Assembly: GCA_019359375.1 (NCBI GenBank)
Contig: JAHHHL010000006.1
Span: forward strand, 1-64,000
Source: Lyngbya sp. HA4199-MV5
GTDB lineage: Bacteria; Cyanobacteriota; Cyanobacteriia; Leptolyngbyales; Leptolyngbyaceae
Length of the DNA stretch: 64,000 nt
Reading direction: 5' to 3'
Shown: positions 1 to 64,000 of the stretch, piece by piece
How positions within the stretch are numbered: position 1 is the stretch's first letter
How the letters are laid out: each line of letters starts with the position of its first letter
The notes under the pieces: model-generated
Seen by the model: the letters and a program-made list of their open reading frames with translations, nothing else
What the model was told of the DNA's origin: nothing
The model's database searches: none
Made by a program: the position numbers and the translations under genes

Positions 1-1
1 A

Positions 2-127
2 CACCGTCGTCGTGCCAAAAGTTTGTTCCGGTTAGGGCTCGATTATTTGCGCCATTTGGTGCTCAATCCATCTGCGTCCAATGAGTCCGACTTTGTGCAA
101 TCCCTCCAACTTTTGTCCTGTACTTAG
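2..127 (+). CDS. IS4-like transposase, C-terminal end (partial)
   Basis: The open frame enters from the left edge and stops at TAG 125-127, giving 41 residues. The tail carries basic residues, then FRLGLDYLRHLVLN, and ends in LLSCT. This resembles the C-terminus of IS4-type DDE transposases common in cyanobacteria, where a GLDYLR-like stretch and a terminal SCT are typical. The catalytic core lies outside the window, so intactness cannot be judged. I could not identify the right inverted repeat of the element; it should lie within the next 100 bases or so. The family call rests on a short stretch and is moderate. Confidence 0.55.
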   Translation, partial: HRRRAKSLFRLGLDYLRHLVLNPSASNESDFVQSLQLLSCT

Positions 128-436
128 GTAAGCACTATGACATTGATGATTGTTACAGGATGATCATTCTTCACGATCGTTTTGAGGAAGATGCATTCAA
201 CAGGTTCCCGCAAGGCTGTTTCAAGAATGATTTATCTTTTACACTGCATCAACATCATTGCTGGTAGCGAGTAGAGCCATCCTACTGCAACGGAAACCAG
301 GAGCGGTGATTAGCGTTGCAGTTCGCACGATTACGACTGATTAGAGAAATATACTTCTATTTGCAGCCCCATTAAAGACCGGGCAGCCAGCGAGGTTTGA
401 ATTTACCTGAACCAATTTGCGAATCCTTGGATACAG

Positions 437-530
437 ACAGCAATTTTCAATCAAGTGAAGTACAGATCCATGCAGGGAGTCAAGGAGTCAAGGGAGTAAG
501 GTGTACCTCAGCAAATTGGAAAACGCTGTA
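437..530 (+). repeat. Family-A short inverted-repeat element, copy 1
   Basis: This 94-base element begins ACAGCAATTTTCAATCAAG and ends CAAATTGGAAAACGCTGTA; the two ends are imperfect inverted repeats. The middle holds a short direct repeat of the type GGAGTCAAGGAGTCAAGGGAG. Close copies lie at 31676-31769, 46208-46302 (minus), 46334-46428 (minus) and 47028-47249 (interrupted). Size and ends suggest a MITE-like or hairpin repeat with no coding capacity. The mobilising transposase is unknown. Confidence 0.85.
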
Positions 531-571
531 GCATGACAAGTCTGTGGCTTACTCGATTGAGAACCGCTGTA
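531..571 (+). repeat. Family-B inverted-repeat element, right half
   Basis: The stretch GACAAGTCTGTGGCTTACTC to GCTGTA matches the right half of the element at 62043-62120 and of the insert at 47087-47217. The left half is missing here. It abuts the end of the family-A copy, which suggests that these families insert into or beside one another. Confidence 0.65.
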
Positions 572-653
572 AATTTCTAAACAAGAGCTGAGTGAAGAGC
601 GATTATTTTCTAACAACCGCGCTACTTCTTTGGTTTCAGCATGCAGAGATGAA

Positions 654-1415
654 TCAGGTTGCCTGTTTTTTCAATGCCTCCAGATAATTGGAGATGGCGT
701 GATCTTTAAAGCGCTGGCTCAAAAAGTTAAGGCTAAAACGCGGTCCCAGTCTGTATTCAGCCTCCACATGGCTATAGCCCTGCCACGGTCTGGGCAGCGC
801 TGGCACAATATCCATGCCGTAAACAAATCGATAGCTCTTGGGCACACGCTCGTTGAAGGAGTCCCGAAAACCGCTGTTGCCCACTCTTGGCGCTCCAAAG
901 GTGTAAAGCTCGATCGCGATCGACGAAAAATTATACTGCACATCGACGGCACATAGGGTTGCCAAAGCTCCACCCAAACTATGCCCTGTGACGGTCACGC
1001 TGGTCGTCGGGTGCTCGCGTAAGTAGGTGTGAATTTGTTCTCGCACAGAAAAGTAGGCATCCACAAAACCCTGATGCATTTTTGCGCCAGAGCTACTTTT
1101 ACCGGCGTAGGGGTAGACCTGCGCCCGGTCTTGCACAATTTGCTCTTCAATGACGGCTTGCTGAAAGTCTGCTTCTTTTTGGGAAAATTCAGCGTTGGTT
1201 TCCCAGTCCAGACGCTGCCCACTCCCCCGAAAAACGATGTAGAGCGAGGAGTCGTTGGTGCTAACGAGGATGGCACCTTGAGTATCGGTCGTCGCCTGGT
1301 TAATCCATGCGGGGGTAATGTCAGGGAAATCAGCAAACTTGAGCTGCTCAAAATCCGTGTAGATTTCTTGAGAAAGAAGGGCACATTTAATTGCTTTTGC
1401 GTTATCCATCACCAT
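654..1415 (-). CDS. Class 3 lipase (alpha/beta hydrolase)
   Basis: The 253-residue protein belongs to the lipase class 3 family (Mono-/di-acylglycerol lipase, fungal-lipase type), which hydrolyses acyl esters and releases free fatty acids. The nucleophile elbow GHSLGGA puts the catalytic Ser at 146. A likely Asp lies at 202 (GMDIVP) and a His at 216 (GYSHVE), completing the triad. The oxyanion strand is around residues 60-65 (YIVFRGSG). No signal peptide is evident. The start at 1415 has an AAGG about eight bases upstream; ATG at 1409 is an alternative. It is the last gene of the minus-strand block of lipid-oxidation genes, separated from the catalase-related gene by a MITE. A supply of fatty acid to the dioxygenase at 8097 is inferred, not shown. 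Confidence 0.85.
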   Translation of the reverse strand: MVMDNAKAIKCALLSQEIYTDFEQLKFADFPDITPAWINQATTDTQGAILVSTNDSSLYIVFRGSGQRLDWETNAEFSQKEADFQQAVIEEQIVQDRAQVYPYAGKSSSGAKMHQGFVDAYFSVREQIHTYLREHPTTSVTVTGHSLGGALATLCAVDVQYNFSSIAIELYTFGAPRVGNSGFRDSFNERVPKSYRFVYGMDIVPALPRPWQGYSHVEAEYRLGPRFSLNFLSQRFKDHAISNYLEALKKQAT

Positions 1416-1457
1416 AGTCTTACCTTGTGAGTAGAGAATAAGAATGTGTTCAAACTA

Positions 1458-1581
1458 GGGGCTGTCATCAATTACAACTACACATGACTTGCAGTGAGGG
1501 TTCCAGCCCGGGTCTCGTGTATTGGAGCGGGCGCGATGATGCTGATACCGCAAGGTTTTGGAGCTAATTGATCACGCGCCC
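1458..1581. mobile_element. MITE-like element (family M), copy 1
   Basis: The 124-base element starts GGGGCTGTCATCAATTA and ends TAATTGATCACGCGCCC, forming terminal inverted repeats of about 17 bases. Two near-identical copies occur at 25938-26062 and 31135-31258. It is flanked by TA on both sides, a possible target duplication. There is no coding capacity. The ends resemble those of IS5-type elements in cyanobacteria, but that link is from memory. It lies between the lipase and the catalase-related gene. Confidence 0.8.
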
Positions 1582-1662
1582 TAACGATCGCGCTTCTGGA
1601 TTTTAGTCTGCGAATCTTTTCACATTGATAAAAAAATGTGTCGATCATGACACGATGAGCCA

Positions 1663-2889
1663 TTATTCAAACACTTCATCTCCTGTTGGTTCATAGTGAG
1701 GCACCCCATTCATCGACTGTCGCAGTTTTGAAAGTTCCGCATACATGCGTCGTCGTGCGCGGCTTTGATTTCCCAACGGACGATGCTCAGGAATGCAGTG
1801 CCACGGGTTATATGAAAGGCGTTTGGCAAATTCCATCTGCGCTGGAGAATTGAATGTTTGCTGAGGGAGGCGCAGGGTTGCCACTGATACACGCGGCGAC
1901 AATCGCTCAGACCAGAGAACCGCGTTGTTTTCGATCGGCATCAGGTGTGCATCCGTTTGCAGTTGCAGGCGAATATCAAACTCCACATCTGCTTCTGCTA
2001 AGGCAGAAACCATCGCATTCCGCAAATAGTCATCGGGCGGACGACACGGCAACCTGGGAATGGGAGTCCGTTTCCTGGTTTTGGGGAAGATGGAATACTG
2101 CATTGCCTGACCTTCGCCTAAAAGATAGGGAACACAGCTAAAATAGGGCGCTTCAAAGGGGCTGCTTTGCGTCTTGATCCACAGCGACTGCATGATGAGA
2201 TCCAGAATGTGGGGGCGATCGACGTTCACAAAATAATACAGTTGCGCGTTCTTCAGGCTTTCAATCTGCAACTGTGCATTTGCCTTTGTGTCGGGGGTCA
2301 CAAACGTTGGTGTGGAAACGCCGAACATATCCTGGGTAAATTTCTCCTCATCCATCAGCTTTGCACCGGGTACTCCCATCAATTTAATGCTGATGCTCAT
2401 AAAGCCCACATCATCGATATCCAGTGTCACGTAGGGACCAGGACCCGAAAACCGCACCCAGGCACGGAACGTCTGGGGTTGCGCGAAGATGCCGTGCCGA
2501 AATTCCTTGGGGAGATCATCATGCACAATACACTCACCGCGCACAATGCCGTGTGTTTTGGTATTGCCGCCGCGCTCAAAGCCTCCAGGCTTCCAGAGTC
2601 CACGCATTTGTTGCTCAAAGGTGGTGATGATGGAATCGAGGAACGCCTCTTCATCGGGAAGCAGCTTTTCCTCGGCAATTTTCAATCCTTCGTTGGGTCG
2701 CTTCAGGTTGATGAGTGCTGTGGTTAAACGGGCGATCGGATCGCGCAGCACAGCATCAAAGGCAGGTCGAAAACAGGGATCAATACGGCGTTCCATCTGC
2801 AACAGAAAGGTCGCGGTATTGCTGACCCAATTCAAAAAAGCGGAGCCAGTATTGGCAGGTGGCACCGGGCGACTGGTGTTTGAGTTCAT
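1663..2889 (-). CDS. Catalase-related heme protein (AOS / hydroperoxide-lyase-like)
   Basis: The 408-residue protein carries the catalase fold signature of the catalase-related group. The distal heme region reads KTHGIVRGE with Thr112-His113. The stretch FRAWVRFS follows, then the region around DMFGVSTPTF. The proximal side shows RARRRMY, fitting R379-x3-Y383 as the heme-ligand motif. True catalases have Val before the distal His, whereas coral allene oxide synthase has Thr. The Thr here therefore favours a fatty-acid hydroperoxide-converting enzyme (synthase or lyase) over an H2O2 catalase. The protein is shorter than monofunctional catalases. It lies 48 bases downstream of the DyP gene. No good Shine-Dalgarno site precedes the ATG. 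The product specificity cannot be read from sequence. Confidence 0.75.
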   Translation of the reverse strand: MNSNTSRPVPPANTGSAFLNWVSNTATFLLQMERRIDPCFRPAFDAVLRDPIARLTTALINLKRPNEGLKIAEEKLLPDEEAFLDSIITTFEQQMRGLWKPGGFERGGNTKTHGIVRGECIVHDDLPKEFRHGIFAQPQTFRAWVRFSGPGPYVTLDIDDVGFMSISIKLMGVPGAKLMDEEKFTQDMFGVSTPTFVTPDTKANAQLQIESLKNAQLYYFVNVDRPHILDLIMQSLWIKTQSSPFEAPYFSCVPYLLGEGQAMQYSIFPKTRKRTPIPRLPCRPPDDYLRNAMVSALAEADVEFDIRLQLQTDAHLMPIENNAVLWSERLSPRVSVATLRLPQQTFNSPAQMEFAKRLSYNPWHCIPEHRPLGNQSRARRRMYAELSKLRQSMNGVPHYEPTGDEVFE

Positions 2890-2937
2890 AGCAGGAAGGG
2901 CTTCGATGGAATTGGCATGAGGGGCGTGATGTAGGCG

Positions 2938-4383
2938 TTAGGAAAGGGAGGCAAGATAGCGACAGGCGCAAATGCTGGGCAAGAAAAAGTAAGCCCCACC
3001 GCGCACCACGACAAAGTTTGGAAGACCCGTCACGCGTTTTCTCACAGGTTGCGCCTGTTCAGTGAAGTCAGCCGCGACTCCCACACCACCAGGGGCACGA
3101 TCGCCCACCAGCGGATCGGTCTCGCTGTACAGCCCATTAAATTTGGGGTTGTTGATCCAGGTTTGCTGGACGAATTCAAACTGACGCGCAATGTTGGCAC
3201 CGATGCAAATGAAGTGCAGTCCTCGTTCGCCGGAAGCTTCTGCCTGTAGCATGTCCTGGGGATTCAACGAGTCTGCTACAGGAGTTCCGTAGGTGCGACC
3301 GCGCCGCAGCAGCCGATGGGTTTTGTTGATCGCGATCGATGTTTGCGTACCTGGCTGTGGATCGAGTGAATCACGGGGATTGGAGCGTCGAATATGAGCA
3401 CCCATTGGACATTTAAAGCCGTGAGGATCGGCGTGATAATAGGCAAACGCATTCTTATCTTTCACATCTGAACGATCGCGATCAGGTGCCTCTACCAGAG
3501 GAGTCCCGCTGGGCCACCGTCCTACAAGTTTGGATGCTAACTGCACACGAGCCTCTGGATTGCTGGTGCCATCTGCTTGTTGGGTGATGCCATCCAGAAA
3601 TTGCCAGAAGTCCTGCACCTTCTGTCCCAATTGCCGAAACACCACATAGCTTCCATTGCGTCCCAGATCATGCGCTTCAGCACCCTTCTGTCCAGCGGGT
3701 AAAAGATTCTGGCGATCGCGCTCAGCGCTAACGGTAGGACTCTCAGTGAACAATCCATACTCGTTGGGATAGCCCAGAATAAATTCACCCGCTTTGACTG
3801 TATTATCGGGTGCTCCAGCTTTGCTCAGTCCTTCTACAATGGGTTGCCCGATCGCATCCCGAAACCCAAAATGCTCTCGAAAGCCCCCCTGCTCATCTTT
3901 CAACATGAAAGTGTCTAATTTGCGAATCAGCGCCACCCCACCGCTGCCAAAGGATTCTGCCAAGCCATCATAGAAGGACGTGAGTGTGACTTCATCAGTG
4001 GCATAGACCATCAACAGGATGTGGATAGGGGGGGAGTGAACGCCGCCACCCCAATCCCACAGAACAGGCGCATTATCGCCATGATCGCCCAACACACGGC
4101 TTTTATAGGGCTGCGTCATCCCCTCCCGAAACTCAGTTGAGAACGTCTCCAGTGTGGTCTGATCAAGCCCTAATGCTTTCAACCCGTCGTAGGTAAAGGC
4201 AAGATTCAGGCAGGTTTCTGAGGGGCGATCGTGACCATTCTGAAGGCGATCTGCCAGCGAACCGAGCCAGTTTCGAGTTGCGATCGCGTTTTGGATGCTG
4301 AGTAAGACAAAACAGGCGGCTTCCAGGTTGGAGTAACCCCGGACGATGATGCCTTGAATATCCTGGAGTTCGAGGGTAGACAT
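2938..4383 (-). CDS. DyP-type heme peroxidase
   Basis: The start chosen at 4383 gives 481 residues (MSTLELQDIQGI). The frame stays open 37 codons further upstream, but those codons translate only a low-complexity repeat. DyP features are present: a GxxDG-like motif GFRDAIGQP with the Asp kept but Ala in place of the usual last Gly; the proximal His in CPMGAHIRRSNPRD; and the Arg in ANIARQFEFVQQTW. DyP enzymes are dimeric ferredoxin-fold heme peroxidases that oxidise dyes, phenols and other bulky substrates with H2O2. No signal peptide or encapsulin-targeting tail is obvious. It sits between the duplicated-domain membrane gene and the catalase-related gene. A role in oxidised-lipid handling is inferred from context only. 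Confidence 0.88.
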   Translation of the reverse strand: MSTLELQDIQGIIVRGYSNLEAACFVLLSIQNAIATRNWLGSLADRLQNGHDRPSETCLNLAFTYDGLKALGLDQTTLETFSTEFREGMTQPYKSRVLGDHGDNAPVLWDWGGGVHSPPIHILLMVYATDEVTLTSFYDGLAESFGSGGVALIRKLDTFMLKDEQGGFREHFGFRDAIGQPIVEGLSKAGAPDNTVKAGEFILGYPNEYGLFTESPTVSAERDRQNLLPAGQKGAEAHDLGRNGSYVVFRQLGQKVQDFWQFLDGITQQADGTSNPEARVQLASKLVGRWPSGTPLVEAPDRDRSDVKDKNAFAYYHADPHGFKCPMGAHIRRSNPRDSLDPQPGTQTSIAINKTHRLLRRGRTYGTPVADSLNPQDMLQAEASGERGLHFICIGANIARQFEFVQQTWINNPKFNGLYSETDPLVGDRAPGGVGVAADFTEQAQPVRKRVTGLPNFVVVRGGAYFFLPSICACRYLASLS

Positions 4384-4456
4384 AGCGCGATGGAGTGGGG
4401 AGTGGGGAGTAGAGAGTGGGGAGTAGGGTGGGGGGTATGGGGTGTGGGATGGGGTG
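4384..4456. repeat. Low-complexity G-rich repeat (STRR type)
   Basis: Units of the form GGGGAGTGGGGAGTAGGG fill the gap between the DyP start and the upstream gene. Read on the minus strand they are ACTCCCCAC-like units, seen also at 33253-33330, 35210-35330, 49200-49335 and 51270-51360. They extend the DyP frame artificially upstream. Confidence 0.8.
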
Positions 4457-5767
4457 TTACAGGCGACGTAGCCATGCGTCTGTTTCTGATGCATTTAGGG
4501 GCTGGCTCAATCCGGCACGCAGTTCGGCGTTGTTGCTCAAATTGACCGCTGTTAGCTGCGGATAGGCTGTATACCAAACTTGAGTCACCATTTGACGTTG
4601 GCGAAGAAACGCCTTAAATGACTGTTCATCCTTTGCGCCATCCAGCACCAGCCATCGCGTCTTGGGATAACCGACCCCATTGCTAAAGACGGCGTTCAAG
4701 CCCCAGGCAACTTTGTTGATGAAATCATTCATATAGCTTTCCAGGCTACCGTCGTAGTTGCTCATAAACAGCACACGTCGCCCTTCATCAATGACAATCC
4801 AGCGTGCAAAATGAATGGTATCGACTCCATCCAGGTTCAGCAACGGCACCCCAGCGAGATTGCCATGATTAAATACATGACGCGCGGTGAAATTTACAAG
4901 CCACAGCAGCACTCGGACGGTTGTGAGCCGAAACAAGCCCGGTTTAATCAATCCCACCGCACTGAACTGATTTTGCACCACATGATCTTCTCGGATTGCC
5001 AGTTCATCCCGTTCCTTTGCGCTGAGCCGCAGATCAGTCTGCTGAGCATCCTGCCGTTCCTTGCGTCGTAAGATGGCTGCATAGATGGGAGAGAACGGTA
5101 GAAAGGCTAAGCCCAATACCAGGATAAGCAGCAGCCCGGTTGTGAAATGGATCGCTTCCCCAAGTCGCCAGCCTAAACTGGGTGGGACAACAGGTGCTAA
5201 CGCCCAATGAAGCGATCGCTCCTCTTTGATAAAGGCTTGAATCGCCTGCCGCACCTTGATGCCATTCCATCCTGCCCACGCCTGTTTTGCTTGTTGCTGA
5301 TCTATAAAGGTTTCAAGCTCATCACGTAGTTTTGCCTCTTGATGGATCTGAAGCACCGTCCGATTCACCGTATTCACATAAAATGCCTGAACCTTGACCT
5401 GATGGGCGTGGAGATAGGCTAAACGGCTTTGTCGATCGCGCCTACTGGGATCTGGATATCCGACGCAATGACTGTAAAGCTCATCTAACCCATTCCCCGC
5501 AATATCCACAAGATCATTAAAATACGCGTCTAACGGTGCATCAAGTTCAGTGGAAAAGGCAAGACTGGATGGAATGATCTGATTGTTTAAATCACGAGAC
5601 TCTTCCAGAATGACAAAGCGAGCAAAGTGAACCTGCCTGAACCGCGCAAACGGAATAATTGCATTTGATCCAACCGCTTGACTCATTCGCTCAAGCAACT
5701 GCCTGAGCTGGCTCATGTGGTCAGGCTTAATCCGGGCAATGATGGTAAGTGGAACTTGATGCGCCAT
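4457..5767 (-). CDS. Two-lobed membrane protein of unknown function
   Basis: I do not recognise a characterised function. The 436-residue protein has two similar halves. Residues about 1-115 contain HFARFVILEE and, further on, a segment ending HCVGYP. Residues about 265-395 contain HFARWIVIDE and a matching segment ending NGVGYP. The lobes look like ferredoxin-like (EthD/antibiotic-monooxygenase-type) modules, which is a guess from pattern. Between them is a hydrophobic stretch, FTTGLLLILVLGLAFLPF (about 218-240), followed by a charged region, so it is probably membrane-anchored. It lies 73 bases upstream of the DyP gene on the same strand. The pairing of an internal duplication with a peroxidase cluster makes a substrate- or heme-handling partner plausible but unproven. 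Confidence 0.7.
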   Translation of the reverse strand: MAHQVPLTIIARIKPDHMSQLRQLLERMSQAVGSNAIIPFARFRQVHFARFVILEESRDLNNQIIPSSLAFSTELDAPLDAYFNDLVDIAGNGLDELYSHCVGYPDPSRRDRQSRLAYLHAHQVKVQAFYVNTVNRTVLQIHQEAKLRDELETFIDQQQAKQAWAGWNGIKVRQAIQAFIKEERSLHWALAPVVPPSLGWRLGEAIHFTTGLLLILVLGLAFLPFSPIYAAILRRKERQDAQQTDLRLSAKERDELAIREDHVVQNQFSAVGLIKPGLFRLTTVRVLLWLVNFTARHVFNHGNLAGVPLLNLDGVDTIHFARWIVIDEGRRVLFMSNYDGSLESYMNDFINKVAWGLNAVFSNGVGYPKTRWLVLDGAKDEQSFKAFLRQRQMVTQVWYTAYPQLTAVNLSNNAELRAGLSQPLNASETDAWLRRL

Positions 5768-5970
5768 GATTCACAACTCAGTTTCAATAGAATTTAACGA
5801 TCGTGGTAACGAAGACGTTATAGAAGCTTTTGGTAGCAGACACTCAGGGCTATTTCATCCTAAGCATCGAGTCCTATTGACAATCGCTGTGGGATACAGC
5901 GGATCAATGAGCGGCAAACGGTAAAAACATCCGTTTCATCTGTTCCCATCCGCTGCTCACCCTACAACCT
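5768..5970. other. Short spacer, nothing assigned
   Basis: No gene was found here. The stretch CCGTTTCATCTGTTCCCATC near 5931-5950 resembles fragments in the repeat-rich spacer at 45990-46190, so it may be repeat debris. Confidence 0.5.
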
Positions 5971-6169
5971 GATTGACTGACAAAAGTCTTGAAAGGTTGG
6001 TCGCTTCGTTGCTCACCCGCCCGTGATTCAAATCCGGGCTAATGGTGCGAAACCCGTTAAAACGGGTTGTAAGGCGCTCGTAATCCTCTTGAGAGGACTT
6101 CCTGCCATCAGCCCGTACTTTCAGTACAGGGCGGGTTCAAGGACTTGCTAAAAGATTTGTCAGTCAACC
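5971..6169. repeat. Long palindromic structured element (non-coding)
   Basis: The outer ends form an imperfect inverted repeat: GATTGACTGACAAAAGTCTT on the left and GATTTGTCAGTCAACC with TTCAAGGACTT on the right. Inside are nested hairpins: AACCCGTTAAAACGGGTT (about 6051-6068), CCTCTTGAGAGG (6089-6100) and GCCCGTACTTTCAGTACAGG (about 6112-6131). A GATTCAAATCCGGG stretch resembles a tRNA T-arm. The arrangement recalls palindrome-ended IS200/IS605-type non-autonomous elements or a structured RNA. No transposase or TnpB frame is present. It lies between the unknown gene ending at 6214 and the membrane-protein gene, so it would be transcribed within that operon if it is one. Confidence 0.6.
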
Positions 6170-6213
6170 AGCTCTACAACTCTGACTGCTCAGCAGAAAC
6201 AATGATCATTGCT

Positions 6214-6645
6214 CTAGAATTCGAGAATAAAATTCAAAATCCTTGTTTTGCCCCAGTATGCCTGTCCCAAATAAAGACCCGGTGCCACTTCTCGAATTTC
6301 ATCGCGGATTTTTTGAGCCACAAAAGACGTTTTAGAATAGTCCAGGACGATCGCTTCTCCACCGTCAATCCAGCTATCGCCCTTGTAAATCTGCGCTTTT
6401 ACTAACTGCACACTCAAGGGAGACACTTTATTGAATAAGTATTCCTGATCACGATGAAAAACTTTTCCTTTCCAGGCTAAGACCTTGATTAAAGGCATCA
6501 GCACCTTGCTGATCAGGGTTCCCGGCATTACCATTGCCGTACCCTGGCTATCCCCATTGGGTAGTGATCCCATTGAACTTTTTTGATACAAAGCATCTAG
6601 CTCGGCTTGAGACATTTTGGTCAGATCTGCTGTTGTAATGGTCAT
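6214..6645 (-). CDS. Conserved-looking small protein of unknown function
   Basis: The 143-residue protein is soluble and lacks a signal peptide or a family I can name. The N-terminal part (about 8-22) is helical and acidic (MSQAELDALYQKSSMG). The rest alternates hydrophobic and charged segments, with KVLAWKGKVF around residue 55 and an aromatic-rich C-terminus (APGLYLGQAYWGK). The start at 6645 is well supported by GAGGTG five bases upstream, the best ribosome-binding site in this block. It lies 101 bases downstream of the next gene on the same strand and upstream of the structured element. An overlapping plus-strand frame (6145-6405) has no support. Function is unknown; gene order suggests a role with the neighbouring heme enzymes. 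Confidence 0.65.
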   Translation of the reverse strand: MTITTADLTKMSQAELDALYQKSSMGSLPNGDSQGTAMVMPGTLISKVLMPLIKVLAWKGKVFHRDQEYLFNKVSPLSVQLVKAQIYKGDSWIDGGEAIVLDYSKTSFVAQKIRDEIREVAPGLYLGQAYWGKTRILNFILEF

Positions 6646-6746
6646 GCCATCACCTCGTTGTGATTAATGGTTAAAGCAGCCAATGATTAAATCAGTGTTG
6701 AGAATGCATACGAGAGTAAATTGACAAATTCCCGATCGCGTGACGT

Positions 6747-7664
6747 TTATTGATTACGAAAGCGTTGATGCCTGAAGAACAGCCGTCGATCGCCATAGTC
6801 GGAGGCAACAAATTCAGATGTGGTTTCAATCGAGCCAATGAGTTGAGCGTTCTGTCGGTAGTCCGGTTGATCAACGCCGTCATTGCCATTTGCTGGATCA
6901 ACTCCGTACACTGAAAACAGAGCTGTTCCTGGCGCAATGGTTGCTAAGTCGGTTCTAAAATCATGGGGCGGCGCTTCAGCAAACTGTACCGCTTTATGGG
7001 GCACTAAAAAGATACGTAAGGGATAGTGGGGTGCTTTCTCTGCCTGCCCGTCTTGACGAACAACTCCCAAATTCTGAAGGTCAAGCTTTGTGGGATAGCG
7101 AGAGGTTCGCCTGAAGATCAAATTGATTAGTTTTGGACCCAGGCGATTGACGACAGGCACAATGTTGGAAAACTCATTGGCAAAAAAGTTGTAATTTTTA
7201 CCCTGCCCGTCGAGCGATACGAGTGCCGAAAAGTTAGCCGATGGTTGACCATCAATGAAAAACTTCGCTGCCAGCCCTGGTGCGAAGCCGCGCTTGGTGG
7301 GATCGCCCGTCACAGACAACCGTAGAAGCCCATAATCAGCCCCCTTAAACAACCCCGTAAACAGTGTCTCCACTGCCGGCACAAACCTCACCTTTGCCAC
7401 ACTAGCATGGGCATGAATGGCTTTTTTCCAGTGTTGCGGTGCTTCATCAGAGAGACGATCCATCTTGGCGTTGAGAACCGTGAGAAATAAGCCAAACACA
7501 TCAATTTTCTTAAGAGCAGGCAAGCGATCGTATTGAGAGGGCAACAGGCGTTGCTGCCACAAAAAACGCTGTTTTTCCTCAGCAGTCCAGGATTGATAGT
7601 CATCTGGTAAAGAGCTATCCTGTATTGCAGCATCGTCTTGTGTCATGTTCTCAGAGCTTTGCAT
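6747..7664 (-). CDS. Unknown protein, possibly catalase-fold-like
   Basis: I chose ATG 7664 (305 residues); 7646 is equally possible, and an upstream extension to 7838 looks like non-coding sequence. The region around residues 110-165 runs LLRLSVTGDPTKRGFAPGLA, then KFFIDG, then NFFANEFSNIVP. Its order (RLS, RGFAPG, KFF, hydrophobic strand, FF) recalls the catalase core that binds heme. I see no clear distal His or R-x3-Y proximal motif, so this is only a possible remote relationship. The N-terminus (about 15-70) is polar and helical. The gene is the first of the minus-strand block and diverges from the COX-like dioxygenase at 8097, so the two may share a control region. Confidence 0.6.
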   Translation of the reverse strand: MQSSENMTQDDAAIQDSSLPDDYQSWTAEEKQRFLWQQRLLPSQYDRLPALKKIDVFGLFLTVLNAKMDRLSDEAPQHWKKAIHAHASVAKVRFVPAVETLFTGLFKGADYGLLRLSVTGDPTKRGFAPGLAAKFFIDGQPSANFSALVSLDGQGKNYNFFANEFSNIVPVVNRLGPKLINLIFRRTSRYPTKLDLQNLGVVRQDGQAEKAPHYPLRIFLVPHKAVQFAEAPPHDFRTDLATIAPGTALFSVYGVDPANGNDGVDQPDYRQNAQLIGSIETTSEFVASDYGDRRLFFRHQRFRNQ

Positions 7665-8096
7665 CAGCGTGTGATCTCGCAATAAGTTTTGTTGAGGGAA
7701 TATTAACAAACGCTCATTTTTTGAGCAGCAACACGTTAGATAACGGTAGTATTTCTCAGTGGTATTTCTTAGTCGTCTTTTACCCAAAAGTGACTTGCTC
7801 TGCCCGCGATCGATCGTTGCCAGAATTCGGTTTAGCATCGGGTCAGGAAGCGCGATTAATCAATCACTGCGGAAAAGGCAATGGGGTGTTCGTTGCGCCC
7901 TTCTGATTTTTCTCTTGGCTGATTCATGCACGCTATTCTACAGACCTCATGCAAACTTTGAAAGTACCCGAAAGGGTGCTGCCTCCATTACTAGAAGTTG
8001 CTAGAGTGCTTCTGCTAGTGCTTTCAACACGTATGCCGACGAAAAGCTGACTTGTTAATTTTTTATAGTTAATTGTCCTCATGAGGCGATCGCATC
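7665..8096. promoter_or_regulatory. Divergent control region between dioxygenase and unknown gene
   Basis: This 430-base spacer separates two genes pointing outward, so promoters for both should lie here. On the plus strand an AT-rich segment, TTGTTAATTTTTTATAGTTA (around 8052-8071), sits about 30 bases before the dioxygenase ATG and may contain a -10 element. A small hairpin, AGTACCCGAAAGGGTGCT, lies near 7963-7980. No operator can be assigned to a known regulator. Confidence 0.35.
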
Positions 8097-9863
8097 ATGT
8101 CTAAAACTCCCTGGCATCAGCTACCAACCCCTTTAGCCTTGCTTGAATTATTTAAGTTTCGTCGAGTGTTACGAGACAAAAATCTTCATGACACATCGCA
8201 GTTACCGCATCAAGACAAGCTGCCTCAACCCCCTGCTCCCAGTCCCGATGGTCGTCATCTAACCGCTCGCAACGCAGATGGCAGCTACAACGACCTTGAA
8301 CATCCAGAGATGGGGATGATAGGCACCCGGTTTGGGCGAAATGTGCCGTTAGCCGATGCAAACGTGGATGAGGCAAATTTACTCAAACCCAGCCCTCGTT
8401 TGGTCAGCAGCAAACTACTGGCGCGTGAAGAATTTAAACCCGCTACGATTTTGAATTTGTTGGCGGCTGCCTGGATTCAGTTTGAAACCCATGATTGGTT
8501 CAGTCATGGCAACAATCAGCCTGACCAAAAAATCAAGATTCCTTTAAATCCCGATGACACCTGGGAGCAGGAGCATCATCAACCACTGGCGATCGACAAA
8601 ACATTGGATGATCCCACCCGCACTGGAGACTCCAAACGTCCTGCAACGTTTATCAACCACGAAACCCATTGGTGGGATGCATCACAGATCTACGGCAGCA
8701 GTCAGGAGCGCATTGATGAGCTGCGGTCTCATGTGGATGGAAAGATGCAGATCGGGGATGATGGGTTGCTGCCTATTGATCCAACCACGGGCATTGATCG
8801 CGTCGGGAATCCGGGTACGTGGTGGTTGGCAATGGGGTTGCTGCATACCCTCTTTGTGAAAGAACATAATGTGGTGTGCGATCGCCTGAAGCAAGCCTAT
8901 CCAGACTGGAACGATGATCAACTGTTTGACCACGCCCGCCTGATTATTGCGGCGCTGACCGCCAAAATTCATACGGTTGAATGGACTCCAGCCATTTTGC
9001 CCCATCCCGCCACTAAAATTTCACTTCATGCCAACTGGTGGGGCATTCTGGGACCTGACTTCAAACGCATTTTTGGGCGCATTGGCGACAGCGAAATTCT
9101 CAGTGGCATTGTAGGTTCGTCCACCGATCACCACAGCACACCCTACTACCTGACCGAGGAATTTACCTCTGTTTATCGGATGCATCCCCTGGTGCGCGAT
9201 GAGTATGAGTTCCATTCCATCAAAACGGGTAAATTGATTCAAACAAACACGCTGTTTGACCTCTTTGGAAAGCAAGCGCGTACCCTGATGGAATCCATAC
9301 CGATGGCGGATCTGTTCTACTCGTTTGGGTTGATGCATCCGGGTGCTGTGACGCTGCACAACTACCCTCACTTTTTGCGGCAACTGGTGAAAGAGAATGG
9401 AGAAGCCTTTGATCTCGCTGCGGTCGATATTCTGCGCGATCGGGAGCGGGGAGTACCCCGTTACAATCGCTTCCGTGAATTGCTTGGTCGCGGACGGGTG
9501 AAATCGTTTGAGGAGATTACCAGCAATCCACAATGGGCAAAGGAACTGCGGGAAGTCTACAACAACGATGTTAACAGTGTGGACTTGATGGTTGGGCTGT
9601 ATGCCGAAGATTTACCAGATGGCTTCGGGTTTAGCGATACGGCATTCCGGGTGTTTATTTTGATGGCTTCTCGCCGTTTAAAGAGCGATCGCTTCTTCAC
9701 CAAAGATTACCGGGCTGAAGTGTACACCCAATTGGGATTGGATTGGATTGAAAACAACACCATGCTGACCGTGCTACGCCGTCATCACCCTGAATTGGCT
9801 CCCGCTCACGTCGGTATTGATAATGCCTTTGCGCCCTGGGGCGTTTTTATGCACCAGGCGTAG
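8097..9863 (+). CDS. Cyclooxygenase/alpha-dioxygenase-like heme fatty-acid dioxygenase
   Basis: The 588-residue protein belongs to the animal heme peroxidase (peroxidase-cyclooxygenase) superfamily. The distal His is His132 in FETHDWFSHG. The segment NHETHWWDASQIYGSS (about 188-203) is the conserved Asp-x-SQ-x-YG region. VYRMHPLVRD gives Tyr360-Arg-Met-His363, the YRxH arrangement of alpha-dioxygenases, linoleate diol synthases and prostaglandin synthases. There the Tyr forms the radical and the His binds heme. Plain peroxidases lack this Tyr spacing, so a fatty-acid oxygenase is more likely than a peroxidase. There is no signal peptide and no EGF domain. GAGG lies 12 bases before the ATG. 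A cyanobacterial COX relative acting with a catalase-related enzyme has been described in Nostoc; this locus has both types. Confidence 0.85.
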   Translation: MSKTPWHQLPTPLALLELFKFRRVLRDKNLHDTSQLPHQDKLPQPPAPSPDGRHLTARNADGSYNDLEHPEMGMIGTRFGRNVPLADANVDEANLLKPSPRLVSSKLLAREEFKPATILNLLAAAWIQFETHDWFSHGNNQPDQKIKIPLNPDDTWEQEHHQPLAIDKTLDDPTRTGDSKRPATFINHETHWWDASQIYGSSQERIDELRSHVDGKMQIGDDGLLPIDPTTGIDRVGNPGTWWLAMGLLHTLFVKEHNVVCDRLKQAYPDWNDDQLFDHARLIIAALTAKIHTVEWTPAILPHPATKISLHANWWGILGPDFKRIFGRIGDSEILSGIVGSSTDHHSTPYYLTEEFTSVYRMHPLVRDEYEFHSIKTGKLIQTNTLFDLFGKQARTLMESIPMADLFYSFGLMHPGAVTLHNYPHFLRQLVKENGEAFDLAAVDILRDRERGVPRYNRFRELLGRGRVKSFEEITSNPQWAKELREVYNNDVNSVDLMVGLYAEDLPDGFGFSDTAFRVFILMASRRLKSDRFFTKDYRAEVYTQLGLDWIENNTMLTVLRRHHPELAPAHVGIDNAFAPWGVFMHQA

Positions 9864-9877
9864 TCCCGCTTTCCTAA

Positions 9878-9916
9878 GGGTGTGTTACGAGTTCTTTCCA
9901 GTGATACACCCATTTT
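9878..9916 (+). terminator. Candidate terminator after the dioxygenase gene
   Basis: GGGTGT (9878-9883) can pair with ACACCC (9906-9911) and is followed by ATTTTG. The loop is long (about 22 bases) and the T run short, so this is a weak candidate. Confidence 0.35.
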
Positions 9917-10130
9917 GACCCTACATTTCACCCCTCTGTTCGGTTCACTTCTGAGCAATCGTCACCCACTCAGAGTAACCAGCTTTTGAGTTGAGCGATC
10001 GCCTGTGCAGCATCGGGCTGTACTTGGTTAGATCGCCATCACCTCGATCGCCGATTGCGCCTGATGTCAAGGTCAAGTGCTTGCTGCGATCAGGCTGCGA
10101 TAGAATACAGAAAATTCACTGCCCATTCTC

Positions 10131-10880
10131 ATGCGAGTCACCTCTCCTGACTACCAAGTTGTCTGGGAAAAGCTGCCAGATGATTTTCGCTTACCCGACG
10201 ATCCTGTGGATAACATTAATCAGCCCTCCTTGGCGGCGGCGTTGACCGAAAGTTTGCAGCTTGCCAGACGCTTGCCCGATCGCGCCCTGACCCCGACCAA
10301 TTACGGCATTTGTGCTACGGTCAACGGCAAAATTGTGGTAAAAGCACCCGACTGGGCATACATCCCAACCATTACCGTGCTTCGCTCAGACGTGGTGCGT
10401 AGCTATACCCCCCGACTTCAGGGTGAAATTCCGGTACTGGTGCTGGAATTCTTATCTGACACAGACGGCAGCGAGTACTCCATCAAGGGAACCTACCCTC
10501 CCGGAAAATTTTTCTATTACGAACAAATTCTGCAAGTGCCCAGCTATGGCATTTTTGAGCCAGAAGCAGGCACGTTAGAAGTCTACGCCCTGGACGAAGC
10601 AAAACGGTATTGTTTGGCATCTGCCAATGAGCAGAACCGTTTTTGGATCCCTGAAATGCAGCTTTTTTTGGGAGTTTGGCAAGGAACCCGCGAAAATCGC
10701 CAGGGCTACTGGCTGCGCTGGTGGGATGAGCAGGGAACGTTACTCCTGTGGGGTACAGAACAAGTTGAGCAGGAAAGCCAGCGGACAGAACAGGAACGCC
10801 AACGGGCAGAACAAGAGCGCCAACGAGCAGAACGGCTAACCGCTCAACTACGTGCTGCTGGGATTGAGCCAGATCTATAG
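10131..10880 (+). CDS. Uma2-family (DUF820) PD-(D/E)XK nuclease-like protein
   Basis: The 249-residue protein matches the Uma2 family, which is greatly expanded in cyanobacteria and has a restriction-endonuclease-like fold. Visible core positions are APDWAY (about residues 75-80, catalytic Asp), VLVLEFLS (about 103-110, Glu) and the following Lys/Tyr-rich segment GKFFYYEQ. From about residue 205 to 240 the tail is a charged coiled coil with repeats of ERQRAEQ. Biological function is not established for the family. The gene stands alone on the plus strand, with cbiO converging from the right. Confidence 0.8.
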   Translation: MRVTSPDYQVVWEKLPDDFRLPDDPVDNINQPSLAAALTESLQLARRLPDRALTPTNYGICATVNGKIVVKAPDWAYIPTITVLRSDVVRSYTPRLQGEIPVLVLEFLSDTDGSEYSIKGTYPPGKFFYYEQILQVPSYGIFEPEAGTLEVYALDEAKRYCLASANEQNRFWIPEMQLFLGVWQGTRENRQGYWLRWWDEQGTLLLWGTEQVEQESQRTEQERQRAEQERQRAERLTAQLRAAGIEPDL

Positions 10881-10894
10881 ATGTGAATATGCTC

Positions 10895-11015
10895 ACCATC
10901 AAAGCACTGACATGGCAATCGAGAGGTTGATTAGGATACATCGTAACCATCAAAGCACTGCTAGGTAAGGTTTTGCCCTCTGCCTTCTGCCCTCTGCCTC
11001 CTGACTCTTGCTATA
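10895..11015. repeat. Direct repeat pair and low-complexity tract
   Basis: ACCATCAAAGCACTG occurs twice, at 10895-10909 and 10946-10960. It is followed from about 10973 by CTGCCTTCTGCC-type low-complexity sequence, the same class as at 34556-34605 and 62180-62221. It lies between two convergent genes. Confidence 0.65.
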
Positions 11016-11031
11016 GATGCGCTTGCGCCCT

Positions 11032-11868
11032 TCAGCTTTGCCGGAAAGACTCCAAAACGTGTTGGCGTAGCCGTTGGAAATCACTGAAGTGAGGATCTTG
11101 GATGGTTAAGGTCTCTGCAACCCGATCGAGTACTTCAAAGACCTGGGGAACGCCCAGATGCAGGTTCTCTAAGAAATCACGATGAGCAAACACATCCTGG
11201 GGGGTGCCTTCCAAGACCAGTTGACCGCGATCGACGACAAACACCCAGTCTGCCCAACTGTAGACCAGATCTAAATCGTGGGTTGCCATGAGAATGGTTG
11301 TACCCGCTGCCCAGATTTGTTTGAGCTGAAGCATGAGATCGCGGGTATGGAGGCGATCGAGGTATGCGGTAGGTTCATCCAGCAGCAGCAGTTTTGGCTG
11401 CATCACCATGACATCTGCGAGCGAAACTCGCTTCTTTTGTCCCAGGCTGAGATGATGGACAGGGCGATCAACTAAATCGGTAAGACCAAAATCGGCGATC
11501 GCTTTGCCGACTCGTTCCGCCACTTCAGCCTCTGGCAAGCCTAAATTACACAAGCCGTAGGAGATATCTTCTTCTACCGTAGACGCAACCAACTGCTGTT
11601 CGGGATCTTGAAAGACTAAACCCACTTCCTGGCGCAATGCCATCAGCGAGGTGCGATCGTACTTCAGCGGTTCTCCTTGCCAGCGCACAACGCCTTGCCG
11701 TGGCTTGTACAACCCATTTGCCAGCAAAAACAGCGTTGTCTTCCCGCAACCGTTTTGACCAATCAGCGCACAGCGTTTGCCAGCCGGAATGCAGAGCGTT
11801 AAACCTTGAAGCGCAGGCTCCGAACAGCCAGCATAGGTATAACCGACTTGCTCAAATGCCAACAACAT
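11032..11868 (-). CDS. cbiO: Cobalt ECF transporter ATPase CbiO
   Basis: The ATPase energises cobalt uptake with CbiM, CbiN and CbiQ. Start 11868 (MLLAFEQVGYTYAG) gives 278 residues; the 39 upstream codons overlap cbiQ and do not look like protein. Walker A is GQNGCGKTT, the Q-loop is FQDPEQQL, the ABC signature is LSLGQKKR, Walker B is LLLLDEPTAYLD and the switch His lies in ATHDLD. The gene start overlaps the end of cbiQ by 17 bases, indicating translational coupling. It is the last gene of the cbiMNQO operon under the cobalamin riboswitch at 13845-14062. Confidence 0.92.
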   Translation of the reverse strand: MLLAFEQVGYTYAGCSEPALQGLTLCIPAGKRCALIGQNGCGKTTLFLLANGLYKPRQGVVRWQGEPLKYDRTSLMALRQEVGLVFQDPEQQLVASTVEEDISYGLCNLGLPEAEVAERVGKAIADFGLTDLVDRPVHHLSLGQKKRVSLADVMVMQPKLLLLDEPTAYLDRLHTRDLMLQLKQIWAAGTTILMATHDLDLVYSWADWVFVVDRGQLVLEGTPQDVFAHRDFLENLHLGVPQVFEVLDRVAETLTIQDPHFSDFQRLRQHVLESFRQS

Positions 11869-12655
11869 ACTGCCATACCGTAAGCACCACCAAAAGCGTG
11901 CAGCCAAATAACGCTTCCAGGCTGTAGCGTTTGGAGGGTTTATAGCGACGGGAATGCCAGACGCGAATATCGCCTGTAAACCCACGAGAGTCTAAAGTTT
12001 GAGATACCTGATGGTAGTTCTCCAGGGTGCGGTGAAGCAATTGTCCGATCAGTAACCCCAGGCTTTTCATCCACAGTTTCCAGGTATGGTAGCCGCCGCG
12101 TGACTGTTGCGCTGTCCACACTTCGCTGGCAGTTCGCAGCAGCACAAAGATAAAGCGATACATCAGCAGCAGCAGTTCGGTGAGCAAGGTGGGGCACCCA
12201 AGGCGACGCAGAATGCTTAGCAGTTCAGTGAATGGGATTGTGAGCATGATGAAGTAAATGCAGGTTGTTGAGGCGATCGCCCGTGCCGCCAAAGCCCCGG
12301 CTTGCTGAATGCCATGATGACTCAGATACCAGTAGTATTGACCCCAGGTAAAACCCTGCCATACATCCACTTGCACAACTGCCAGGTTGTCTACATCCAC
12401 GCCACTGATGACAAAGGCAGGCAAACTGGTTAACCAAAACCCGATCGGAATGAAAAGCAACCGAACATAGATTTGTACCGGGATTTTGGCATAAATAACT
12501 GTCCAAATGCCCATCCAAACCGCGATCGCAAGTTGAATGGGTACACAAGTGCAGTAGGTGAGGAGCAGCAGGGCGATCGCAAACAGCAGCTTGTGTTCTG
12601 GTGGCAGTTGCCGTAGCCCATTAGTGTACGCAAGCGTATCAATTTGCAGCGCCAT
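11852..12655 (-). CDS. cbiQ: Cobalt ECF transporter membrane protein CbiQ
   Basis: The 267-residue integral membrane protein is the transmembrane coupling (T) subunit of the cobalt ECF transporter. It has hydrophobic segments near residues 22-50, 65-85 and 130-150. The hallmark is the short coupling motif SRGGYHTW, with a second at SRGFTGD, which contacts the ATPase. A last membrane span lies at the C-terminus (about 245-265). It is separated from cbiN by 91 bases of low-complexity sequence and overlaps cbiO. Confidence is high from family motifs and operon order. Confidence 0.9.
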   Translation of the reverse strand: MALQIDTLAYTNGLRQLPPEHKLLFAIALLLLTYCTCVPIQLAIAVWMGIWTVIYAKIPVQIYVRLLFIPIGFWLTSLPAFVISGVDVDNLAVVQVDVWQGFTWGQYYWYLSHHGIQQAGALAARAIASTTCIYFIMLTIPFTELLSILRRLGCPTLLTELLLLMYRFIFVLLRTASEVWTAQQSRGGYHTWKLWMKSLGLLIGQLLHRTLENYHQVSQTLDSRGFTGDIRVWHSRRYKPSKRYSLEALFGCTLLVVLTVWQYVVGI

Positions 12656-12746
12656 TGGTTAGAGAAGTGGTTGGTGGTTGGTTGTTAGTTTTTAGCTACC
12701 AGAGAGGTTGGTGGTCATCATCTAACAAGCAACAACTAAAAAGGTA
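12656..12746. repeat. Low-complexity inverted tract inside the cbi operon
   Basis: TTGGTTGGTTGTTAGTTTTT and its near complement AACAAGCAACAACTAAAAAG can fold into a hairpin between cbiN and cbiQ. It belongs to the TTGTTGG heptamer class also seen at 32177-32217. It may alter expression of cbiQO relative to cbiMN, but that is speculation. Confidence 0.6.
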
Positions 12747-13049
12747 TTAACGCTCGTCCTTCTTGCGGTTCTCCGATCGCCCTTTATACAGCCCAATGAC
12801 ATAACCAATCACGCCTGCTCCCAGTGCCGCTTGAGAGGCAAACAGCAGGCTTGCCACCTCGCCACTGGGCGGTTCAAAAAAGGGGGTGAACCACGGTTTG
12901 TAGTCGGGGCTGAGTTCGTTAATGGCTCCTTCTGCCTGAGCATCCGACCCCGTGTACTCGCCCTTTACAAAGAAAATGGGAAAGGCAGCAAGGACAACAA
13001 CCGCGATCGCCAGCAGCCAACTTTGCCTACCTGATGAATCGTGCTTCAT
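12747..13049 (-). CDS. cbiN: Cobalt ECF transporter accessory protein CbiN
   Basis: The 100-residue membrane protein has two spans (about 10-27 and 65-85) flanking an extracytoplasmic loop. That loop contains FFVKGEYTGSDAQAEGAI and PWFTPFFEPPSGE, both typical of CbiN. CbiN assists metal loading of CbiM. The start follows AGGAGGGCTGAACC, a strong ribosome-binding site, three bases after the cbiM stop codon. Confidence 0.93.
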   Translation of the reverse strand: MKHDSSGRQSWLLAIAVVVLAAFPIFFVKGEYTGSDAQAEGAINELSPDYKPWFTPFFEPPSGEVASLLFASQAALGAGVIGYVIGLYKGRSENRKKDER

Positions 13050-13052
13050 GGT

Positions 13053-13811
13053 TCAGCCCTCCTGCTTCAGGAGCTTTAGCGTTTGCAACTCCTGCTGACC
13101 GTAAGATTGCAGCCAATTCCATACCAGCACTGTCAGCAAACCTTCGCTAATTGCTAGAGGAATCTGCGTTATGGCAAAAATGCCTGCAAATTTGAGAAAG
13201 GCTGCCAGAAAGCCACCCCTTGCAGCCGGAAACGCCAGCGCCAGTTGCACCGATGTCATCACATACGTCAGTAAGTCTTCCAACGCGGCTGCCAGAAAGA
13301 TCGCCACCTTTTGATGTCCGGTTCGCAGCACCAGATGATAGATGAAATAAGCAACGTAGGGACCCACGATCGCCATCGAGAACAGGTTCGCGCCCAGCGT
13401 GGTCAACCCCCCGTGCGCCAGCAAGATTGCCTGAAACAACAGCACCAAGCCACCGAGAACAGTCATGACTGAAGGGCCGAACAGAATCGCGCCCAGTCCC
13501 GTCCCCGTTGGGTGTGAACAACTACCTGTAACAGAGGGAAGCTTGAGTGCAGAAAGAACAAAGGTGAAAGCGCCTGCCAGTGCCAGAAGCAGCTTTAGTT
13601 CAGGATTCTGCTTTGTAATGCGGGTGAGCGATCGCAGCCCGACCCAAAAGAACGGCAATGCCACAGCCCACCAAAACACAGCCCACTGTACGGGCAAAAA
13701 GCCTTCTGCAATGTGCATCGCATTCGCAGCATTCGCAGAGCCAAGCAATAAATAACAAGTCAAGCCAGCCATGAATCCCAGGCTGACTAACTGCCGATAG
13801 CGTGTCTTCAT
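13053..13811 (-). CDS. cbiM: Cobalt ECF transporter substrate-binding subunit CbiM
   Basis: CbiM is the cobalt-selective membrane S component. Start 13811 gives 252 residues. It begins [13 protein letters not shown] with a signal-like hydrophobic segment ending SANA before MHIAEGFLP, the metal-binding N-terminus expected after processing. Further conserved pieces are [13 protein letters not shown] (about residues 98-110) and the membrane spans around it. GAGGTACAGG precedes this ATG. A 54-codon upstream extension is a translation of the riboswitch and was rejected. It is the first gene of the operon. Confidence 0.93.
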
Positions 13812-13844
13812 CCTGTACCTCGCAGATAAGACGATGGTGTCAAG

Positions 13845-14062
13845 CGATGCGGCAGGTGTTCTGACTTGTACAGTGAACAGTGAACAGCAATCAGTCAAGG
13901 GTGAGGCAGTCAACAGCGAGTAACTGTTTACTGACACTTGATAACCGATCGCTGACAACCGATGAGACTGCATTCACAGTTGCGGGACAGCGGTAGAATT
14001 TCACTACACTTTCCCTGTTACCTCCAACGGGTGCTCCCCGTCAGAACCGAGTCGTGCATTCA
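13845..14062 (-). promoter_or_regulatory. Cobalamin (B12) riboswitch upstream of cbiMNQO
   Basis: Read on the minus strand, the leader shows the B12 aptamer core in order: a GC-rich hairpin; AGGGAA; a GTGAAATTC segment; GCTGTCCCGCAACTGTGA (13974-13991); then, after a spacer, TCAGAACACCTGCCGC (13849-13864). These match the conserved AdoCbl-riboswitch blocks. The 3' end lies about 38 bases before the cbiM ATG, so control may be at translation initiation, which is inferred. The spacer between the two blocks is about 109 bases and contains repetitive CAGTGAACAGTGAACAG-like units. The limits are approximate. Confidence 0.88.
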
Positions 14063-14384
14063 GCATACGTGATCGGGAAGAAACTAAACGTGTTTTTGCC
14101 CGAGTTTTTTGCCCAAAGATGGAAGACTACCGGTGGCTGCGATCACCAGGCATGGTTTAACGGATGCTTTGGCTCACATGGTTTTGCCCACAGAAATGGC
14201 AACCGACGGCAATCCTGTCGAGCTTTGTGACAGCACGATCGCCCTCGCTACAGATCCTTTAGGCACATGCAAAGCATAGACCTGGCTCAAGCATCAGTTT
14301 CTATGTGACCACAATTCGCGTGGAACTGACTACTTGCCCTGAAGCAGTATAAAACCTGTAAGACTTACGCACTCGCCCCTATAT
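14063..14384. other. Spacer upstream of the riboswitch with a short open frame
   Basis: The only item of note is the short frame at 14133-14279, listed separately. The cbi promoter should lie on the minus strand just above 14062, but no clear -10/-35 pair was identified. Confidence 0.4.
14133..14279 (+). pseudogene. Possible gene remnant, unrecognised
   Basis: A GTG-led frame of 48 residues contains ITRHGLTDALAHMVLPTE and later ELCDSTIALATDPLGTC. The composition looks protein-like and the frame is open a few codons further upstream. It matches no family I can name and is far shorter than a typical domain. It may be the debris of a decayed gene or chance. Confidence 0.2.
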
Positions 14385-14508
14385 CCCCCTTTCTTGTATG
14401 CCGAAGGCTGTATCCTGGCGGGATTTGAACTCCAGCGCCCCTAGACTTGTCGGCTTAAACCCTAAAGCCTTTCAGGCATAAAAGAAACGGGCATACAAAA
14501 AAAGGGGC
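14385..14508. repeat. Palindromic element with tRNA-like segment
   Basis: CCCCCTTTCTTGTATGCC on the left pairs with GGGCATACAAAAAAAGGGG on the right, giving an outer stem of about 17 pairs. A second pair of arms is AAGGC and GCCTTT. On the minus strand the centre reads GGAGTTCAAATCCCGCCAG, which resembles a tRNA T-arm. The stems do not satisfy a full cloverleaf, so it is not called a tRNA. It could be a hairpin repeat or a degraded tRNA-derived element. Confidence 0.5.
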
Positions 14509-14520
14509 TAGCTTTGCTTA

Positions 14521-14625
14521 GGTCAATGACATTCAATTAGGGTGCAATTCTCTGGGTAGGGAAATGCCATTGCCATGCCCCTACCAAACCTCAGATTTAA
14601 AGGTTATTGAGTTCACAAGCATCAT
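14521..14625 (+). repeat. Diverged copy of hairpin family C
   Basis: GGTGCAATTCTCTGGGTAGG matches the GGTGTAATTCTCTGCGTAGG start of the copy at 15077-15229. The later part, CTCAGATTTAAAGGTTATTG, is only loosely similar. The central stem is much reduced. Confidence 0.45.
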
Positions 14626-14718
14626 GCAAACGATGATTGCTGTAAAAACCCTGGTGAGCGAGGTTACAGTTGCCATCGCACCCAAAATGTGGCGTTGATC
14701 TTAGGAAAGCAGGCTGCG

Positions 14719-14919
14719 TTAAGGTGCAAGACCGCCAAGTATAAACTTCAGGTCATGACCACTCACATTGGCGTAGCGAGTTTCACTCTGAGTTGGGAAT
14801 TGCACTTCAAAGCCTTGATCATGACAGTACAACACGCGCCCAATCATCCCTTCTGGTAACTCGTCACTCAAGCTCCGTGTCAAACCGACAATGTCGTTCC
14901 GTTCGATCGGTGTCATCAT
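14719..14919 (-). CDS. Small DUF4926-like protein
   Basis: Start 14919 (MMTPIERNDIVGLTRSL) gives 66 residues and follows GGAGGTCATT, an excellent ribosome-binding site. A 22-codon longer frame lacks one. The sequence shows the small beta-barrel pattern of DUF4926: DIVGLTRSLSDELPEGMIGR, then VLYCHDQGFEVQFP and a terminal VSGHDLKFI. Such proteins often accompany toxin-antitoxin or DUF6883-type partners. No partner is visible here, since the surrounding sequence is repeats. The gene is isolated. Confidence 0.65.
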   Translation of the reverse strand: MMTPIERNDIVGLTRSLSDELPEGMIGRVLYCHDQGFEVQFPTQSETRYANVSGHDLKFILGGLAP

Positions 14920-15076
14920 AATGACCTCCAAGCATGTACAGTTGCCTTGCTCACTAGCGGCAAGTGATTCAGTATAGATTGCCAAAAATAATCGGAACTT
15001 GCCTCTACCTTAAGCTAGAGTTTGCTCCAGGGTAATTTTGGTTTTAGCAACAGTTGAGAAAGAGCCAAACACGGTT

Positions 15077-15229
15077 AGGATTGTGGATTTATTAAGGTGT
15101 AATTCTCTGCGTAGGGGCGTGGCATTCGGTAGAAAGTCCTTGCTCTTGCCTAGAAGTATCTGCCGAATGCCGCGCCCTTACAGGTAAAGGCTGAGGTTGT
15201 CGGTGTTATTTAATTCACGATCCTTAGCG
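15077..15229 (+). repeat. Hairpin repeat family C, copy 1
   Basis: The element contains GGGGCGTGGCATTCGGTAG (about 15115-15133) and, 30 bases on, CTGCCGAATGCCGCGCCC, forming a long imperfect stem. A near-identical copy lies in inverse orientation at 29887-30040. The outer parts (TTTATTAAGGTGTAATTCTC and GATCCTTAGCGAG) are also shared. It is non-coding. It lies between the DUF4926-like gene and the HtrA-like protease gene. Confidence 0.75.
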
Positions 15230-15535
15230 AGTCCTGTTCAATCTCGTCTGCTGGCATCTGTCAACATTGCTGCTTTGTGCAATCAAGCCACCATTTTTTG
15301 TCAAGTGGGTTGGTAGAAAAGGTGTGTCATTCCCCTCAATGACTGCCGTACTCTTTAATCAAGCAGGTAAGCAGAGACAAAAACTCTCGAAACACAGACT
15401 AATGCTTGCTTACAGCCCTCAAAGCTTTCATTTCGTTCACCACTCGATTCATCCAGGCTGGTATTGGCTGCGGTTTGCTTTGTCGTGCTGATTTGTGCCA
15501 CCTGCTCTACTTCAACCCCCAAGGAGTTACATCTC
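15230..15535. other. Leader of the HtrA-like gene, nothing else assigned
   Basis: No gene was found. The protease promoter presumably lies here. A frame from 15267 has no ribosome-binding site and no protein-like character. Confidence 0.4.
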
Positions 15536-16975
15536 ATGACACTGCAATTCTTTTCCTCGTCATCTAGGCTGGCTCGCCTTGCATTAACTGGGCTGATAGC
15601 ATCGCAGGTAGCGATCGTAACGACGGTGATTCACGAGTTGGTTGCGACAACACCAGGAGTCAATCGTACCCAACAAGCGAACGCTCAGGGAATGGATGAA
15701 GATCTCAGTCAAATTTATGAAAAAGTGAGTCAAGCAGTCGTTTTAATTCAGACTCCGAATAGCTCTGGTAGTGGAGCAATTATTGCTGCTAACGGCTTGA
15801 TTGTGACGAATGCTCATGTTGTAGAAGGCTTTAATCGCGTTCAAGTAACGCTACGCGATGGTCGTCGTCTGATGGGGGAAGTCGTGGCTTCTGGCAGTTC
15901 AGGCTGTGTCGATTTGGCAATGGTGCGGCTTCTAAACCAGACAAAATTGCCCACCATTGAATTAGCGCCTTCAAACTCAGCCAAGATTGGGGCAAATGTG
16001 TTTGCGATCGGAAATGCCTTGAATACTAGAGACACATTGACTGCTGGGAGAATCAGCAACCTGATTCCTCAATGGAAAGTTTACACTGATGCACGGTTAA
16101 ATCCAGGCAATTCGGGTGGTCCTTTGCTGAACTATCGTGGACAGTTGGTTGGTGTGATCAAGGGTGGCTATGGTAAGGATGCTGGTGGAGATGGTTTGAA
16201 CTATGCGGTGGCAGCCGAACAAGTGCGGGCATTTATGCAAGCGCCAAAGCAGGGCTTGTCTCCAGTGCTTGGACGGTACATGCTGGCTGCAACACCGGAG
16301 TCAACTGGTACGGTATCGAAACTGGCACTGACTGGAGCGAAGAGCAACGGTGTGATTCAGAGAAATGACAATTTGGTGTGTGATGGCAGCCGCGCTGACC
16401 TTTATACCTTTAAGGGAGAGGCTGACCAACCGATCATGATTCGTATGACCAGTTCACAGATTGGTTCTTCTCTGGTGCTACTAGGACCAAATGGGGAATC
16501 GATCGCAAGCCCGAAGGCAAACCAGAGTGGGACTGCGATGGTGTTAACAAAATTGCCGAAAGCAGGAACCTACACTGTAGTTGCTAAGGCGCTGCGTCCA
16601 AAGCAACTTGGAGCGTATCAACTGCAAGCAACCGTTCCTTTGCTGGCTGAGCAAGGACGCTTAACGTCTAACAGTCCACAGTTGCGTAATGGCTCACCCT
16701 ACAGCAGCTACCGCTTTGTTGGGCAGTCCAATCAAACGATCAACATTTTCTTACACCAGTTTGCCTTTGATCCATACCTGATTTTGCAGGATGCTGAAGG
16801 CAGGGTAGTTGCGAAAGGAAAGGCAAGTCAAGCAATGATTCGCGTAAAACTTCCCCGCGATGGTTCTTACACTCTGATCGTGAGCACAGTGAAGCCGAGC
16901 GATCGGGGTCAGTTTTTCCTCTCTGTGCATTCGTCACAAGAGACACAAACCAGTCCAGCGTCGCAAAATCGGTAA
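15536..16975 (+). CDS. HtrA-like (S1C) serine protease with C-terminal PPC domains
   Basis: Start 15536 gives 479 residues and follows AAGGAG with nine bases spacing; an upstream 24-codon extension lacks this. Residues 1-50 form a signal peptide or anchor (ALTGLIASQVAIVTTV). The chymotrypsin-like domain has His94 (NAHVV), Asp126 (CVDLAMVRL) and Ser193 (NPGNSGGPLL), the HtrA/Deg signature. No PDZ domain follows. Instead residues about 255-470 hold two repeats of a bacterial pre-peptidase C-terminal (PPC)-like beta domain (DLYTFKGEADQPIMIRM and the similar second unit near YRFVGQSNQTINIFL). It is probably periplasmic or exported and involved in protein quality control or processing. A terminator follows at 16991-17026. 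Confidence 0.85.
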   Translation: MTLQFFSSSSRLARLALTGLIASQVAIVTTVIHELVATTPGVNRTQQANAQGMDEDLSQIYEKVSQAVVLIQTPNSSGSGAIIAANGLIVTNAHVVEGFNRVQVTLRDGRRLMGEVVASGSSGCVDLAMVRLLNQTKLPTIELAPSNSAKIGANVFAIGNALNTRDTLTAGRISNLIPQWKVYTDARLNPGNSGGPLLNYRGQLVGVIKGGYGKDAGGDGLNYAVAAEQVRAFMQAPKQGLSPVLGRYMLAATPESTGTVSKLALTGAKSNGVIQRNDNLVCDGSRADLYTFKGEADQPIMIRMTSSQIGSSLVLLGPNGESIASPKANQSGTAMVLTKLPKAGTYTVVAKALRPKQLGAYQLQATVPLLAEQGRLTSNSPQLRNGSPYSSYRFVGQSNQTINIFLHQFAFDPYLILQDAEGRVVAKGKASQAMIRVKLPRDGSYTLIVSTVKPSDRGQFFLSVHSSQETQTSPASQNR

Positions 16976-16990
16976 AGGGAATGACTAGAC

Positions 16991-17026
16991 AACCCAGTAG
17001 GGCAGTCCTTGGGGGTTGCCCTTTTG
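16991..17026 (+). terminator. Rho-independent terminator after the protease gene
   Basis: AACCC and GGGCA (17000-17004) pair with TGCCC (17017-17021) and the adjacent GGGGTT. The stem is followed by TTTT. Position directly after the stop codon supports the call. Confidence 0.65.
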
Positions 17027-17182
17027 TCATGGTTGAGCGTTGCTGTTTCGAGCCAATTCGCTGTCTAGTTTCAGTACCCAAGTTAACTGGAAGCAGGCAG
17101 TAACAAAGGTTTTCACACCTCTATTGTATGAACTGAGCAAGCATGATTGCCGCTCAACGACCCTTCACCAAAAGAGGGAATT

Positions 17183-17377
17183 GTGAAAACCTACCGTGTG
17201 CTTCTCTTAACGGCTTTATTGCTGTGCTCCAAAGGGATCGCTGCCATTGCGCTTGAGCCAGTGCCAACAGGTCAACCTTCCGCTTCAGGTATGCAGACTC
17301 AGCTTGTGGTGCCGAACTCCTGTAAACTGTTTCGTGTTGGTGTTCCGGGTCGCCGTGAGGGTGCAGGAACGCGTTAG
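17183..17377 (+). CDS. Short exported peptide, unrecognised
   Basis: A GTG start preceded by AGAGGGAATT gives 64 residues: KTYRVLLLTALLLCSKGIAA is a convincing signal peptide, followed by about 40 residues without a known domain. A longer version from 17147 is possible. The stop overlaps the tpsB-type gene end by four bases in convergent orientation. It may be a real small secreted protein or the N-terminal remnant of a larger one. Confidence 0.35.
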   Translation: MKTYRVLLLTALLLCSKGIAAIALEPVPTGQPSASGMQTQLVVPNSCKLFRVGVPGRREGAGTR

Positions 17378-19095
17378 AAGGGCTGATAACGCAGGGAGAA
17401 GAAGAGTCCGTTGTCTTGTAGTGAATTGCCAGATTCACCGACTGATATCAGCGGAATGCCATAGTCAACCCGCACTTCAAAGCCGGGACTCACCAGCCAG
17501 CGCACGCCGAGACCAAGACTGGCGATCGTCTGCGGGTCAGGATTTGCACCCCGATTGTTCCAGGCACTGCCAATTTCAAGGAACGGGGTAAGCTGCAAAA
17601 GACTCGGATTCTTCGTCAGGGGAAAGCGCAGTTCTAAGGAACCCACTACGCCATTATCTGATACCAGTTGATTTTGGCGATACCCCCGCACTGTATCGAT
17701 ACCCCCCACGCTAAAGCGCTCTAAGGGCAGCAGTGAGTCGGGAGTCAGTTGAGCCGCCACGCGACTAATCAACACAACTCTAGGCGATAGCTGTTGCACC
17801 CACTGAAACTGCCCCAGCCATGCGAAAAAGCGACCATCGGTACCAAGATTGTTCACGGTCGCATCAAAGGCGTTGATACCCAGGCTGAACTGCGATCGTG
17901 CTGCCAGCACCCGTGTGGCACTGCGATCGACCCAATCTTGAAATAAGCGAATCACGGTGACGTTTGATTCACCTTCATCAGGACCTTCGGAGAACGAGAA
18001 CGGAACATTATCCAAAATAAAGGTTTGACTACGGCGCAAATCAAGCCCTAAACCAACTGCAAATTCACTGCGCGGCGATCGCTGCACGGGCTGACGCACA
18101 GTGAACGAAAGCGTCCGAGTTTTGCTCCGAATGCCTAAAGCTTGAAAGGGTGCTTCAATAATTTCACTGCTATTGTTGCCGTAGCTGATGCTCGCGGTGC
18201 CATTGAGCGCATTGAAAGGCACCGTATAGCTGAAACTGTAGAGGTCGAGTGCTTCGGTTTTACCGTAGTTGGCAGTGAGGCGATCGCCAAAACCGAGCAC
18301 ATTATCATAAGAAGCAAAGATGCTGCCAGCGATGGAACCCACGCTGGGTGGCTGATCGTTGGCGATCGCAAAACCAAGATGCCACGGTGACGCTTCTTGT
18401 AACGTGACGCGCAAACGGTTGCGACCGGGACCCGTACCAGCGGTGAGTTCGGCGTTGACCTGAGCAATGAGCGGATCAAGCTGCAATAGTTGTAATGCTT
18501 CTTCGAGTCGTTGACGATTCAGAGGTGCTTTGGCTGCACGCTGTAAACGGCTCCGCACATAGCGATCGCGTAAATGGGTTAAACCATCAATTTCAATTTG
18601 CTCTAGCGTGCCTTCCACCACTTGAATCTGCACAACACCCTGATCTAAGGATTGATTTTGCAAGAAGGCACCAGACGTGATGTAACCGTTGCTGATGTAG
18701 AGTTGGGTGATGCTGGCACGCAGATTCAGCAGGTCTTCAAACGTTGCTTCTTTGCCCTCATACTCTTTCACCAACGCAGCAATCTCGCGCTGCAAAACGG
18801 TAGGGTTCCCAACGATCTCGATTTTCCGAATCAAAAACCGTTCGCCGCTGGGCACGGATGGTTCCGGTGAAACTGGTGTAGGGGGCGTTTCTAAACGCGG
18901 TGATGGTGTCGGACTGGGTGCAACAGAAGGCAGGTTGGGAGATTGAGAGGGTGTGGGGATGGTTTGATCAATCGGTGCATTGGATGGCACGGTGACACCA
19001 GCAGGGGGAATCGATTGGGCAACCGCGATCGCCGCCCTGCTCAACAGAACGGCAAGGCTGGCGATCGCAACGATCATACGTCTCAAGGCGCGCAC
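17374..19095 (-). CDS. TpsB outer-membrane transporter (ShlB/FhaC/HecB family)
   Basis: The 573-residue protein secretes a TpsA partner across the outer membrane. Residues 1-27 are a signal peptide; the GTG at 19095 supplies the basic n-region, whereas ATG 19077 would remove it. Residues about 30-80 are a Pro/Ser/Thr-rich linker. A POTRA-2 domain spans about 85-165 (FLIRKIEIVGNP to VVQIQVVEGTLEQIEIDG), followed by a second POTRA-like segment to about 230. The rest is a 16-strand barrel containing VRGYRQNQLVSDNG, the conserved Omp85-superfamily VRGY loop motif. The start overlaps the end of the upstream tpsA-like gene by 13 bases, so the two are translationally coupled partners. Confidence 0.92.
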   Translation of the reverse strand: MRALRRMIVAIASLAVLLSRAAIAVAQSIPPAGVTVPSNAPIDQTIPTPSQSPNLPSVAPSPTPSPRLETPPTPVSPEPSVPSGERFLIRKIEIVGNPTVLQREIAALVKEYEGKEATFEDLLNLRASITQLYISNGYITSGAFLQNQSLDQGVVQIQVVEGTLEQIEIDGLTHLRDRYVRSRLQRAAKAPLNRQRLEEALQLLQLDPLIAQVNAELTAGTGPGRNRLRVTLQEASPWHLGFAIANDQPPSVGSIAGSIFASYDNVLGFGDRLTANYGKTEALDLYSFSYTVPFNALNGTASISYGNNSSEIIEAPFQALGIRSKTRTLSFTVRQPVQRSPRSEFAVGLGLDLRRSQTFILDNVPFSFSEGPDEGESNVTVIRLFQDWVDRSATRVLAARSQFSLGINAFDATVNNLGTDGRFFAWLGQFQWVQQLSPRVVLISRVAAQLTPDSLLPLERFSVGGIDTVRGYRQNQLVSDNGVVGSLELRFPLTKNPSLLQLTPFLEIGSAWNNRGANPDPQTIASLGLGVRWLVSPGFEVRVDYGIPLISVGESGNSLQDNGLFFSLRYQPF

Positions 19096-22000
19096 TCCCG
19101 ACTCATCACCAGCTTGCCATTTGCTAACCGATATATACCTTGCGGTTCCGCGATCGGATCACCCGGTTGCCACGCTCTACTACTCCCGACTCCCGACTCC
19201 CGACTCCCTGCTTCTGGCAGCGATCGCACGTCCCCGGTTGGAAAGGATGCGGTTGGTGCATCACCGGGGCGCACAGGCAAACCACCAGAGCCTGTGATTT
19301 GAAAGACACCGCCTGACTCACGCTTTTTTTCACGATTGCGAACGATGCAGCTATTCGCCAGCAGGGTGTTGGGGTCGATAAATTGTTGAGCTAGCTCTGC
19401 CAGGTTATTTTCGATCACACTGGTATTGAGAGCCGTAATAACCGTGATGCCAGAAGCCCCAAAGCGAGAACTGGTCGTAATGTCATTAGAAGTCAGGAAA
19501 TCACCCGATCGACGCGCAATGCCAAATAATCCTGTACCGCCGTTTATATCATTAATTGTGATGATTCCCCCCGCACCTGTAAACGCTTGAGAGCGAATAT
19601 TACTATTTCGTGATGGAACCGCGATGATAAACGGTGTAGTAATGGTGATCTTACCGCCATCTCCATCAGAGGGTCGCAAGCCAGCCGACGTTGAAATATT
19701 ACTGTTGCGACGGAGGAGTATGTACTCCCTGGAATCTATTTGAACATTGCCGCCCTTTCCTGATAACGTTGCTCCTGTAATGATGCTATTTCGATCTAAT
19801 TCAACATTTCTCGTAGCGATTTCAATATTGCCTGCGGCTCCTTCTAAGCCTCCATTGGCTACGCTAATCGCGGCTCCGTCTGTAAGGGCAACATTTCTGG
19901 CAAGAACTTCAATTCCACCGCCTTTGTTTGTACTATTACCACCCACAGCGCTGAAAATACCGCTTCCCCTGCCTCTGAGCGAGACTTCACCGCTAGTCTG
20001 AACAGAAATCAGTCCCGCATCTCCCTTCCCAAAGGTTGAGGTGGTTAACCCAGAGGCATTGGTTGCAGAGAATGAACCAGCCTGTAGTAGAATTCCACCA
20101 GCGATTCCTACTGCACCTTCCAGTACACTGCTAAAGACAACACTCCTGTTGTCCAGAGAAACCGCACCGTTAGGGGCTTGTAGAAAAACCAATCCAGCAT
20201 TGCCAGTGCCACCCGTTTGAGCTTGCAATTGTGACACGTTCTTCAGGGAGATAGACGCACCTGAGATCACAATGCCACCTGCATTTCCCACGGCTCCAGG
20301 TTGCACGGAACTAAAAATGGTACTGTTGTCCAGGGAAACCGCACCACCAGGGGCTTGTAGAAAAACCAATCCAGCATTACCGACACCGCTGGTTTGGACT
20401 TGCAATTGCGCTCTGTTTTGTAAAGATATAGATCCCCCTGAAATAAAGATATTGCCTGCATTTGCAAATCCACCTTGACCAGAGGTGGCAGAATTAATGA
20501 GGGCACCGTTGCTTAGAGAGAAAGAACCAGCGGTAGTGACCGCAACAGATCCACCCGCGCCCGCATCCCGTGTATCGACGAATAAGCCACTAGTATCAAA
20601 CTCTCGAATTAAAACATCTTGCCTTGTGGTACCCCGTGCATCTGGGCTGCGCACAAATTGGTCTATCTTTCTCAACCGATCCTGGAAATTAGGGTCTCTG
20701 CCTGAAATCGTCACTCGATCGATTGCATTCACGGTGATAATTCCAGCAGATCCTGTGGTTGTTCCACGGGCATCTACGCGGTTGCCGCTAGCCGCCAGAA
20801 TTTGCCCACCTGCCAGAGCTTCAAAGGTTCGGCTATTAATCGTAATGTTGCCACCATTGCCATTGTTACGAGTACTCGCAATGACGGCTCCTCCGGATTC
20901 AACACGAAACAACCCGGCACCAGCATTATTAAAGTTACTAGTTCCTACATCGACAGTGATGTTGCCTGCTGAACCAGACGCTCCCCGCTCACTCAGAGAC
21001 AGCAGACCACTTGAAAAGCCATTGGAGCTGGTACCAGAGATATAAACCAGATCAGAAGCAACAACACCGATATTCCCTCCCTGTCCTCGACCGCCGGGTG
21101 TGACAATTCTGGTTGTTGGATCTGTGGCGGTTCTGAATAGCTCAGTTTGAACCTGGGAACCGCCTGTTAACAGTAAAGCACGTGCCCGAATAAAAATATC
21201 TGATGCTTTACCGTTTCCGCCAGGTTCGACTGTGCCTCGAATTTGGCTACTGCCTGATAGAGAAACGGTATCATCCGCCAGAACTGAAATCAGATCACCC
21301 GCATTTCCCTGCCCGAACGTACTTGATGCAACGTAGGCTCGATTTGTTAAGAATACAGACTTGGCGCTGATTGAAATGTTGCCACCTTCAGCCACCCCCG
21401 ATGCCTGGCTGGTGACCTGCTTTCCTGAAAGGAAGAATGCTCCATTGATGCTTCTGATGTTAATTTCGCCTGCCTGCCCAACCGTTGTGCCCGTTGAAAA
21501 CGCTTGCACATTTCCTGCAAAAATATCGCCAAACGCATCGAAGGTGATTTTACCGCTGATGCCATTCTCGGTCGATGACGATAACGTACCTGCTGTTGTA
21601 TCAATGGAGCCTAGCGCACTAAAGAGGGTGATGTTACCCGAAAATCCGGCACTTCCTGCTCCAACACGAGATTCAATATTCCGCGTGATGATATTGCCAA
21701 GAGCCGTTAATGTGACATTGCCTCCATAGCCGCTCGCGTTTGCTCCCACTAAAGATTGAATGCCTGTCGTAAGCGTATTGCCACTGAAGTCAGGAGCCAA
21801 GGCAGTGGTATTGATAGAACCCCCTCTGCTGGTGATTGTGACTGCTCCAGCCTGCCCTCTACCTCCAGTGCCCACTAAAGATTGAATACCAGCGGTCAAA
21901 ACATCACCTGCCGCATTAATGGTGACAGTGCCACCATTCCCGTTGGTTGCGGATGAATATAACGTTCCAGCGCTGGTATCAACACTGCCATTGCTGCTGA

Positions 22001-23588
22001 TAATTGCAATATTTCCACCATCACCAGTTCCTCCAGCACCAACATAGGATTGAATGCCAGCCGTAGCAATAGTCTGGTTAGCTGCCAGTGTAATGTTGCC
22101 TGCACTGCCATTAGCCGAAATGGATCTTAAATTACCGCCGCGAGTGTTAATGCCACCCAGCCCGCCAAATAAGGTAATATCACCCCCTTTTCCATTGGCA
22201 ATGCTGACATCGATCGCACCCGTCGTCAGAATACCGCCGGAAGCGTCAATAATCGCTTCTCCGCCAGCCGTCTGGATGCCTCCAGTGACAATAACGCCCG
22301 GTGAGAGCAACGCATTGGGGGCAATTTGGTTGGTCAGCAGTACGCCACCAAAGGCGGTCATTGTGACATTACCAATCACAATGTTGGCACCACTGGGAGG
22401 AAGAGACCCGGCAAAAAGAGGAGAAGCCAGAAAGAATTCGGTCGTTCCTGCACGAATTTCGAGCGTGGGAATCGTGCTCCCCAGGATTGTTCGCCGAGTG
22501 CCATCTGAGAGTTGAATCTCGCTGTCGTTGAAGCCGCCACCTGCACCTGTAATGGTGACACCACCAGGAATAAACACGCTGCCACCCGCCAAAATTTGCA
22601 GGGAGGTTCCACTGTAGCTAAATAAGGAAAAGTCTCCTAAAACCTGAAATACAGGGTCATTAGGGCTGGTTAAACGACCGAGGCTATGATCTAACTGCTC
22701 TACCCAAAGGTTTCCTCCACTTGTAAAGTGGCTATCGCCAATGATGGGCGCTGCCGATCGCAACACCATATTTCCACCCGAAAATAACCCGCTATTCGGA
22801 TGATTCAACGCAAAAATGTCCACTAATCGATCGCCCTGCACCAGCAAATTTCTACCTGCTGACGCAATAAAGGGATTGGTGGCGCTGTCACGAATACGAA
22901 CGGTATCCTGCGCTTTTAAAGTCAAATCGCCGCCCGATCGCAGTTGTCCTTGCAACTCCAAATTGTCCGCTGCCAATGTGAGATTACGTCCAGCGATTAA
23001 CGTGCCAGAGTTCTGAATCGTTCTCGGCTGTTGTAGCTGTTGATCAAAAAAGAGGGCACCGGGGGCGATCGCCAGCAAACTACTTTGAGCGGGTTGGGTC
23101 GCGCTAAAAAAGCCCTGATCGCCCAACTTAATCGCATTGGCGGTTGTGGCGGTAAATGAGCCTGCCACATCCAGGCTGGCATTGGCACCAAACACAATCC
23201 CATTGGGATTAAGAAAGAATAGATTGGCATTCCCCAGCACACCGAGTCTGCCCAAAATTTCAGAGCGGGTGTTGCCTGTGACGCGACTCAGAATGTTTTC
23301 AATGCCTGCTGGATTCGCGAAATACGCCCCTCGCCCCTCGCCAATATTGAACTGCTGAAAACTGTGAAATAAATTGCTGCCGCGAATCGCACCGCCATCA
23401 ATGCGATCGCTGGGCAATCCTCGAATGACGGTGTTTGGTCTTACAACAGAGCGCTCAGTACCCAGAGAGGCATCTGGTACGATCTGAGCCATTGTGCGGT
23501 CAGGCAATATGGCAGTGATTGCACAGACCACTCCAACCCAACGGATGACATTGGCGCACTGCTGAACCACTACTGAATACTTCTTCAT
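19083..23588 (-). CDS. TpsA-type filamentous haemagglutinin-like exoprotein
   Basis: The 1501-residue secreted protein has an N-terminal signal region (about 1-35), then the TPS/haemagglutination activity domain (about 40-165). That domain holds the hallmark NLFFLNPNGIVFGANASL and the following Gly-rich strand. The rest is a long beta-helix built from variable repeats of the form GAxGNAGxI-x-L/V, with NxGNGGNI units. The C-terminus has NSCIVRNREKK and a terminal IYRLANGKLVMSRECAP, a Cys-containing tail common in cyanobacterial TpsA proteins. An in-frame low-complexity insert (GSRESGVGSS) encoded by CCCGACTCCCGACTCC units lies near residue 1455. It directly precedes and overlaps its TpsB. Roles in adhesion or surface interaction are typical for the family. 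Confidence 0.9.
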   Translation of the reverse strand: MKKYSVVVQQCANVIRWVGVVCAITAILPDRTMAQIVPDASLGTERSVVRPNTVIRGLPSDRIDGGAIRGSNLFHSFQQFNIGEGRGAYFANPAGIENILSRVTGNTRSEILGRLGVLGNANLFFLNPNGIVFGANASLDVAGSFTATTANAIKLGDQGFFSATQPAQSSLLAIAPGALFFDQQLQQPRTIQNSGTLIAGRNLTLAADNLELQGQLRSGGDLTLKAQDTVRIRDSATNPFIASAGRNLLVQGDRLVDIFALNHPNSGLFSGGNMVLRSAAPIIGDSHFTSGGNLWVEQLDHSLGRLTSPNDPVFQVLGDFSLFSYSGTSLQILAGGSVFIPGGVTITGAGGGFNDSEIQLSDGTRRTILGSTIPTLEIRAGTTEFFLASPLFAGSLPPSGANIVIGNVTMTAFGGVLLTNQIAPNALLSPGVIVTGGIQTAGGEAIIDASGGILTTGAIDVSIANGKGGDITLFGGLGGINTRGGNLRSISANGSAGNITLAANQTIATAGIQSYVGAGGTGDGGNIAIISSNGSVDTSAGTLYSSATNGNGGTVTINAAGDVLTAGIQSLVGTGGRGQAGAVTITSRGGSINTTALAPDFSGNTLTTGIQSLVGANASGYGGNVTLTALGNIITRNIESRVGAGSAGFSGNITLFSALGSIDTTAGTLSSSTENGISGKITFDAFGDIFAGNVQAFSTGTTVGQAGEINIRSINGAFFLSGKQVTSQASGVAEGGNISISAKSVFLTNRAYVASSTFGQGNAGDLISVLADDTVSLSGSSQIRGTVEPGGNGKASDIFIRARALLLTGGSQVQTELFRTATDPTTRIVTPGGRGQGGNIGVVASDLVYISGTSSNGFSSGLLSLSERGASGSAGNITVDVGTSNFNNAGAGLFRVESGGAVIASTRNNGNGGNITINSRTFEALAGGQILAASGNRVDARGTTTGSAGIITVNAIDRVTISGRDPNFQDRLRKIDQFVRSPDARGTTRQDVLIREFDTSGLFVDTRDAGAGGSVAVTTAGSFSLSNGALINSATSGQGGFANAGNIFISGGSISLQNRAQLQVQTSGVGNAGLVFLQAPGGAVSLDNSTIFSSVQPGAVGNAGGIVISGASISLKNVSQLQAQTGGTGNAGLVFLQAPNGAVSLDNRSVVFSSVLEGAVGIAGGILLQAGSFSATNASGLTTSTFGKGDAGLISVQTSGEVSLRGRGSGIFSAVGGNSTNKGGGIEVLARNVALTDGAAISVANGGLEGAAGNIEIATRNVELDRNSIITGATLSGKGGNVQIDSREYILLRRNSNISTSAGLRPSDGDGGKITITTPFIIAVPSRNSNIRSQAFTGAGGIITINDINGGTGLFGIARRSGDFLTSNDITTSSRFGASGITVITALNTSVIENNLAELAQQFIDPNTLLANSCIVRNREKKRESGGVFQITGSGGLPVRPGDAPTASFPTGDVRSLPEAGSRESGVGSSRAWQPGDPIAEPQGIYRLANGKLVMSRECAP

Positions 23589-23675
23589 ATCAGAGCAGCC
23601 TTGAAAAAACGGCAGTCAATTTTTTTAGGTAGTCTAACAGGTAGCCTAAATGGTTACAAAACTACATCGAATGCA

Positions 23676-25736
23676 TTAAGTGCCAATAGGAACAGCCGCA
23701 AGATCATCAAACTTAGCGATCGTGCTGGTGTCTCTAAATTCAGTTAACTCAACGTTGAAAGCGTCATCTTCAAATTGATTGAGAGCCGCGATCGCAGCCG
23801 TTTGAGTGCTACTCACTGGTGCGTTCGCTAGTTGTAAAGTATAGCTGGTATCACCAAGGTATTGATTGACTAAAACAAAGTAATTTCCAGGGGCTAAACC
23901 CGTTGCGTTAATTTGTTCAGGCGTGTTACCAGAAGCGGCGGCGATCGCCAGCACATCCCCTCCATCGATCGTGCCGTTACTATTAAAGTCTCGAATCAGG
24001 ATCAGATCGGCATCTGCCCTTAACCCGCTCAACGAGAGGCTGAGATTGCTGATTGTATTGAGCTGAATGCGGTAGAAATCTTGAGGATCGCCAGCACCCA
24101 CAAAATCACTCACCGTCCGGGTTCCCTGCCAGGTTCCCAGGTTACGAGCGGCTCCCAGCGTGTTTCCAGCCGTTAAAGCCCGAATAGCCGCGTCTGCCTG
24201 AATCAGTCCATAACCGCTACCGAAGTCGAACCCAAGGTCAAAGCCCGGAGTGGACGGATCATCCATATCCAGCGCACTGGCTTCTAGCGCGTCATAGATA
24301 TCAGCAGGGCGCGCGTAGGGGTTGGCTTGTAGTATCAGTGCTGCCACCGCTGCTGCATTGGGTGCCGCCGCTGATGTCCCAAAAAAATTGGGAAAAGTAT
24401 CTGGATCTTGAGAAATATCGCGTCCGACGTTTGTGGTGCCTGTAATGTTCGTACCGTCTGGAGCGACGATGGTTGGCTTCAAGCGCACTTCGCGTGTAGA
24501 GAGACGATGACCAGCCAGGTTAAACAAAATGGGCGTGCCTCCAGGCGACGAGAAGCTTTCTAAGCGGGCAGGGTTTGTGCCATAGGCAGGGGTTTGGAAG
24601 AAGCCAGTGGCTCCCACAGCTAACCCTCCTCTAGCATTGGCATGACCGTAGAGCGTACTGCTGCGAGTGTCATATTCGTTGATCGTGACGTTGGAGTTGC
24701 TGTAAATGACATACTTCATCAAGCCAGGAGCCGGACCGCTCGCGTCGGTAATGACGAGGTTAAAATTTGTACCAAAAGCGCCCGTGTTAGCAAACTGAAT
24801 GGTCTCTACTGGATCGCCACCAATGTTGTAAGCATCACTTTTTGCCAGAAGCCTGGTTCCGGTGCTGTCATAAAGATAGATATCGATGTCATTCAGTGCG
24901 CCCCCGCTGGACGGGCTGACTGACGCGAAAGGTGCATCCCACTGGAAGGCGATCGTCGCCTGGGCACCAACCGGAATGGAAAGACTCTGAAATGGATCAA
25001 CACCTGCACCAGGATTAAAATCATGCACCGCGCCACCATTCAAAACGAAGCCACTTGGATTAAAGCCACTTTCGTAAGAATCACGACCGCTGTTACCGGC
25101 TGAGGAAAAGTAGGAAACGCCTCTAGAGACAACAGAATCAACCGCCTGAGCAATGATGCCGTCCTGAAACATTGGCTCATTGAAGTAACTAATATCATCA
25201 ACGATGATGTTGGCACCCGCGTTTGCTAAAGCAACAATACCTTGAGCAAAATTTGCCTGTCCTCCCGTAGCCGTATGGAAGAGTAGCCGCGCACCTGGAG
25301 CCACATCATGAATCAGTTGCATCATGGCGCGACCTTCATCATTACCGTTCGGTGAGTCCTTCAAAACCCCTACATGGCTCGGTAGATCGCCTGTTGCAAT
25401 ATCAACCGCTGCCTTCCCCAAGGCATTGAAGCTATCGGACAAAATGCCGATCGTGATACCTGTGCCATCCACACCATAAAGGGCACGAGCGATATCAGAG
25501 CGCATCGATCGATCCCCCTGGCTGGTCACTTGCCCTACATTCGTCACAAAATCATTGCCGCTCGTATTGATGCTGTAATCGGGCGCTTGGGAGGCTTGGA
25601 GCGCAACTGGAAAATGGGAATTTAAGGGATCTTGTAAGGTGCCAAACGGTTTCCCATTGGCAGTCAAGGCTGTTGCAGCGGTGGCATGAGTTAAACCAGT
25701 GAGCGCCGTCTGAGTCTTGCAGTCAAAGCTGTTCAT
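23676..25736 (-). CDS. Subtilase (S8/S53-like) serine peptidase with PPC-type C-terminus
   Basis: Start 25736 is set by CGGAGG six bases upstream, giving 686 residues; longer frames ignore it. The catalytic domain shows Asp in IGILSDSFN and Ser in FFGTSAAAPNAAAVAAL. Between them the sequence reads GNDEGRAMMQLIHDVAPGA. Classical subtilisins have a catalytic His here; this subgroup instead has an Glu-Gly-Arg segment, as in S53-like (sedolisin-type) domains with a Ser/Glu/Asp triad. The C-terminal part has a PPC-like beta domain with a calcium-type DFNSNGTIDGGD loop. It is probably exported, though no classical signal peptide is evident. A MITE follows its promoter side at 25938. Confidence 0.82.
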   Translation of the reverse strand: MNSFDCKTQTALTGLTHATAATALTANGKPFGTLQDPLNSHFPVALQASQAPDYSINTSGNDFVTNVGQVTSQGDRSMRSDIARALYGVDGTGITIGILSDSFNALGKAAVDIATGDLPSHVGVLKDSPNGNDEGRAMMQLIHDVAPGARLLFHTATGGQANFAQGIVALANAGANIIVDDISYFNEPMFQDGIIAQAVDSVVSRGVSYFSSAGNSGRDSYESGFNPSGFVLNGGAVHDFNPGAGVDPFQSLSIPVGAQATIAFQWDAPFASVSPSSGGALNDIDIYLYDSTGTRLLAKSDAYNIGGDPVETIQFANTGAFGTNFNLVITDASGPAPGLMKYVIYSNSNVTINEYDTRSSTLYGHANARGGLAVGATGFFQTPAYGTNPARLESFSSPGGTPILFNLAGHRLSTREVRLKPTIVAPDGTNITGTTNVGRDISQDPDTFPNFFGTSAAAPNAAAVAALILQANPYARPADIYDALEASALDMDDPSTPGFDLGFDFGSGYGLIQADAAIRALTAGNTLGAARNLGTWQGTRTVSDFVGAGDPQDFYRIQLNTISNLSLSLSGLRADADLILIRDFNSNGTIDGGDVLAIAAASGNTPEQINATGLAPGNYFVLVNQYLGDTSYTLQLANAPVSSTQTAAIAALNQFEDDAFNVELTEFRDTSTIAKFDDLAAVPIGT

Positions 25737-25937
25737 GGTCATCCTCCGATTAGGGTGGTTGACTTCCACAGTAGGGAAACGCCCCTGGAGACTCACGTAC
25801 CTTTTCTACCAGACTGCTGGCAGCCTTTTGACAACGCAATGGCACGATCGCGCGACCCCATTTGCCGAAAGCTGCCAGCGCAAAGAAACGCTGAAGGTTT
25901 GCGACTGAAGGTTTGCGATCGTGGGCAGCAGTTGCTA

Positions 25938-26062
25938 GGGGCTGTCATCAATTACGATTACACATCAGTTGCAGCAGGGGTTCCAGCCTCTAGCCTGGTG
26001 TGTTGGGGCGGGCGCGATGATGCTGATACTGCAAGGTTTCGGAGCTAATTGATGACGCGCCC
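25938..26062. mobile_element. MITE-like element (family M), copy 2
   Basis: The 125-base element has the same ends as copy 1 (GGGGCTGTCATCAATTA and TAATTGATGACGCGCCC) and TA on each side. It lies in the spacer between the divergent subtilase and DUF928 genes. Confidence 0.82.
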
Positions 26063-26212
26063 TAAGCTACTGGCAAAAAAGCTATTGGCAAAAAAGTGTC
26101 ATTGTTGGCGATGCTGATTGCCGAAATCTACATCACCTCTGACCATAAAGAGGCTGGTTTAATCGGTTGTTCTTCAGTAGTGTGGCAGTAACTTATCCCC
26201 CAATCAACTGAT

Positions 26213-27007
26213 ATGGCTCTGCATCCACGCTCCCAATCACATCGGTTCTGGACGGCTCCTAAGTCAACAGCGACCACCCAGCGTGCAACGGTTTTTGTCA
26301 GCGTTGCACTCCTCTTGTTTCTTACGATTACCCCTGCTGTTTTAGCAAGATACAAGCCCCCCAAGCCCTCTAGACCTTCTGGTACGACGATCGGAACGGT
26401 TGTGAGAGGCGAGGGTTCTTGTGAGGCAAAACCAACCGGATCACTGACTGCCCTTGCGCCTCTGAGTCACATCGGACAAACCACAGCAACGCGTCCAACC
26501 TTTGCCTGGTATGTGCCAGATCAGCAGTCGTATCCGATCGAGTTTCGTCTCTATGCCTACAGCAACAAACGTGACTACATAGTGGAGCAAAGGCAGAGCA
26601 CTCAAGGGGTCATGCAGTATACGCTGCCAAAAAAATACGCTGCTTTAACCCCTGGGCAAACGTATCTCTGGCAAGTAGCGCTTCGATGCGATTTAGGTGA
26701 CGATTCTAAGGATAAAGTCGTGCGGACAGAAGTGGAGGTTGTGGCAATGCCAGCCACGTTGCAAGCGTCTTTAGCCAAAACAGCCGATCGCTTGCAACGG
26801 GCTAACTTGTACGCCGAAGCTGGCTTCTGGTACGATGCGTTTGCTGAAGCCTTAGCAGTCGGCTCTAAAACAGCAGACTCGAAGGCAAAGTCGTTTATGA
26901 TTCCATTGCTAGAGGATTTAGTTGATGTGGAAGAGACAGGGACTTCTAAGGAAGTCAAACAGCAGCATAATCAACTCCGGCAAATAGTGGAAATTGAGCG
27001 ACAGTAA
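26213..27007 (+). CDS. DUF928 family protein
   Basis: The 264-residue protein has an N-terminal export segment (about 25-45, VFVSVALLLFLTITPAVLA) followed by the DUF928 domain: a basic Pro-rich stretch, GEGSCEAK, then ATRPTFAWYVP and the YTLPKKYAALTPGQTYLWQVAL segment. The C-terminal third is helical and resembles the helical-repeat end of the family (LYAEAGFWYDAFAEAL). DUF928 proteins are found mainly in cyanobacteria and often lie beside CHAT-domain genes; here the CHAT gene converges on it with a 21-base gap. The function of the family is unknown. Confidence 0.85.
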   Translation: MALHPRSQSHRFWTAPKSTATTQRATVFVSVALLLFLTITPAVLARYKPPKPSRPSGTTIGTVVRGEGSCEAKPTGSLTALAPLSHIGQTTATRPTFAWYVPDQQSYPIEFRLYAYSNKRDYIVEQRQSTQGVMQYTLPKKYAALTPGQTYLWQVALRCDLGDDSKDKVVRTEVEVVAMPATLQASLAKTADRLQRANLYAEAGFWYDAFAEALAVGSKTADSKAKSFMIPLLEDLVDVEETGTSKEVKQQHNQLRQIVEIERQ

Positions 27008-27028
27008 TCCTGGTTAGTGTAATCGTGG

Positions 27029-29647
27029 TTACTGCCAGTTGCCGACTAGCACAAACGGAGACCAGTAGGCAGGATGGGAAGAATCTGCATCGTTAATCAG
27101 CGCTTGCTGGGCTAACTGGAGCGCTTGAGCTTTATTGAAATTGACATCAGGCAGTTTGGCGTAGAAATCAGTGGCAAGTTTGGCGGTTGCGGCATCATTG
27201 ATTGACCACAGGGATGCCAACGCACTTCTTGCTCCCGCTTGAATCGCTACGCCCGCCAAGCCCAACGAGGATCGATCGTCTCCAACGGCTGTTTCGCAGG
27301 CAGTCAACGTCAGCAACTCCAGCGGTTCGCGGTTACGGGTTGTTTGGCGAATCAGGCGATCGAGTTCGTTCAGCTTTAGTTTCTGGCTGTTGCCCGTCAG
27401 AATGAAGGTATCGTCTGGATCGGTGCCAAATTTACCATGTGTCGCTAGATGAATAATGGGATAAACTGCCCGACTGAGTTCTTTTTGCATCCCAATGGGC
27501 GTGAAGGCATCATCCAGCAATTGCTTACTGCCAGGGATTTTTGCTTCAACGCCTGTAATCTCGTTGCTCACGTTGGTTAGCGCTGGGAACGTCTGGTTAT
27601 CCACGATCGCTTCCTTCGTTAAACCCAGCGCCAGCACTCGTAAACCACTGCGATTGAACGGTTTGACATCGATTGAACTGCGGCTGGGCGTGGTCGCAAT
27701 GGCATACTGTTGAATCAGAAATTTTTCGCCATCGTGTAGCGATGCCATCGGGACACTGCGTAAGATTCCATCTTGCACAAACACCAGCGTTTTGATGTTT
27801 GCCCGCTGCAGGTCATCAGCAAACGGACGAATCAGCCAATCGTATATCTGCTGCGATGGCTGAAGGTCGTATTCCAGGTCGCGATAACGCCGCAAGCCCT
27901 GGCGAAAAGACTTAATTTGGTCAATCAACGCTTGCCGCTTAATGTCATGAAGGACAAGTTTCTTCTGCTCATTGGGCAGGCTTAGAATTATGGCTGTTTG
28001 ATTGTCCAGGATAAACGTGTTGATGATGGCGGCAGTTGGATCCATCGCTTGTTCCTGGCTGGTCGGATTCGCGGCAACAATGACACAATCATTGCCAAAG
28101 TAGTTTTGCAATTCTGCCAGCCTGAGTGAGTCGATCGCCTCCAAAATGCCGTTGAAGTTTTCCTCGCTTTTCGATTCTTCGGTTTTAATTTGGGTGGCTT
28201 TCGTTTGAAGAGGCTGCTCCTGCTCCAGTCTGAGGGCAACAAGTTGGCGGTAAATAGGCTCGATCGTGTCGCGGAAGTCGAATTGCAGGTCGCGGTTGGC
28301 TAACAGAATATCGTCGCGGATGGTTTCTAAGGCAGCGATCGCACGTTGATAAGCCGCGATCGCCGCCTTATGCCGTCCTTGCTGCCGTAAAATGCGCCCA
28401 GTCTGCCACTCCCAGAGATACAGGCTATCGTTTGCCCTGGAGCGATCGGCGGCAAGTCGCGCTTGATCGGTTAATTGGAGTGCTTGCAGAATGTCACCAC
28501 GACACTCTTGCAGATGCCCCTGTGCGCCCAACACAAAGGATGCGGCACGCTGGTCGCTTAAGCGTTGTGCGGTGGCAGCAGCGTCTTTGAGCAGTGTTTC
28601 TGCTTGAGGCAGCAACGCCGCTTCCAAACAAGGACTACGCGATGACGGTTCCTTGATTGCAACAGGTTTCAATAATTGTGCCAAATCAATGGTTGCATAA
28701 ACGCGACTTTGGCTATCAGGCACTCGTGCCAGAACGGCTGTTGCCTGTCGATGAGCTTGCATTGCTGCTGTCGTTTTATCGGTACGGTAGTAGGCAGGAA
28801 TGGCGCTGATGAGCGATCGCAGTTCACCCGCTACATCTCTTTGGCTTTGAGCCAGTTGCAAACCCTGCTGAAACGATTGCAAGGCAATTTCGTCATGCTC
28901 CTTGCCGATCGTCGTGAATCGTCTTTCTTCTTGACTATCGCCCCGCTGATTGGCAGATTCGGCGCGACGGTAGTTCACCTGAGCGAGACTGCTGTAGGCA
29001 TTACCTAAACTATGAAGGGCTGCAATGCGGTAGGCGGGCGTGTCTGGCGCTAGTTCCAGACTGGCTTTTAGCAGCACGATCGCGGCGGGATAATCGCCGA
29101 GTAGCCGCTGAGCATCGCCCAAACTGCCCAATGCAGCGGCTTCACCCTTTTTGTCGTTGGCAGCACGCGCAAGCTGAAGGGCGCTTTCGGGCAAACAAGC
29201 TAACTGGTCGGTCGCCCGGAGTCGATTGAGTTCTTGTCCACATAGCAGGGCGATCGCTTTGCGGGCTTGCCCCAAGCTGCTGTAAACCTGTGCCTGTTCG
29301 GTGAGGCTACGTCCCAACGATTGCAAAGCTTTGGTCTGACGATAGTAAGCGGTGACTTGCTCCCATTGGTCGATCGCGGTATCACTTCGTCCCAGTTGCT
29401 GGTATGCCCGTGCCAGGTTTTCCTGAATAATGGCAGTGTTGGCGCGATCGTTTGGGTCTGCTTCTAGCGCTGCCTTCCAGCGGTCAACAGCCGTTTTGTA
29501 GTCGCCTGCCTGATAGCGATCGACCCCTTGCTGCACCAGTTGTGCAGGACTGACCGCTTGAGCCACCACAACACGACTTAGACTAAGGCACAGAATGATG
29601 CTAGCGATGAATAATCCAAGCAGACGGCAAACACGGCGATTGAGCAT
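27029..29647 (-). CDS. TPR-CHAT domain protein (caspase-like peptidase)
   Basis: Start 29647 gives 872 residues; the 48 upstream codons look non-coding. Residues 1-30 form a signal/anchor (RLLGLFIASIILCLSL). TPR repeats run from about 35 to 450 (for example YQAGDYKTAVDRWKAALEAD). The C-terminal CHAT domain (about 560-872) has the catalytic His in IHLATHGKFG and Cys in LTLTACETAVGD, followed by LAGVAIQAGARSALASLW. CHAT peptidases are related to caspases and separase. With the N-terminal export signal, the protein is probably periplasmic. It is convergent with the DUF928 gene, a common cyanobacterial pairing. Confidence 0.88.
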   Translation of the reverse strand: MLNRRVCRLLGLFIASIILCLSLSRVVVAQAVSPAQLVQQGVDRYQAGDYKTAVDRWKAALEADPNDRANTAIIQENLARAYQQLGRSDTAIDQWEQVTAYYRQTKALQSLGRSLTEQAQVYSSLGQARKAIALLCGQELNRLRATDQLACLPESALQLARAANDKKGEAAALGSLGDAQRLLGDYPAAIVLLKASLELAPDTPAYRIAALHSLGNAYSSLAQVNYRRAESANQRGDSQEERRFTTIGKEHDEIALQSFQQGLQLAQSQRDVAGELRSLISAIPAYYRTDKTTAAMQAHRQATAVLARVPDSQSRVYATIDLAQLLKPVAIKEPSSRSPCLEAALLPQAETLLKDAAATAQRLSDQRAASFVLGAQGHLQECRGDILQALQLTDQARLAADRSRANDSLYLWEWQTGRILRQQGRHKAAIAAYQRAIAALETIRDDILLANRDLQFDFRDTIEPIYRQLVALRLEQEQPLQTKATQIKTEESKSEENFNGILEAIDSLRLAELQNYFGNDCVIVAANPTSQEQAMDPTAAIINTFILDNQTAIILSLPNEQKKLVLHDIKRQALIDQIKSFRQGLRRYRDLEYDLQPSQQIYDWLIRPFADDLQRANIKTLVFVQDGILRSVPMASLHDGEKFLIQQYAIATTPSRSSIDVKPFNRSGLRVLALGLTKEAIVDNQTFPALTNVSNEITGVEAKIPGSKQLLDDAFTPIGMQKELSRAVYPIIHLATHGKFGTDPDDTFILTGNSQKLKLNELDRLIRQTTRNREPLELLTLTACETAVGDDRSSLGLAGVAIQAGARSALASLWSINDAATAKLATDFYAKLPDVNFNKAQALQLAQQALINDADSSHPAYWSPFVLVGNWQ

Positions 29648-29886
29648 AAGGAACGCTGCGATCGACAGGCTGAGTTTGTTCGTTGGGCAGATTGTAGCCT
29701 GAATTTTGGGTCGAAGTAGAATACCATGCCAATGATCATCCAACAGAAGGGTTGAGGTGCATAAGGATTGAGGTGACAGATATTCTGCCACTGAATGTCA
29801 CCCACTGAATGTCACATTGACGCAAAAAATCATTCAACGCATCATAGAGTCGGGAAATGGAAATTATATTGCTTGCTGTCTTTACT
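29648..29886. other. Control region of the TPR-CHAT gene
   Basis: No gene was found. The minus-strand promoter should lie here. A short duplicated GAATGTCAC (about 29791-29815) is visible. Confidence 0.35.
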
Positions 29887-30040
29887 GAGGATCATGAATT
29901 AAATAACTTCGACAACCTCAGCCTTTTAGCTGTACGGGCGCGGCATGCGGCAGATCACTCTGGACGAAGGCGAGGACTTTCTACCGCATGCCACGCCCCT
30001 ACGCACAGAATGACACCTTCATAAATCCGCGATCCTTAAC
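29887..30040 (-). repeat. Hairpin repeat family C, copy 2
   Basis: This is the reverse-oriented counterpart of 15077-15229, with CGGGCGCGGCATGCGGCAG and CTACCGCATGCCACGCCCC forming the long stem. It ends two bases before the ATG of the glycosyltransferase-like gene at 30043. It therefore forms that gene's immediate 5' leader and leaves no room for a normal ribosome-binding site. Confidence 0.8.
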
Positions 30041-30042
30041 GT

Positions 30043-31119
30043 ATGCCTCAACCCATCCTCTACATCGCCATCACCAATCACGGGTTTGGACATGCCACGC
30101 GTGCTGCCTCTGTCGCGGCGGAAATCCAGCGGCTCTGCCCTGAAATCTTGATCATCTTGGTGACGACGGCTCCTCGCTGGCTGCTAGAGGCATACATCCC
30201 CACCGATTTTATCCACCGTCCCAGAGCGTTTGATGTGGGCATTTTGCAGACGGATAGCGTCACGATGGAGCTACCTGCAACGCTAGAACGGCTCAAGGAG
30301 TTAAGGACGCAGCAAAATCGCCTGATTGCCTCTGAGGTGAATTTCATCAAGCAAAATCGGGTCGGGCTAATTTTGGCAGACATTCCACCGTTAGCAGCGC
30401 TGTTAGGAAAGGCGGCTCAAATCCCTTGCTGGATGATGAGCAATTTTGGCTGGGATTTTATCTACCGTCCCTGGGGTGGCGAATTTGTGGACATGGCAGA
30501 CTGGATTGCAGGGTGCTTTAGCAAGTGCGATCGCCTGTTTCGCCTGCCGCTGCATGAACCGATGAGCGCCTTTCCCACGATTACGGATGTTGGTTTAACG
30601 GGCGGCACACCCCGCTACAGCGTTGCACAACTGCGAGAAACCTTTGGGCTGAAGGCGAGTGTCGATCGCACCGTGCTCATGACCTTTGGCGGCTTGGGCT
30701 TGGCGCAGATTCCCTACCAAACTCTGCAACGGTTTGCCGATTGGCAGTTTCTCACGTTCGATCGCACCGCGCCCGATCTACCAAACCTGATCAAAATTAC
30801 CGACCACCACTATCGTCCCGTTGACCTCATGCCCGTGTGCGGACGACTGCTCTCTAAACCGGGCTACAGCACCTTTTCGGAAGCCTGCCGTTTGGGTACG
30901 CCGATCGTCTCCATCACCCGCGATGATTTTGCCGAAGCCGCCATTTTGCTCGATGGCATTCAAGACTACGTGCCATCGCAAATTCTCACGCCAACTGAGT
31001 TTTTTGACAGTCATTGGAACTTTTTGCAGCAACCATTGCAGCCACCACGATCGCAACCCGTGATCACAGACGGCAATCAAGCGATCGCTCAAGCAGTCAT
31101 TCAATACTTGATCCCTTAA
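30043..31119 (+). CDS. Glycosyltransferase-like protein (GT-B fold)
   Basis: The 358-residue soluble protein looks like a MurG/UGT-type GT-B enzyme. The N-terminal ITNHGFGHATRAASVAAEI corresponds to the Gly-rich GxGH loop that binds acceptor or nucleotide. The C-terminal half has VLMTFGGLGL and later LLSKPGYSTFSEACRLGTPIV, the donor-binding GPG-like segment. It resembles the N-terminal glycosyltransferase-like region of plant L-arabinokinases. The substrate is unknown. No operon partner is adjacent; repeat C precedes it and MITE copy 3 follows by 15 bases. Confidence 0.72.
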   Translation: MPQPILYIAITNHGFGHATRAASVAAEIQRLCPEILIILVTTAPRWLLEAYIPTDFIHRPRAFDVGILQTDSVTMELPATLERLKELRTQQNRLIASEVNFIKQNRVGLILADIPPLAALLGKAAQIPCWMMSNFGWDFIYRPWGGEFVDMADWIAGCFSKCDRLFRLPLHEPMSAFPTITDVGLTGGTPRYSVAQLRETFGLKASVDRTVLMTFGGLGLAQIPYQTLQRFADWQFLTFDRTAPDLPNLIKITDHHYRPVDLMPVCGRLLSKPGYSTFSEACRLGTPIVSITRDDFAEAAILLDGIQDYVPSQILTPTEFFDSHWNFLQQPLQPPRSQPVITDGNQAIAQAVIQYLIP

Positions 31120-31134
31120 TGGCTGATAGTTCTA

Positions 31135-31258
31135 GGGGCTGTCATCAATTAAGACTACACACCACTTGCAGCAAGGGTTCCAGCCCCTAGTTTGTTTGTC
31201 GGGACGGGCGCAGCAATGCTGATACCACAAGCTTTCGAGCTGAATTGATGACGCGCCC
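31135..31258. mobile_element. MITE-like element (family M), copy 3
   Basis: The 124-base element has ends GGGGCTGTCATCAATTA and TGAATTGATGACGCGCCC. Unlike copies 1 and 2, the right flank is TGG, so no TA duplication is visible. It is more diverged internally. Confidence 0.8.
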
Positions 31259-31675
31259 TGGCACTGCTTGCCCGAAAGCAATCTTAAGCTTTTGCTTGTA
31301 TTGGCTTGCATGGTTGTTTGTCTTTAAAGACAAAAAGGCTGCTATGGCGATGGGACTTTAATGGTCTTTTTCAAGCTTCGTTTAATTAGTGTAAATACGG
31401 AGTAAATCGTGGACTGATTGGTAATACATAGAAAAGCCAATTATTTGTCTGTAAATTTACTGGCTACGACTCTACTCCTTCATTTTACAATTTGCGATTG
31501 ACGAGCTTTAAACAACGATCAAAACTCAGCCAATCATGTTTAGAAATGCATTTCACATTGAAGAAACAACACATGAGATGAAGTTTTATATCACTCACAC
31601 AGTCCATACAAGTTCCATACATTTTCCCTTTAGCTTAGAGAAAAGTTGGAACCTGAGCCATGCATGTGTCGATTT
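31259..31675. other. Spacer upstream of the chemosensory operon
   Basis: No gene was found. A short perfect palindrome, TGTCTTTAAAGACA, lies near 31319-31332. The sequence becomes AT-rich towards 31600. The operon promoter may lie here or in the repeat that follows. Confidence 0.35.
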
Positions 31676-31769
31676 ACAGCAATTTTCAATCAAGTGAAGT
31701 ACAGATCCATGCAGCGAGTCAAAGAGTCAAGGGAGTAAGGTGTACCTCAGTAAATTAGAAAACGCTGTA
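31676..31769 (+). repeat. Family-A short inverted-repeat element, copy 2
   Basis: This 94-base copy is nearly identical to 437-530. It ends 41 bases before the cheY start, so it probably lies in the 5' untranslated region or promoter of the chemosensory operon. Confidence 0.85.
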
Positions 31770-31810
31770 TCGATCGCCCATTCTATTGATCGCTCGTTAA
31801 GAGAATCCGT

Positions 31811-32176
31811 ATGAAACAAATTTTAGTTGTGGATGATTCAACCTCGATGCGACGGATGGTGATGGCATCGTTGCGACAGGTGGAAGACATCAAGTTCTGT
31901 GAGGCAAGTAATGGGCTGGAGGCAATCGAACGGATTGCGCTGACTCCCATGAATCTGGTGATTCTGGATTTAAATATGCCGGATATGCATGGGCTGGAAG
32001 TGTTGAAATTTATCCGTCAACATCAAAGCTTCAGTCAGATTCCGGTGATTATTTTAACGACGAGAGGAGATGAGTCCAGCCAGAGTGAGGCGATCGCGGC
32101 TGGAGTCTCGCTTTACTGTACCAAACCGTTTAATCCCAGCGTATTTGCTGGACAAGTGATGGGGCTTTTACAGTAG
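31811..32176 (+). CDS. CheY/PatA-type single-domain response regulator
   Basis: The 121-residue protein is a stand-alone receiver. The acidic pocket is VDDST, the phosphoacceptor is Asp53 (VILDLNMPD), the switch Thr lies in ILTTRG and the Lys in CTKPF. It is first in the operon ahead of cheA and should be the phosphorylation target of that kinase, signalling to a motility motor (for example type IV pili) or another output. AAGAG lies about seven bases before the ATG. Confidence 0.92.
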   Translation: MKQILVVDDSTSMRRMVMASLRQVEDIKFCEASNGLEAIERIALTPMNLVILDLNMPDMHGLEVLKFIRQHQSFSQIPVIILTTRGDESSQSEAIAAGVSLYCTKPFNPSVFAGQVMGLLQ

Positions 32177-32264
32177 TTGTTGGTTGTTGGTTGTTGGTTG
32201 TTGGTTGTTGGTTGTTAGTGATTGGTTATTGGCGGCTGACCCCTGACCCCTGACCCCTGACCCC
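32177..32264. repeat. Heptamer tandem repeats between cheY and cheA
   Basis: About six copies of TTGTTGG (32177-32217) are followed by four copies of TGACCCC (about 32237-32264). These are short tandemly repeated sequences typical of filamentous cyanobacteria. They are not CRISPR: the units are too short and there are no spacers. Confidence 0.9.
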
Positions 32265-32289
32265 TACGAAAGATCAAGAGTCGTGTGTG

Positions 32290-34527
<2,238 letters not shown>

Positions 34528-34635
34528 AGGATAAAGTATAAAAATTTAGCTTTTAGCCTCCTGCCTTCTGCCTCCTGCCTCCTGCCTTCTGCCTCCTGCC
34601 TTCTTCATCAACACTCAAAACTCATAACTATTACT
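34528..34635. repeat. Low-complexity tract between cheA and cheW
   Basis: CTGCCTTCTGCCTCCTGCC-like units (about 34556-34605) fill the gap. The same class occurs at 10973, 51190 and 62180. Confidence 0.75.
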
Positions 34636-35094
34636 ATGTCCACCCCTCCCTCCGATCGCACCGAACACTTCATCCTCTTCGACCTGGCAGGGGCAATTTA
34701 TGCCGTTTCCAGTCATGTGGTGAAACAAATGGAAATGGTTGAAACCATTACGCCTGTGCCGAATACAACCCGGTTTATGGATGGTGTTGTGTTCTCGCGG
34801 GGACAGGTCATTCCGGTGATGAACTTGCGGGTGCGCTTTGGGTTTGAAAAAACGCCCTACGATGTGCGAACCCGTTTGATTGTGATTCAACTGGACAACC
34901 GCACGATCGGCTTAATTGTCGATACCGCCCGTGAATTTATCACGATTTCCGAAAGTGCCATCCAACCCCTACCCGAATCAATGTCCGAGCAAGTGGAAAA
35001 ATATCTCTCTGGCATCGCTAAATTGGACGATCGGCTCATTCTCATTTTGAATGTCCAACAACTACTTGACCTCGAATTGGTTGCTAGTTGTTAG
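34636..35094 (+). CDS. CheW coupling protein
   Basis: The 152-residue protein is a single CheW domain that bridges the MCP and CheA. Recognisable strands are [15 protein letters not shown], the loop [29 protein letters not shown], and [11 protein letters not shown]. It follows cheA and precedes the receptor, as expected for one signalling array. Its last codons run into a TTGTTAGTTG repeat. Confidence 0.92.
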
Positions 35095-35320
35095 TTGTTG
35101 GTTGTTAGAAAAGGCAGGAGGCAGAGGGCAGAAGGCAGGAGGGCAGGAGAGGAAGCGACGGGGGCAGGGGAGGCAGGGGAAGCGAAGGAGTCAAAACTCA
35201 AAACTCTTACTCAAAACTCTCCCCCACTCCCTACTCCCTACTCCCTTCCAACTCAAAACTTCCCCTGCTTCCCCTATTCCCCCTTTCCCCCCTTCCCCGC
35301 TTTCCCCCTTCCCCACACCC
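35095..35320. repeat. Low-complexity tract upstream of the MCP gene
   Basis: GGCAGGAGGCAGAGGGCAG units switch to ACTCCCTACTCCC and TTCCCC units. The tract is open in the MCP frame back into cheW, so a longer protein could be drawn, but it would be translated repeat. AGGAG at 35321-35325 marks the true start that follows. Confidence 0.85.
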
Positions 35321-35329
35321 AGGAGATTT

Positions 35330-37408
35330 ATGGTTCTTTTCACCCGTAACGATCGCCAAACTCAGTTTCAAAACGATGTGCGTCAGATGCGCGATCGTGC
35401 CAGTCAGGTGATGCAGTCTGCTGATGACGTAGCAAAGCTTTCTAAAGAGGTAGCTGAAAACTCGGAGGCGCAGACCAGAGCGCTGGATGAGGCGGTGACG
35501 GGCATTAACCAGATGGCGGGGTCGTTGCGAGAAACGGCAGGACAGGCGGAATCGGTGACGACATCAAGTGAAGAAATGGTGTCGTCGGTGAATGAGATGG
35601 CAGCGTCGATCGAGCAGGTGACGGCAGGGGCGGTGAGTTTAGCCACGTCGGTCACTCAGATGACGGAATCTGCCAGGTTGACGACGACCTCGATTCGCGG
35701 GGTGACGGAGAGCAGCCAGGAAATGGCAACGTCCGCTGCGGGTGTCACCACATCAATTAATCAAATGGCGGGGTCGATTAAGAGCGTCAGCCGCGATACC
35801 GAAAATCTGGTGGCAGCGGTGAATGAAACAGCGGCTTCCATGGAGCAGATGACGCGCAGCATTCAAGAGGTAGAGACGATTACCGACAGCCTCAGCAGCA
35901 TGGCAGAACAGGCGACGGCTTCGACCAATGAAATGGCCGCGTCGATCGAGCAGGTAACGGGCACCACCGAAACGCTAACCGATAATGTGGAAGAGGTTTC
36001 AGCCTCGATCGAGGAACTGGCAACGTCGATTCAAGGGGTTGCCCAGAATGCGGTGCGGATTAATGCAGCAGTGGATGCGGCGGCGGCAAGTGCCGAGCAA
36101 CTCGATCGCTCGATTCGATCGGTGTCCTCCCTGACACAGCAAGCCGATACGGTCACGCACCGGATTACCAAAGATGCGGAGGTCAGCGGTGCCACCGTTC
36201 AGAAGTCGATTCAAGGGCTGAACCAGATGCGCGACTCGATGGTGCAGTCGGCGGCTGTGGTGCAGGAAATGGGCAAACGCACCGATGAAATTAGTGGCAT
36301 TGTGGAAACCATCAACCTGATTGCCGAACGCACCAATTTGCTGTCGCTGAATGCCTCGATCGAAGCGGCACGGGCAGGCGATGCCGGACGGGGGTTTGCA
36401 GTGGTGGCAGCGGAAATCCGCAATCTGGCAGAACGGGCGGCTCAGGCAACCACCGACATTGCCACCATCATCAAAGCGCAGCAAGAGGTGGTGCGGACAG
36501 CGGTTGATACGTCGAATGAAGGCTTGCGGGTGGCGGATGAAAACAGCCAACTGGCAGCAGAGGGCGCAACCGGGCTGAAAACCATCCTCACTGGCATTGA
36601 AGACACTACCCAACTGGTGAGCCAGATTACCCGCGCCTCTGAGGAGCAACTGGGGGCGGGGCAGGCAGTCGTGACCGCCATCAACACCGTGTCAGCCCAG
36701 GCAAAAGAAGCCGCCATCGCCATCGCCGAGCAGGCAAAATCAGCCCAGACGATCGTCCAATCGACTGCCCGGATGCGAAAGATTGCTCAAGAGTTGGCGC
36801 ATTCCATGGGCGAACAGGGGAAAGCCATGCGGGAAATTCTCAAAGCCTCTCAAACTACGGCAACGCTGGCAGTCCAATCGCGTAAGGCAATGGGCGAACA
36901 GGCAAAAGGCGTGAGTCAGGTGATGCAGGCAATGGATTCGATGCGGAAGGGAGCCAACGCCACCTCGCGGACGATCGCCGAGCAAACCACTGGCAGCGAT
37001 CTGGTGGCAAAGGAAGCAGAACGGCTGACCAAACTGATTACCAGCGTCACGCAGGCAATGGCAGAGCAATCCACCAACACCGAACAAGTCACAGTGGCAG
37101 TAGAGAACGTGCGCCAGCAAGCCGATCAAATTGCCAAAGCGATGGGTGAGCAATCCCGTGCTGGCAGAGAAATGACCGTGACGGTGCAAAGTATTGCCAA
37201 GCAAATTGGACTGATCAGCCGCGCCAACCGGGAACATTCGGCGGCGGCTACCACGCTGCTAACAGGCATGGGCACCATTCGGCAAGTGACCGATCGCAGC
37301 GCTCAGGGTATCAACGCCACCCAACAGGCAAGCGTCGGTTTGCAGTCACAACTGCGATCGCTCACCGACAGCCTCGATCAACTCAACTCCAACAGACAAT
37401 CCCGTTAA
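35330..37408 (+). CDS. Soluble methyl-accepting chemotaxis protein
   Basis: Start 35330 follows AGGAG and gives 692 residues ([13 protein letters not shown]). There is no transmembrane segment and no sensor domain of known type. Residues 20-330 are an unusually long coiled coil made of repeats of the form MAxSIEQVT/TxSxxEM. The conserved hairpin tip of the signalling domain follows: [20 protein letters not shown] and [18 protein letters not shown] (about 325-365). A second long coiled coil runs to the C-terminus. It should form a cytoplasmic array with CheW and CheA. The ligand, if any, is unknown; a partner protein such as the HEAT-repeat product downstream could supply input. Confidence 0.9.
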
Positions 37409-37433
37409 GGAATCCCCCTTTAAGGAACCCCCT

Positions 37434-39827
37434 ATGAGCGCACAGGATATGACCCCCCAACTAGAGCGAGAACGCGAATTAGCCGCCCAGCTCGTCAGCC
37501 CCCATGAACGGGTGCGGCTTCAGGCAGCGGAAAGCCTGATTGCCAGAGCTTCACTGAATGCCGGTAAACAACTCCTTGCCCTGCTGGGCGATGAAAGCTG
37601 GCGGGTGCGACGGGTTGCCGTTGAAGGACTGGCGCAACGCCAAACGCCGGACGTGATTGAGGCATTGATGCACTCGCTCCGGCAGGATCACCAAAACCCC
37701 AGTGTGTTGAATGGCGTGCTGCAAGTGCTGGCGCGGGGACAGATTGACGTGGTGCCGCTGCTGGAAGAGTGTCTTCAAGATGCCGATGTCGATCTCCGCA
37801 TCTATGCCATCACCGCTCTGCAAAATCTTCAAGATCCGCGTGTGGTAACGATTTTGCTGAAGGCACTCCAGGATGCGGATGCGAATGTGCAATACCACGC
37901 GATCGATGCCCTGGGACACCAGCGCACTGTTGAAGCTGTCGAGGCACTGCTGGCGATCGCCGAATCCCGCGACTTTTTCCTGGGCTTTCCCGCACTCGAT
38001 GCCCTCAGTCGGATTGGGGTACCCACCATTGCGTCCCGCTTACTGCCCCTGCTGGAAGATGACTTGCTCTGCACTCCCGCCGCCAATGCCCTGGCAACGT
38101 TGGGCGATGCAAGCATGGTGCCTGCTCTGGTGCAGCGGTTAAACGAAGGCACGGCTCCCGTGGGCGAAATTGTCAAAGCGCTGGTGACGTTGCACGATCG
38201 CTACGAAACTGAACTTCAGGAAGGGTGCTACATTGCCGATCTCACTCAGGCAGCGCTGACCGAAGCGGGCTTACAGCAATTCTTTCAAACCCTACACAAC
38301 ACCTACAGCCACGAACTGCTTCCCTTTGTCACCCTGCTGGGCTGGCTCGAAACTCCCGTTGCCGAACGGGCGCTCATCCGCTTGCTGGCTCAACCCAGCG
38401 TCAATCAGCAGGTCGTTGCTATCCTGATCCAGCATGGTACGCGTGTTGTACCGCTCTTGATCGACAACCTGACTGCCAACAATGCCGATGCCCGTCGTCT
38501 GACCGTAGAAGCACTGGGACGGATTGGCGATCGCCGTGCCGTGCCTGCCCTGCTGCAACTGCTCGACGCAGAACCAGAACTGATGATTTATGCCGCCACT
38601 GCCCTGGGACGGATTGGCGATGAACGGGCAGCCGATGCACTATTGCGGCTGTTGGCGCATCCCCTGGCAGTCACACGGCAGACGGGCGTAGCGGCATTGA
38701 ATGCCCTCGGCTGCAACAACCTCTCCACCCGGATTGAATCCCTGTTATCCAGCCCCAACCCGTTTGTGCGCGAATCTGCCACCAAAATTGCGGGTTATTT
38801 TGCGTTTCCCCAGCATCAGGCGGTGCTGTTGACCCACTGCACTGATGCCAATGAACGGGTGCGGGTAGCGGCGATCGAAGCCCTGCCCTGTCTAGAGTCG
38901 CCCGATAGTGTCGCTTGTCTGGTGCATGCCCTGGACGATTCCTCGCCCAAAGTCCGGGCAGCCGTAGCACGGGGACTGGCACAGATCGATCGCGACACTG
39001 CCTATGAACCGCTGCTGGTTGCCCTCAACGATGGTGATGATTGGGTGCAATATTACGCCATTCGATCGCTGGGTTTGCTGCGCTATCCAGAAGCGGTCGC
39101 ACCCCTGGCGCAGTTGACACAGGCACACATCAGTTTTTCGGTACGGCTGGCAGCGATCGAGGCACTCGGCAAAATCGGCGATGGCGCAGCCGCCACTGCC
39201 CTGATTGGTCTGGCACCCATTATCTCTGCCGACAATGACCTCGATCGCGCCATTCTCACTGCCCTCGGACAAACCACCCATCCCCATGCCCTCACCTTTT
39301 TGCTGGGCGCATTGAAATCGACCGATCCAGAGCGTCGAATTGTGGTGCTACAGGCACTCGGTCAGCAGTCCGACAGTCGCGTGGTCGAAAGCTTGCAGTG
39401 GATTGCGGCAACCGATGAAACGACCAGAGTGATGGATGCGGCGATCGCCACCCTGGCTCGCTTCAAAACACCCGAAACGATCGCTGCTCTGATTGAGCTA
39501 ACCGCCGATCGTCGTTGCCGCGGTGTCTGCATCAATACCCTGGCGCAACTGCCAGCATCCTGTCTTGCCACCATTGCCAATGGGTTGCACCATGTCCATC
39601 CAGAGGTACGCCACGCGATGGTCAAAGTATTGACCCGGCTAAAACATCCCCAGGCATCGCAGTACCTCTATCAGGCATTAACCGATACCAATGAAACGGT
39701 TCGGTTAGCGGTGATGGTTTCACTCTCGCAACTGGGCAACTATCAAATTACCCAACAGTTACAAACCATTTCCCAGACCGATCCCGATCCATTGATTCGG
39801 CAAGTTGCAGACAATTTGCTGGCGTAA
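37434..39827 (+). CDS. HEAT-repeat (PBS-lyase-type) protein in the che operon
   Basis: The 797-residue protein is made almost entirely of HEAT-like helical repeats of about 31 residues, with units such as VRRVAVEGLAQ, VRLAAIEALGKIGD and VRAAVARGLAQI. These are of the type found in phycobilin lyases (CpcE family) and many scaffold proteins. No catalytic motif or signal peptide is seen. AAGGAACCCCCT precedes the ATG and the gene sits 25 bases after the MCP and 12 before cheR, so it belongs to the chemosensory operon. A scaffold or adaptor role for the array or its output is inferred. A lyase role is unlikely in this setting but not excluded. Confidence 0.85.
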   Translation: MSAQDMTPQLERERELAAQLVSPHERVRLQAAESLIARASLNAGKQLLALLGDESWRVRRVAVEGLAQRQTPDVIEALMHSLRQDHQNPSVLNGVLQVLARGQIDVVPLLEECLQDADVDLRIYAITALQNLQDPRVVTILLKALQDADANVQYHAIDALGHQRTVEAVEALLAIAESRDFFLGFPALDALSRIGVPTIASRLLPLLEDDLLCTPAANALATLGDASMVPALVQRLNEGTAPVGEIVKALVTLHDRYETELQEGCYIADLTQAALTEAGLQQFFQTLHNTYSHELLPFVTLLGWLETPVAERALIRLLAQPSVNQQVVAILIQHGTRVVPLLIDNLTANNADARRLTVEALGRIGDRRAVPALLQLLDAEPELMIYAATALGRIGDERAADALLRLLAHPLAVTRQTGVAALNALGCNNLSTRIESLLSSPNPFVRESATKIAGYFAFPQHQAVLLTHCTDANERVRVAAIEALPCLESPDSVACLVHALDDSSPKVRAAVARGLAQIDRDTAYEPLLVALNDGDDWVQYYAIRSLGLLRYPEAVAPLAQLTQAHISFSVRLAAIEALGKIGDGAAATALIGLAPIISADNDLDRAILTALGQTTHPHALTFLLGALKSTDPERRIVVLQALGQQSDSRVVESLQWIAATDETTRVMDAAIATLARFKTPETIAALIELTADRRCRGVCINTLAQLPASCLATIANGLHHVHPEVRHAMVKVLTRLKHPQASQYLYQALTDTNETVRLAVMVSLSQLGNYQITQQLQTISQTDPDPLIRQVADNLLA

Positions 39828-39839
39828 GGAATTCTTACA

Positions 39840-40751
39840 ATGCAACTTGTTTCCGAAAGCCTCTATCTATCCGAATCCATCATCCTGCTGTTGCGCGATC
39901 TAATCCAGCAGCAGACAGGCGTTTATTACACCTTAGAAAACTGCTCCCTGCTGGCAGATAAGCTGGCTGACCGGGTGATGGAACATGATTTTAATTCCTT
40001 TTTAGACTACTACTATTTGTTGAAATATGACACTGCTGCTCAGACCGAGTGGCAACACGTCATGGATGCAATCTCGGTGCAGGAAACCTTCTTTTATCGT
40101 GAATTTGATCAAATTGCGGCATTGGTGGATGTGATTGTGCCCACGTATTTTGACCAGAATCCATCTAAACCATTGCGAATCTGGAGTGCTGCCTGTGCCA
40201 CTGGCGAAGAACCCCTGTCGATCGCGATCGCCCTTCAAGAAGCAGGCTGGTTTAATAAAATGCCGATTGAAATCTATGCTACTGATGCCAGCCCTGCCGC
40301 GATCGCCAATGCCCAACTGGGGCTTTATCGGGAGCGATCGTTTCGGAGCTTCCCACAGGCGTTGCGCGATCGCTATTTTGAGCCAAAAAGTGATCCCAAA
40401 GGCGATCGCTGGCGCATTCGTTCAGACATTCACCACCACATCACCTGGAAACGCATCAACTTAGCCAGAGCCGCAGATATCCAAACCATGCCGCCTGTGC
40501 AGGTTGTATTCTGTCGCAATGTCTTTATCTATTTTTCCGATGATGCCATTGCTCAAACCACCCACCAGTTATTCAACGCCATGACAGATCACAGCTATCT
40601 ATTCATTGGCGCATCCGAATCCCTGCTCCGTCTGGGAACCAACTTTGAACTCCAACAACTTAACGGAGCCTTTGTTTATGTTAAACGATCGTGTGAAATC
40701 CCCGGTAATGAGGCAACCAATGACACCTGCAACCCGTGTTTTAATCGTTGA
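39840..40751 (+). CDS. Chemoreceptor methyltransferase CheR
   Basis: The 303-residue enzyme methylates glutamates on the MCP using S-adenosylmethionine. An N-terminal helical domain (about 10-75) is followed by the SAM-binding motif LRIWSAACATGEEPLSIAIAL (motif shown as IWSAACATGEEP). Next come IYATDASP for the ribose-binding acid and VVFCRNVFIYF near residue 225. The last 25 codons overlap cheB in another frame. The C-terminal residues after YVKRS are probably not part of the fold. Confidence 0.93.
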   Translation: MQLVSESLYLSESIILLLRDLIQQQTGVYYTLENCSLLADKLADRVMEHDFNSFLDYYYLLKYDTAAQTEWQHVMDAISVQETFFYREFDQIAALVDVIVPTYFDQNPSKPLRIWSAACATGEEPLSIAIALQEAGWFNKMPIEIYATDASPAAIANAQLGLYRERSFRSFPQALRDRYFEPKSDPKGDRWRIRSDIHHHITWKRINLARAADIQTMPPVQVVFCRNVFIYFSDDAIAQTTHQLFNAMTDHSYLFIGASESLLRLGTNFELQQLNGAFVYVKRSCEIPGNEATNDTCNPCFNR

Positions 40752-41799
40752 TGATTCGGCTTATGTGCGTAAAGTGCTCAAGCAGATGCTGGCTCAAAGT
40801 CCATCATTAGAAGTGGTAGGCACCGCTCGAAATGGCAATGAGGCACTGGAATTGATTGAACAATTGCAGCCCGATGTGGTGACGCTCGATCTGGTCATGC
40901 CCGATATGGATGGCACCACCTTTTTGCACACCCAAATGCAACGTCATCCCGTGCCGATCGTCATTGTTAGTATTGCCAATGAAACAGGCGAAGAAGCCGT
41001 CACTGCCCTCAATGCCGGAGCCATTGATTTTGTCCAGAAACCCACTGCCCTCGCCACCGACAAGATGTTTGCCATTTCCCAGGAATTGATTGCTAAAGTG
41101 GAAAATGCTGCCCAAATTCCGCTCAACCGATCGCCCCTGGCATGGAAACAAGATCTACTTCCCCTGACCGTGACCACACGCCAAAAAGCGATCGCTGGAG
41201 ACACCCTCCAACACCGTGCCCAAGCAGGCAACTTTGATCTATTGGTCATCGGCATTTCGACGGGTGGACCGCAAGCCTTAAACTACCTGATTCCCTTGCT
41301 TTCAGAAGATTTTCCCATTCCTGTGGCGATCGTCCTGCACATGCCTGTCGGCTACACCCAACTGTTTGCTCAACGGCTCAACGAGCGATCGGCTCTAAAC
41401 GTTGTGGAAGCACAGGAAGGCGAAGTCGTTCGTCCCGGTGTTGTGTGGATTGCCCCCGCTGGGCGGCATTTGAGCTTTATCCGCAAACCCGATGGCACCA
41501 TTGTCACCCACTTAGATGCCCGTCCGTTTGATACCCTGCACCGTCCCGCTGTTGATGTGTTGTTTCAATCTGCCGCCGATGTCTACGGCGATCGCACCCT
41601 TGGCATTGTGATGACAGGCATGGGTTCCGATGGCAAACAGGGTGCCGCCTGGATTAAAGCCGCTGGTGGCACTATTGTCACCGAAGCCGAAAATACCTGT
41701 GTGGTCTATGGCATGCCCCGATCGGTTGATGAAGCCGGGTTGAGCGATCGATCCATTCCACTCGATCAAATCGCCCCTGCTTTATTGAAACTAATTTGA
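40678..41799 (+). CDS. Chemotaxis methylesterase CheB
   Basis: Start 40678 (MLNDRVKSPVMRQ) gives 373 residues and overlaps cheR by 74 bases. Starts at 40708 or 40720 are possible. The receiver has VDDSA and Asp71 (VTLDLVMPDMDG). The esterase domain has the catalytic Ser194 in GISTGGPQAL, the His in VLHMPVGYT and the Asp in MTGMGSDGKQG. Together with CheR it sets the methylation state of the receptor, so the operon has full adaptation capacity. It is the last gene before the palindrome at 41809. Confidence 0.93.
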   Translation: MLNDRVKSPVMRQPMTPATRVLIVDDSAYVRKVLKQMLAQSPSLEVVGTARNGNEALELIEQLQPDVVTLDLVMPDMDGTTFLHTQMQRHPVPIVIVSIANETGEEAVTALNAGAIDFVQKPTALATDKMFAISQELIAKVENAAQIPLNRSPLAWKQDLLPLTVTTRQKAIAGDTLQHRAQAGNFDLLVIGISTGGPQALNYLIPLLSEDFPIPVAIVLHMPVGYTQLFAQRLNERSALNVVEAQEGEVVRPGVVWIAPAGRHLSFIRKPDGTIVTHLDARPFDTLHRPAVDVLFQSAADVYGDRTLGIVMTGMGSDGKQGAAWIKAAGGTIVTEAENTCVVYGMPRSVDEAGLSDRSIPLDQIAPALLKLI

Positions 41800-41808
41800 G
41801 TACACTTT

Positions 41809-41841
41809 AGACCTCCGAGGTTTTAAAAACCTCGGAGGTCT
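41809..41841. terminator. Perfect palindrome after cheB, likely terminator
   Basis: AGACCTCCGAGGTTTT is followed by its exact complement, giving a 16-pair stem with almost no loop. The T-rich centre is flanked by neither a long T run nor a gene. This palindrome is of a kind repeated across cyanobacterial genomes. It may end the chemosensory operon and separate it from the next gene. Confidence 0.65.
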
Positions 41842-41940
41842 GGGATAGCTGAAATGATAAAGATTTCCGTGATTTAGCTGTAGGCAATGATCAGGAAACT
41901 ATCAATAATTGGCGTATCAGCCTGGTCAGTTGGAGTTGAT

Positions 41941-43485
41941 ATGGTAGCCGAAAAAGAGACGATTTTGGTCGTAGATGATCATCCCGATAACATTCGGACG
42001 CTCTCCATCATTCTGGGATCGCATGGCTACAAAGTGAGAAAAGCCACCAGTGGCGAAATGGCGATCGATACCATTCTTTCTCAACCACCTGCTCTCGTGC
42101 TGCTGGATATCAAAATGCCCATGATGGATGGGTATGAAGTCTGTACGAAACTGAAGGCAATCACTGAAACGTGCCATGTGCCGATCGTGTTTCTCAGTGC
42201 GCTGGATGGTGCTGAGGACAAAATTAGGGCGTTTGAAGTGGGTGGTGCCGACTACATCACCAAGCCCTTCAATGAAGAAGAAGTCCTTGCCCGCGTGCGG
42301 CACCAACTAACCATCCAACAACAGCGGCAGCAACTCATCCACCAAAACCAGCAGTTGCAGCGAGAGATTCTGGAACGCCAGCAGGCACAGGCAGAAACAC
42401 AGCTATTTCTGGATACGATTCAAGCGGTGAGTGAAGCGGCTGATTTAGAAACAGCGTTGCAGGCGACTTTATGCAGCATTCAACAGGCGATCGCGTGGGA
42501 CTATGGTGAAGCCTGGATGCTGGACGATGACGACATGACGTTTCATCTCTGCCAGGTCAGTTATGACCGACAGAACGTGCGACTCAAGCAGTTCCATGAA
42601 ACCAGCACAGCCATCACATTTTCGTACAGAGTGGGGCTACCGGGGCGAATCTGGGCGTTAGGACAACCCGAATGGATTGAATCCCTTGCACAACAATCAG
42701 AGCAAACATTTTTGCGGGGAGAAGCTGCGATCGTGGCGGATCTAGCCAGCGCGTTTGGGGTTCCCATCGTGGTTGAAGAGAGAATCCTGGCGGTGCTTGT
42801 CTTTTTCAGCCGAAAGATGGCGGCTCCTAATGCCAAACTCTTGCGGTTAACCAAAGCGCTGGCACTGCATTTGGGTGTCTCCATGCAGCGCAAACTGGCA
42901 GAAGCGTCGCTCAAACAGGTCAACCGGGAACTTCATCGCATTGCCAGCATTGATGAACTGACGCAAATCCCCAACCGTCGCACCTTTGATGCCTTTCTCC
43001 AAACCGAGTGGGGACGGTCAAGGCGGGAACACATTTCGCTCTCACTCATCCTCTGTGACATTGACTACTTCAAACGCTACAACGATCGCTACGGGCATCC
43101 AGCAGGCGATGACTGTTTACAGAAAGTGGCTCAGGCGATCAATAACAGCATCCGCCGTCCTGCCGATCTCGCCGCCCGTTATGGAGGGGAAGAGTTTGCC
43201 GCTGTGCTTCCAAACACCACACCGCAGGGAGCCGTTTATATTGCTCAACGCATTCAGCAGGCAATTTGTCAATTGAAGCTTGCCCATGCTGACTCAACGG
43301 CTAGCGATTGTGTAACGTTAAGCATGGGAATTGCTAGTTTGGTTCCAACGCAAGAACAATCGCTGAAGGAAATCATCACCTTTGCGGATCAGGCGTTGTA
43401 TACCGCTAAAGCCAGGGGACGCAATACCTTTTGTCTATCTGTTCATACAGATGATGCCTCAATCACTCGCTATTCCCTTCGCTAA
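41941..43485 (+). CDS. Response regulator with GAF and GGDEF (diguanylate cyclase)
   Basis: Start 41941 is supported by TGGAGTTGAT immediately upstream and gives 514 residues. A receiver (about 5-120, Asp56 in VLLDIKMPMMDG) is followed by a coiled coil and a GAF-like domain (about 155-320). The GGDEF domain (about 340-505) has RYGGEEFA with GGEEF at 415-419, and RPAD five residues before it, a complete inhibitory I-site. It should synthesise c-di-GMP under phosphorylation control and be product-inhibited. The receiver is closely similar to the third receiver of the next gene. Confidence 0.9.
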   Translation: MVAEKETILVVDDHPDNIRTLSIILGSHGYKVRKATSGEMAIDTILSQPPALVLLDIKMPMMDGYEVCTKLKAITETCHVPIVFLSALDGAEDKIRAFEVGGADYITKPFNEEEVLARVRHQLTIQQQRQQLIHQNQQLQREILERQQAQAETQLFLDTIQAVSEAADLETALQATLCSIQQAIAWDYGEAWMLDDDDMTFHLCQVSYDRQNVRLKQFHETSTAITFSYRVGLPGRIWALGQPEWIESLAQQSEQTFLRGEAAIVADLASAFGVPIVVEERILAVLVFFSRKMAAPNAKLLRLTKALALHLGVSMQRKLAEASLKQVNRELHRIASIDELTQIPNRRTFDAFLQTEWGRSRREHISLSLILCDIDYFKRYNDRYGHPAGDDCLQKVAQAINNSIRRPADLAARYGGEEFAAVLPNTTPQGAVYIAQRIQQAICQLKLAHADSTASDCVTLSMGIASLVPTQEQSLKEIITFADQALYTAKARGRNTFCLSVHTDDASITRYSLR

Positions 43486-43601
43486 CGGTGATACACTCAG
43501 TCGATCGCAACGGTTGAGGGTTTGCCTGGTGGTGCCAACGCCTGACACTCTCACCTTACCAGTGGGTTTGTGACTGACTGAGATGATTGGCTGAAACTGC
43601 A

Positions 43602-45662
43602 ATGGCAAAGATTCTGTTGATCGACTGTGATGCGCCTACGATCGCACGACTCTCTGGTGACCTGATCAAGCAGCGTCATACCATTGAGGCAGCAACCCAC
43701 GATGAAATCGGCACTGAGTCGGTGGTTGCCAATCAGTACGACTTGATTGTCTTCGATGCCTCGATCGCCAGACAGCCCAGCCTCCAGTTTTGCCAACAGT
43801 TGCGCGAGCAGCGCTATCCCAACCCGATTTTGTTACTCATCGCAAACGATTGGGATGCCAGTACGGGGCTGGATGCGGGTGCCGATGATTCTGTGATGAA
43901 GCCTTACAACCCATCGGAGCTGATTGCGCGAGTCCGGGCATTGCTGCGCCGGGGCAAACTCTCCCTTGCACCGACCCTTCTAACCTGGGAGCAATTGCGC
44001 TTAAACCCTACGTCAGCCGAAGTGACGTACAATCACCAACCGCTGGCACTCACGCCCAAAGAATATGGCTTACTGGATCTGTTTCTGCAAAACCCACAGC
44101 GTATTTTGAGCCGCACTGCCATCCTCGATCGCCTCTGGACAATGGATGATGTGCCCACCGAACGAGCCGTCACTAACCACATCAAGGATCTGCGGCAAAA
44201 GCTGCGAGCGACCGGGATGGCAACCGATTTAATTGAAACCGTGTATGGTTTGGGCTATCGATTGAAACCCGCACCCGCGATCGATCCCTCCGATCAACCC
44301 AATCCACCAGCGGTCAGCGATCGCCCACCAGCGGCAGTGGCGATCGCCGAGACCACCCCGTTTAGCTACCCCTCTCCCACCGCTTTACCCTCGGCAACGG
44401 TGCTGGTGCTGGATGATGATCCCACCACTCGCGCAGCGTTGAGCTATCTGCTTCAGCCCTGGGGCATCCATGTCGTGTGCCTGAGTCAGCCCGATCGCCT
44501 CTGGGAAACCCTCATCACAGTAGCACCAGCGCTGCTAATTTTAGACATCGAAATCCCCTTTACGCGCGGCATTGAGCTGTGTCAGCAAATCCGCCAGGAT
44601 GACTGTTGGGGCGATTTGCCGATTTTGGTGGTTACTGCGTCTACCGATGCCGATCGGGTGCAACAGATGTTTGCGGCTGGGGTAGATGATTTTGTTGGCA
44701 AGCCGATCGTCGGTCCCGAATTGGTGACGCGGGTCGTCAGCCGTCTGGAGCGTGTTTATGCTCAAAGAACGACGGCACGGGAACCCAAAGGATTCGAGCT
44801 AGACCGCCAAAACGCCATCCTTTCGAGCAGTCCAAATCTGGTGCTGGTGGATGATCAACCCGATAACCTGCGTACCCTATCCGCCATTCTTCACGGGCAG
44901 GGCTACAAGGTGCGAAAAGCGACCAGTGGCGAAGCGGCACTGGAGACTGTTGGTGCCCAGCACCCCGATTTGATTTTGCTAGATATCCGGATGCCAGCGA
45001 TGGACGGTTATGCAGTCTGTGCTGCACTCAAAGCCTCTGAAGCCACCCGCGAGGTACCCATTATCTTTCTCAGTGCCCTGGATGATGCTACCGATAAGCT
45101 CAAAGCCTTTGCTGTTGGGGGTGCAGATTACATTACTAAACCGTTTCAGGCAGAGGAAGTGTTAGCCCGGATTAAACATCAACTGCTGATCCGGCAGCAG
45201 CAACGACAACTGGTGGAGCAAAACCGCCAGCTTCAGCGAGAAATTCAGCAGCGGCAGCAGTCCGAGATGGCGCTCTCGGAGGCAAGTGCAGTGCTTCAAG
45301 ACAGTGAGGAGCGGTTTCGCAATGCGTTTGATCAGGTGGCGATCGGCATGGCGTTAGTCGGACTGGACGATCGCTGGCTCAAAGTGAATCCTGCCCTCTG
45401 TCAGCTTTTGGGCTACGCCGAGAGTGAGTTGTTGACTCTGACCGTGGCGGCGATCGTGGATCCAGCCGACTTGCCTCAATTCACTGCCTGCTATCAAACA
45501 ATGCTGGCTGGCAAAGCAACCACCAATCCGATGGCTCTGCGCTTTCGTCACCCCAACGGACACCTCATTCCAGTACAGATGAGCCTGTCTCTGATTAGAA
45601 GCGCATCCGGAGAACCTCTTTACTCGATCGTCCAAATTTACCAACCACCTACGGATCAATAA
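43602..45662 (+). CDS. Multi-receiver OmpR-type regulator with C-terminal PAS
   Basis: From ATG 43602 the protein has 686 residues. Domains in order are: a diverged receiver (about 1-115; Asp in VFDASIARQ, no classic DxxMP), an OmpR/PhoB winged helix (about 130-225; ALTPKEYGLLDLFLQNPQRI, VYGLGYRL), a second receiver (about 265-380; LDDDP, LILDIEIPF), a third receiver (about 410-530; VDDQPDN, LLDIRMPAMDG), a coiled coil and a PAS domain (about 570-685). There is no kinase or cyclase module. DNA binding lies inside the chain rather than at the end, which is unusual. The third receiver and its coiled coil look duplicated from the previous gene. Confidence 0.88.
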   Translation: MAKILLIDCDAPTIARLSGDLIKQRHTIEAATHDEIGTESVVANQYDLIVFDASIARQPSLQFCQQLREQRYPNPILLLIANDWDASTGLDAGADDSVMKPYNPSELIARVRALLRRGKLSLAPTLLTWEQLRLNPTSAEVTYNHQPLALTPKEYGLLDLFLQNPQRILSRTAILDRLWTMDDVPTERAVTNHIKDLRQKLRATGMATDLIETVYGLGYRLKPAPAIDPSDQPNPPAVSDRPPAAVAIAETTPFSYPSPTALPSATVLVLDDDPTTRAALSYLLQPWGIHVVCLSQPDRLWETLITVAPALLILDIEIPFTRGIELCQQIRQDDCWGDLPILVVTASTDADRVQQMFAAGVDDFVGKPIVGPELVTRVVSRLERVYAQRTTAREPKGFELDRQNAILSSSPNLVLVDDQPDNLRTLSAILHGQGYKVRKATSGEAALETVGAQHPDLILLDIRMPAMDGYAVCAALKASEATREVPIIFLSALDDATDKLKAFAVGGADYITKPFQAEEVLARIKHQLLIRQQQRQLVEQNRQLQREIQQRQQSEMALSEASAVLQDSEERFRNAFDQVAIGMALVGLDDRWLKVNPALCQLLGYAESELLTLTVAAIVDPADLPQFTACYQTMLAGKATTNPMALRFRHPNGHLIPVQMSLSLIRSASGEPLYSIVQIYQPPTDQ

Positions 45663-46207
45663 GCGTGGTGGTGATATCGGGAAGCGGGGGAAGCGAGGGA
45701 AGCGAGGGAAGCAGGGGTAAAGGGTAAAGGGTGGCGATCGCTTCTCTTCGGTTGCGTCATGAGCCAATGGATGCGACCAAATTGAGAAACGTTAAAACCA
45801 ACCATTCTTTTGTAACATTTGCTTCATCCATACCAGTTCGTTACTTTCTCCTCGTACCTTCAAAGGCAGATAGCCATGAGGAGGATTTGTTGATAGGCAA
45901 TGCGTCAAGGGAACGCAGCCCATGCTCATTGTTTGCCACCGATTTATGCAGGGGCATTTCATTCTGCGATAGAACGTTGGCAACGGATGGCAAACAGATG
46001 AAACAGATGTCTTCATTCGCTATTCACAGATCAGTTATCCGCTTCATCCGCTATAAATCCGTTGCCAAACAGATCACTTATCCGCTTCATCCACTATAAA
46101 TCCGTTGCCAATCACACTCGCTCACTAGAATGAAACAGCCTTGCTGAAAGAATCATCTGTTTCATCTGTTTTCATCCGCTGCTCATCAAGCATTCAACAG
46201 AATGAAA
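45663..46207. other. Repeat-rich spacer
   Basis: No gene was found. It starts with GGGGAAGCGAGGGAAGCGA low-complexity units (about 45677-45740). Several diverged CAGATGAAACAGATG fragments and the 43-base tandem pair at 46027-46112 follow. A plus-strand frame of 122 codons (45731-46099) crosses these repeats and is judged spurious. Confidence 0.6.
46027..46112. repeat. 43-base direct tandem repeat, two units
   Basis: Units 46027-46069 and 46070-46112 differ at only a few positions; each begins CAGATCA and contains TTATCCGCTTCATCC and CTATAAATCCGTTGCCAA. Fragments of the same sequence occur around 45960 and 46140. The function is unknown. Confidence 0.85.
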
Positions 46208-46302
46208 TACAGCGTTTTCCAATTTGCTGAGGTACACCTTACTCCCTTGACTCCCTGACTCCCTGCATGGATCTGTACTTCACTTGATTAAAAATTGCTG
46301 TA
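46208..46302 (-). repeat. Family-A short inverted-repeat element, copy 3
   Basis: A full-length copy in minus orientation, running from TACAGCGTTTTCCAATTTGC to AAAATTGCTGTA. It is followed 31 bases on by another copy in the same orientation. Confidence 0.85.
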
Positions 46303-46333
46303 GCTTGCTGCTCTATGCCACGTTGCTGATCAT

Positions 46334-46428
46334 ATAGCGTTTCCCAATTTGCTGAGGTACACCTTACTCCCTTGGCTCCTTGATTCCCTACATGACTTTG
46401 TACTTCACTTGATTGAAAATTGCTGTAT
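46334..46428 (-). repeat. Family-A short inverted-repeat element, copy 4
   Basis: A slightly more diverged minus-oriented copy (CTTGGCTCCTTGATTCCC in the middle). It ends 33 bases before the ATG of the unknown gene at 46461. Confidence 0.82.
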
Positions 46429-46460
46429 TAGCCGCTTTTATAACAAAACAAACATAAAAA

Positions 46461-46931
46461 ATGAGAGATAAAATTGTGCAAGAACAACCTGTTTTTAGGC
46501 AACCAAAACTGCTTGATCTTAGCGATCCAGAGCTCTATCTAAGCGTGCTTGATTCCCTGACTAACCTCTTAAAAAGTCGAGACCAGATATTAATCGATAC
46601 CTTCAGACAAGAAGTATCAGCGGTTATCGCTCGCGAAGCCTTGTATTATCTTTTGATTGAAACCCTGTCTTGTTTAGCCGAAACTGACTTTGCAACCTTT
46701 CTATGGGCATTACACCACTATGACGCTGACTTTTATATTGCATTTAAACGAGAAATGGCTGTTGTGGCTAGCAGGCGACTCATTGAGCACGGACTCATCC
46801 CCGGTAAAGACTTTAGTACGCTGCCGTCTGGTGGTTTAATGGTTCATCAAACTGCTCAGGCTATCTTATTAGAAAGCCCGTCGGCGTTGAGCTTGCAGCT
46901 ATTTCGTGAAATTCTCCATGTTTTTGATTAA
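46461..46931 (+). CDS. Unknown soluble protein
   Basis: I do not recognise a family. The 156-residue product is mostly helical with an Asp/Leu-rich N-terminal third (LLDLSDPELYLSVLDSLTNL). A central part is rich in Ala, Leu and aromatic residues (WALHHYDADFYIAFKREMA), and the Gly-containing C-terminal segment reads IPGKDFSTLPSGGLM. There is no signal peptide or membrane span. It is flanked on both sides by family-A repeats and has lower GC than the neighbouring che genes. This may point to separate acquisition, but that is speculation. It may be a real gene because the frame is long and codon-like, with no competing frame. Confidence 0.5.
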   Translation: MRDKIVQEQPVFRQPKLLDLSDPELYLSVLDSLTNLLKSRDQILIDTFRQEVSAVIAREALYYLLIETLSCLAETDFATFLWALHHYDADFYIAFKREMAVVASRRLIEHGLIPGKDFSTLPSGGLMVHQTAQAILLESPSALSLQLFREILHVFD

Positions 46932-47027
46932 GCAATTGACAGCAGTTTTCAATATGGCTACTTAAACAATGCAAAAAACCATTCTATAGTTTGAACACTG
47001 TTTCAACGCAAGCTCGTGATGGATTTA

Positions 47028-47249
47028 CAGCAATTTTCAATCAAGTGACGTACAGATCTATGCCGGGAGTCAAGGAGTCAAGGAAATACAGCCGTTTTCG
47101 TTTGCATAAGCCACATCAAAGAGTGTGAGCGTCTCGCTCACGCACGCGAGCAAGATGTGAGTGCAAAGCACTCGCTACGCGCACGCACTGTGGCTTACCC
47201 ATCTGAGCATTGCTGTAAGATGTACCTCAGCAAATTGGAAAACGCTGTA
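47028..47249 (+). repeat. Family-A element, copy 5, interrupted by a family-B insert
   Basis: Both ends of a family-A element are present (ACAGCAATTTTCA at 47028 and CAAATTGGAAAACGCTGTA ending at 47249). The centre is split at GTCAAGGAAA by a 131-base insert (47087-47217). The insert begins TACAGCCGTTTTCGTTTGC and ends CATCTGAGCATTGCTGTA. This gives direct evidence that the family-B type moves or is copied as a unit. Confidence 0.8.
47087..47217 (+). mobile_element. Family-B inverted-repeat element nested in family A
   Basis: The left end TACAGCCGTTTTCGTTTGC then TAAGCCACA is an imperfect inverted match to the right end TGTGGCTTACCC then GCTGTA. The interior contains GTGAGCGTCTCGCTCAC and GCGAGCAAGATGTGAG hairpin-like stretches. 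A 78-base relative lies at 62043-62120. Confidence 0.72.
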
Positions 47250-47836
47250 AGTGAGTTTATTTCAAGCGACAGCGTTGATTTAACCAATTGCGATCGCGAA
47301 GCCATTCATCTTCCTGGGGCAACACAACCGCATGGGATACTCTTTGTGCTGTCTGAACCCGATCTAAAAATTACCCAGCTTAGCAATAATACCGGACAGC
47401 TACTAGGCATTGAAGCAGCGGCGTTGTTGGGGCGATCGTTAACCACGTTATTAGATAACAAACAGATTGCGGCGATACATGCGTGCCTCCAGCAGGAGTT
47501 GGCTCAGCCCAATCCACTCAAGCTTGCAGTCCAGACGCAAACGGGACAGGCGGCTTTTAATGGCATTGTTCATCGCTCTACGTCCAATCATGTCATTCTG
47601 GAATTGGAGCCACTGGATCAGGAAGAAAATGGTGGGTTTCTTAGCTTTTACCAATTGACGATCGCCACACTCGATCGCATTCAGCGGTCTGCCAATTTGA
47701 ACGAACTATCGATCGACACGGCGGGACCATTTGGGTAGACTCGACCTTCGGTGAAGGGAGCACGTTTTATTTCACCCTACCCAGTCCAGAAACGGCCAAC
47801 CCTGGGAATACTAACGGTGCAAAGAGGAGTGATTGA
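47220..47836 (+). pseudogene. Collapsed phytochrome-type histidine kinase gene
   Basis: Residues from ATG 47220 read MYLSKLENAVSEF then VDLTNCDREAIHLPGATQPHGIL. This is the N-terminal PAS domain of bacteriophytochromes, including the Cys position that binds bilin in that group. The frame continues through the PAS domain to about 47705 and stops at 47738. From about 47711, in another frame, the sequence reads [24 protein letters not shown] and stops at 47836. This is the end of a histidine-kinase ATPase domain. The GAF, PHY, HisKA and most of the HATPase are missing, so a large deletion with a frameshift joined the two ends near CGATCGACAC. The start codon lies inside the right end of the family-A repeat. 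Confidence 0.82.
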
Positions 47837-47839
47837 GTC

Positions 47840-48328
47840 ATGCTACTGTCATCTGTGCCCTTTTTACGGCATAACTCCGACCAGCGGTTGGTAATTTTGG
47901 TGGTGGAAGATAGCGATCATGACTTTGTGGCTCTCACGCGCAGTTTGAAACAGTGTGCGTTTACCCAGCCGCTTTATCGAGTCAGCAATGGCGAAGAGGC
48001 GCTGGACTATCTCCATCGACGGGGAGACTATGGTGATCCGATCGCGGCTCCGCGTCCCACACTGATCCTGGTGGATCTCAACCTGCCTGGGATGGATGGA
48101 CGGGAAGTGATTCGCCAGGTGAAGCAGGATGATGCGCTCAAACACATTCCAGTCATTGCCTTGACCAGCTCTGCGAACGCCAAAGATATTGAGCTATGTT
48201 ACCGCTATGGCGCGAATAGCTATATGTTGAAACCGATTGGCGTTGAGCTGTTTCAAGCTAACGTCCGCACCCTCTTGCAATACTGGTTCCATTCCAGCGT
48301 CTTACCTGAAAATGAGCCACCCCTATGA
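47840..48328 (+). CDS. Rcp1-like response regulator
   Basis: The 162-residue protein is a stand-alone receiver of the phytochrome-partner type. It has VVEDSDHD, a longer loop EEALDYLHRRGDYGDP, phosphoacceptor Asp79 (LVDLNLPGMDG), LTSSANAKD and a C-terminal extension (YMLKPIGVELFQ). Rcp1-type regulators follow phytochrome genes in cyanobacteria, matching the phytochrome remnant upstream by four bases. Its original kinase is gone, so it may now take phosphate from another kinase. The stop overlaps the next start as ATGA. Confidence 0.92.
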   Translation: MLLSSVPFLRHNSDQRLVILVVEDSDHDFVALTRSLKQCAFTQPLYRVSNGEEALDYLHRRGDYGDPIAAPRPTLILVDLNLPGMDGREVIRQVKQDDALKHIPVIALTSSANAKDIELCYRYGANSYMLKPIGVELFQANVRTLLQYWFHSSVLPENEPPL

Positions 48329-51300
48329 CGGACGCATTGACCATTCTGATTGTGGATGACTCGGTAACAGACAAATCGGTGTATCGCCGTTTTCTGGAGC
48401 GAGATTCACGCCACACATATCATTTCCTGGAAGCTGGAACTGGAGAAAGGGCGCTGGAGCTGTATCAACAAGCAATGCCCGATCTGGTACTGCTGGATTA
48501 TGCCTTGCCCGATAGCGATGGGTTAGAAATCCTGGAGCAGATGAAACGCGTTAGCCGCTACGATCAGCTTCCGATCGTGATGCTGACGGGGCAGGGCGAT
48601 GAGACGCTTGCCGTGCAAGTGATCAAAAATGGGGCACAAGAATATCTGGTAAAGGGCAAACTGACCGCAGACGTGTTGTGCCGAACGGTGCAAAATGTAG
48701 TGGTGCGAACGCGATTGGCGCAACAGCTAGCCCAACAACAGGAACAACAGCGCCTGGTAAATGCGATCGCCCTCCATATCCGGCAGTCGCTCCAGCTACA
48801 GGATATTCTCAACACGACGGTTCATGATGTCTGTGCCTTTTTGAACGTCGATCGGGTCGTCGTCTACCAGTTTGCGCCTGACATGAGCGGTACCATCACC
48901 GCTGAATTTGTGCTGCCAGGGTGGTCGTCTTGTCTTGATGTACACATTGACGATACTTGCTTTCGCGCCAACTCCGGCAGCGAATACCGTTACGGCAACA
49001 GTCGAGCGATCGCCGACATCCATCAAGCTGGACTCACCGACTGCCACATCAAGCTACTAGAGCGCTTTCAGGTCAAAGCAAACTTGGTTGTACCGATCTT
49101 GTTGGAGAGAGAGGAGAGAGGGGAGAGGGGAGAGGTGTCAGAAGCAGGGGAGGCAGAGGAGGCAGAAGGCAGAGGGCAGGAGGCAGAAGGCAGAGAACAG
49201 AAGACAACTTCAATCCAGAACTCTCATCCCTCATCCCTCATCCCACCGCAAAGCGGAAGCAAGCTACATCCCTCATCCCTCACTCAAAACTCTCACCCCA
49301 CTGCCCACTGCCCACTCCCCACTCCCTCACCCCACCTCTGGGGCTTACTCATCGCGCACCAATGCTCGACCACACGCCAATGGCTTCCAACTGAGTTGGG
49401 ATTGATGGAGCAATTGTCGGTGCAACTGGCGATCGCCATTCGGCAGGCAGAGCTTTACCGAAGCCTGGAAAATCGAGTCGCAGAGCGTACCGTGGAGTTG
49501 CAACAAACCAACGATCGCCTGCAAATTGAATTGCTGGTACGGGAACAGGCAACACGGGCACTGCGCGCGAGTGAAGAGCAGTTTCAGGCTTTTATGGATC
49601 ACAACCCCGCTCCCAGTTGGATCACCGATGGCAAGGGACGACTGCTCTATACCAACCGCACCTACCTTCGCGCCTTTCAGCTACCAGGGGGCGATCCCAT
49701 TGGCAAAACGGTCTTTGAACTGTTTCCAGCCGAGGTTGCCCAGCAGTTTTTTGACACCATTCGCACCGTTGTTGACACCAATCAGGTGGTGGAATCGATC
49801 GAAATGGTTCCTCTGCGGGATGGTACGATCGCCGATTTCTTGGTGTACAAATTTCCCATGCGTAGCTCAACGGGTCAACGTCTGGTCAGCGGGATTGCCG
49901 TCGATATCACCGAACGCCGACGAGCAGAAACCGCTTTGCAGGAAAGTGAAGCCCGCTACCGTGCGATTGTCGAAGACCAGACCGAACTAATTACGCGGTT
50001 TCTGCCCGACGGCACTATCCAGTTTGTCAATGATGCCTACTGTCGCTATTTTGGCGTTCACGAGGATGACATCATTGGTCATAGTTACACCCCCTTTGTG
50101 GCTGAAGCCGATCGGGAGCGGGTCACTCAACTGGTGCAGTCCATGAATGCTGAGAATCCCAGTGTTGTGATCGAAAATCAGGTGGTCAATGCTCAAGGAG
50201 AGAAGCGCTGGACTCAGTGGGCAAACCGGATGTTGTTTGACTCGCAGGGAAACTTTCTGGAATATCAGTCTGTAGGGCGCGATGTCACAGAGCTAAAACA
50301 GGCAGAACAAGCCATCCATGAGAGTGAGGAACGGTTACAACTGGCATTAGAAGCCTCTGGCGATGGCTTGTGGGATTGGAACATTGCAGCCGATAAAATC
50401 TACCTTAGCCCCCGCTGGCTAGAGATGCTAGGCTACACCGCTGACGAATTGCCTCAGAACTTTGATACCTGGGAACAACTGATGCACCCAGATGATGCCG
50501 CGTTGATGAAAAACATCTTAAACGCACATCTGCACGATAGCTCGGTGCCCTACGCGTTTGATTATCGGCTGCGAACCAAAGCGGGCGACTGGAAGTGGAT
50601 TGCTGATTATGGGAAAGTGGTCGCCCGTGATGCTAACGGCAAGCCTCTGCGCATGACAGGTACTCATCGAGATATCAGCGATCGCAAACGAGCTGAACTC
50701 GAACTGCAACGCGCCAAAGAAGTCGCAGAGATCGCAAACCAGACGAAAAGCGTCTTCCTGGCAAACATGAGCCATGAACTGCGAACCCCACTCAACGTGA
50801 TTTTGGGCTTTACCCAGGTCATGAGCCACGACACCGCCCTATCCGCCGAACAGCAGGAAAACCTGCATACCATCCACCGCAGCGGCGATCACCTGCTCAA
50901 CCTGATCAATGATATTCTCGACCTCTCCAAAATTGAAGCCGGACGCATCACCCTCGAAGAAAGCAGCGTTGATCTTTCTGCCCTGCTTCACTCCCTCCAG
51001 GATATGTTTCGCCAGCGCACCGAAATCAAAGGCTTGCAGTTTCACCTCGATCTTGCTCCCGATCTCCCTGCCTACGTCACCACCGACTCCAACAAACTAC
51101 GCCAGGTGTTGATTAACCTGATCGGCAACGCCATTAAGTTCACTGATGAAGGCAGCGTGACGCTGCGAGCTAGAGTGGGGAATGGGGAATGGGACAGGAG
51201 GCAGGAGGCAGAAGGCAGAGGGCAGGAGACAGGAGAAGACACAGGGACACGGAGACGCGGGAACACGGAGAAGTCTGATCAAATTCTCACCCCACACCCC

Positions 51301-52290
51301 ACACCCCACACCCCACACGCCATCCCCCACTCCCTAATCCCTACTCCCTACTCCCTACTCTTCGCCGTCGAAGACACTGGCATTGGCATTGCCTCGGATG
51401 ATACGACTAAAATTTTTGATGCCTTTACCCAAACGCATACATCCAGAGCAACGTTAGAGGGCACAGGGCTGGGGTTAACGATCAGCCGGAAGTTTGTGCA
51501 GTTGATGGGTGGGCAGATTACGGTTACAAGCGCGATCGGGCAAGGCAGCACGTTTCAAATTGAGCTTCCTGTAGAGGTGGCAAAAGCAAATGATGTTCCC
51601 TCCACCCCCGTTCAGCGACGGGTCATTGGACTGGTACCGGGTCAGCCTGCCTATCGGATTCTGGTCGTCGATGATCAGCTTGAAAACCGTCAGTTGCTTG
51701 TGAAGCTGTTAACTCAAGTGGGGTTAGAAGTCCGGGAAGCCAGCGGCGGCGAGCAAGCGGTTCAGGTCTGGCAACAGTGGCATCCCCATCTGATCTGGAT
51801 GGATATTCGGATGCCAGGAGTGGATGGCTATGAAGCGACTCAAGAAATTCGCGCCAATCCTGATGGACAATCGCTAATCATTATTGCCCTCACCGCTCAG
51901 GCATCCAGCAGCGATCGCACCCTTGCCCTCTCCACTGGCTGTAACGACTTCCTCAGCAAGCCCTTTAAAGAAGACGAGTTGTTCGCTAAAATGGCAACCC
52001 ATTTAAATCTGCGCTATACCTATGCCAGCGAAGGCTCGCTCTCTAGAACGCCTGGAAGCCAGAGTGCCGCATCCACCCCAATGGCACTAACCGCTGAAAA
52101 CCTATCGGTCATGCCCTCTCAGTGGATCATCACGCTGCACAACGCTGCCCAAAACTGCGACGACGAAGAGATTTTGAACTTAATCCAATCCATCCCCTCT
52201 ACCCGTACAGCCCTCATCAATGGCTTGAAGCAGCTTGTGCATCATTACGACTTCAAGACACTCAAAACGCTGACTCAATCCGGTAGTTAA
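48325..52290 (+). CDS. Hybrid histidine kinase with DXCF-type cyanobacteriochrome GAF
   Basis: The 1321-residue protein has, in order: a receiver (about 5-125; LLDYALPDSDG); a GAF domain (about 150-395) split by low complexity at about 262-337; three PAS/PAC domains (about 410-785); HisKA with His817 (MSHELRTPLNVILG); HATPase (about 915-1090), split by a second low-complexity insert at about 951-1012; and a receiver with Asp1160 (MDIRMPGVDG). A C-terminal helical tail follows. The GAF contains DDTCF (Cys212) and LTDCHIKLLERF (Cys240), the two Cys motifs of DXCF cyanobacteriochromes, and ends LWGLLIAHQC. A photosensory role is therefore likely. It is translationally coupled to the Rcp1-like gene. 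Confidence 0.9.
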   Translation: MTDALTILIVDDSVTDKSVYRRFLERDSRHTYHFLEAGTGERALELYQQAMPDLVLLDYALPDSDGLEILEQMKRVSRYDQLPIVMLTGQGDETLAVQVIKNGAQEYLVKGKLTADVLCRTVQNVVVRTRLAQQLAQQQEQQRLVNAIALHIRQSLQLQDILNTTVHDVCAFLNVDRVVVYQFAPDMSGTITAEFVLPGWSSCLDVHIDDTCFRANSGSEYRYGNSRAIADIHQAGLTDCHIKLLERFQVKANLVVPILLEREERGERGEVSEAGEAEEAEGRGQEAEGREQKTTSIQNSHPSSLIPPQSGSKLHPSSLTQNSHPTAHCPLPTPSPHLWGLLIAHQCSTTRQWLPTELGLMEQLSVQLAIAIRQAELYRSLENRVAERTVELQQTNDRLQIELLVREQATRALRASEEQFQAFMDHNPAPSWITDGKGRLLYTNRTYLRAFQLPGGDPIGKTVFELFPAEVAQQFFDTIRTVVDTNQVVESIEMVPLRDGTIADFLVYKFPMRSSTGQRLVSGIAVDITERRRAETALQESEARYRAIVEDQTELITRFLPDGTIQFVNDAYCRYFGVHEDDIIGHSYTPFVAEADRERVTQLVQSMNAENPSVVIENQVVNAQGEKRWTQWANRMLFDSQGNFLEYQSVGRDVTELKQAEQAIHESEERLQLALEASGDGLWDWNIAADKIYLSPRWLEMLGYTADELPQNFDTWEQLMHPDDAALMKNILNAHLHDSSVPYAFDYRLRTKAGDWKWIADYGKVVARDANGKPLRMTGTHRDISDRKRAELELQRAKEVAEIANQTKSVFLANMSHELRTPLNVILGFTQVMSHDTALSAEQQENLHTIHRSGDHLLNLINDILDLSKIEAGRITLEESSVDLSALLHSLQDMFRQRTEIKGLQFHLDLAPDLPAYVTTDSNKLRQVLINLIGNAIKFTDEGSVTLRARVGNGEWDRRQEAEGRGQETGEDTGTRRRGNTEKSDQILTPHPTPHTPHAIPHSLIPTPYSLLFAVEDTGIGIASDDTTKIFDAFTQTHTSRATLEGTGLGLTISRKFVQLMGGQITVTSAIGQGSTFQIELPVEVAKANDVPSTPVQRRVIGLVPGQPAYRILVVDDQLENRQLLVKLLTQVGLEVREASGGEQAVQVWQQWHPHLIWMDIRMPGVDGYEATQEIRANPDGQSLIIIALTAQASSSDRTLALSTGCNDFLSKPFKEDELFAKMATHLNLRYTYASEGSLSRTPGSQSAASTPMALTAENLSVMPSQWIITLHNAAQNCDDEEILNLIQSIPSTRTALINGLKQLVHHYDFKTLKTLTQSGS
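49108..49335 (+). repeat. Low-complexity in-frame insert inside the GAF domain
   Basis: GAGAGAGGGGAGAGG, GGCAGAAGGCAGAGG and CTCATCCCTCATCCC units code for about 75 residues. They lie between VVPILL and LWGLLIAHQC, two strands of the GAF core. The frame is preserved. Confidence 0.88.
51175..51360 (+). repeat. Low-complexity in-frame insert inside the HATPase domain
   Basis: GGAGGCAGAAGGCAGAGG, ACACCCCACACCCC and CTACTCCCTACTCC units code for about 62 residues. They lie between the N-box region (LINLIGNAIKFTDEG) and the G1 box (EDTGIGIA). The frame is preserved. Confidence 0.88.
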
Positions 52291-52400
52291 CGAACGTCAG
52301 TTCAGGCTAAGAGTGCTTAGGAGATTTCTGAGGAAGCAGCCCCTACGAGATGCGGGTATAAACTTTTCTGGAAATCGCCTTATGCGGTTAGCCTTTCCTC

Positions 52401-55400
52401 TTACCACGGATTGCCAACCATTGTGAAGGCTGCCCAGTAGTAGGGGTGGGAGAGCTGGCGATCGCGAATCGCAAGACTGGCGGGTGGTAAGGGAATGCCT
52501 TCACCTGCTTCAATGCCCTGTAAACGACCGTTCTGTAGAAACACTTTGCCCGTTGCCATCGCGATTTGTGCCTGCCGGAGGGCTTCGGCTTTGATACGCG
52601 CGGTGCGGAGGTCTTTGTAGAAGCCTGTCATAAGAGCAGTGGTGGCGGCATCGCTGACGTACCACAGGCTGGCAACGGCGGTTTTCACGCCTGTTTGAAC
52701 GGCGAGCCCACCGAAACCTAGTTCAGCTTCACGATCGCCCAAGGCTGTAGCACAGGCGCTGAGTACGAGAAGTTCGATCTGCGGATCGTTCCAACCAAGC
52801 TGACGGACTTGATCGAGCCGAAGTTTGTCGTCCCAAAGCTGGATGTAGGAGTTGTCGAGTGCTCCGGGATAAAAGTCAGCGTGGGTTGCCAGATGAATGA
52901 TGCCAAAGGGCTGCTCCTTGCGGAAGGCTTTGAGGTTTTCGAGGGTGACGTTGTTGTTGAAGGCGAGCCGTCCTGACCAGAGTTGGTTGACGAGGATGGA
53001 GACTTCTACAGGCACGGCGGGTAAGGGCGGCTGATCCTGGGTGCTTTCGGAGATACCTAGCCCCAGAACTTTCACATCGCGGATGTCGCGGTAGCGCGTG
53101 TCGGTGAGATTCAGACTGGGCATGACACCAACGCTGTATTTTTCGACGAGAAACGTTTGACCGTCGTTGAGTGCTGCTACGGGCAGCGATCGCAGCCCTG
53201 CATCCATCAAAAACACGAGATTGTTGATGCCTCTGGCTTGCAAGTCGGGCGCGATCGGCGCAATGAGCCACTGATAAAGCTGTCGGCTCATGCCCATATA
53301 GGTATTGGCACGCGTTTTGCGCGGGTCAGAAACCTCAGTGCGAAATTGTTGCGCCAGGGTTAACACCTTGGTACGGGTTGCTTCGGGAAGGCGCTTGCGA
53401 ACCGCTTCGCCTTTGGCGGTAATCATTACGAGTTCAAGCTGGTCGGTGCTGCGGTCGATCGCGGCATCATCCACTTGAAGCTGTTTAGTTTGAGTCTCTT
53501 CAGCCCGATTTAGCGATGCAGGCACAAAGCTGATGTAGATAAAGGCTGGCTTAGCCCCAGTATCTTTTTCAATGCGTTGAGCGACATCTCGCGGGTCTTC
53601 ACGTTTTTTCGGGCGGGTGTCATCCAAACCAAGATAGGTCTCAAAGGTACGGGTGAAACGGTCTTCTGGGGTATCGGGAGTTAGCTCGAAGGTGGGCACC
53701 GGAGTCAGATTTGGTTTGAGATCTGGTTTGGAGCAAACTGTGAGCGCACAGGGATCTGAGATGGTAATCGTTTCTGGGGTTGAGGTTGAAGCCTGGACGT
53801 TCACCTGCACTTGTACTGGATTGGACGTGGAGACTCCATCGCTGGCTCTGAGCGTAAAGGCATTGAGCAACCCAGTCGCATCAACAGGTGGGGTGTAGAC
53901 GAGGACATCCCCTGGTATCAAGGTCGTCGAACCTGCAATGACGGGATTACCGTTACGGGTTAGGGTTGCACCAGGCGCGATCGAAGCAATGGTCAGCGTT
54001 GTTGCGTCCTGGTTGGCATCTGTGACGCTAGGGGCGATCGAGGCATAGCTAATCGTAAACGGCGTGTTTTGGGTAGCAACCGACAGAATGGTGTTGGCGC
54101 TTAACGTGGGCGGTGTGTTGAGCGCGGTCAGAGCAATGCCAGTGGCGGGTACGACGGTGATGGTGTTTGCCTGTACCGGAAAGATTCCAGAGGCGATGAC
54201 GTTGCCGCCGCCCCGATTGATTGCGCCTGCGGTGCCGTTGGTGCTGGCTGCTCCCACAACAAACGGTGCATTACTGGAACCACCATCGTGCTGAATCGCT
54301 ACTGTGCCACCTGTATTTGACCCTTGAGTGTCGATCGTGGTGCCTGCTTGGGTACCTTGCACCAACCCCGTCGCCGTAACCGCTACATTGCCCCCTACGC
54401 CCGTCGCGGGAACCAGGGCTTCGGTGCCGCGCGTGTCGATGCGTGTAAAGGTGATGTTGCTACCAGGGGCAGAACCAGCGGTCAGCGTCACGTCTCCTCC
54501 CTGATAGGCGGGGGTGCCGATCGCAAAGGTAGCGTTTGAAATGGCTGAGGCGTTGATGGTGCCAGTCAAAATGCTGCTTCCAGCTTGCAGCGTGACATTG
54601 CCACCCTGAGCGCCATAGCCATTGCCCCCTGCATAGAACGAGTTGAGATCGTTTGTAGTGATGGAGCCGCCAGCGGTCAGGCTAATGTCTCCTCCGCTTA
54701 AAGGAGTGCCAAACGAGCTACCTGTAGAGGACGTGTCGATCGTGCCCGTGGTGATGTTACCAGGAGCAGACAGAATAACCGGTCCACCATTGTCAAAGCC
54801 TGCACCGCTAGTGGTGATATTGCCCGTCGTAATATTGCCAGCAGTGGTGCGTAGAATGAGCGCTCGGCTCGTCGTCAGCAAACCCGAATCGGGATCACCC
54901 GTTGCAGTAGCATCTGCGCCCGTAATGACGATCGGTCCTGTAAAGGTAATATCGCCGCCTGCCTGCACTTTGAGGGCAACCCCTGTGTAAGCACCAAACG
55001 TAAACGCTCCAGCCACGGTAAAAATTGGGTCGTAAAGGCTGGTGAAGTTGCCTGGGCCACCTGATAAGGTCTGTACCGTCAAATTGCCGCCGTTGGTAAA
55101 ATGCGAATCACCCGAAATGACACCATCGCTGATCAAGCTCAGATCACCGCCACTCTGAAAGGGTGCCGTTTGCAAATGGTTGAGTGCCAGAATATCGATG
55201 CCCCGATCGCCCTGAATGGTCAGCTTTCCGCCTGCGTTTGCCGTAAACGGATTGGCAACACTATCGCGGATAAACACCGTATCGCGTGCCAGTAAATTCA
55301 AGTCGCCTGTCGTTTGTAGCTGGCTTTCGACCAGCGTGAGGTTGCGACTGGCATACAGGGTGGCTGTTTGAGCTGTAGCGGTGCGAACGACCCCATCACC

Positions 55401-57047
55401 TGCCAAAATTGGGGTGCCTGAACCCGTCAAAACAACAGTGCCGTCGGGATTTGTGCTGATCCCTGTGGCGTTGCCCAAACTGCCCCCGGTTAGCAGTTGA
55501 GGAAGGGACGCGATCGGCAAATTCCAGACCTGTGGCAAGGTCGCTGGCTGGGCGGGCGTGATCGACTGAATTTCCAGGCTGAGAAGGCTTCCAGGCTGGC
55601 TGAGCTTGACGAGACTCTGACCCGGTACAGCGGCAGCAAGAACCTGTCCTCCGGGTGCAGAGAGGGTGCCTGTGCTGACGATCGTGCCACCCAGTAACGC
55701 CAGGGTTTGTCCCGCTGTGACAGCCAAATTGCCAAAGTTCACGATGCTACCAGGTTGGTCGGTCGTGAACGCAAAGCTACCGGGCGTTCCGCTAAGGGCA
55801 GCGTAATTATTAGTGCCAGTCGCGCTAAACCAGTTGTTTCCGAATCCAATACCCGTAGCGGTTGTAGCGGTAAACGAAGCAGGCACGTTCAGGCTGGCAT
55901 TCGCGCCAAAAATAATGCCCGCCGGATTCAGCAGAAACAGGTTTGCGTTGCTGCCCGTCACCTGAAGTTGCCCATTGATATTGGACGCTTCCCCACCAAC
56001 AACTCGTCCCAAAATGTTTTGAATTTGAGGATTCGCCAGAAAATTTGCCGTCTCGTTGGCGGACAGTCCAAACCGCTGGAAACTCTGAAATAGGTTGGTA
56101 CCTGATTGGGTGCCGCCGCCAATGTCGTAACGATCGCCGCTAAGGGTCACGCTGGTATTTGTCCCATCTGGTGCAGCAGTGATGGATTGAGCGCGGACGG
56201 ATAACCCGGTTGCCAGTCCTAGCAACGGCAGGGTTGCCAGCAGAGAACCCATCTTCGCCACCAGGGCGGGTGTAGCAGGAGTGGGTGACACCTTGCGCCG
56301 GAGAAAAAAACGTCCTTCGGGTAATCGGACTTCGACTGCAAACTGGTCTGCTAAGCCGCGACGTTTGAGCGCCTGGGTAATGACCGATCGCGATCGCAAC
56401 ACCTGTTCCAACCGCCACTGCTGAGACGCGCTGCCAGCATGATTGCGATAGTAGTAAAGCGGCTGCTTCACCTGGCAAATCTCAGTGGCTTCGGATAATC
56501 GCAGGCAAAGATCGTAGTCTTCCACGTAGTCTGAGGCACCGCTGATACCGCCCACCTGCTCAAACACCGATCGCCGCAGCAAGCGAAAGTGGAAGGTCAT
56601 GAAATCGATCAATAGCCGCTCTTGGGAGTAAGGAATACGGCAGCGATCGCCATACCTGATCACGCTGCCCTGCTCATCCATATCCAGGTAATCGGTGTAG
56701 ACCATTCCGATCTTTGGCTGCTGCTGCAACACCTGCACTGTTTGTTCAAGTGCTGTTGGAGCCAGCAAGTCATCGCTGTCCACCCAGCCGAGATAGGTGC
56801 CTGTCGTATGGGCGATCGCCGCCCGCAGCGCTGGCACCCGTCCTCGATGGGCAGCCGCAACCACCCGCACTCGCGCATCCTGTTGGGCATACTGATCGGC
56901 AATGGCAACGGAGCGATCGTCGGAACCGTCATCCCAAACCAGCAACTCAAAATCGGTAAACGTTTGTTGAAGAACACTCTCGATCGCGCCCTTGAGATAG
57001 GCTTCCCGGTCATAGGTTGTGATAATAAGCGAAATCAGAGGTGACAT
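52401..57047 (-). CDS. GT2 glycosyltransferase / TPS haemagglutinin / CHAT fusion
   Basis: Start 57047 follows AAGG with six bases spacing, giving 1548 residues in one uninterrupted frame. Residues about 1-240 are a family-2 glycosyltransferase: ISLIITTYDRE, WDDGSDDRS, VDSDD (Asp at 90, 92, 93) and YVEDYDLCLRL. From about 255 a basic stretch leads into a signal-like segment, MGSLLATLPLLGLATGLSVRAQS (Met at 266). The TPS haemagglutination domain follows (about 290-420; NLFLLNPAGIIFGA), then beta-helix repeats to about 1000. A linker with Cys-Pro pairs leads to a CHAT peptidase domain (about 1160-1548; HLATHADFYPG and LSACATALGD). A cytoplasmic glycosyltransferase fused ahead of a secretion signal is topologically odd. 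Two separate proteins, the second starting at 56252, are the alternative. Confidence 0.85.
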   Translation of the reverse strand: MSPLISLIITTYDREAYLKGAIESVLQQTFTDFELLVWDDGSDDRSVAIADQYAQQDARVRVVAAAHRGRVPALRAAIAHTTGTYLGWVDSDDLLAPTALEQTVQVLQQQPKIGMVYTDYLDMDEQGSVIRYGDRCRIPYSQERLLIDFMTFHFRLLRRSVFEQVGGISGASDYVEDYDLCLRLSEATEICQVKQPLYYYRNHAGSASQQWRLEQVLRSRSVITQALKRRGLADQFAVEVRLPEGRFFLRRKVSPTPATPALVAKMGSLLATLPLLGLATGLSVRAQSITAAPDGTNTSVTLSGDRYDIGGGTQSGTNLFQSFQRFGLSANETANFLANPQIQNILGRVVGGEASNINGQLQVTGSNANLFLLNPAGIIFGANASLNVPASFTATTATGIGFGNNWFSATGTNNYAALSGTPGSFAFTTDQPGSIVNFGNLAVTAGQTLALLGGTIVSTGTLSAPGGQVLAAAVPGQSLVKLSQPGSLLSLEIQSITPAQPATLPQVWNLPIASLPQLLTGGSLGNATGISTNPDGTVVLTGSGTPILAGDGVVRTATAQTATLYASRNLTLVESQLQTTGDLNLLARDTVFIRDSVANPFTANAGGKLTIQGDRGIDILALNHLQTAPFQSGGDLSLISDGVISGDSHFTNGGNLTVQTLSGGPGNFTSLYDPIFTVAGAFTFGAYTGVALKVQAGGDITFTGPIVITGADATATGDPDSGLLTTSRALILRTTAGNITTGNITTSGAGFDNGGPVILSAPGNITTGTIDTSSTGSSFGTPLSGGDISLTAGGSITTNDLNSFYAGGNGYGAQGGNVTLQAGSSILTGTINASAISNATFAIGTPAYQGGDVTLTAGSAPGSNITFTRIDTRGTEALVPATGVGGNVAVTATGLVQGTQAGTTIDTQGSNTGGTVAIQHDGGSSNAPFVVGAASTNGTAGAINRGGGNVIASGIFPVQANTITVVPATGIALTALNTPPTLSANTILSVATQNTPFTISYASIAPSVTDANQDATTLTIASIAPGATLTRNGNPVIAGSTTLIPGDVLVYTPPVDATGLLNAFTLRASDGVSTSNPVQVQVNVQASTSTPETITISDPCALTVCSKPDLKPNLTPVPTFELTPDTPEDRFTRTFETYLGLDDTRPKKREDPRDVAQRIEKDTGAKPAFIYISFVPASLNRAEETQTKQLQVDDAAIDRSTDQLELVMITAKGEAVRKRLPEATRTKVLTLAQQFRTEVSDPRKTRANTYMGMSRQLYQWLIAPIAPDLQARGINNLVFLMDAGLRSLPVAALNDGQTFLVEKYSVGVMPSLNLTDTRYRDIRDVKVLGLGISESTQDQPPLPAVPVEVSILVNQLWSGRLAFNNNVTLENLKAFRKEQPFGIIHLATHADFYPGALDNSYIQLWDDKLRLDQVRQLGWNDPQIELLVLSACATALGDREAELGFGGLAVQTGVKTAVASLWYVSDAATTALMTGFYKDLRTARIKAEALRQAQIAMATGKVFLQNGRLQGIEAGEGIPLPPASLAIRDRQLSHPYYWAAFTMVGNPW

Positions 57048-57288
57048 AGTGTGCCTTGAGAATAGAACCAATCACGGACTCTAGCGGCGCTTGACGTGAT
57101 GACTCAAGACGCAGCTAGAGCATGTCAGTAAGGGCGTGTTGTCTTTAAAAGCAGATCAACGCCTCAAGCACTGATCCTGAAGATGGTATAAAACTTGACA
57201 AAAGCACCCCACGATCGCTCTGATGAATCGCTTTAAACGATCGTCAGACCACTAAGTTATCTTCCCTGCATCCGGTATGGCTGAAGTG
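57048..57288. other. Spacer, nothing assigned
   Basis: No gene was found in either strand. The promoter of the giant minus-strand gene should lie here, but no clear elements were identified. Confidence 0.35.
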
Positions 57289-57789
57289 TTAATGATCGTT
57301 AAACTGTAAGCCCACAATCACCAGATCACGAGGAATGGTCTCAAACTCTGCCACCCCAGGCAAATAGCCCCACTGCTGAAAGCCAAACTGTTCAAAGAGG
57401 CGCAGGCTGGGCTGGTTGTGAGCAAAGATAAAGCCCAACAGCGTTTTGATGTGGAAAGATGGACTGCGCGCGATCGCCTGCTTCAAAAGCGCCTGCCCAA
57501 TGCCCTGCCGACGATACGCTGGCGAAACATAGATGCTTAACTCTGCGGCAATATCGTATGCCGATCGCCCGTAGTAGAACGACTGAAAGCCCAGCCAGCC
57601 CGCGACTTCATTGTCTGCATCCATGACCCACAGCGGTCGTTTGTCAGCCGTATGCGCGCGAAACCAGGGCAAGCGACTTTCCACCGTAACGGGAGCCAAA
57701 TCGGCGGTGACGGTATGACAGGCGATCGTTGAGTTATAGATCGCTACGATCGTGGCTAAATCTGCTTCTACTGCGTCGCGAATGTGCAT
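57289..57789 (-). CDS. GNAT acetyltransferase (phosphinothricin-acetyltransferase-like)
   Basis: The 166-residue enzyme is a GNAT acetyltransferase that uses acetyl-CoA. MHIRDAVEADLATIVAIYN is the typical N-terminus of the Pat/phosphinothricin acetyltransferase branch. The acetyl-CoA loop reads VSPAYRRQGIGQALLKQAI (Q/R-x-x-G-x-G/A), followed by NQPSLRLFEQFGFQQWGYLP. The natural substrate may be a toxic amine or amino acid. It stands alone on the minus strand, diverging from the tRNA. Confidence 0.9.
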   Translation of the reverse strand: MHIRDAVEADLATIVAIYNSTIACHTVTADLAPVTVESRLPWFRAHTADKRPLWVMDADNEVAGWLGFQSFYYGRSAYDIAAELSIYVSPAYRRQGIGQALLKQAIARSPSFHIKTLLGFIFAHNQPSLRLFEQFGFQQWGYLPGVAEFETIPRDLVIVGLQFNDH

Positions 57790-57937
57790 TGCTACCCCTC
57801 ACTCCACGTTGGGTGGAACTTATCACAAAGTCGCTTTCTGCGTCAGTGCCCTAAGATCCCTTGAGAAACCTCCAAAAAATGTTTGACAAAAGCGTCACCG
57901 ATCATCACAATGAAGATCGCCTCTAAAAAGGCACCGG

Positions 57938-58011
57938 GGGACTGTAGTTCAATTGGTTAGAGCACCGCCCTGTCACGGCGGAAGTTGCGGGTTCGAGCCC
58001 CGTCAGTCCCG
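57938..58011 (+). tRNA. tRNA-Asp (GTC)
   Basis: A full cloverleaf is present: acceptor GGGACTG pairing with CAGTCCC plus discriminator G; D-arm with GTTCAATTGGTTAGAGC; anticodon loop CTGTCAC with anticodon GTC at 57972-57974; and T-arm GCGGGTTCGAGCCCCGT. CCA is not encoded. Confidence 0.97.
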
Positions 58012-58347
58012 TTTTATCCGTTTCGCTGCATTGAGCCAATCGTGCGACTAACCCCACAACGTTGCCTCTTTAGCAACGATGACATAAAGGCTTCAGCTTA
58101 TCCTAAACTCAGGTTCTTTAGTCCACGACCCACAACCCTGTGTCTTTATCCTTCTGTCACTTCTGCTAGAAAAAATTCTGACCAAGACTCGTTCCCAGTT
58201 TCTAACCGGGAATGGCGTTTGAGCGGCTCTACCGCCAACGTCTTTGGCAAGAGGCAGAATATCTCTGCTAAAGCAACGCAATCTGCGACCATCTCAAGAT
58301 GCTTGCAAAGACTGCTCTCACCCCAGACTAAAAGCGATCTCAAATGA
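58012..58347. other. Spacer without a supported gene
   Basis: A plus-strand frame (57985-58347) starts inside the tRNA, has no ribosome-binding site and no recognisable protein features. Nothing else was seen. Confidence 0.55.
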
Positions 58348-58578
58348 TTAATCTATTGCCTGATCCCGCTCAATCTGGCTTATTCTCTCCCTTAAAATCG
58401 CCTCGACTTCACGCTCAGGATCAGCCATGTCGTAAGGGTAAGGATAGGTGATAGCATTTGGGTCACGTCGGCTCATCAAAACCTGCAACGCTTCATGAAA
58501 CGCCTCATCGTTATTCCGGTGTACTGAGATGTCCTGCTTAAGTTCAGCGTTGGTCAGTTGATTCAGATCTTGAGTCAT
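58348..58578 (-). CDS. DUF6887-like small cyanobacterial protein
   Basis: Start 58578 (MTQDLNQLTNAELKQDI) follows GGAG with eight bases spacing and gives 76 residues; an 11-codon longer form lacks a site. The sequence has the pattern of small cyanobacterial DUF6887-type proteins: AELKQDISVHRNNDEAFHEAL, then LMSRRDPNAITYPYP and a conserved acidic C-terminus, ADPEREVEAILRERI. These are often paired with a second small protein (DUF6888), possibly as toxin-antitoxin-like modules. No such partner is adjacent here. The function is unknown. Confidence 0.7.
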   Translation of the reverse strand: MTQDLNQLTNAELKQDISVHRNNDEAFHEALQVLMSRRDPNAITYPYPYDMADPEREVEAILRERISQIERDQAID

Positions 58579-58613
58579 AGAACGAACTCCAGTTTCCAAT
58601 AGTCTTCCCACCT

Positions 58614-59564
58614 CTACCGATTGCGATTAGCACTGATCAAAGCATCAACTTTTGGGGTCGGGATCTGTTTCCATTTATGGAGTTCATTCTTGTGGAAGAT
58701 GCCGAAATGTTCAAGTGTTGTATTTTGCTGCAAGCCTGCCACTAAAAGATCTTCACATTCGTCGTTAAATGCTCCCGTTAGAACTGTTAAGCGTTTGAGC
58801 CGGAGACTATTGGCAGCATACGCAACATCGGTTGAATGCTCTGGCTCGTCAGTGATATCGTCGCCGCTAAAATACCAGAACAAACCTAAAAACTCCAGTT
58901 GCGGCGCATCATTAGGCGTTTCATTTTGTGTCAGTGTGTCAACGAATGCTCGTATGGCACTTGGCATAAAAGTAGTGCAAAGAAGCATTAGATTGCGTGT
59001 TGGTCCGCCTCTGATAATTTCTGCTATTGCAACGGCAGCAGTCTCGGTTAACGCATAGTAAATACGACCAGTAACAGGGTTGCTCAGCACACCTAAAGCA
59101 CGATCGCGCTCTGTTGGTCTTTCTCCCCACTGTTGGTACACAATAAACTGGTTGCGGGGGGCGTAGAGAGCTGATTGGCTCAGGCGGAGATTCTCGATCG
59201 TATCTACTTCAATCGGGTGTTGCGGCTCTAGATAAGTCGTAACCTTCAAATCATGCGGTGATCTCGGATCAAACCAGGGCTGTCTAGCACCAATTTCTTG
59301 CTGAAATGAACGTAACTTGTAGGCAGCATACTGCTCTGCTCTGGATTGCTCATTTGATATCTGTGCAGTCGGCTCAACAGTTTCTTGGTGAGATAAACGT
59401 GCATTATAAGCAGCATATCGCTCTTGTCTGTCTCGATCAGATTGCCCTGGCTGATAGCTTGAATTGCTGGTCCGTTGACGAATTCGCCGAGCGATCAACC
59501 GACGAGAATAGGTAATGTACAGAAGTAGAGCTAATAGAGCAGTGAGGAGCAGATAAATAACCAT
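58614..59564 (-). CDS. Membrane-anchored unknown protein
   Basis: The 316-residue protein has an N-terminal transmembrane segment (about 2-17, VIYLLLTALLALLLYITYS) followed by a basic patch, so it is anchored with the bulk in the cytoplasm. Residues about 45-95 contain two copies of a YAAYxxRxxxQE unit. The C-terminal two-thirds (about 100-310) is a soluble domain with alternating strands and helices and the segment LRLKRLTVLTGAFNDECEDLL. It vaguely recalls leucine-rich or ADP-ribosylation-type folds, but I cannot name it. It precedes the DUF6887-like gene by 35 bases, so the two may be co-transcribed. Confidence 0.65.
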   Translation of the reverse strand: MVIYLLLTALLALLLYITYSRRLIARRIRQRTSNSSYQPGQSDRDRQERYAAYNARLSHQETVEPTAQISNEQSRAEQYAAYKLRSFQQEIGARQPWFDPRSPHDLKVTTYLEPQHPIEVDTIENLRLSQSALYAPRNQFIVYQQWGERPTERDRALGVLSNPVTGRIYYALTETAAVAIAEIIRGGPTRNLMLLCTTFMPSAIRAFVDTLTQNETPNDAPQLEFLGLFWYFSGDDITDEPEHSTDVAYAANSLRLKRLTVLTGAFNDECEDLLVAGLQQNTTLEHFGIFHKNELHKWKQIPTPKVDALISANRNR

Positions 59565-59631
59565 GCGCTAGTAGTTGTCTACAAGTTGAGAGCAGCTTAT
59601 TCTACCCAACGCTTCAACTACTTTCCCTTTT

Positions 59632-60855
59632 CTAAGGATCAACCCAGCGATCGTCTGACTTAATCAAATTAATCAATTCTTCAACGCCTTGCGCTTCGGG
59701 GACTTTTTTAATTTCATCGCGTCCACGGTAGAGAGAGATCCAGCCTGCTTGTTTGCCCACATAGCCATAGTCTGCGTCTGCCATCTCACCAGGACCGTTG
59801 ACAATGCAGCCCATCACCGCGATGTTCAAGCCTGTCAGGTGATTGGTGGCTTCGCGTACTTTATGCAGCACCTCTTCCAGGTTGAACAGGGTGCGTCCGC
59901 AAGAGGGGCAGGCGACGTATTCCACCATCGTGCGGCGTAGTCCGAGCGCTTGCAGAATGCCGTAACAAACCGGGATTTCTTTTTCGGGGGCTTCGGTGAG
60001 AGAGACGCGGATGGTATCGCCAATGCCTTCTGCCAGCAGCGTGCCAATGCCAGCAGTGGATTTGATGCGACCGTATTCGCCATCGCCTGCTTCTGTCACG
60101 CCGAGGTGCAGGGGATACGCCATGCCCAACTCATCCATACGCTTCACCATCAGGCGATTGGCGGCAATCATCACAGGCACTCTGGAGGCTTTGAGCGACA
60201 GTTCAATGTGGTAGAAGTTGAGGGATTCGCAAATGCGGATGAATTCCAGCGCCGACTCGACCATGCCTTCGGGGGTGTCGCCATAGGTAAACAGCATCCG
60301 TTCTGCCAGGGAGCCGTGATTGACCCCAATCCGCATGGATTTATTCTGGTCGCGCAGGGAAATAACGAGCGGTTCTAACGTTTCGCGGATTTTCTCACCA
60401 ATTTCGTCAAATTCTGCCTGGGTGTATTCGATACGATCGCTCTTGGGCTTCTCAAACACGTATAGCCCTGGATTAATCCGCACGTTATCCACATGCTTGG
60501 CGGCTTCCAGCGCAATTTTCAACCCGTTGTGATGCACATCTGCGACTAGGGGCACGTTCTGATAGGTGGTGTTCAGGCGATGGCGAATTTCTTCCATTGC
60601 TTTGGCGTGCGCCATGCTGGGCACTGTCACCCGCACAATTTCGCACCCAATTTCGTGTAAGCGACGAATGGCAGCGACCGAGCCTTCGATGTCCAGCGTG
60701 TCTTCGTTGATCATGGACTGGACGGCAACGGGATGCTGACTGCCGATCGCAAGACTGCCCACAGGCACCGATCGGGTTTGGCGACGTTGAAGGGAGGTAT
60801 CGGTAAAAGCAGCCGCAGGAGTGGAAACCGCAGTAGGGCTAGGCAGAGTTTGCAT
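59632..60855 (-). CDS. ispG: 4-hydroxy-3-methylbut-2-enyl-diphosphate synthase IspG
   Basis: The 407-residue enzyme catalyses the penultimate step of the MEP isoprenoid pathway, reducing MEcPP to HMBPP with a [4Fe-4S] cluster. The N-terminal TIM-barrel part has [14 protein letters not shown] and [16 protein letters not shown]. The C-terminal cluster domain has [16 protein letters not shown] and [18 protein letters not shown], supplying the cluster Cys residues and the conserved Glu. Length and motifs match cyanobacterial IspG. The substrate electrons come from ferredoxin in cyanobacteria. It stands alone on the minus strand. Confidence 0.97.
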
Positions 60856-61054
60856 ACGCTGGTAATAACGCTTGTCGGCAGGACAACACTATAGACAGGA
60901 GAACACATTTGTCTCTGTCCTTACAGATTGCCACAGATAGGTTAAATTTGACGGTTAAATTTGTCGATGAATCCATGACAAATCTGCTCGGCAGCGCAAG
61001 CCTTGATGCCAGCCTTTGTAGCCCCGGGAGTGAATCTCTAACGATCGCACCGAC
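60856..61054. other. Spacer, nothing assigned
   Basis: No gene or RNA was recognised between ispG and the RNA-binding protein gene. The sequence contains GGTTAAATTTGACGGTTAAA, a short direct repeat, near 60941-60960. Confidence 0.35.
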
Positions 61055-61321
61055 CTATCGAGCCGCGCTACGAGCATCTTCACGAGGTTTTGCCTTATTC
61101 ACCTTGAGCTGACGACCCATCCATTCTGCCCCGTCTAGATCGGCGATCGCGGCATCTTCTTGAGCATCCTCGGCAAGTTCAACAAAGGCAAAGCCACGCA
61201 TCCGTCCCGTTTCACGATCGGTCGGTAGCGAAATGCGCTTCACGGTGCCGTACTCAGCGAATACTTCCGTGAGGTCATCAGGGGTTGCTTGATAGGACAA
61301 GTTACCAACGTAAATAGTCAT
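61055..61321 (-). CDS. RNA-binding protein with one RRM (cyanobacterial Rbp)
   Basis: Start 61321 (MTIYVGNLSYQATP) gives 88 residues; the 22 upstream codons are leader sequence. RNP2 is IYVGNL and RNP1 is RGFAFVEL. The tail after the RRM is short and rich in Lys/Arg (KVNKAKPREDARSAAR), without a glycine-rich domain. Cyanobacterial Rbp proteins of this type respond to cold and localise photosynthetic mRNAs. A long 5' leader typical of cold-regulated rbp genes may lie above 61321, but I see no clear cold-box. Confidence 0.92.
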   Translation of the reverse strand: MTIYVGNLSYQATPDDLTEVFAEYGTVKRISLPTDRETGRMRGFAFVELAEDAQEDAAIADLDGAEWMGRQLKVNKAKPREDARSAAR

Positions 61322-61452
61322 GGGCGAATCATCAGGTTGAGGAGCGGAGGGGTCAGACAAAACCCCATTGATCCGGTGATAGCACATCCTCCCTAATTCA
61401 TTCTGAAAACCCTGATACCTATCGAGGGTTACTGATGCGAAAGACTCGCAAT

Positions 61453-61668
61453 CTAATCGATCGAAATCGACTTTGGTCCACCGCTATTCCCGTTGTTTGA
61501 GCCAGTCGTTGAAGTATAGCCCGTGCCCCCTGACTGCTGATCCAACCAGCTTCTAACGGGATCTTCAGAGAGGTTAAGACGGAGAAGACCAGAGACAAAG
61601 CCGCCTAAAAACGCGATCGGCTGTTGCGACAGCTCTTTCCAAACGGGGGTGAGTTCATCCAGAAACAT
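61453..61668 (-). CDS. Small conserved-type cyanobacterial protein, unknown function
   Basis: The 71-residue product begins MFLDELTPVWKELSQQPIAF, has a hydrophobic central helix (AFLGGFVSGLLRLNL) and a Ser/Gly/Thr-rich tail. The start follows AAAGGAG with nine bases spacing, a good ribosome-binding site. The pattern is that of short proteins conserved in cyanobacteria beside RNA-binding or housekeeping genes. It lies 131 bases upstream of the rbp gene on the same strand and could be co-transcribed. Confidence 0.7.
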   Translation of the reverse strand: MFLDELTPVWKELSQQPIAFLGGFVSGLLRLNLSEDPVRSWLDQQSGGTGYTSTTGSNNGNSGGPKSISID

Positions 61669-61696
61669 AAATCGAGGCTCCTTTCCTTTGTTGTGA

Positions 61697-61750
61697 GCGG
61701 TCAGCCATCAGTTTTCGGCTATCAGTTTTCGGCTATCAGCTTTCGGTTAC
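61697..61750. repeat. Tandem CAGTTTTCGGCTAT units
   Basis: Three to four imperfect copies of a 13-14-base unit. Similar words occur in the spacer of the cobalamin riboswitch. Confidence 0.7.
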
Positions 61751-62042
61751 TAGCGATCGAGAGCAGTCTATCGTTGTCCGCGCTTGGCTCGATCGACCTT
61801 CAGCCTTTTTTTAAATCACCCAAAAGCTGACCGCTAATCACTTTTTCATGTCTAACCGCTGAAAGCTTTTCTACTGGTGATTGTAACGCGAAGTGAATGG
61901 ACGCATCAGCCGCGTGATCGTTTAGGCAGACTTAACATAGGATGACAACAACGATGAAGGCGACATCCGGAAACAGGCATGGGTCTGTTGATGTTAAGCA
62001 GGCTAAGGTTCATCCATACTGTGCTTCGATCGCCCCACTTTT

Positions 62043-62120
62043 CAGCCGTTTTCATTTGTCTTTGCCACACCCCACACCCGTCTTGACAAACCTGTGGCTT
62101 ACTCAAGTGAGAATTGCTGT
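62043..62120 (+). repeat. Family-B inverted-repeat element, short full copy
   Basis: The left end CAGCCGTTTTCATTTGTC then GCCACA and the right end TGTGGCTTACTCAAGTGAG then GCTGT are imperfect inverted repeats. The interior is only about 20 bases. It is related to the nested insert at 47087-47217 and to 531-571. Confidence 0.72.
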
Positions 62121-62272
62121 TATAGCAGCATGCAGGTTGGTTGGGACACGCCATTGTGGTCAACGCGCTGATGGGTAGAATTTTGCCTTCTGCCTTCTGC
62201 CCTCTGCCTCCTGCCTTTTGCTATATTGCCTCACCTTCAATGCAGCCCATTGACTAAAACAGGTGCTTTCTT

Positions 62273-63040
62273 ATGACTCAACTCAAAATTCTTTGCGATA
62301 CCGCCCTCAAACCACAGCCGATTCAGTCCTCAAAGCTGGCGGCAGATCAGCTTCAATCTGTGAAGGCAGGCACTTTGCTCAACGTCAGTTCCTACGCGCC
62401 CGCCAGTGATCACATTAAGGTGGCGCTGGCAGATCAAAGCTTTCAAGGCAAAAACACCTGGTATATCTATCAACGCCACGGCGCGCTTTTAGAAGATAAC
62501 AAGGTGGTGTTCCCCAAGGCGGTGAAGCTAGCTGTGCCGTATTACGACCAGCTTGACAATACCGAAAACCCCTACGGGACGTGTAATGTCACCTCGATCG
62601 CCATGTGTCTGGCGTATCTGGGCGCACGGCGCAACCATCCTGAACGGCGCTTCCCGGATGAACTTCAGGATTACTGTGAGGCAAATGGACTCGATCGTCA
62701 TGTGCCCGACGTGTTGGCAAAGATTGTGCAGGTTTACGGCTGTCAGGATACCTTCAAAACCACTGCCAGCTTTGAAAACGTGAAAGAGTGGCTGATTCAG
62801 GGCAACCCCGTTGTCGTCCACGGCTTTTTCACAGAGTCCGGGCATATCGTAGTCTTCACTGGCTATAACGCCAACGGATTCGTCGTGAATGATCCCTACG
62901 GCGAACTCACCTACAACGGTCCCGGCGACAGCTACTACGACATCTACGCCAGTGGCGCAGGTCTGACATACTCATACAGATTGGTGTATGACCTGTGCTG
63001 CGGTGATAACCAGTTTTGGGTGCATTTCATCTCGAAGTGA
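62273..63040 (+). CDS. C39-like cysteine peptidase
   Basis: The 255-residue protein has an N-terminal beta-rich (SH3-like) segment (about 1-75). A papain-like C39_2 peptidase domain follows (about 85-240). The catalytic Cys lies in NPYGTCNVTSIAM, the His in ESGHIVVFTGY and the Asn/Asp in VVNDPYGE. There is no signal peptide. Such proteins may cleave peptides or act as amidases. The gene is alone between repeats. Confidence 0.85.
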   Translation: MTQLKILCDTALKPQPIQSSKLAADQLQSVKAGTLLNVSSYAPASDHIKVALADQSFQGKNTWYIYQRHGALLEDNKVVFPKAVKLAVPYYDQLDNTENPYGTCNVTSIAMCLAYLGARRNHPERRFPDELQDYCEANGLDRHVPDVLAKIVQVYGCQDTFKTTASFENVKEWLIQGNPVVVHGFFTESGHIVVFTGYNANGFVVNDPYGELTYNGPGDSYYDIYASGAGLTYSYRLVYDLCCGDNQFWVHFISK

Positions 63041-63170
63041 GGAGAGAGGGGAGAGGAGAGAGGGGTAGAAGAATTTTGAGTTAAAGCAGTTGTTAGTTGC
63101 TAGCTGTTAGTGCATGAGCCTTTCCTGACTCCTTCTAAAAACTAAAAACTAACAACCAACAACTCCCTCT
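63041..63170. repeat. Low-complexity spacer between convergent genes
   Basis: GGAGAGAGGGGAGAGG units at the left and TTGTTAGTTGCTAGCTG / ACTAACAACCAACAACT at the right form an imperfect inverted pair. It may act as a bidirectional terminator, which is only a guess. Confidence 0.6.
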
Positions 63171-64000
63171 TCACTTCTTCTCCGGCAACATACACTTATC
63201 GCTATCGCAGCCAGCAGGACCTTCCGCCAGACTAAAGCCGGAGTCGTAGCGGCTAAGGGCGGCGTAGAAGTCGTTGGTTTGCTGCTTGGCTTTAACCTCT
63301 TGCTGGCGGCGATCGAAGGTTTCTTTGTCGATCTTCTCAAACGGTAGACGCGGAAAGGGTGCATCAAACCGAGCTAGAAGCGCGGCGCTGATGTAACCTT
63401 CGTCGTTGGCGATCGCTTGATAAATGCGCTGTGCCAAAGGTTCTACTTCGGCTTCGGTCAGCTCGATCGTGGCGCTGGTGTTATGTGCCGTGTAGTAGGT
63501 TTGCACCTGCATGTAGAAGTCGAACTGGGCGAGGGCAGAGAATTTTTCGATGGCGATCGTGTCCGCTCCGGGTAAATTTGCCCAGGACACTTCGACGGGG
63601 ATTTCGACCAACCATTCCGTGCAGCGAGGATCAAACGGATCGTTGAGCAGATTGCCAGTTTCGTCCTTGTCTGACTGCGAAGGCACAATGCTGTAGCCGT
63701 AGTCCAGACACGCTAAAGCAACGGGATCATTCTTACGGAAGGTGATACGGCGAATGAACCGCTGTGCTTTAGGCGGATGCCAACCGGGGCTGGCTCCTGT
63801 CAGTAAGGATTTAGTACCAGCGGGTTGAACGGTAGTGCAGCGATTGGGACGCTTCAGGTGATGGCGATCGCAATAGTCCCACACGGCTTGCTCCACCGTC
63901 TCTCGCCAGCGCGACAGGTAGGTTTGCTCTTGCTGTTTGAACTCTAAACCGGGTACGGTATCAGGTCTACCTGCTTCCCACCAGCGCAACCAATCCACCC
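63171..64000 (-). CDS. nrdJ: Adenosylcobalamin-dependent ribonucleotide reductase, C-terminal part
   Basis: The frame runs off the right edge and covers about 276 residues of the C-terminal part. It belongs to the monomeric class II enzyme (Lactobacillus-type RTPR): TTVQPAGTKSLLTGASPGWH and KAQRFIRRITFRKND are characteristic barrel segments. The terminal GCDSDKC holds the redox-active Cys pair that re-reduces the active site. It makes deoxyribonucleotides with B12 as radical source. The need for cobalamin fits the riboswitch-controlled cobalt importer at 11-14 kb. The N-terminal part and the start are outside the window. Confidence 0.93.
   Translation of the reverse strand, partial: VDWLRWWEAGRPDTVPGLEFKQQEQTYLSRWRETVEQAVWDYCDRHHLKRPNRCTTVQPAGTKSLLTGASPGWHPPKAQRFIRRITFRKNDPVALACLDYGYSIVPSQSDKDETGNLLNDPFDPRCTEWLVEIPVEVSWANLPGADTIAIEKFSALAQFDFYMQVQTYYTAHNTSATIELTEAEVEPLAQRIYQAIANDEGYISAALLARFDAPFPRLPFEKIDKETFDRRQQEVKAKQQTNDFYAALSRYDSGFSLAEGPAGCDSDKCMLPEKK

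Follow-up and report, generated by a model that had tools for sequence, protein, structure and literature searches.

Results

Seven genes at the locus

The window is a 64,000-nucleotide stretch of the genome of Lyngbya sp. HA4199-MV5, a cyanobacterium that resembles Stenomitos. Near its left end we verified seven ORFs. Six lie on the minus strand and encode, from left to right, a class 3 lipase, a catalase-related protein, a DyP-type peroxidase, a membrane protein, a small protein and the product of a sixth gene, and one on the plus strand (8097-9863) encodes a haem dioxygenase. This seven-gene layout had been proposed in an initial annotation, and it was borne out at every position. Comparison with relatives places the likely start of the DyP gene at 4383 and not at 4494, from where it would overlap the neighbouring gene. 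For the sixth gene, relatives likewise point to 7664 and not 7838 as the probable start. A divergent intergenic region of 432 bp (7665..8096) lies between the latter start and the dioxygenase ORF.

The dioxygenase is an alpha-dioxygenase by sequence

Alpha-dioxygenases (alpha-DOX) serve in making aldehyde aroma compounds, and their activation requires peroxide. The dioxygenase of the window (8097..9863, plus strand) matches Pfam An_peroxidase at 2.1e-114 and, in the PDB, the alpha-DOX structures 4kvj (3.5e-122) and 4hhr (4.4e-115). It scores 412 bits to plant alpha-DOX and at most 60 bits to COX. The catalytic Tyr and proximal His are present as Y360 and H363 (Y379 and H382 of the rice enzyme), as are the residues that position the carboxylate and alpha-carbon, H292, T297 and R527 (H311, T316 and R559). 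Equivalents of rice H311, W315, T316, Y379, H382 and R559 occur in all 32 matches of at least 480 residues. The distal haem His is H132 in the window enzyme; in the wider alpha-DOX set this position is His in 19 of 32, Arg in 11 and Lys in 2, the latter all in actinomycetes. An alpha-DOX of Calothrix sp. PCC 6303 is 69% identical to the window enzyme. The alpha-DOX reaction and its key residues were taken from part of PMC8720084.

By sequence, then, the enzyme is an alpha-DOX and not a linoleate 10S- or COX-type enzyme. The initial annotation had called it COX-like, similar to the Nostoc enzyme, and that call fails on both scores and residues; the linoleate 10S-DOX reading was dropped on the same grounds. 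It retains the residues that bind the carboxylate and carry the radical in plant alpha-DOX, so that a 2-hydroperoxide or a Cn-1 aldehyde is predicted as its product, and a route through a mid-chain hydroperoxide lyase would be the wrong chemistry for such an enzyme.

The catalase-related protein lacks the distal His and Asn

The 408-aa catalase-related protein (1663..2889, minus strand) is a conserved neighbour of alpha-DOX. Searched alone, it gave no match in Pfam or NCBIfam, and its single sequence found nothing in the PDB. A profile of 13 relatives, three of them fused or second-type proteins, found the mini-catalase 3e4w (5.6e-8) and the coral allene oxide synthase 1u5u (3.5e-4), so the name catalase-related, given in the initial annotation, holds. 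The proximal Arg-x-x-x-Tyr (R379 and Y383 in the window) is kept in all 18 aligned proteins. The distal His and Asn positions, as aligned, are Asn and Ser in 12/12 cassette proteins (Asn109 and Ser192 in the window); in the other six, non-cassette proteins the alignment gives the distal His in 6/6 and the Asn in 5/6. Cassette proteins thus lack the distal His and Asn that mark classical catalases and Thr-His allene oxide synthases, and their peroxide chemistry is not assured. The Thr-His signature of the initial annotation is found in the window protein, but relatives carry H, Q or Y there, and in the alignment the site misses the distal position by a few residues; we rejected it as the haem-distal motif.

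A DyP peroxidase with an ABM-like partner, and a candidate lipid carrier

The DyP-type peroxidase (2938..4383, minus strand) carries Pfam DyP domains and matches TIGR01413 (1.3e-29) and PDB 8re3 (3.4e-54). Its proximal H330, in HIRRSNPRD, and D176, in GFRDA, are invariant in 10/10 proteins.

The membrane protein (4457..5767, minus strand) found a single, chance-level match among PDB sequences. Its AlphaFold2 model (pLDDT 76, with low confidence in parts of the second lobe) aligns with 9lmn_B at Z 15.6 and rmsd 3.8 over 228 residues, and its nearest folds are the polyketide-tailoring ABM proteins 9lmn and 9ltx. It models as a double ABM-like protein of two ferredoxin-like alpha+beta domains, and hydropathy indicates a hydrophobic segment near residues 205-233. 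Three P450-ABM-DyP fusion proteins (L066, L067, L068) support its assignment as a DyP partner. Viral contigs did not encode the membrane protein, and 0/19 plasmid records held a full-length relative over 80% coverage; fusions were found instead.

For the 143-aa small protein (6214..6645, minus strand), the best AlphaFold2 model has a pLDDT of 79, the other four of five reaching at most 57. That model matches 4mve at Z 12.6, and further barrel structures follow at Z 8 or below. The model suggests a lipocalin/FABP-like beta-barrel, possibly a lipid carrier, and the protein is conserved in the cassette. Models of both proteins were built on 9-10 sequences, and a search for kinship between the two found none.

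The sixth gene (6747..7664, minus strand) encodes a protein that was found near alpha-DOX only in cyanobacteria (L007, L008, L015-L020). The initial annotation had suggested a possible catalase fold. We set this reading aside as unsupported: the protein has no PDB match and reaches a profile-profile probability of 0.1% against the catalase-related set. Distant relatives occur in L009 and L010.

Acyl hydrolases recur beside alpha-DOX

The class 3 lipase (654..1415, minus strand) matches PF01764 (Lipase_3) at 6.8e-34 and carries the GxSxG nucleophile elbow as GHSLG at residue 144. It adjoins the cassette in two of three Stenomitos genomes (linked in L015) and lies elsewhere in S. frigidus. The lipase is linked but not core to the cassette. 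Of 25 genomes with alpha-DOX that were examined (plasmid loci L063-L065 left out), 15 have an acyl hydrolase of some type no more than 7 kb away from it (11 by Pfam, 4 by tblastn). The 11 Pfam matches compare with about 0.2 expected, by a hand estimate over genomes that are not independent. In L029, the gene downstream of alpha-DOX gave no Pfam match and is a patatin through its relatives in L027 (below the cut-off) and L056 (above it). The catalase-related gene is reduced to a remnant in L029 and L034, where alpha-DOX and patatin persist. The recurrence of acyl hydrolases beside alpha-DOX supports the lipid-releasing component proposed in the initial annotation, but not this particular lipase as its fixed member.

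The cassette is conserved, and natural fusions occur

The order small protein, membrane protein, DyP, catalase-related protein beside alpha-DOX recurs in 9/22 alpha-DOX loci, in cyanobacteria and Streptomyces. It is common to the two phyla, with protein identities of 44-93% overall and about 44-52% between phyla. The neighbourhood is therefore not confined to this strain. Of the 30 other alpha-DOX loci, several of which are truncated, 12 have the membrane protein together with the DyP and the catalase-related gene. As most other alpha-DOX loci are without the cassette, alpha-DOX does not need it. Among 245 Streptomycetales genomes, a search that began from the membrane protein found it in four, each time within the cassette (4/4, one being the query's own). 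Among 292 cyanobacterial genomes, alpha-DOX is present in four and the full-length membrane protein in one.

Four loci of Streptomyces and Rhizobiales encode a catalase-related domain and alpha-DOX as one fused protein. Such fusions occur in L026 and L030, the L030 protein with 56% identity over residues 11-945, while L064 (R. phaseoli) and L065 (Phyllobacterium) each encode a single protein with the Pfam domains Catalase and An_peroxidase. These natural fusions support the functional coupling of catalase-related protein and dioxygenase that had been proposed for the locus. The cassette protein and the fused domain share a weak kinship, about 30%. In the part of the literature covered, titles and abstract beginnings gave no account of the cassette or of a catalase-alpha-DOX fusion.

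Discussion

We consider it fairly probable that these genes form a conserved bacterial alpha-oxidation cassette, running from an acyl hydrolase through the DyP and ABM steps. The class 3 lipase, as the acyl hydrolase of this locus, would free a fatty acid, and the lipocalin/FABP-like protein may carry the acid or its product. The tyrosyl radical of alpha-DOX would add O2 at C2 to give an (R)-2-hydroperoxy acid, on which the catalase-related haem protein would act before unguided decarboxylation, by isomerisation or dehydration, by lysis to the Cn-1 aldehyde, or by reduction to a 2-hydroxy acid. The DyP and its membrane-tethered double-ABM partner would then oxidise the product or consume leftover peroxide. 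We infer these chemical steps and their order, the carrier role, the membrane tethering and the purpose, which may be a volatile or signalling oxylipin. From fatty acids, the cassette would probably make reactive molecules that serve in signalling or defence, and the locus may represent the full lipid-to-oxylipin route seen in it by the initial annotation. A wider proposal is tentative, and we rate it somewhat short of even: that bacteria of at least three phyla have an undescribed alpha-oxidation pathway, where a catalase-related haem domain, linked or fused to alpha-DOX, captures 2-hydroperoxy acids for a new reaction, the cassette form doing so with Asn/Ser and without the distal His, and where an ABM-DyP pair tethered to the membrane completes oxylipins of a new class.

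Peroxide housekeeping would explain the locus differently: alpha-DOX would make aldehydes, and the catalase-related protein and DyP would only clear hydroperoxides or H2O2, with no dedicated product. Both proteins have peroxide enzymes as relatives, the DyP keeps its core motifs, and the peroxide required for alpha-DOX activation also fits. However, the loss of the distal His and Asn in 12/12 cassette proteins, the lack of an obvious place in detoxification for the ABM-like and barrel proteins, and the fusion to alpha-DOX, which suggests a common substrate, make this explanation unlikely. A little less likely again is that the DyP, or the P450 in fused systems, uses 2-hydroperoxides supplied by alpha-DOX to oxidise some non-lipid substrate, which the ABM-like protein would hold. 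By eye, we noticed no polyketide synthase beside the inspected cassettes and no alpha-DOX by the three P450-ABM-DyP genes, and DyP enzymes use H2O2 well without a hydroperoxide supplier; speaking for it are the fusions themselves, with a reductase domain absent from their Pfam results, and the polyketide-tailoring folds nearest to the membrane protein.

The bit scores, the intact carboxylate residues and the variable Thr-His leave very little room for the model of the initial annotation, which pairs a linoleate dioxygenase of COX type with a hydroperoxide lyase bearing Thr-His, on the pattern of Nostoc punctiforme, even though a haem dioxygenase does lie near a catalase-related protein, like the pair reported in part of PMC13049297. 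A chance neighbourhood of unrelated genes might be argued from the rarity of alpha-DOX and of the full membrane protein in cyanobacteria (4/292 and 1/292). The recurrence of the order in two phyla at about 44-52% identity between them, the fusions, and the search from the membrane protein that led to the cassette every time rule it out for practical purposes.

The proposed alpha-oxidation cassette, with its fusions and recurrent lipases, makes the path from membrane lipid to product directly open to testing, as Streptomyces and cyanobacteria that carry it can be cultured. It would place two uncharacterised families, the double-ABM and barrel proteins, in a pathway, and would extend the dioxygenase/catalase-related pairing of corals and Nostoc to C2 chemistry.

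Comparison with known systems

The window enzyme shares its family, the catalytic Tyr, the haem His and the carboxylate-binding His/Thr/Arg with the cyanobacterial and plant alpha-DOX enzymes CsDOX, CalDOX, LepDOX, AtDOX1 and OsDOX. In the parts of the literature covered, those are described as single enzymes, with no mention of neighbouring genes, of a haem protein as partner or of a fusion. The window DyP has in common with the DyP-type peroxidases 8re3 and Alr1585 (5c2i) the family, the proximal His motif and the Asp; it differs from them by GFRDA in place of GxxDG (Gly to Ala) and by the double-ABM protein as constant neighbour in the cassettes.

Work by Brash from 2014 reportedly describes a linoleate 10S-dioxygenase of Nostoc punctiforme that acts with a catalase-related 10S-hydroperoxide lyase. 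In this system, as in the window, a catalase-related protein accompanies a haem dioxygenase from the COX/peroxidase superfamily, a pairing also given in part of PMC13049297. In contrast, the window has an alpha-DOX predicted to act at C2, as judged from COX and alpha-DOX scores and residues rather than from the Nostoc sequence, as well as the additional DyP, double-ABM and barrel proteins and a partner without the distal His. The coral allene oxide synthase-lipoxygenase (1u5u, 3dy5) resembles the bacterial fusions in that a catalase-related domain is joined to a fatty acid dioxygenase, and its domain shows weak profile kinship to the window protein. The fused oxygenase of the coral is a lipoxygenase, whereas that of the bacterial proteins (L026, L030, L064, L065) is a haem alpha-DOX.

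Gene set and identity of the dioxygenase

An ORF check found all seven ORFs of the initial annotation in place, although alignment to relatives moves two of the starts, that of the DyP gene to 4383 and that of the sixth gene to 7664. Family searches bore out the lipase, DyP and haem peroxidase/dioxygenase assignments. Among genomes, Stenomitos rutilans and S. frigidus come closest, with 93% dioxygenase identity. By sequence reading alone, the window also carries large haemagglutinin-like repeat proteins, a TPS-type transporter-like protein and CHAT-like domains (17374-29791 and 52401-57071), and a chemotaxis-like cluster with CheA, methyl-accepting, HEAT-repeat, CheR and CheB proteins and response regulators (32287-45662).

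Judged by its sequence, the dioxygenase is an alpha-DOX and not the COX-like enzyme first proposed. phmmer matched it over its full length to the plant alpha-DOX structures 4kvj and 4hhr (412 and 389 bits), against at most 60 bits to COX-2. The catalytic Tyr, the proximal His and the carboxylate and alpha-carbon contacts, named in PMC8720084, are conserved in all 32 alpha-DOX matches with at least 480 aligned residues. The distal haem His is retained in 19 of the 32; in actinomycetes most enzymes carry Arg (11) or Lys (2) instead, at loci L023, L024, L025, L026 (dox2), L027-L029, L032, L034, L035 and L054-L056. In plant alpha-DOX this His has a role in activation by peroxide. According to PMC8720084, alpha-DOX oxygenates C2, and decarboxylation then yields the Cn-1 aldehyde, plus some 2-hydroxy acid; the window enzyme is expected to do likewise. 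CsDOX, CalDOX and LepDOX are characterised enzymes (PMC8720084 and PMC9305512).

A conserved cassette beside alpha-DOX

One scan of genome contigs yielded 22 alpha-DOX loci, in which the seven window proteins were placed by tblastn. The genes for the membrane protein, DyP and catalase-related protein adjoin alpha-DOX in nine, four cyanobacterial (L015, L016, L019, L020) and five from Streptomyces (L025, L027, L028, L032, L035). With stretches of further genomes added, the comparison covers 30 distinct loci outside the window (L061 duplicates L030, and contig ends cut several loci), and this trio occurs in 12 of them. The sixth gene lies near alpha-DOX only in cyanobacteria among the loci compared, in eight besides the window. 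The small gene accompanies the trio at good length in 9 of the 12 and partially in two (L027, L054); tblastn gave no match to it at L028. Gene order is constant in all cassettes (small, membrane protein, DyP, catalase-related), and alpha-DOX is divergent (window, L015, L016, L020), upstream (L019) or downstream (Streptomyces).

Searching with the membrane protein first, we found 4 of 245 Streptomycetales genomes positive, all with the cassette, one being the query's own genome. In cyanobacteria the cassette is rare; 4 of 292 genomes have alpha-DOX and one has a full membrane protein, with one further fragment next to a DyP fragment. On the 33-row alpha-DOX tree the presence of the cassette requires three changes, which points to repeated gain or loss.

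Broken cassettes were also seen. At L054 (11231-13519) the catalase-related gene is interrupted by ~2.3 kb, at L029 and L034 (near 9280-9430) only its 3' end is left, and L058 (8034-9300), in a Nostocales-like genome, holds membrane-protein and DyP fragments. A distant small-barrel relative (26-28%) stands immediately upstream of alpha-DOX, without other cassette genes, in Mycobacteriaceae (L031, 9301-9969) and an actinomycete MAG (L036, 9455-9877). A short protein of 129-137 aa with a weak DUF4267 match is encoded ahead of alpha-DOX in Streptomycetales (L025-L029, L032, L034, L035, L054-L056); at L026 one also precedes a GMC oxidoreductase.

The catalase-related protein and its fusions to alpha-DOX

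As a single query the 408-aa protein had no family match in family searches. A profile built with its relatives matched the mini-catalase 3e4w (5.6e-8) and coral allene oxide synthase (AOS) 1u5u (3.5e-4). We aligned 18 catalase-related proteins, 12 from cassettes and six fused or second-type; all keep the proximal Arg-x-x-x-Tyr. The cassette proteins have Asn where the other six have His, and Ser where five of the six have Asn. In the profile alignment the cassette Asn falls, within a weak local stretch, on the coral AOS His that we take to be haem-distal. The Thr-His pair suggested earlier (112-113) is not conserved; the 12 cassette proteins vary there (His 5, Gln 1, Tyr 6). These active-site assignments are putative and based on sequence alignment.

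In Streptomyces ochraceiscleroticus a single 954-aa ORF joins a catalase-related domain to alpha-DOX. This architecture recurs on a Rhizobiaceae contig (56% identity over residues 11-945) and on two plasmids, pRetR611c of Rhizobium phaseoli (942 aa) and one from Phyllobacterium (949 aa), the two plasmid proteins matching Pfam Catalase and An_peroxidase above cut-off. The alpha-DOX parts of the fusions form one fully supported group on the 33-row tree. The fusion is rare: of 289 genomes in a class-wide alphaproteobacterial search, the centre genome was the only one to carry it.

Membrane-protein relatives are likewise parts of larger proteins (1423-1620 aa; Novosphingobium, Sulfitobacter, Pararhizobium) with P450 N-terminal and DyP C-terminal. 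Two of the three have a recognisable P450 haem motif, and the P450 part tested is alignable with bacterial P450 structures.

Predicted structures of the membrane and small proteins

The membrane protein model (pLDDT 76) has two ferredoxin-like lobes and a long helix (198-240) including the hydrophobic stretch; its top structural match is the double ABM/SchA-like WhiE-ORFI (Z 15.6). The small protein is modelled as a barrel (pLDDT 79; its other four models were poor), matching 4mve best (Z 12.6), followed by further barrels and lipocalins (Z at most 8), and in Foldseek FABP-type proteins at E ~0.02 and weaker. Both models were built from shallow alignments, and a shared fold is no proof of function.

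Acyl hydrolases and other neighbourhoods

A patatin or class 3 lipase lies within 7 kb of alpha-DOX in 15 of 25 whole-searched genomes (11 by Pfam, 4 by tblastn), against a hand-estimated chance expectation of ~0.2 from 88 hits in ~187 Mb, the related genomes not being independent. Besides the Stenomitos lipase there is a second class 3 lipase at L014; patatins occur in Nostocales (L007, L008), L057, L026 and Phyllobacterium, and a large one in Streptomyces (L027, L032 and further loci). Qingshengfaniella has an alpha/beta hydrolase near alpha-DOX. Neither family was found within 7 kb in the other 10 genomes, including S. frigidus, whose lipase is on a different contig from alpha-DOX.

In Nostocales and Alphaproteobacteria alpha-DOX has a second type of neighbourhood, with an FMN oxidoreductase (OYE-like) and a RoxA-like cytochrome (L017, 4745-8397; L018, 12944-16904; L057, 4656-7546), only the cytochrome being matched at L063 (3418-4887) and in R. 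phaseoli (L064, 8766-10424). A GMC oxidoreductase is found at L007, L008 and L026. Calothrix sp. PCC 6303 plasmid pCAL6303.01 (L062), a mobilizable plasmid with transposases near the alpha-DOX group, carries alpha-DOX, a sixth-gene homologue, a GMC oxidoreductase and a patatin. The neighbourhoods with a flavin oxidoreductase, a RoxA-like cytochrome or a GMC oxidoreductase suggest that alpha-DOX is the hub of several oxidation routes.

A proposed route and its relation to known systems

Most likely, the window encodes a route from hydrolase through alpha-DOX to the catalase-related protein, joined by DyP/ABM and the barrel protein. The hydrolase would act first, then alpha-DOX, then the catalase-related protein on the 2-hydroperoxide; DyP/ABM may act on the product or on peroxide, with the barrel protein as a possible carrier. 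Coupling of the alpha-DOX and catalase-related domains is the best supported link.

The Nostoc 10S-DOX pair is described in PMC13049297. In the literature searched, we met no published account of the alpha-DOX cassette or the fusions.

Follow-up and report, generated by a model that had tools for sequence, protein, structure and literature searches.

The minus-strand frame at positions 52401–57047 of the window, by which is meant the whole 64,000-nucleotide stretch of DNA that was analysed, was found to be a single intact coding sequence of 1,548 amino acids, open and without stops, in which a GT2 glycosyltransferase domain is followed by an internal signal peptide, a TPS secretion domain, a beta-helical passenger and a CHAT peptidase domain. 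This architecture, assigned with Pfam, was common to 58 genes that carry the domains in one frame and in the same order. An earlier note on this DNA had described one frame joining GT2, TPS and CHAT domains; that observation was confirmed and is stronger than stated, and the interpretation attached to it was partly supported. The reading that we favour, at a probability of roughly 0.5, is that the protein is a TpsA exoprotein with a cut leader. Thus, the GT2 domain and the exoprotein would be made as one chain, engaged by Sec, cut by signal peptidase and exported through TpsB, with the passenger likely glycosylated in cis. The single frame, the domain order, the signal and cleavage motif, the catalytic motifs and, in Nostocales, the linkage to TpsB are features of the sequence itself, from which we infer cleavage, topology, export and, with most reserve, glycosylation of the passenger.

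These results suggest that the enzyme which modifies a secreted protein, here presumably by sugar transfer, can be built into that protein as a leader that comes off, which would be a natural way to couple modification with export. Whether the leader of a TPS exoprotein acts in cis on the rest of the chain thereby becomes a testable question. Filamentous cyanobacteria have conserved the fusion, and many of them have a dedicated TpsB for it. CHAT domains have been studied mostly within cells, and the fused protein would add to their family a peptidase delivered to the surface.

The fused gene and its distribution

Pfam matches to the GT2 (E 8e-32), TPS (E 8e-41) and CHAT (E 3e-69) families were all far over the curated cut-offs. 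The frame could be opened by a TTG (52401–57071) or an ATG (52401–57047), and the ATG at 57047 was the better start, with AAGG six bases upstream and agreement from the N-termini of relatives. In an AlphaFold model of residues 1–520, a GT-A fold extended to about residue 251, disorder spanned residues 255–283, where the linker and the signal segment lie, and the beta-helix of TPS began at about residue 290. Values of dN/dS for the window gene compared with that of Stenomitos rutilans were 0.08 for GT2, 0.18 for the linker, 0.05 for the signal, 0.04 for TPS, 0.09 for the passenger and 0.02 for CHAT, and values for all six parts were well below 1 in every computable comparison, which points to purifying selection on all parts of the fused gene, linker included.

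A scan for the GT2 domain across 84,980 species, each represented by one genome, yielded 80 named loci. The earlier note had proposed a search for the same domain order in other cyanobacteria, and GT2 and TPS were found to share one frame at 56 of these 80 related cyanobacterial loci, with fused genes in Stenomitos, Leptolyngbya, Tildeniella, Trichocoleus, Coleofasciculus, Phormidium, Xenococcaceae and many Nostocales. CHAT terminated every fused frame that was not cut by a contig end, except in L064, which has an insert of about 1.3 kb. The remaining frame exceptions among fused GT2s were one decayed gene (L119), one gene split by a small insert (L068) and two genes at contig ends (L066 and L073); all of these exceptions, L064 among them, come down to contig ends or recent damage. 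Among 390 genomes of the class that formed a separate set, 61 had a close GT2, roughly 29 of them in a frame of at least 1,000 aa, as counted by length and not by a check of the domains one by one. In the GT2 tree, scored after removal of contig ends and with damaged copies taken as fused, one change on a branch without support parted fused from standalone domains. The fused label was strongly clustered in the TPS and CHAT trees, which fit a single origin as well as several.

A second GT2-TPS-CHAT gene (G000:C88; 1,635 aa), 65% identical to the first over the first 540 residues, was present in the same genome. Since the fusion recurs at this second locus and at 56 of the 80 named loci, it is due neither to chance nor to assembly error. 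A sequencing or assembly artefact joining neighbouring genes, which the earlier note had allowed for, was thus refuted and has a negligible probability: one copy is a paralog within this very genome, and the related loci, more than 50 in number with the 56 named ones, come from many independent assemblies, while no support for an artefact was found, the split in L068 being the work of a small insert.

The second copy corresponds to L021:40–6081 and has counterparts at L062:3499–9654 and L065:3480–9581. In these three species it ends a conserved cluster of genes for a glucose-1-phosphate cytidylyltransferase, an L-2-hydroxyglutarate oxidase-like protein, an NAD epimerase, a GT2 and a DRL-type oxidoreductase; these CDP-sugar genes fit a use of nucleotide sugar and leave the acceptor unnamed. 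Directly upstream of the fused gene in the window is a GNAT acetyltransferase gene (57289–57789), the position of which is kept in the four closest relatives (L056–L059). A search of a defence-system library gave no match.

The linker and internal signal peptide

The signal-like segment that the earlier note had described ahead of the TPS domain proved to be general. In the window gene this putative signal peptide spans residues 250–286 (56190–56300, minus strand, as for all other parts of the fused gene) and consists of a basic RRK, a hydrophobic core and a predicted cut after SVRA, between A286 and Q287; it was disordered in the model. As judged by hydropathy and motif, a hydrophobic core and an AxA-Q-like site of signal-peptidase type occurred in the GT2-TPS linker of 58 of 58 fused genes, with a mean net charge of +2.9 just ahead of the core, and in Nostoc the GT2 C-terminus GRFILRRKK itself forms the basic n-region. 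A Sec signal thus appears to precede the TPS domain as in other TpsA proteins, yet it is internal and follows a 250-aa domain. In bacteria it is unusual for an enzyme domain to precede a signal peptide that is internal and apparently cleavable. Similar AxA-Q sites and mature starts were noted in TPS-CHAT proteins that lack GT2.

The earlier note had also suggested that the frame may give two products, with a separate start at an in-frame ATG (M266; 56250–56252). Separate translation of GT2 from 57047 and of TPS-CHAT from 56252 has in its favour a G-rich stretch upstream of this ATG in the window gene, but the ATG was present in close relatives only. Between GT2 and the signal core, 51 of the 58 genes had no ATG and 15 had no ATG, GTG or TTG, and since these 15 lack any possible start codon, internal initiation is not the mechanism of the family. 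Furthermore, a start at M266 would give the signal MGSLLATLPLLG, in which a basic n-region with positive charges is missing. The linkers were of 30 distinct lengths (34–237 aa) and always in frame; several with repeat-derived inserts were still read through (L057, L070 and L099), and a frame kept through long inserts would be needless for separate genes. Shine-Dalgarno-like motifs, rare even at GT2 starts (20/57), cannot discriminate between starts. Internal initiation at 56252 was therefore rejected for the family and keeps a slim chance in the window gene alone, which makes two separately translated products highly improbable. What stands of the suggestion is the pair of products, likely to arise through signal-peptidase cleavage and not from a second start.

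On the favoured reading, ribosomes would make one chain, a TpsA exoprotein with a whole, active-looking GT2 as its long leader. The GT2 part would fold in the cytoplasm, the site of nucleotide sugars, and the internal signal peptide would then engage Sec with GT2 held on the cytoplasmic side. Signal peptidase would cut after AxA and free the rest of the chain, the signal remnant would anchor GT2 at the inner membrane, and TpsB would export the freed TPS-beta-helix-CHAT chain to the cell surface.

The hybrid histidine kinase gene adjoining the fused gene (48325–52290) was noted to contain in-frame low-complexity repeats (EAEGRGQE..., PTPHTPH...) similar to in-frame inserts in the fused-gene linkers of L057, L070 and L072. 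A repeat family seems to enter coding linkers and to leave the frame unbroken.

Export partners, passenger and CHAT domain

The TPS domain (55566–56171; PF05860) contains NPAGIIFG at 55905–55928 and was a beta-helix in the AlphaFold model. The Pfam match starts 7 residues past the predicted cleavage site, near the mature N-terminus as in TpsA (type Vb) proteins. A divergent TpsB gene was located 89–455 nt upstream of the fused gene at 38 of 56 fused loci compared with 0 of 24 standalone GT2 loci, and at 37 Nostocales loci TpsB (36/37) was the sole conserved neighbour. In the window's own genus no TpsB adjoined the fused gene. In the TpsB tree, partners of fused genes grouped with two TpsBs of the window's genome, the one at G000:C31, which has no neighbouring TpsA, and the one at G000:C42; these unlinked genes of the right clade are candidate partners of the window gene. 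The TpsB at 17374, which had been named as the partner, was apart from the TpsBs paired with fused genes, on a starred branch in another clade. On this linkage and this tree, the fused protein can very probably be counted as a true TpsA, and the named partner, an unlikely one, is probably wrong. The TpsB at 17374 belongs to a cluster (17374–29791) that also encodes a 1,501-aa TpsA, an S8 peptidase and a TPR-CHAT protein.

TPS-CHAT proteins without GT2 (among them G000:C42, C87 and L140–L158) had the same TPS domain, AxA-Q mature start and C-terminal CHAT as the fused proteins, but mostly carried a conventional signal peptide near the N-terminus, in no case with a glycosyltransferase, and had longer passengers (median 1,280 compared with 882 aa for fused proteins). 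In two TPS-CHAT proteins (L023:1781–9331 and L149), approximately 290–310 residues were noted ahead of TPS, with no Pfam family match for the L023 leader, and other long TpsA leaders may thus exist.

The beta-helical passenger and linker of the window gene (53508–55565) were modelled by AlphaFold as strands, confidently in the middle part only, and include a Cx4C motif, PCALTVC, at 53733–53753. Ahead of CHAT, 34 of 51 fused proteins had a cysteine pair that fits PC-x(2-6)-C, compared with 2 of 20 non-fused TPS-CHAT proteins, a difference that could be explained by shared ancestry among Nostocales. A C-terminal cysteine pair is also used in tethering of Haemophilus HMW1 (PMC3983070).

The CHAT domain (52410–53288; PF12770) has its predicted catalytic His in HLATHA (52878–52895) and Cys in LSACATAL (52740–52763), and the dyad motifs that mark CHAT were found in 51 of 51 fused proteins reaching this domain. 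In the three comparisons that included CHAT, no other part of the fused protein was as conserved (dN/dS of 0.02–0.04 for CHAT). The AlphaFold model of passenger and CHAT had a mean pLDDT of 57.6, the CHAT part being unusable, and a PDB search with the CHAT sequence, run to an E value of 1, gave no match. A CHAT domain with His and Cys motifs is shared with TPR-CHAT/Csx29 and HetF, which are CRISPR-associated or divisome proteins, whereas CHAT of the fused protein follows a TPS domain and a signal peptide. Caspase-like domains at the C-terminus of secreted polymorphic toxins have been proposed to act as releasing peptidases or as toxic warheads (PMC3482391), and by this precedent CHAT could be a warhead that GT2 protects or activates in the producer. 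This is very unlikely, as no conserved immunity-like gene was noted beside the 37 Nostocales loci and CHAT, among the most conserved parts, is not a swapped cassette; neither the adjacent immunity gene nor the variable C-terminal cassette of polymorphic toxins was found. No paper naming both a CHAT domain and two-partner secretion was found in the open-licence literature. One proteomic paper reports a Nostoc CHAT-domain protein by a single weak peptide, SLSLLGGTVV, which resembles the TPS domain and is too weak as evidence.

The GT2 domain and its acceptor

The GT2 domain comprises residues 1–251 (56295–57047) with a C-terminal beta-hairpin ending in LRRK, as indicated by Pfam, the AlphaFold model (pLDDT over 90 for most of residues 1–120) and fold matching. 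The nucleotide-sugar motif VDSDD (residues 89–93; 56769–56783) and the acceptor/catalytic-base motif VEDYD (residues 175–179; 56511–56525) conform to DxDD and DYD, respectively, both of which were intact in 58 of 58 fused proteins; D177-Y178 was invariant in the alignment and the preceding E varied. The GT-A fold, DxD and catalytic Asp of GT2 enzymes were thus all identified, and standalone GT2 relatives end near the same point, so that sequence and model indicate a complete enzyme. Because the motifs are intact and the domain is under purifying selection (dN/dS approximately 0.08–0.11 across it), the GT2 is probably active. The same results weigh against a GT2 that is catalytically idle today and serves as a folded leader to slow targeting or tether the passenger, in effect an extreme form of the extended signal peptide carried by TpsA proteins such as HMW1 (PMC3983070); we consider this very unlikely.

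The best fold match was chondroitin polymerase K4CP (2z86), which with CgT/GalT1 (5hea) and SpsA shares fold and family with the fused GT2, although the K4CP chain, at about 600 residues, amounts to more than one GT domain. To our knowledge, no solved entry among these three is joined to a secretion domain. The nearest solved GT2s are polysaccharide enzymes, chondroitin polymerase for example, and not proven protein glycosyltransferases.

Because it is fused to a TpsA, the GT2 would most likely add sugar, ahead of translocation, to its own passenger or to a partner that shares its export site, and so do in cis the job of the third partner, HMW1C, of Haemophilus. HMW1C is encoded by a separate gene and here the glycosyltransferase lies inside the TpsA chain. 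HMW1C also belongs to GT41, another glycosyltransferase family than GT2, and the fused enzyme, a GT2, is not of the GT41/HMW1C family. The HMW1A/HMW1B/HMW1C system of Haemophilus influenzae is otherwise alike in its cytoplasmic TpsA, cut extended signal peptide, dedicated TpsB and cytoplasmic glycosyltransferase (PMC3983070). Glycosylation of HMW1 takes place in the cytoplasm before Sec export, and the protein depends on it for stability and for tethering at the surface; the extended signal peptide of HMW1 is cleaved by signal peptidase I (PMC3983070). A CHAT domain, present in the fused protein, does not figure in this description of HMW1 (PMC3983070).

The claim in the earlier note that the protein glycosylates its own C-terminus before export is thus plausible by analogy with HMW1C, but drew no direct support from the passenger, which bears no sequence signature of such modification. 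The density of N-X-S/T sequons was 2.34 per 100 aa in fused and 2.17 in non-fused passengers, and Ser plus Thr fractions were 0.217 and 0.214, with no difference, and therefore no enrichment, in either case. TPS-CHAT proteins without GT2 are also numerous, which, like the missing neighbour TpsB in the window's own genus, counts against the favoured reading. The fuller proposal, that GT2 as a cleavable leader modifies the passenger from the same ribosome and that the cut leaves an enzyme facing the cytoplasm and a glycosylated CHAT peptidase delivered to the surface, is slightly less likely than not.

The main rival, possible though doubtful, is that the freed inner-membrane GT2 acts in trans, with sheath, exopolysaccharide or lipid-linked glycans as its targets, and that the fusion does no more than provide equal dosage and a shared location with the exported CHAT protein. 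The polysaccharide-making enzymes among the closest structures, the passenger composition just described and the sugar-nucleotide cluster with another GT2 that borders the second copy are all consistent with a role in trans. Against it, the fusion has stayed in frame across deep divergence, yet neighbours other than TpsB are not conserved in Nostocales, and no polysaccharide genes are conserved beside those copies.

No account of a GT2-TPS fusion was found among the titles and abstracts consulted in the open-licence literature. On three plasmid records (AP018208, AP018308 and AP018293), standalone GT2 genes were labelled "filamentous hemagglutinin outer membrane protein", an annotation that probably leaked from fused relatives and suggests that the fusion has so far been met mainly by annotation pipelines.
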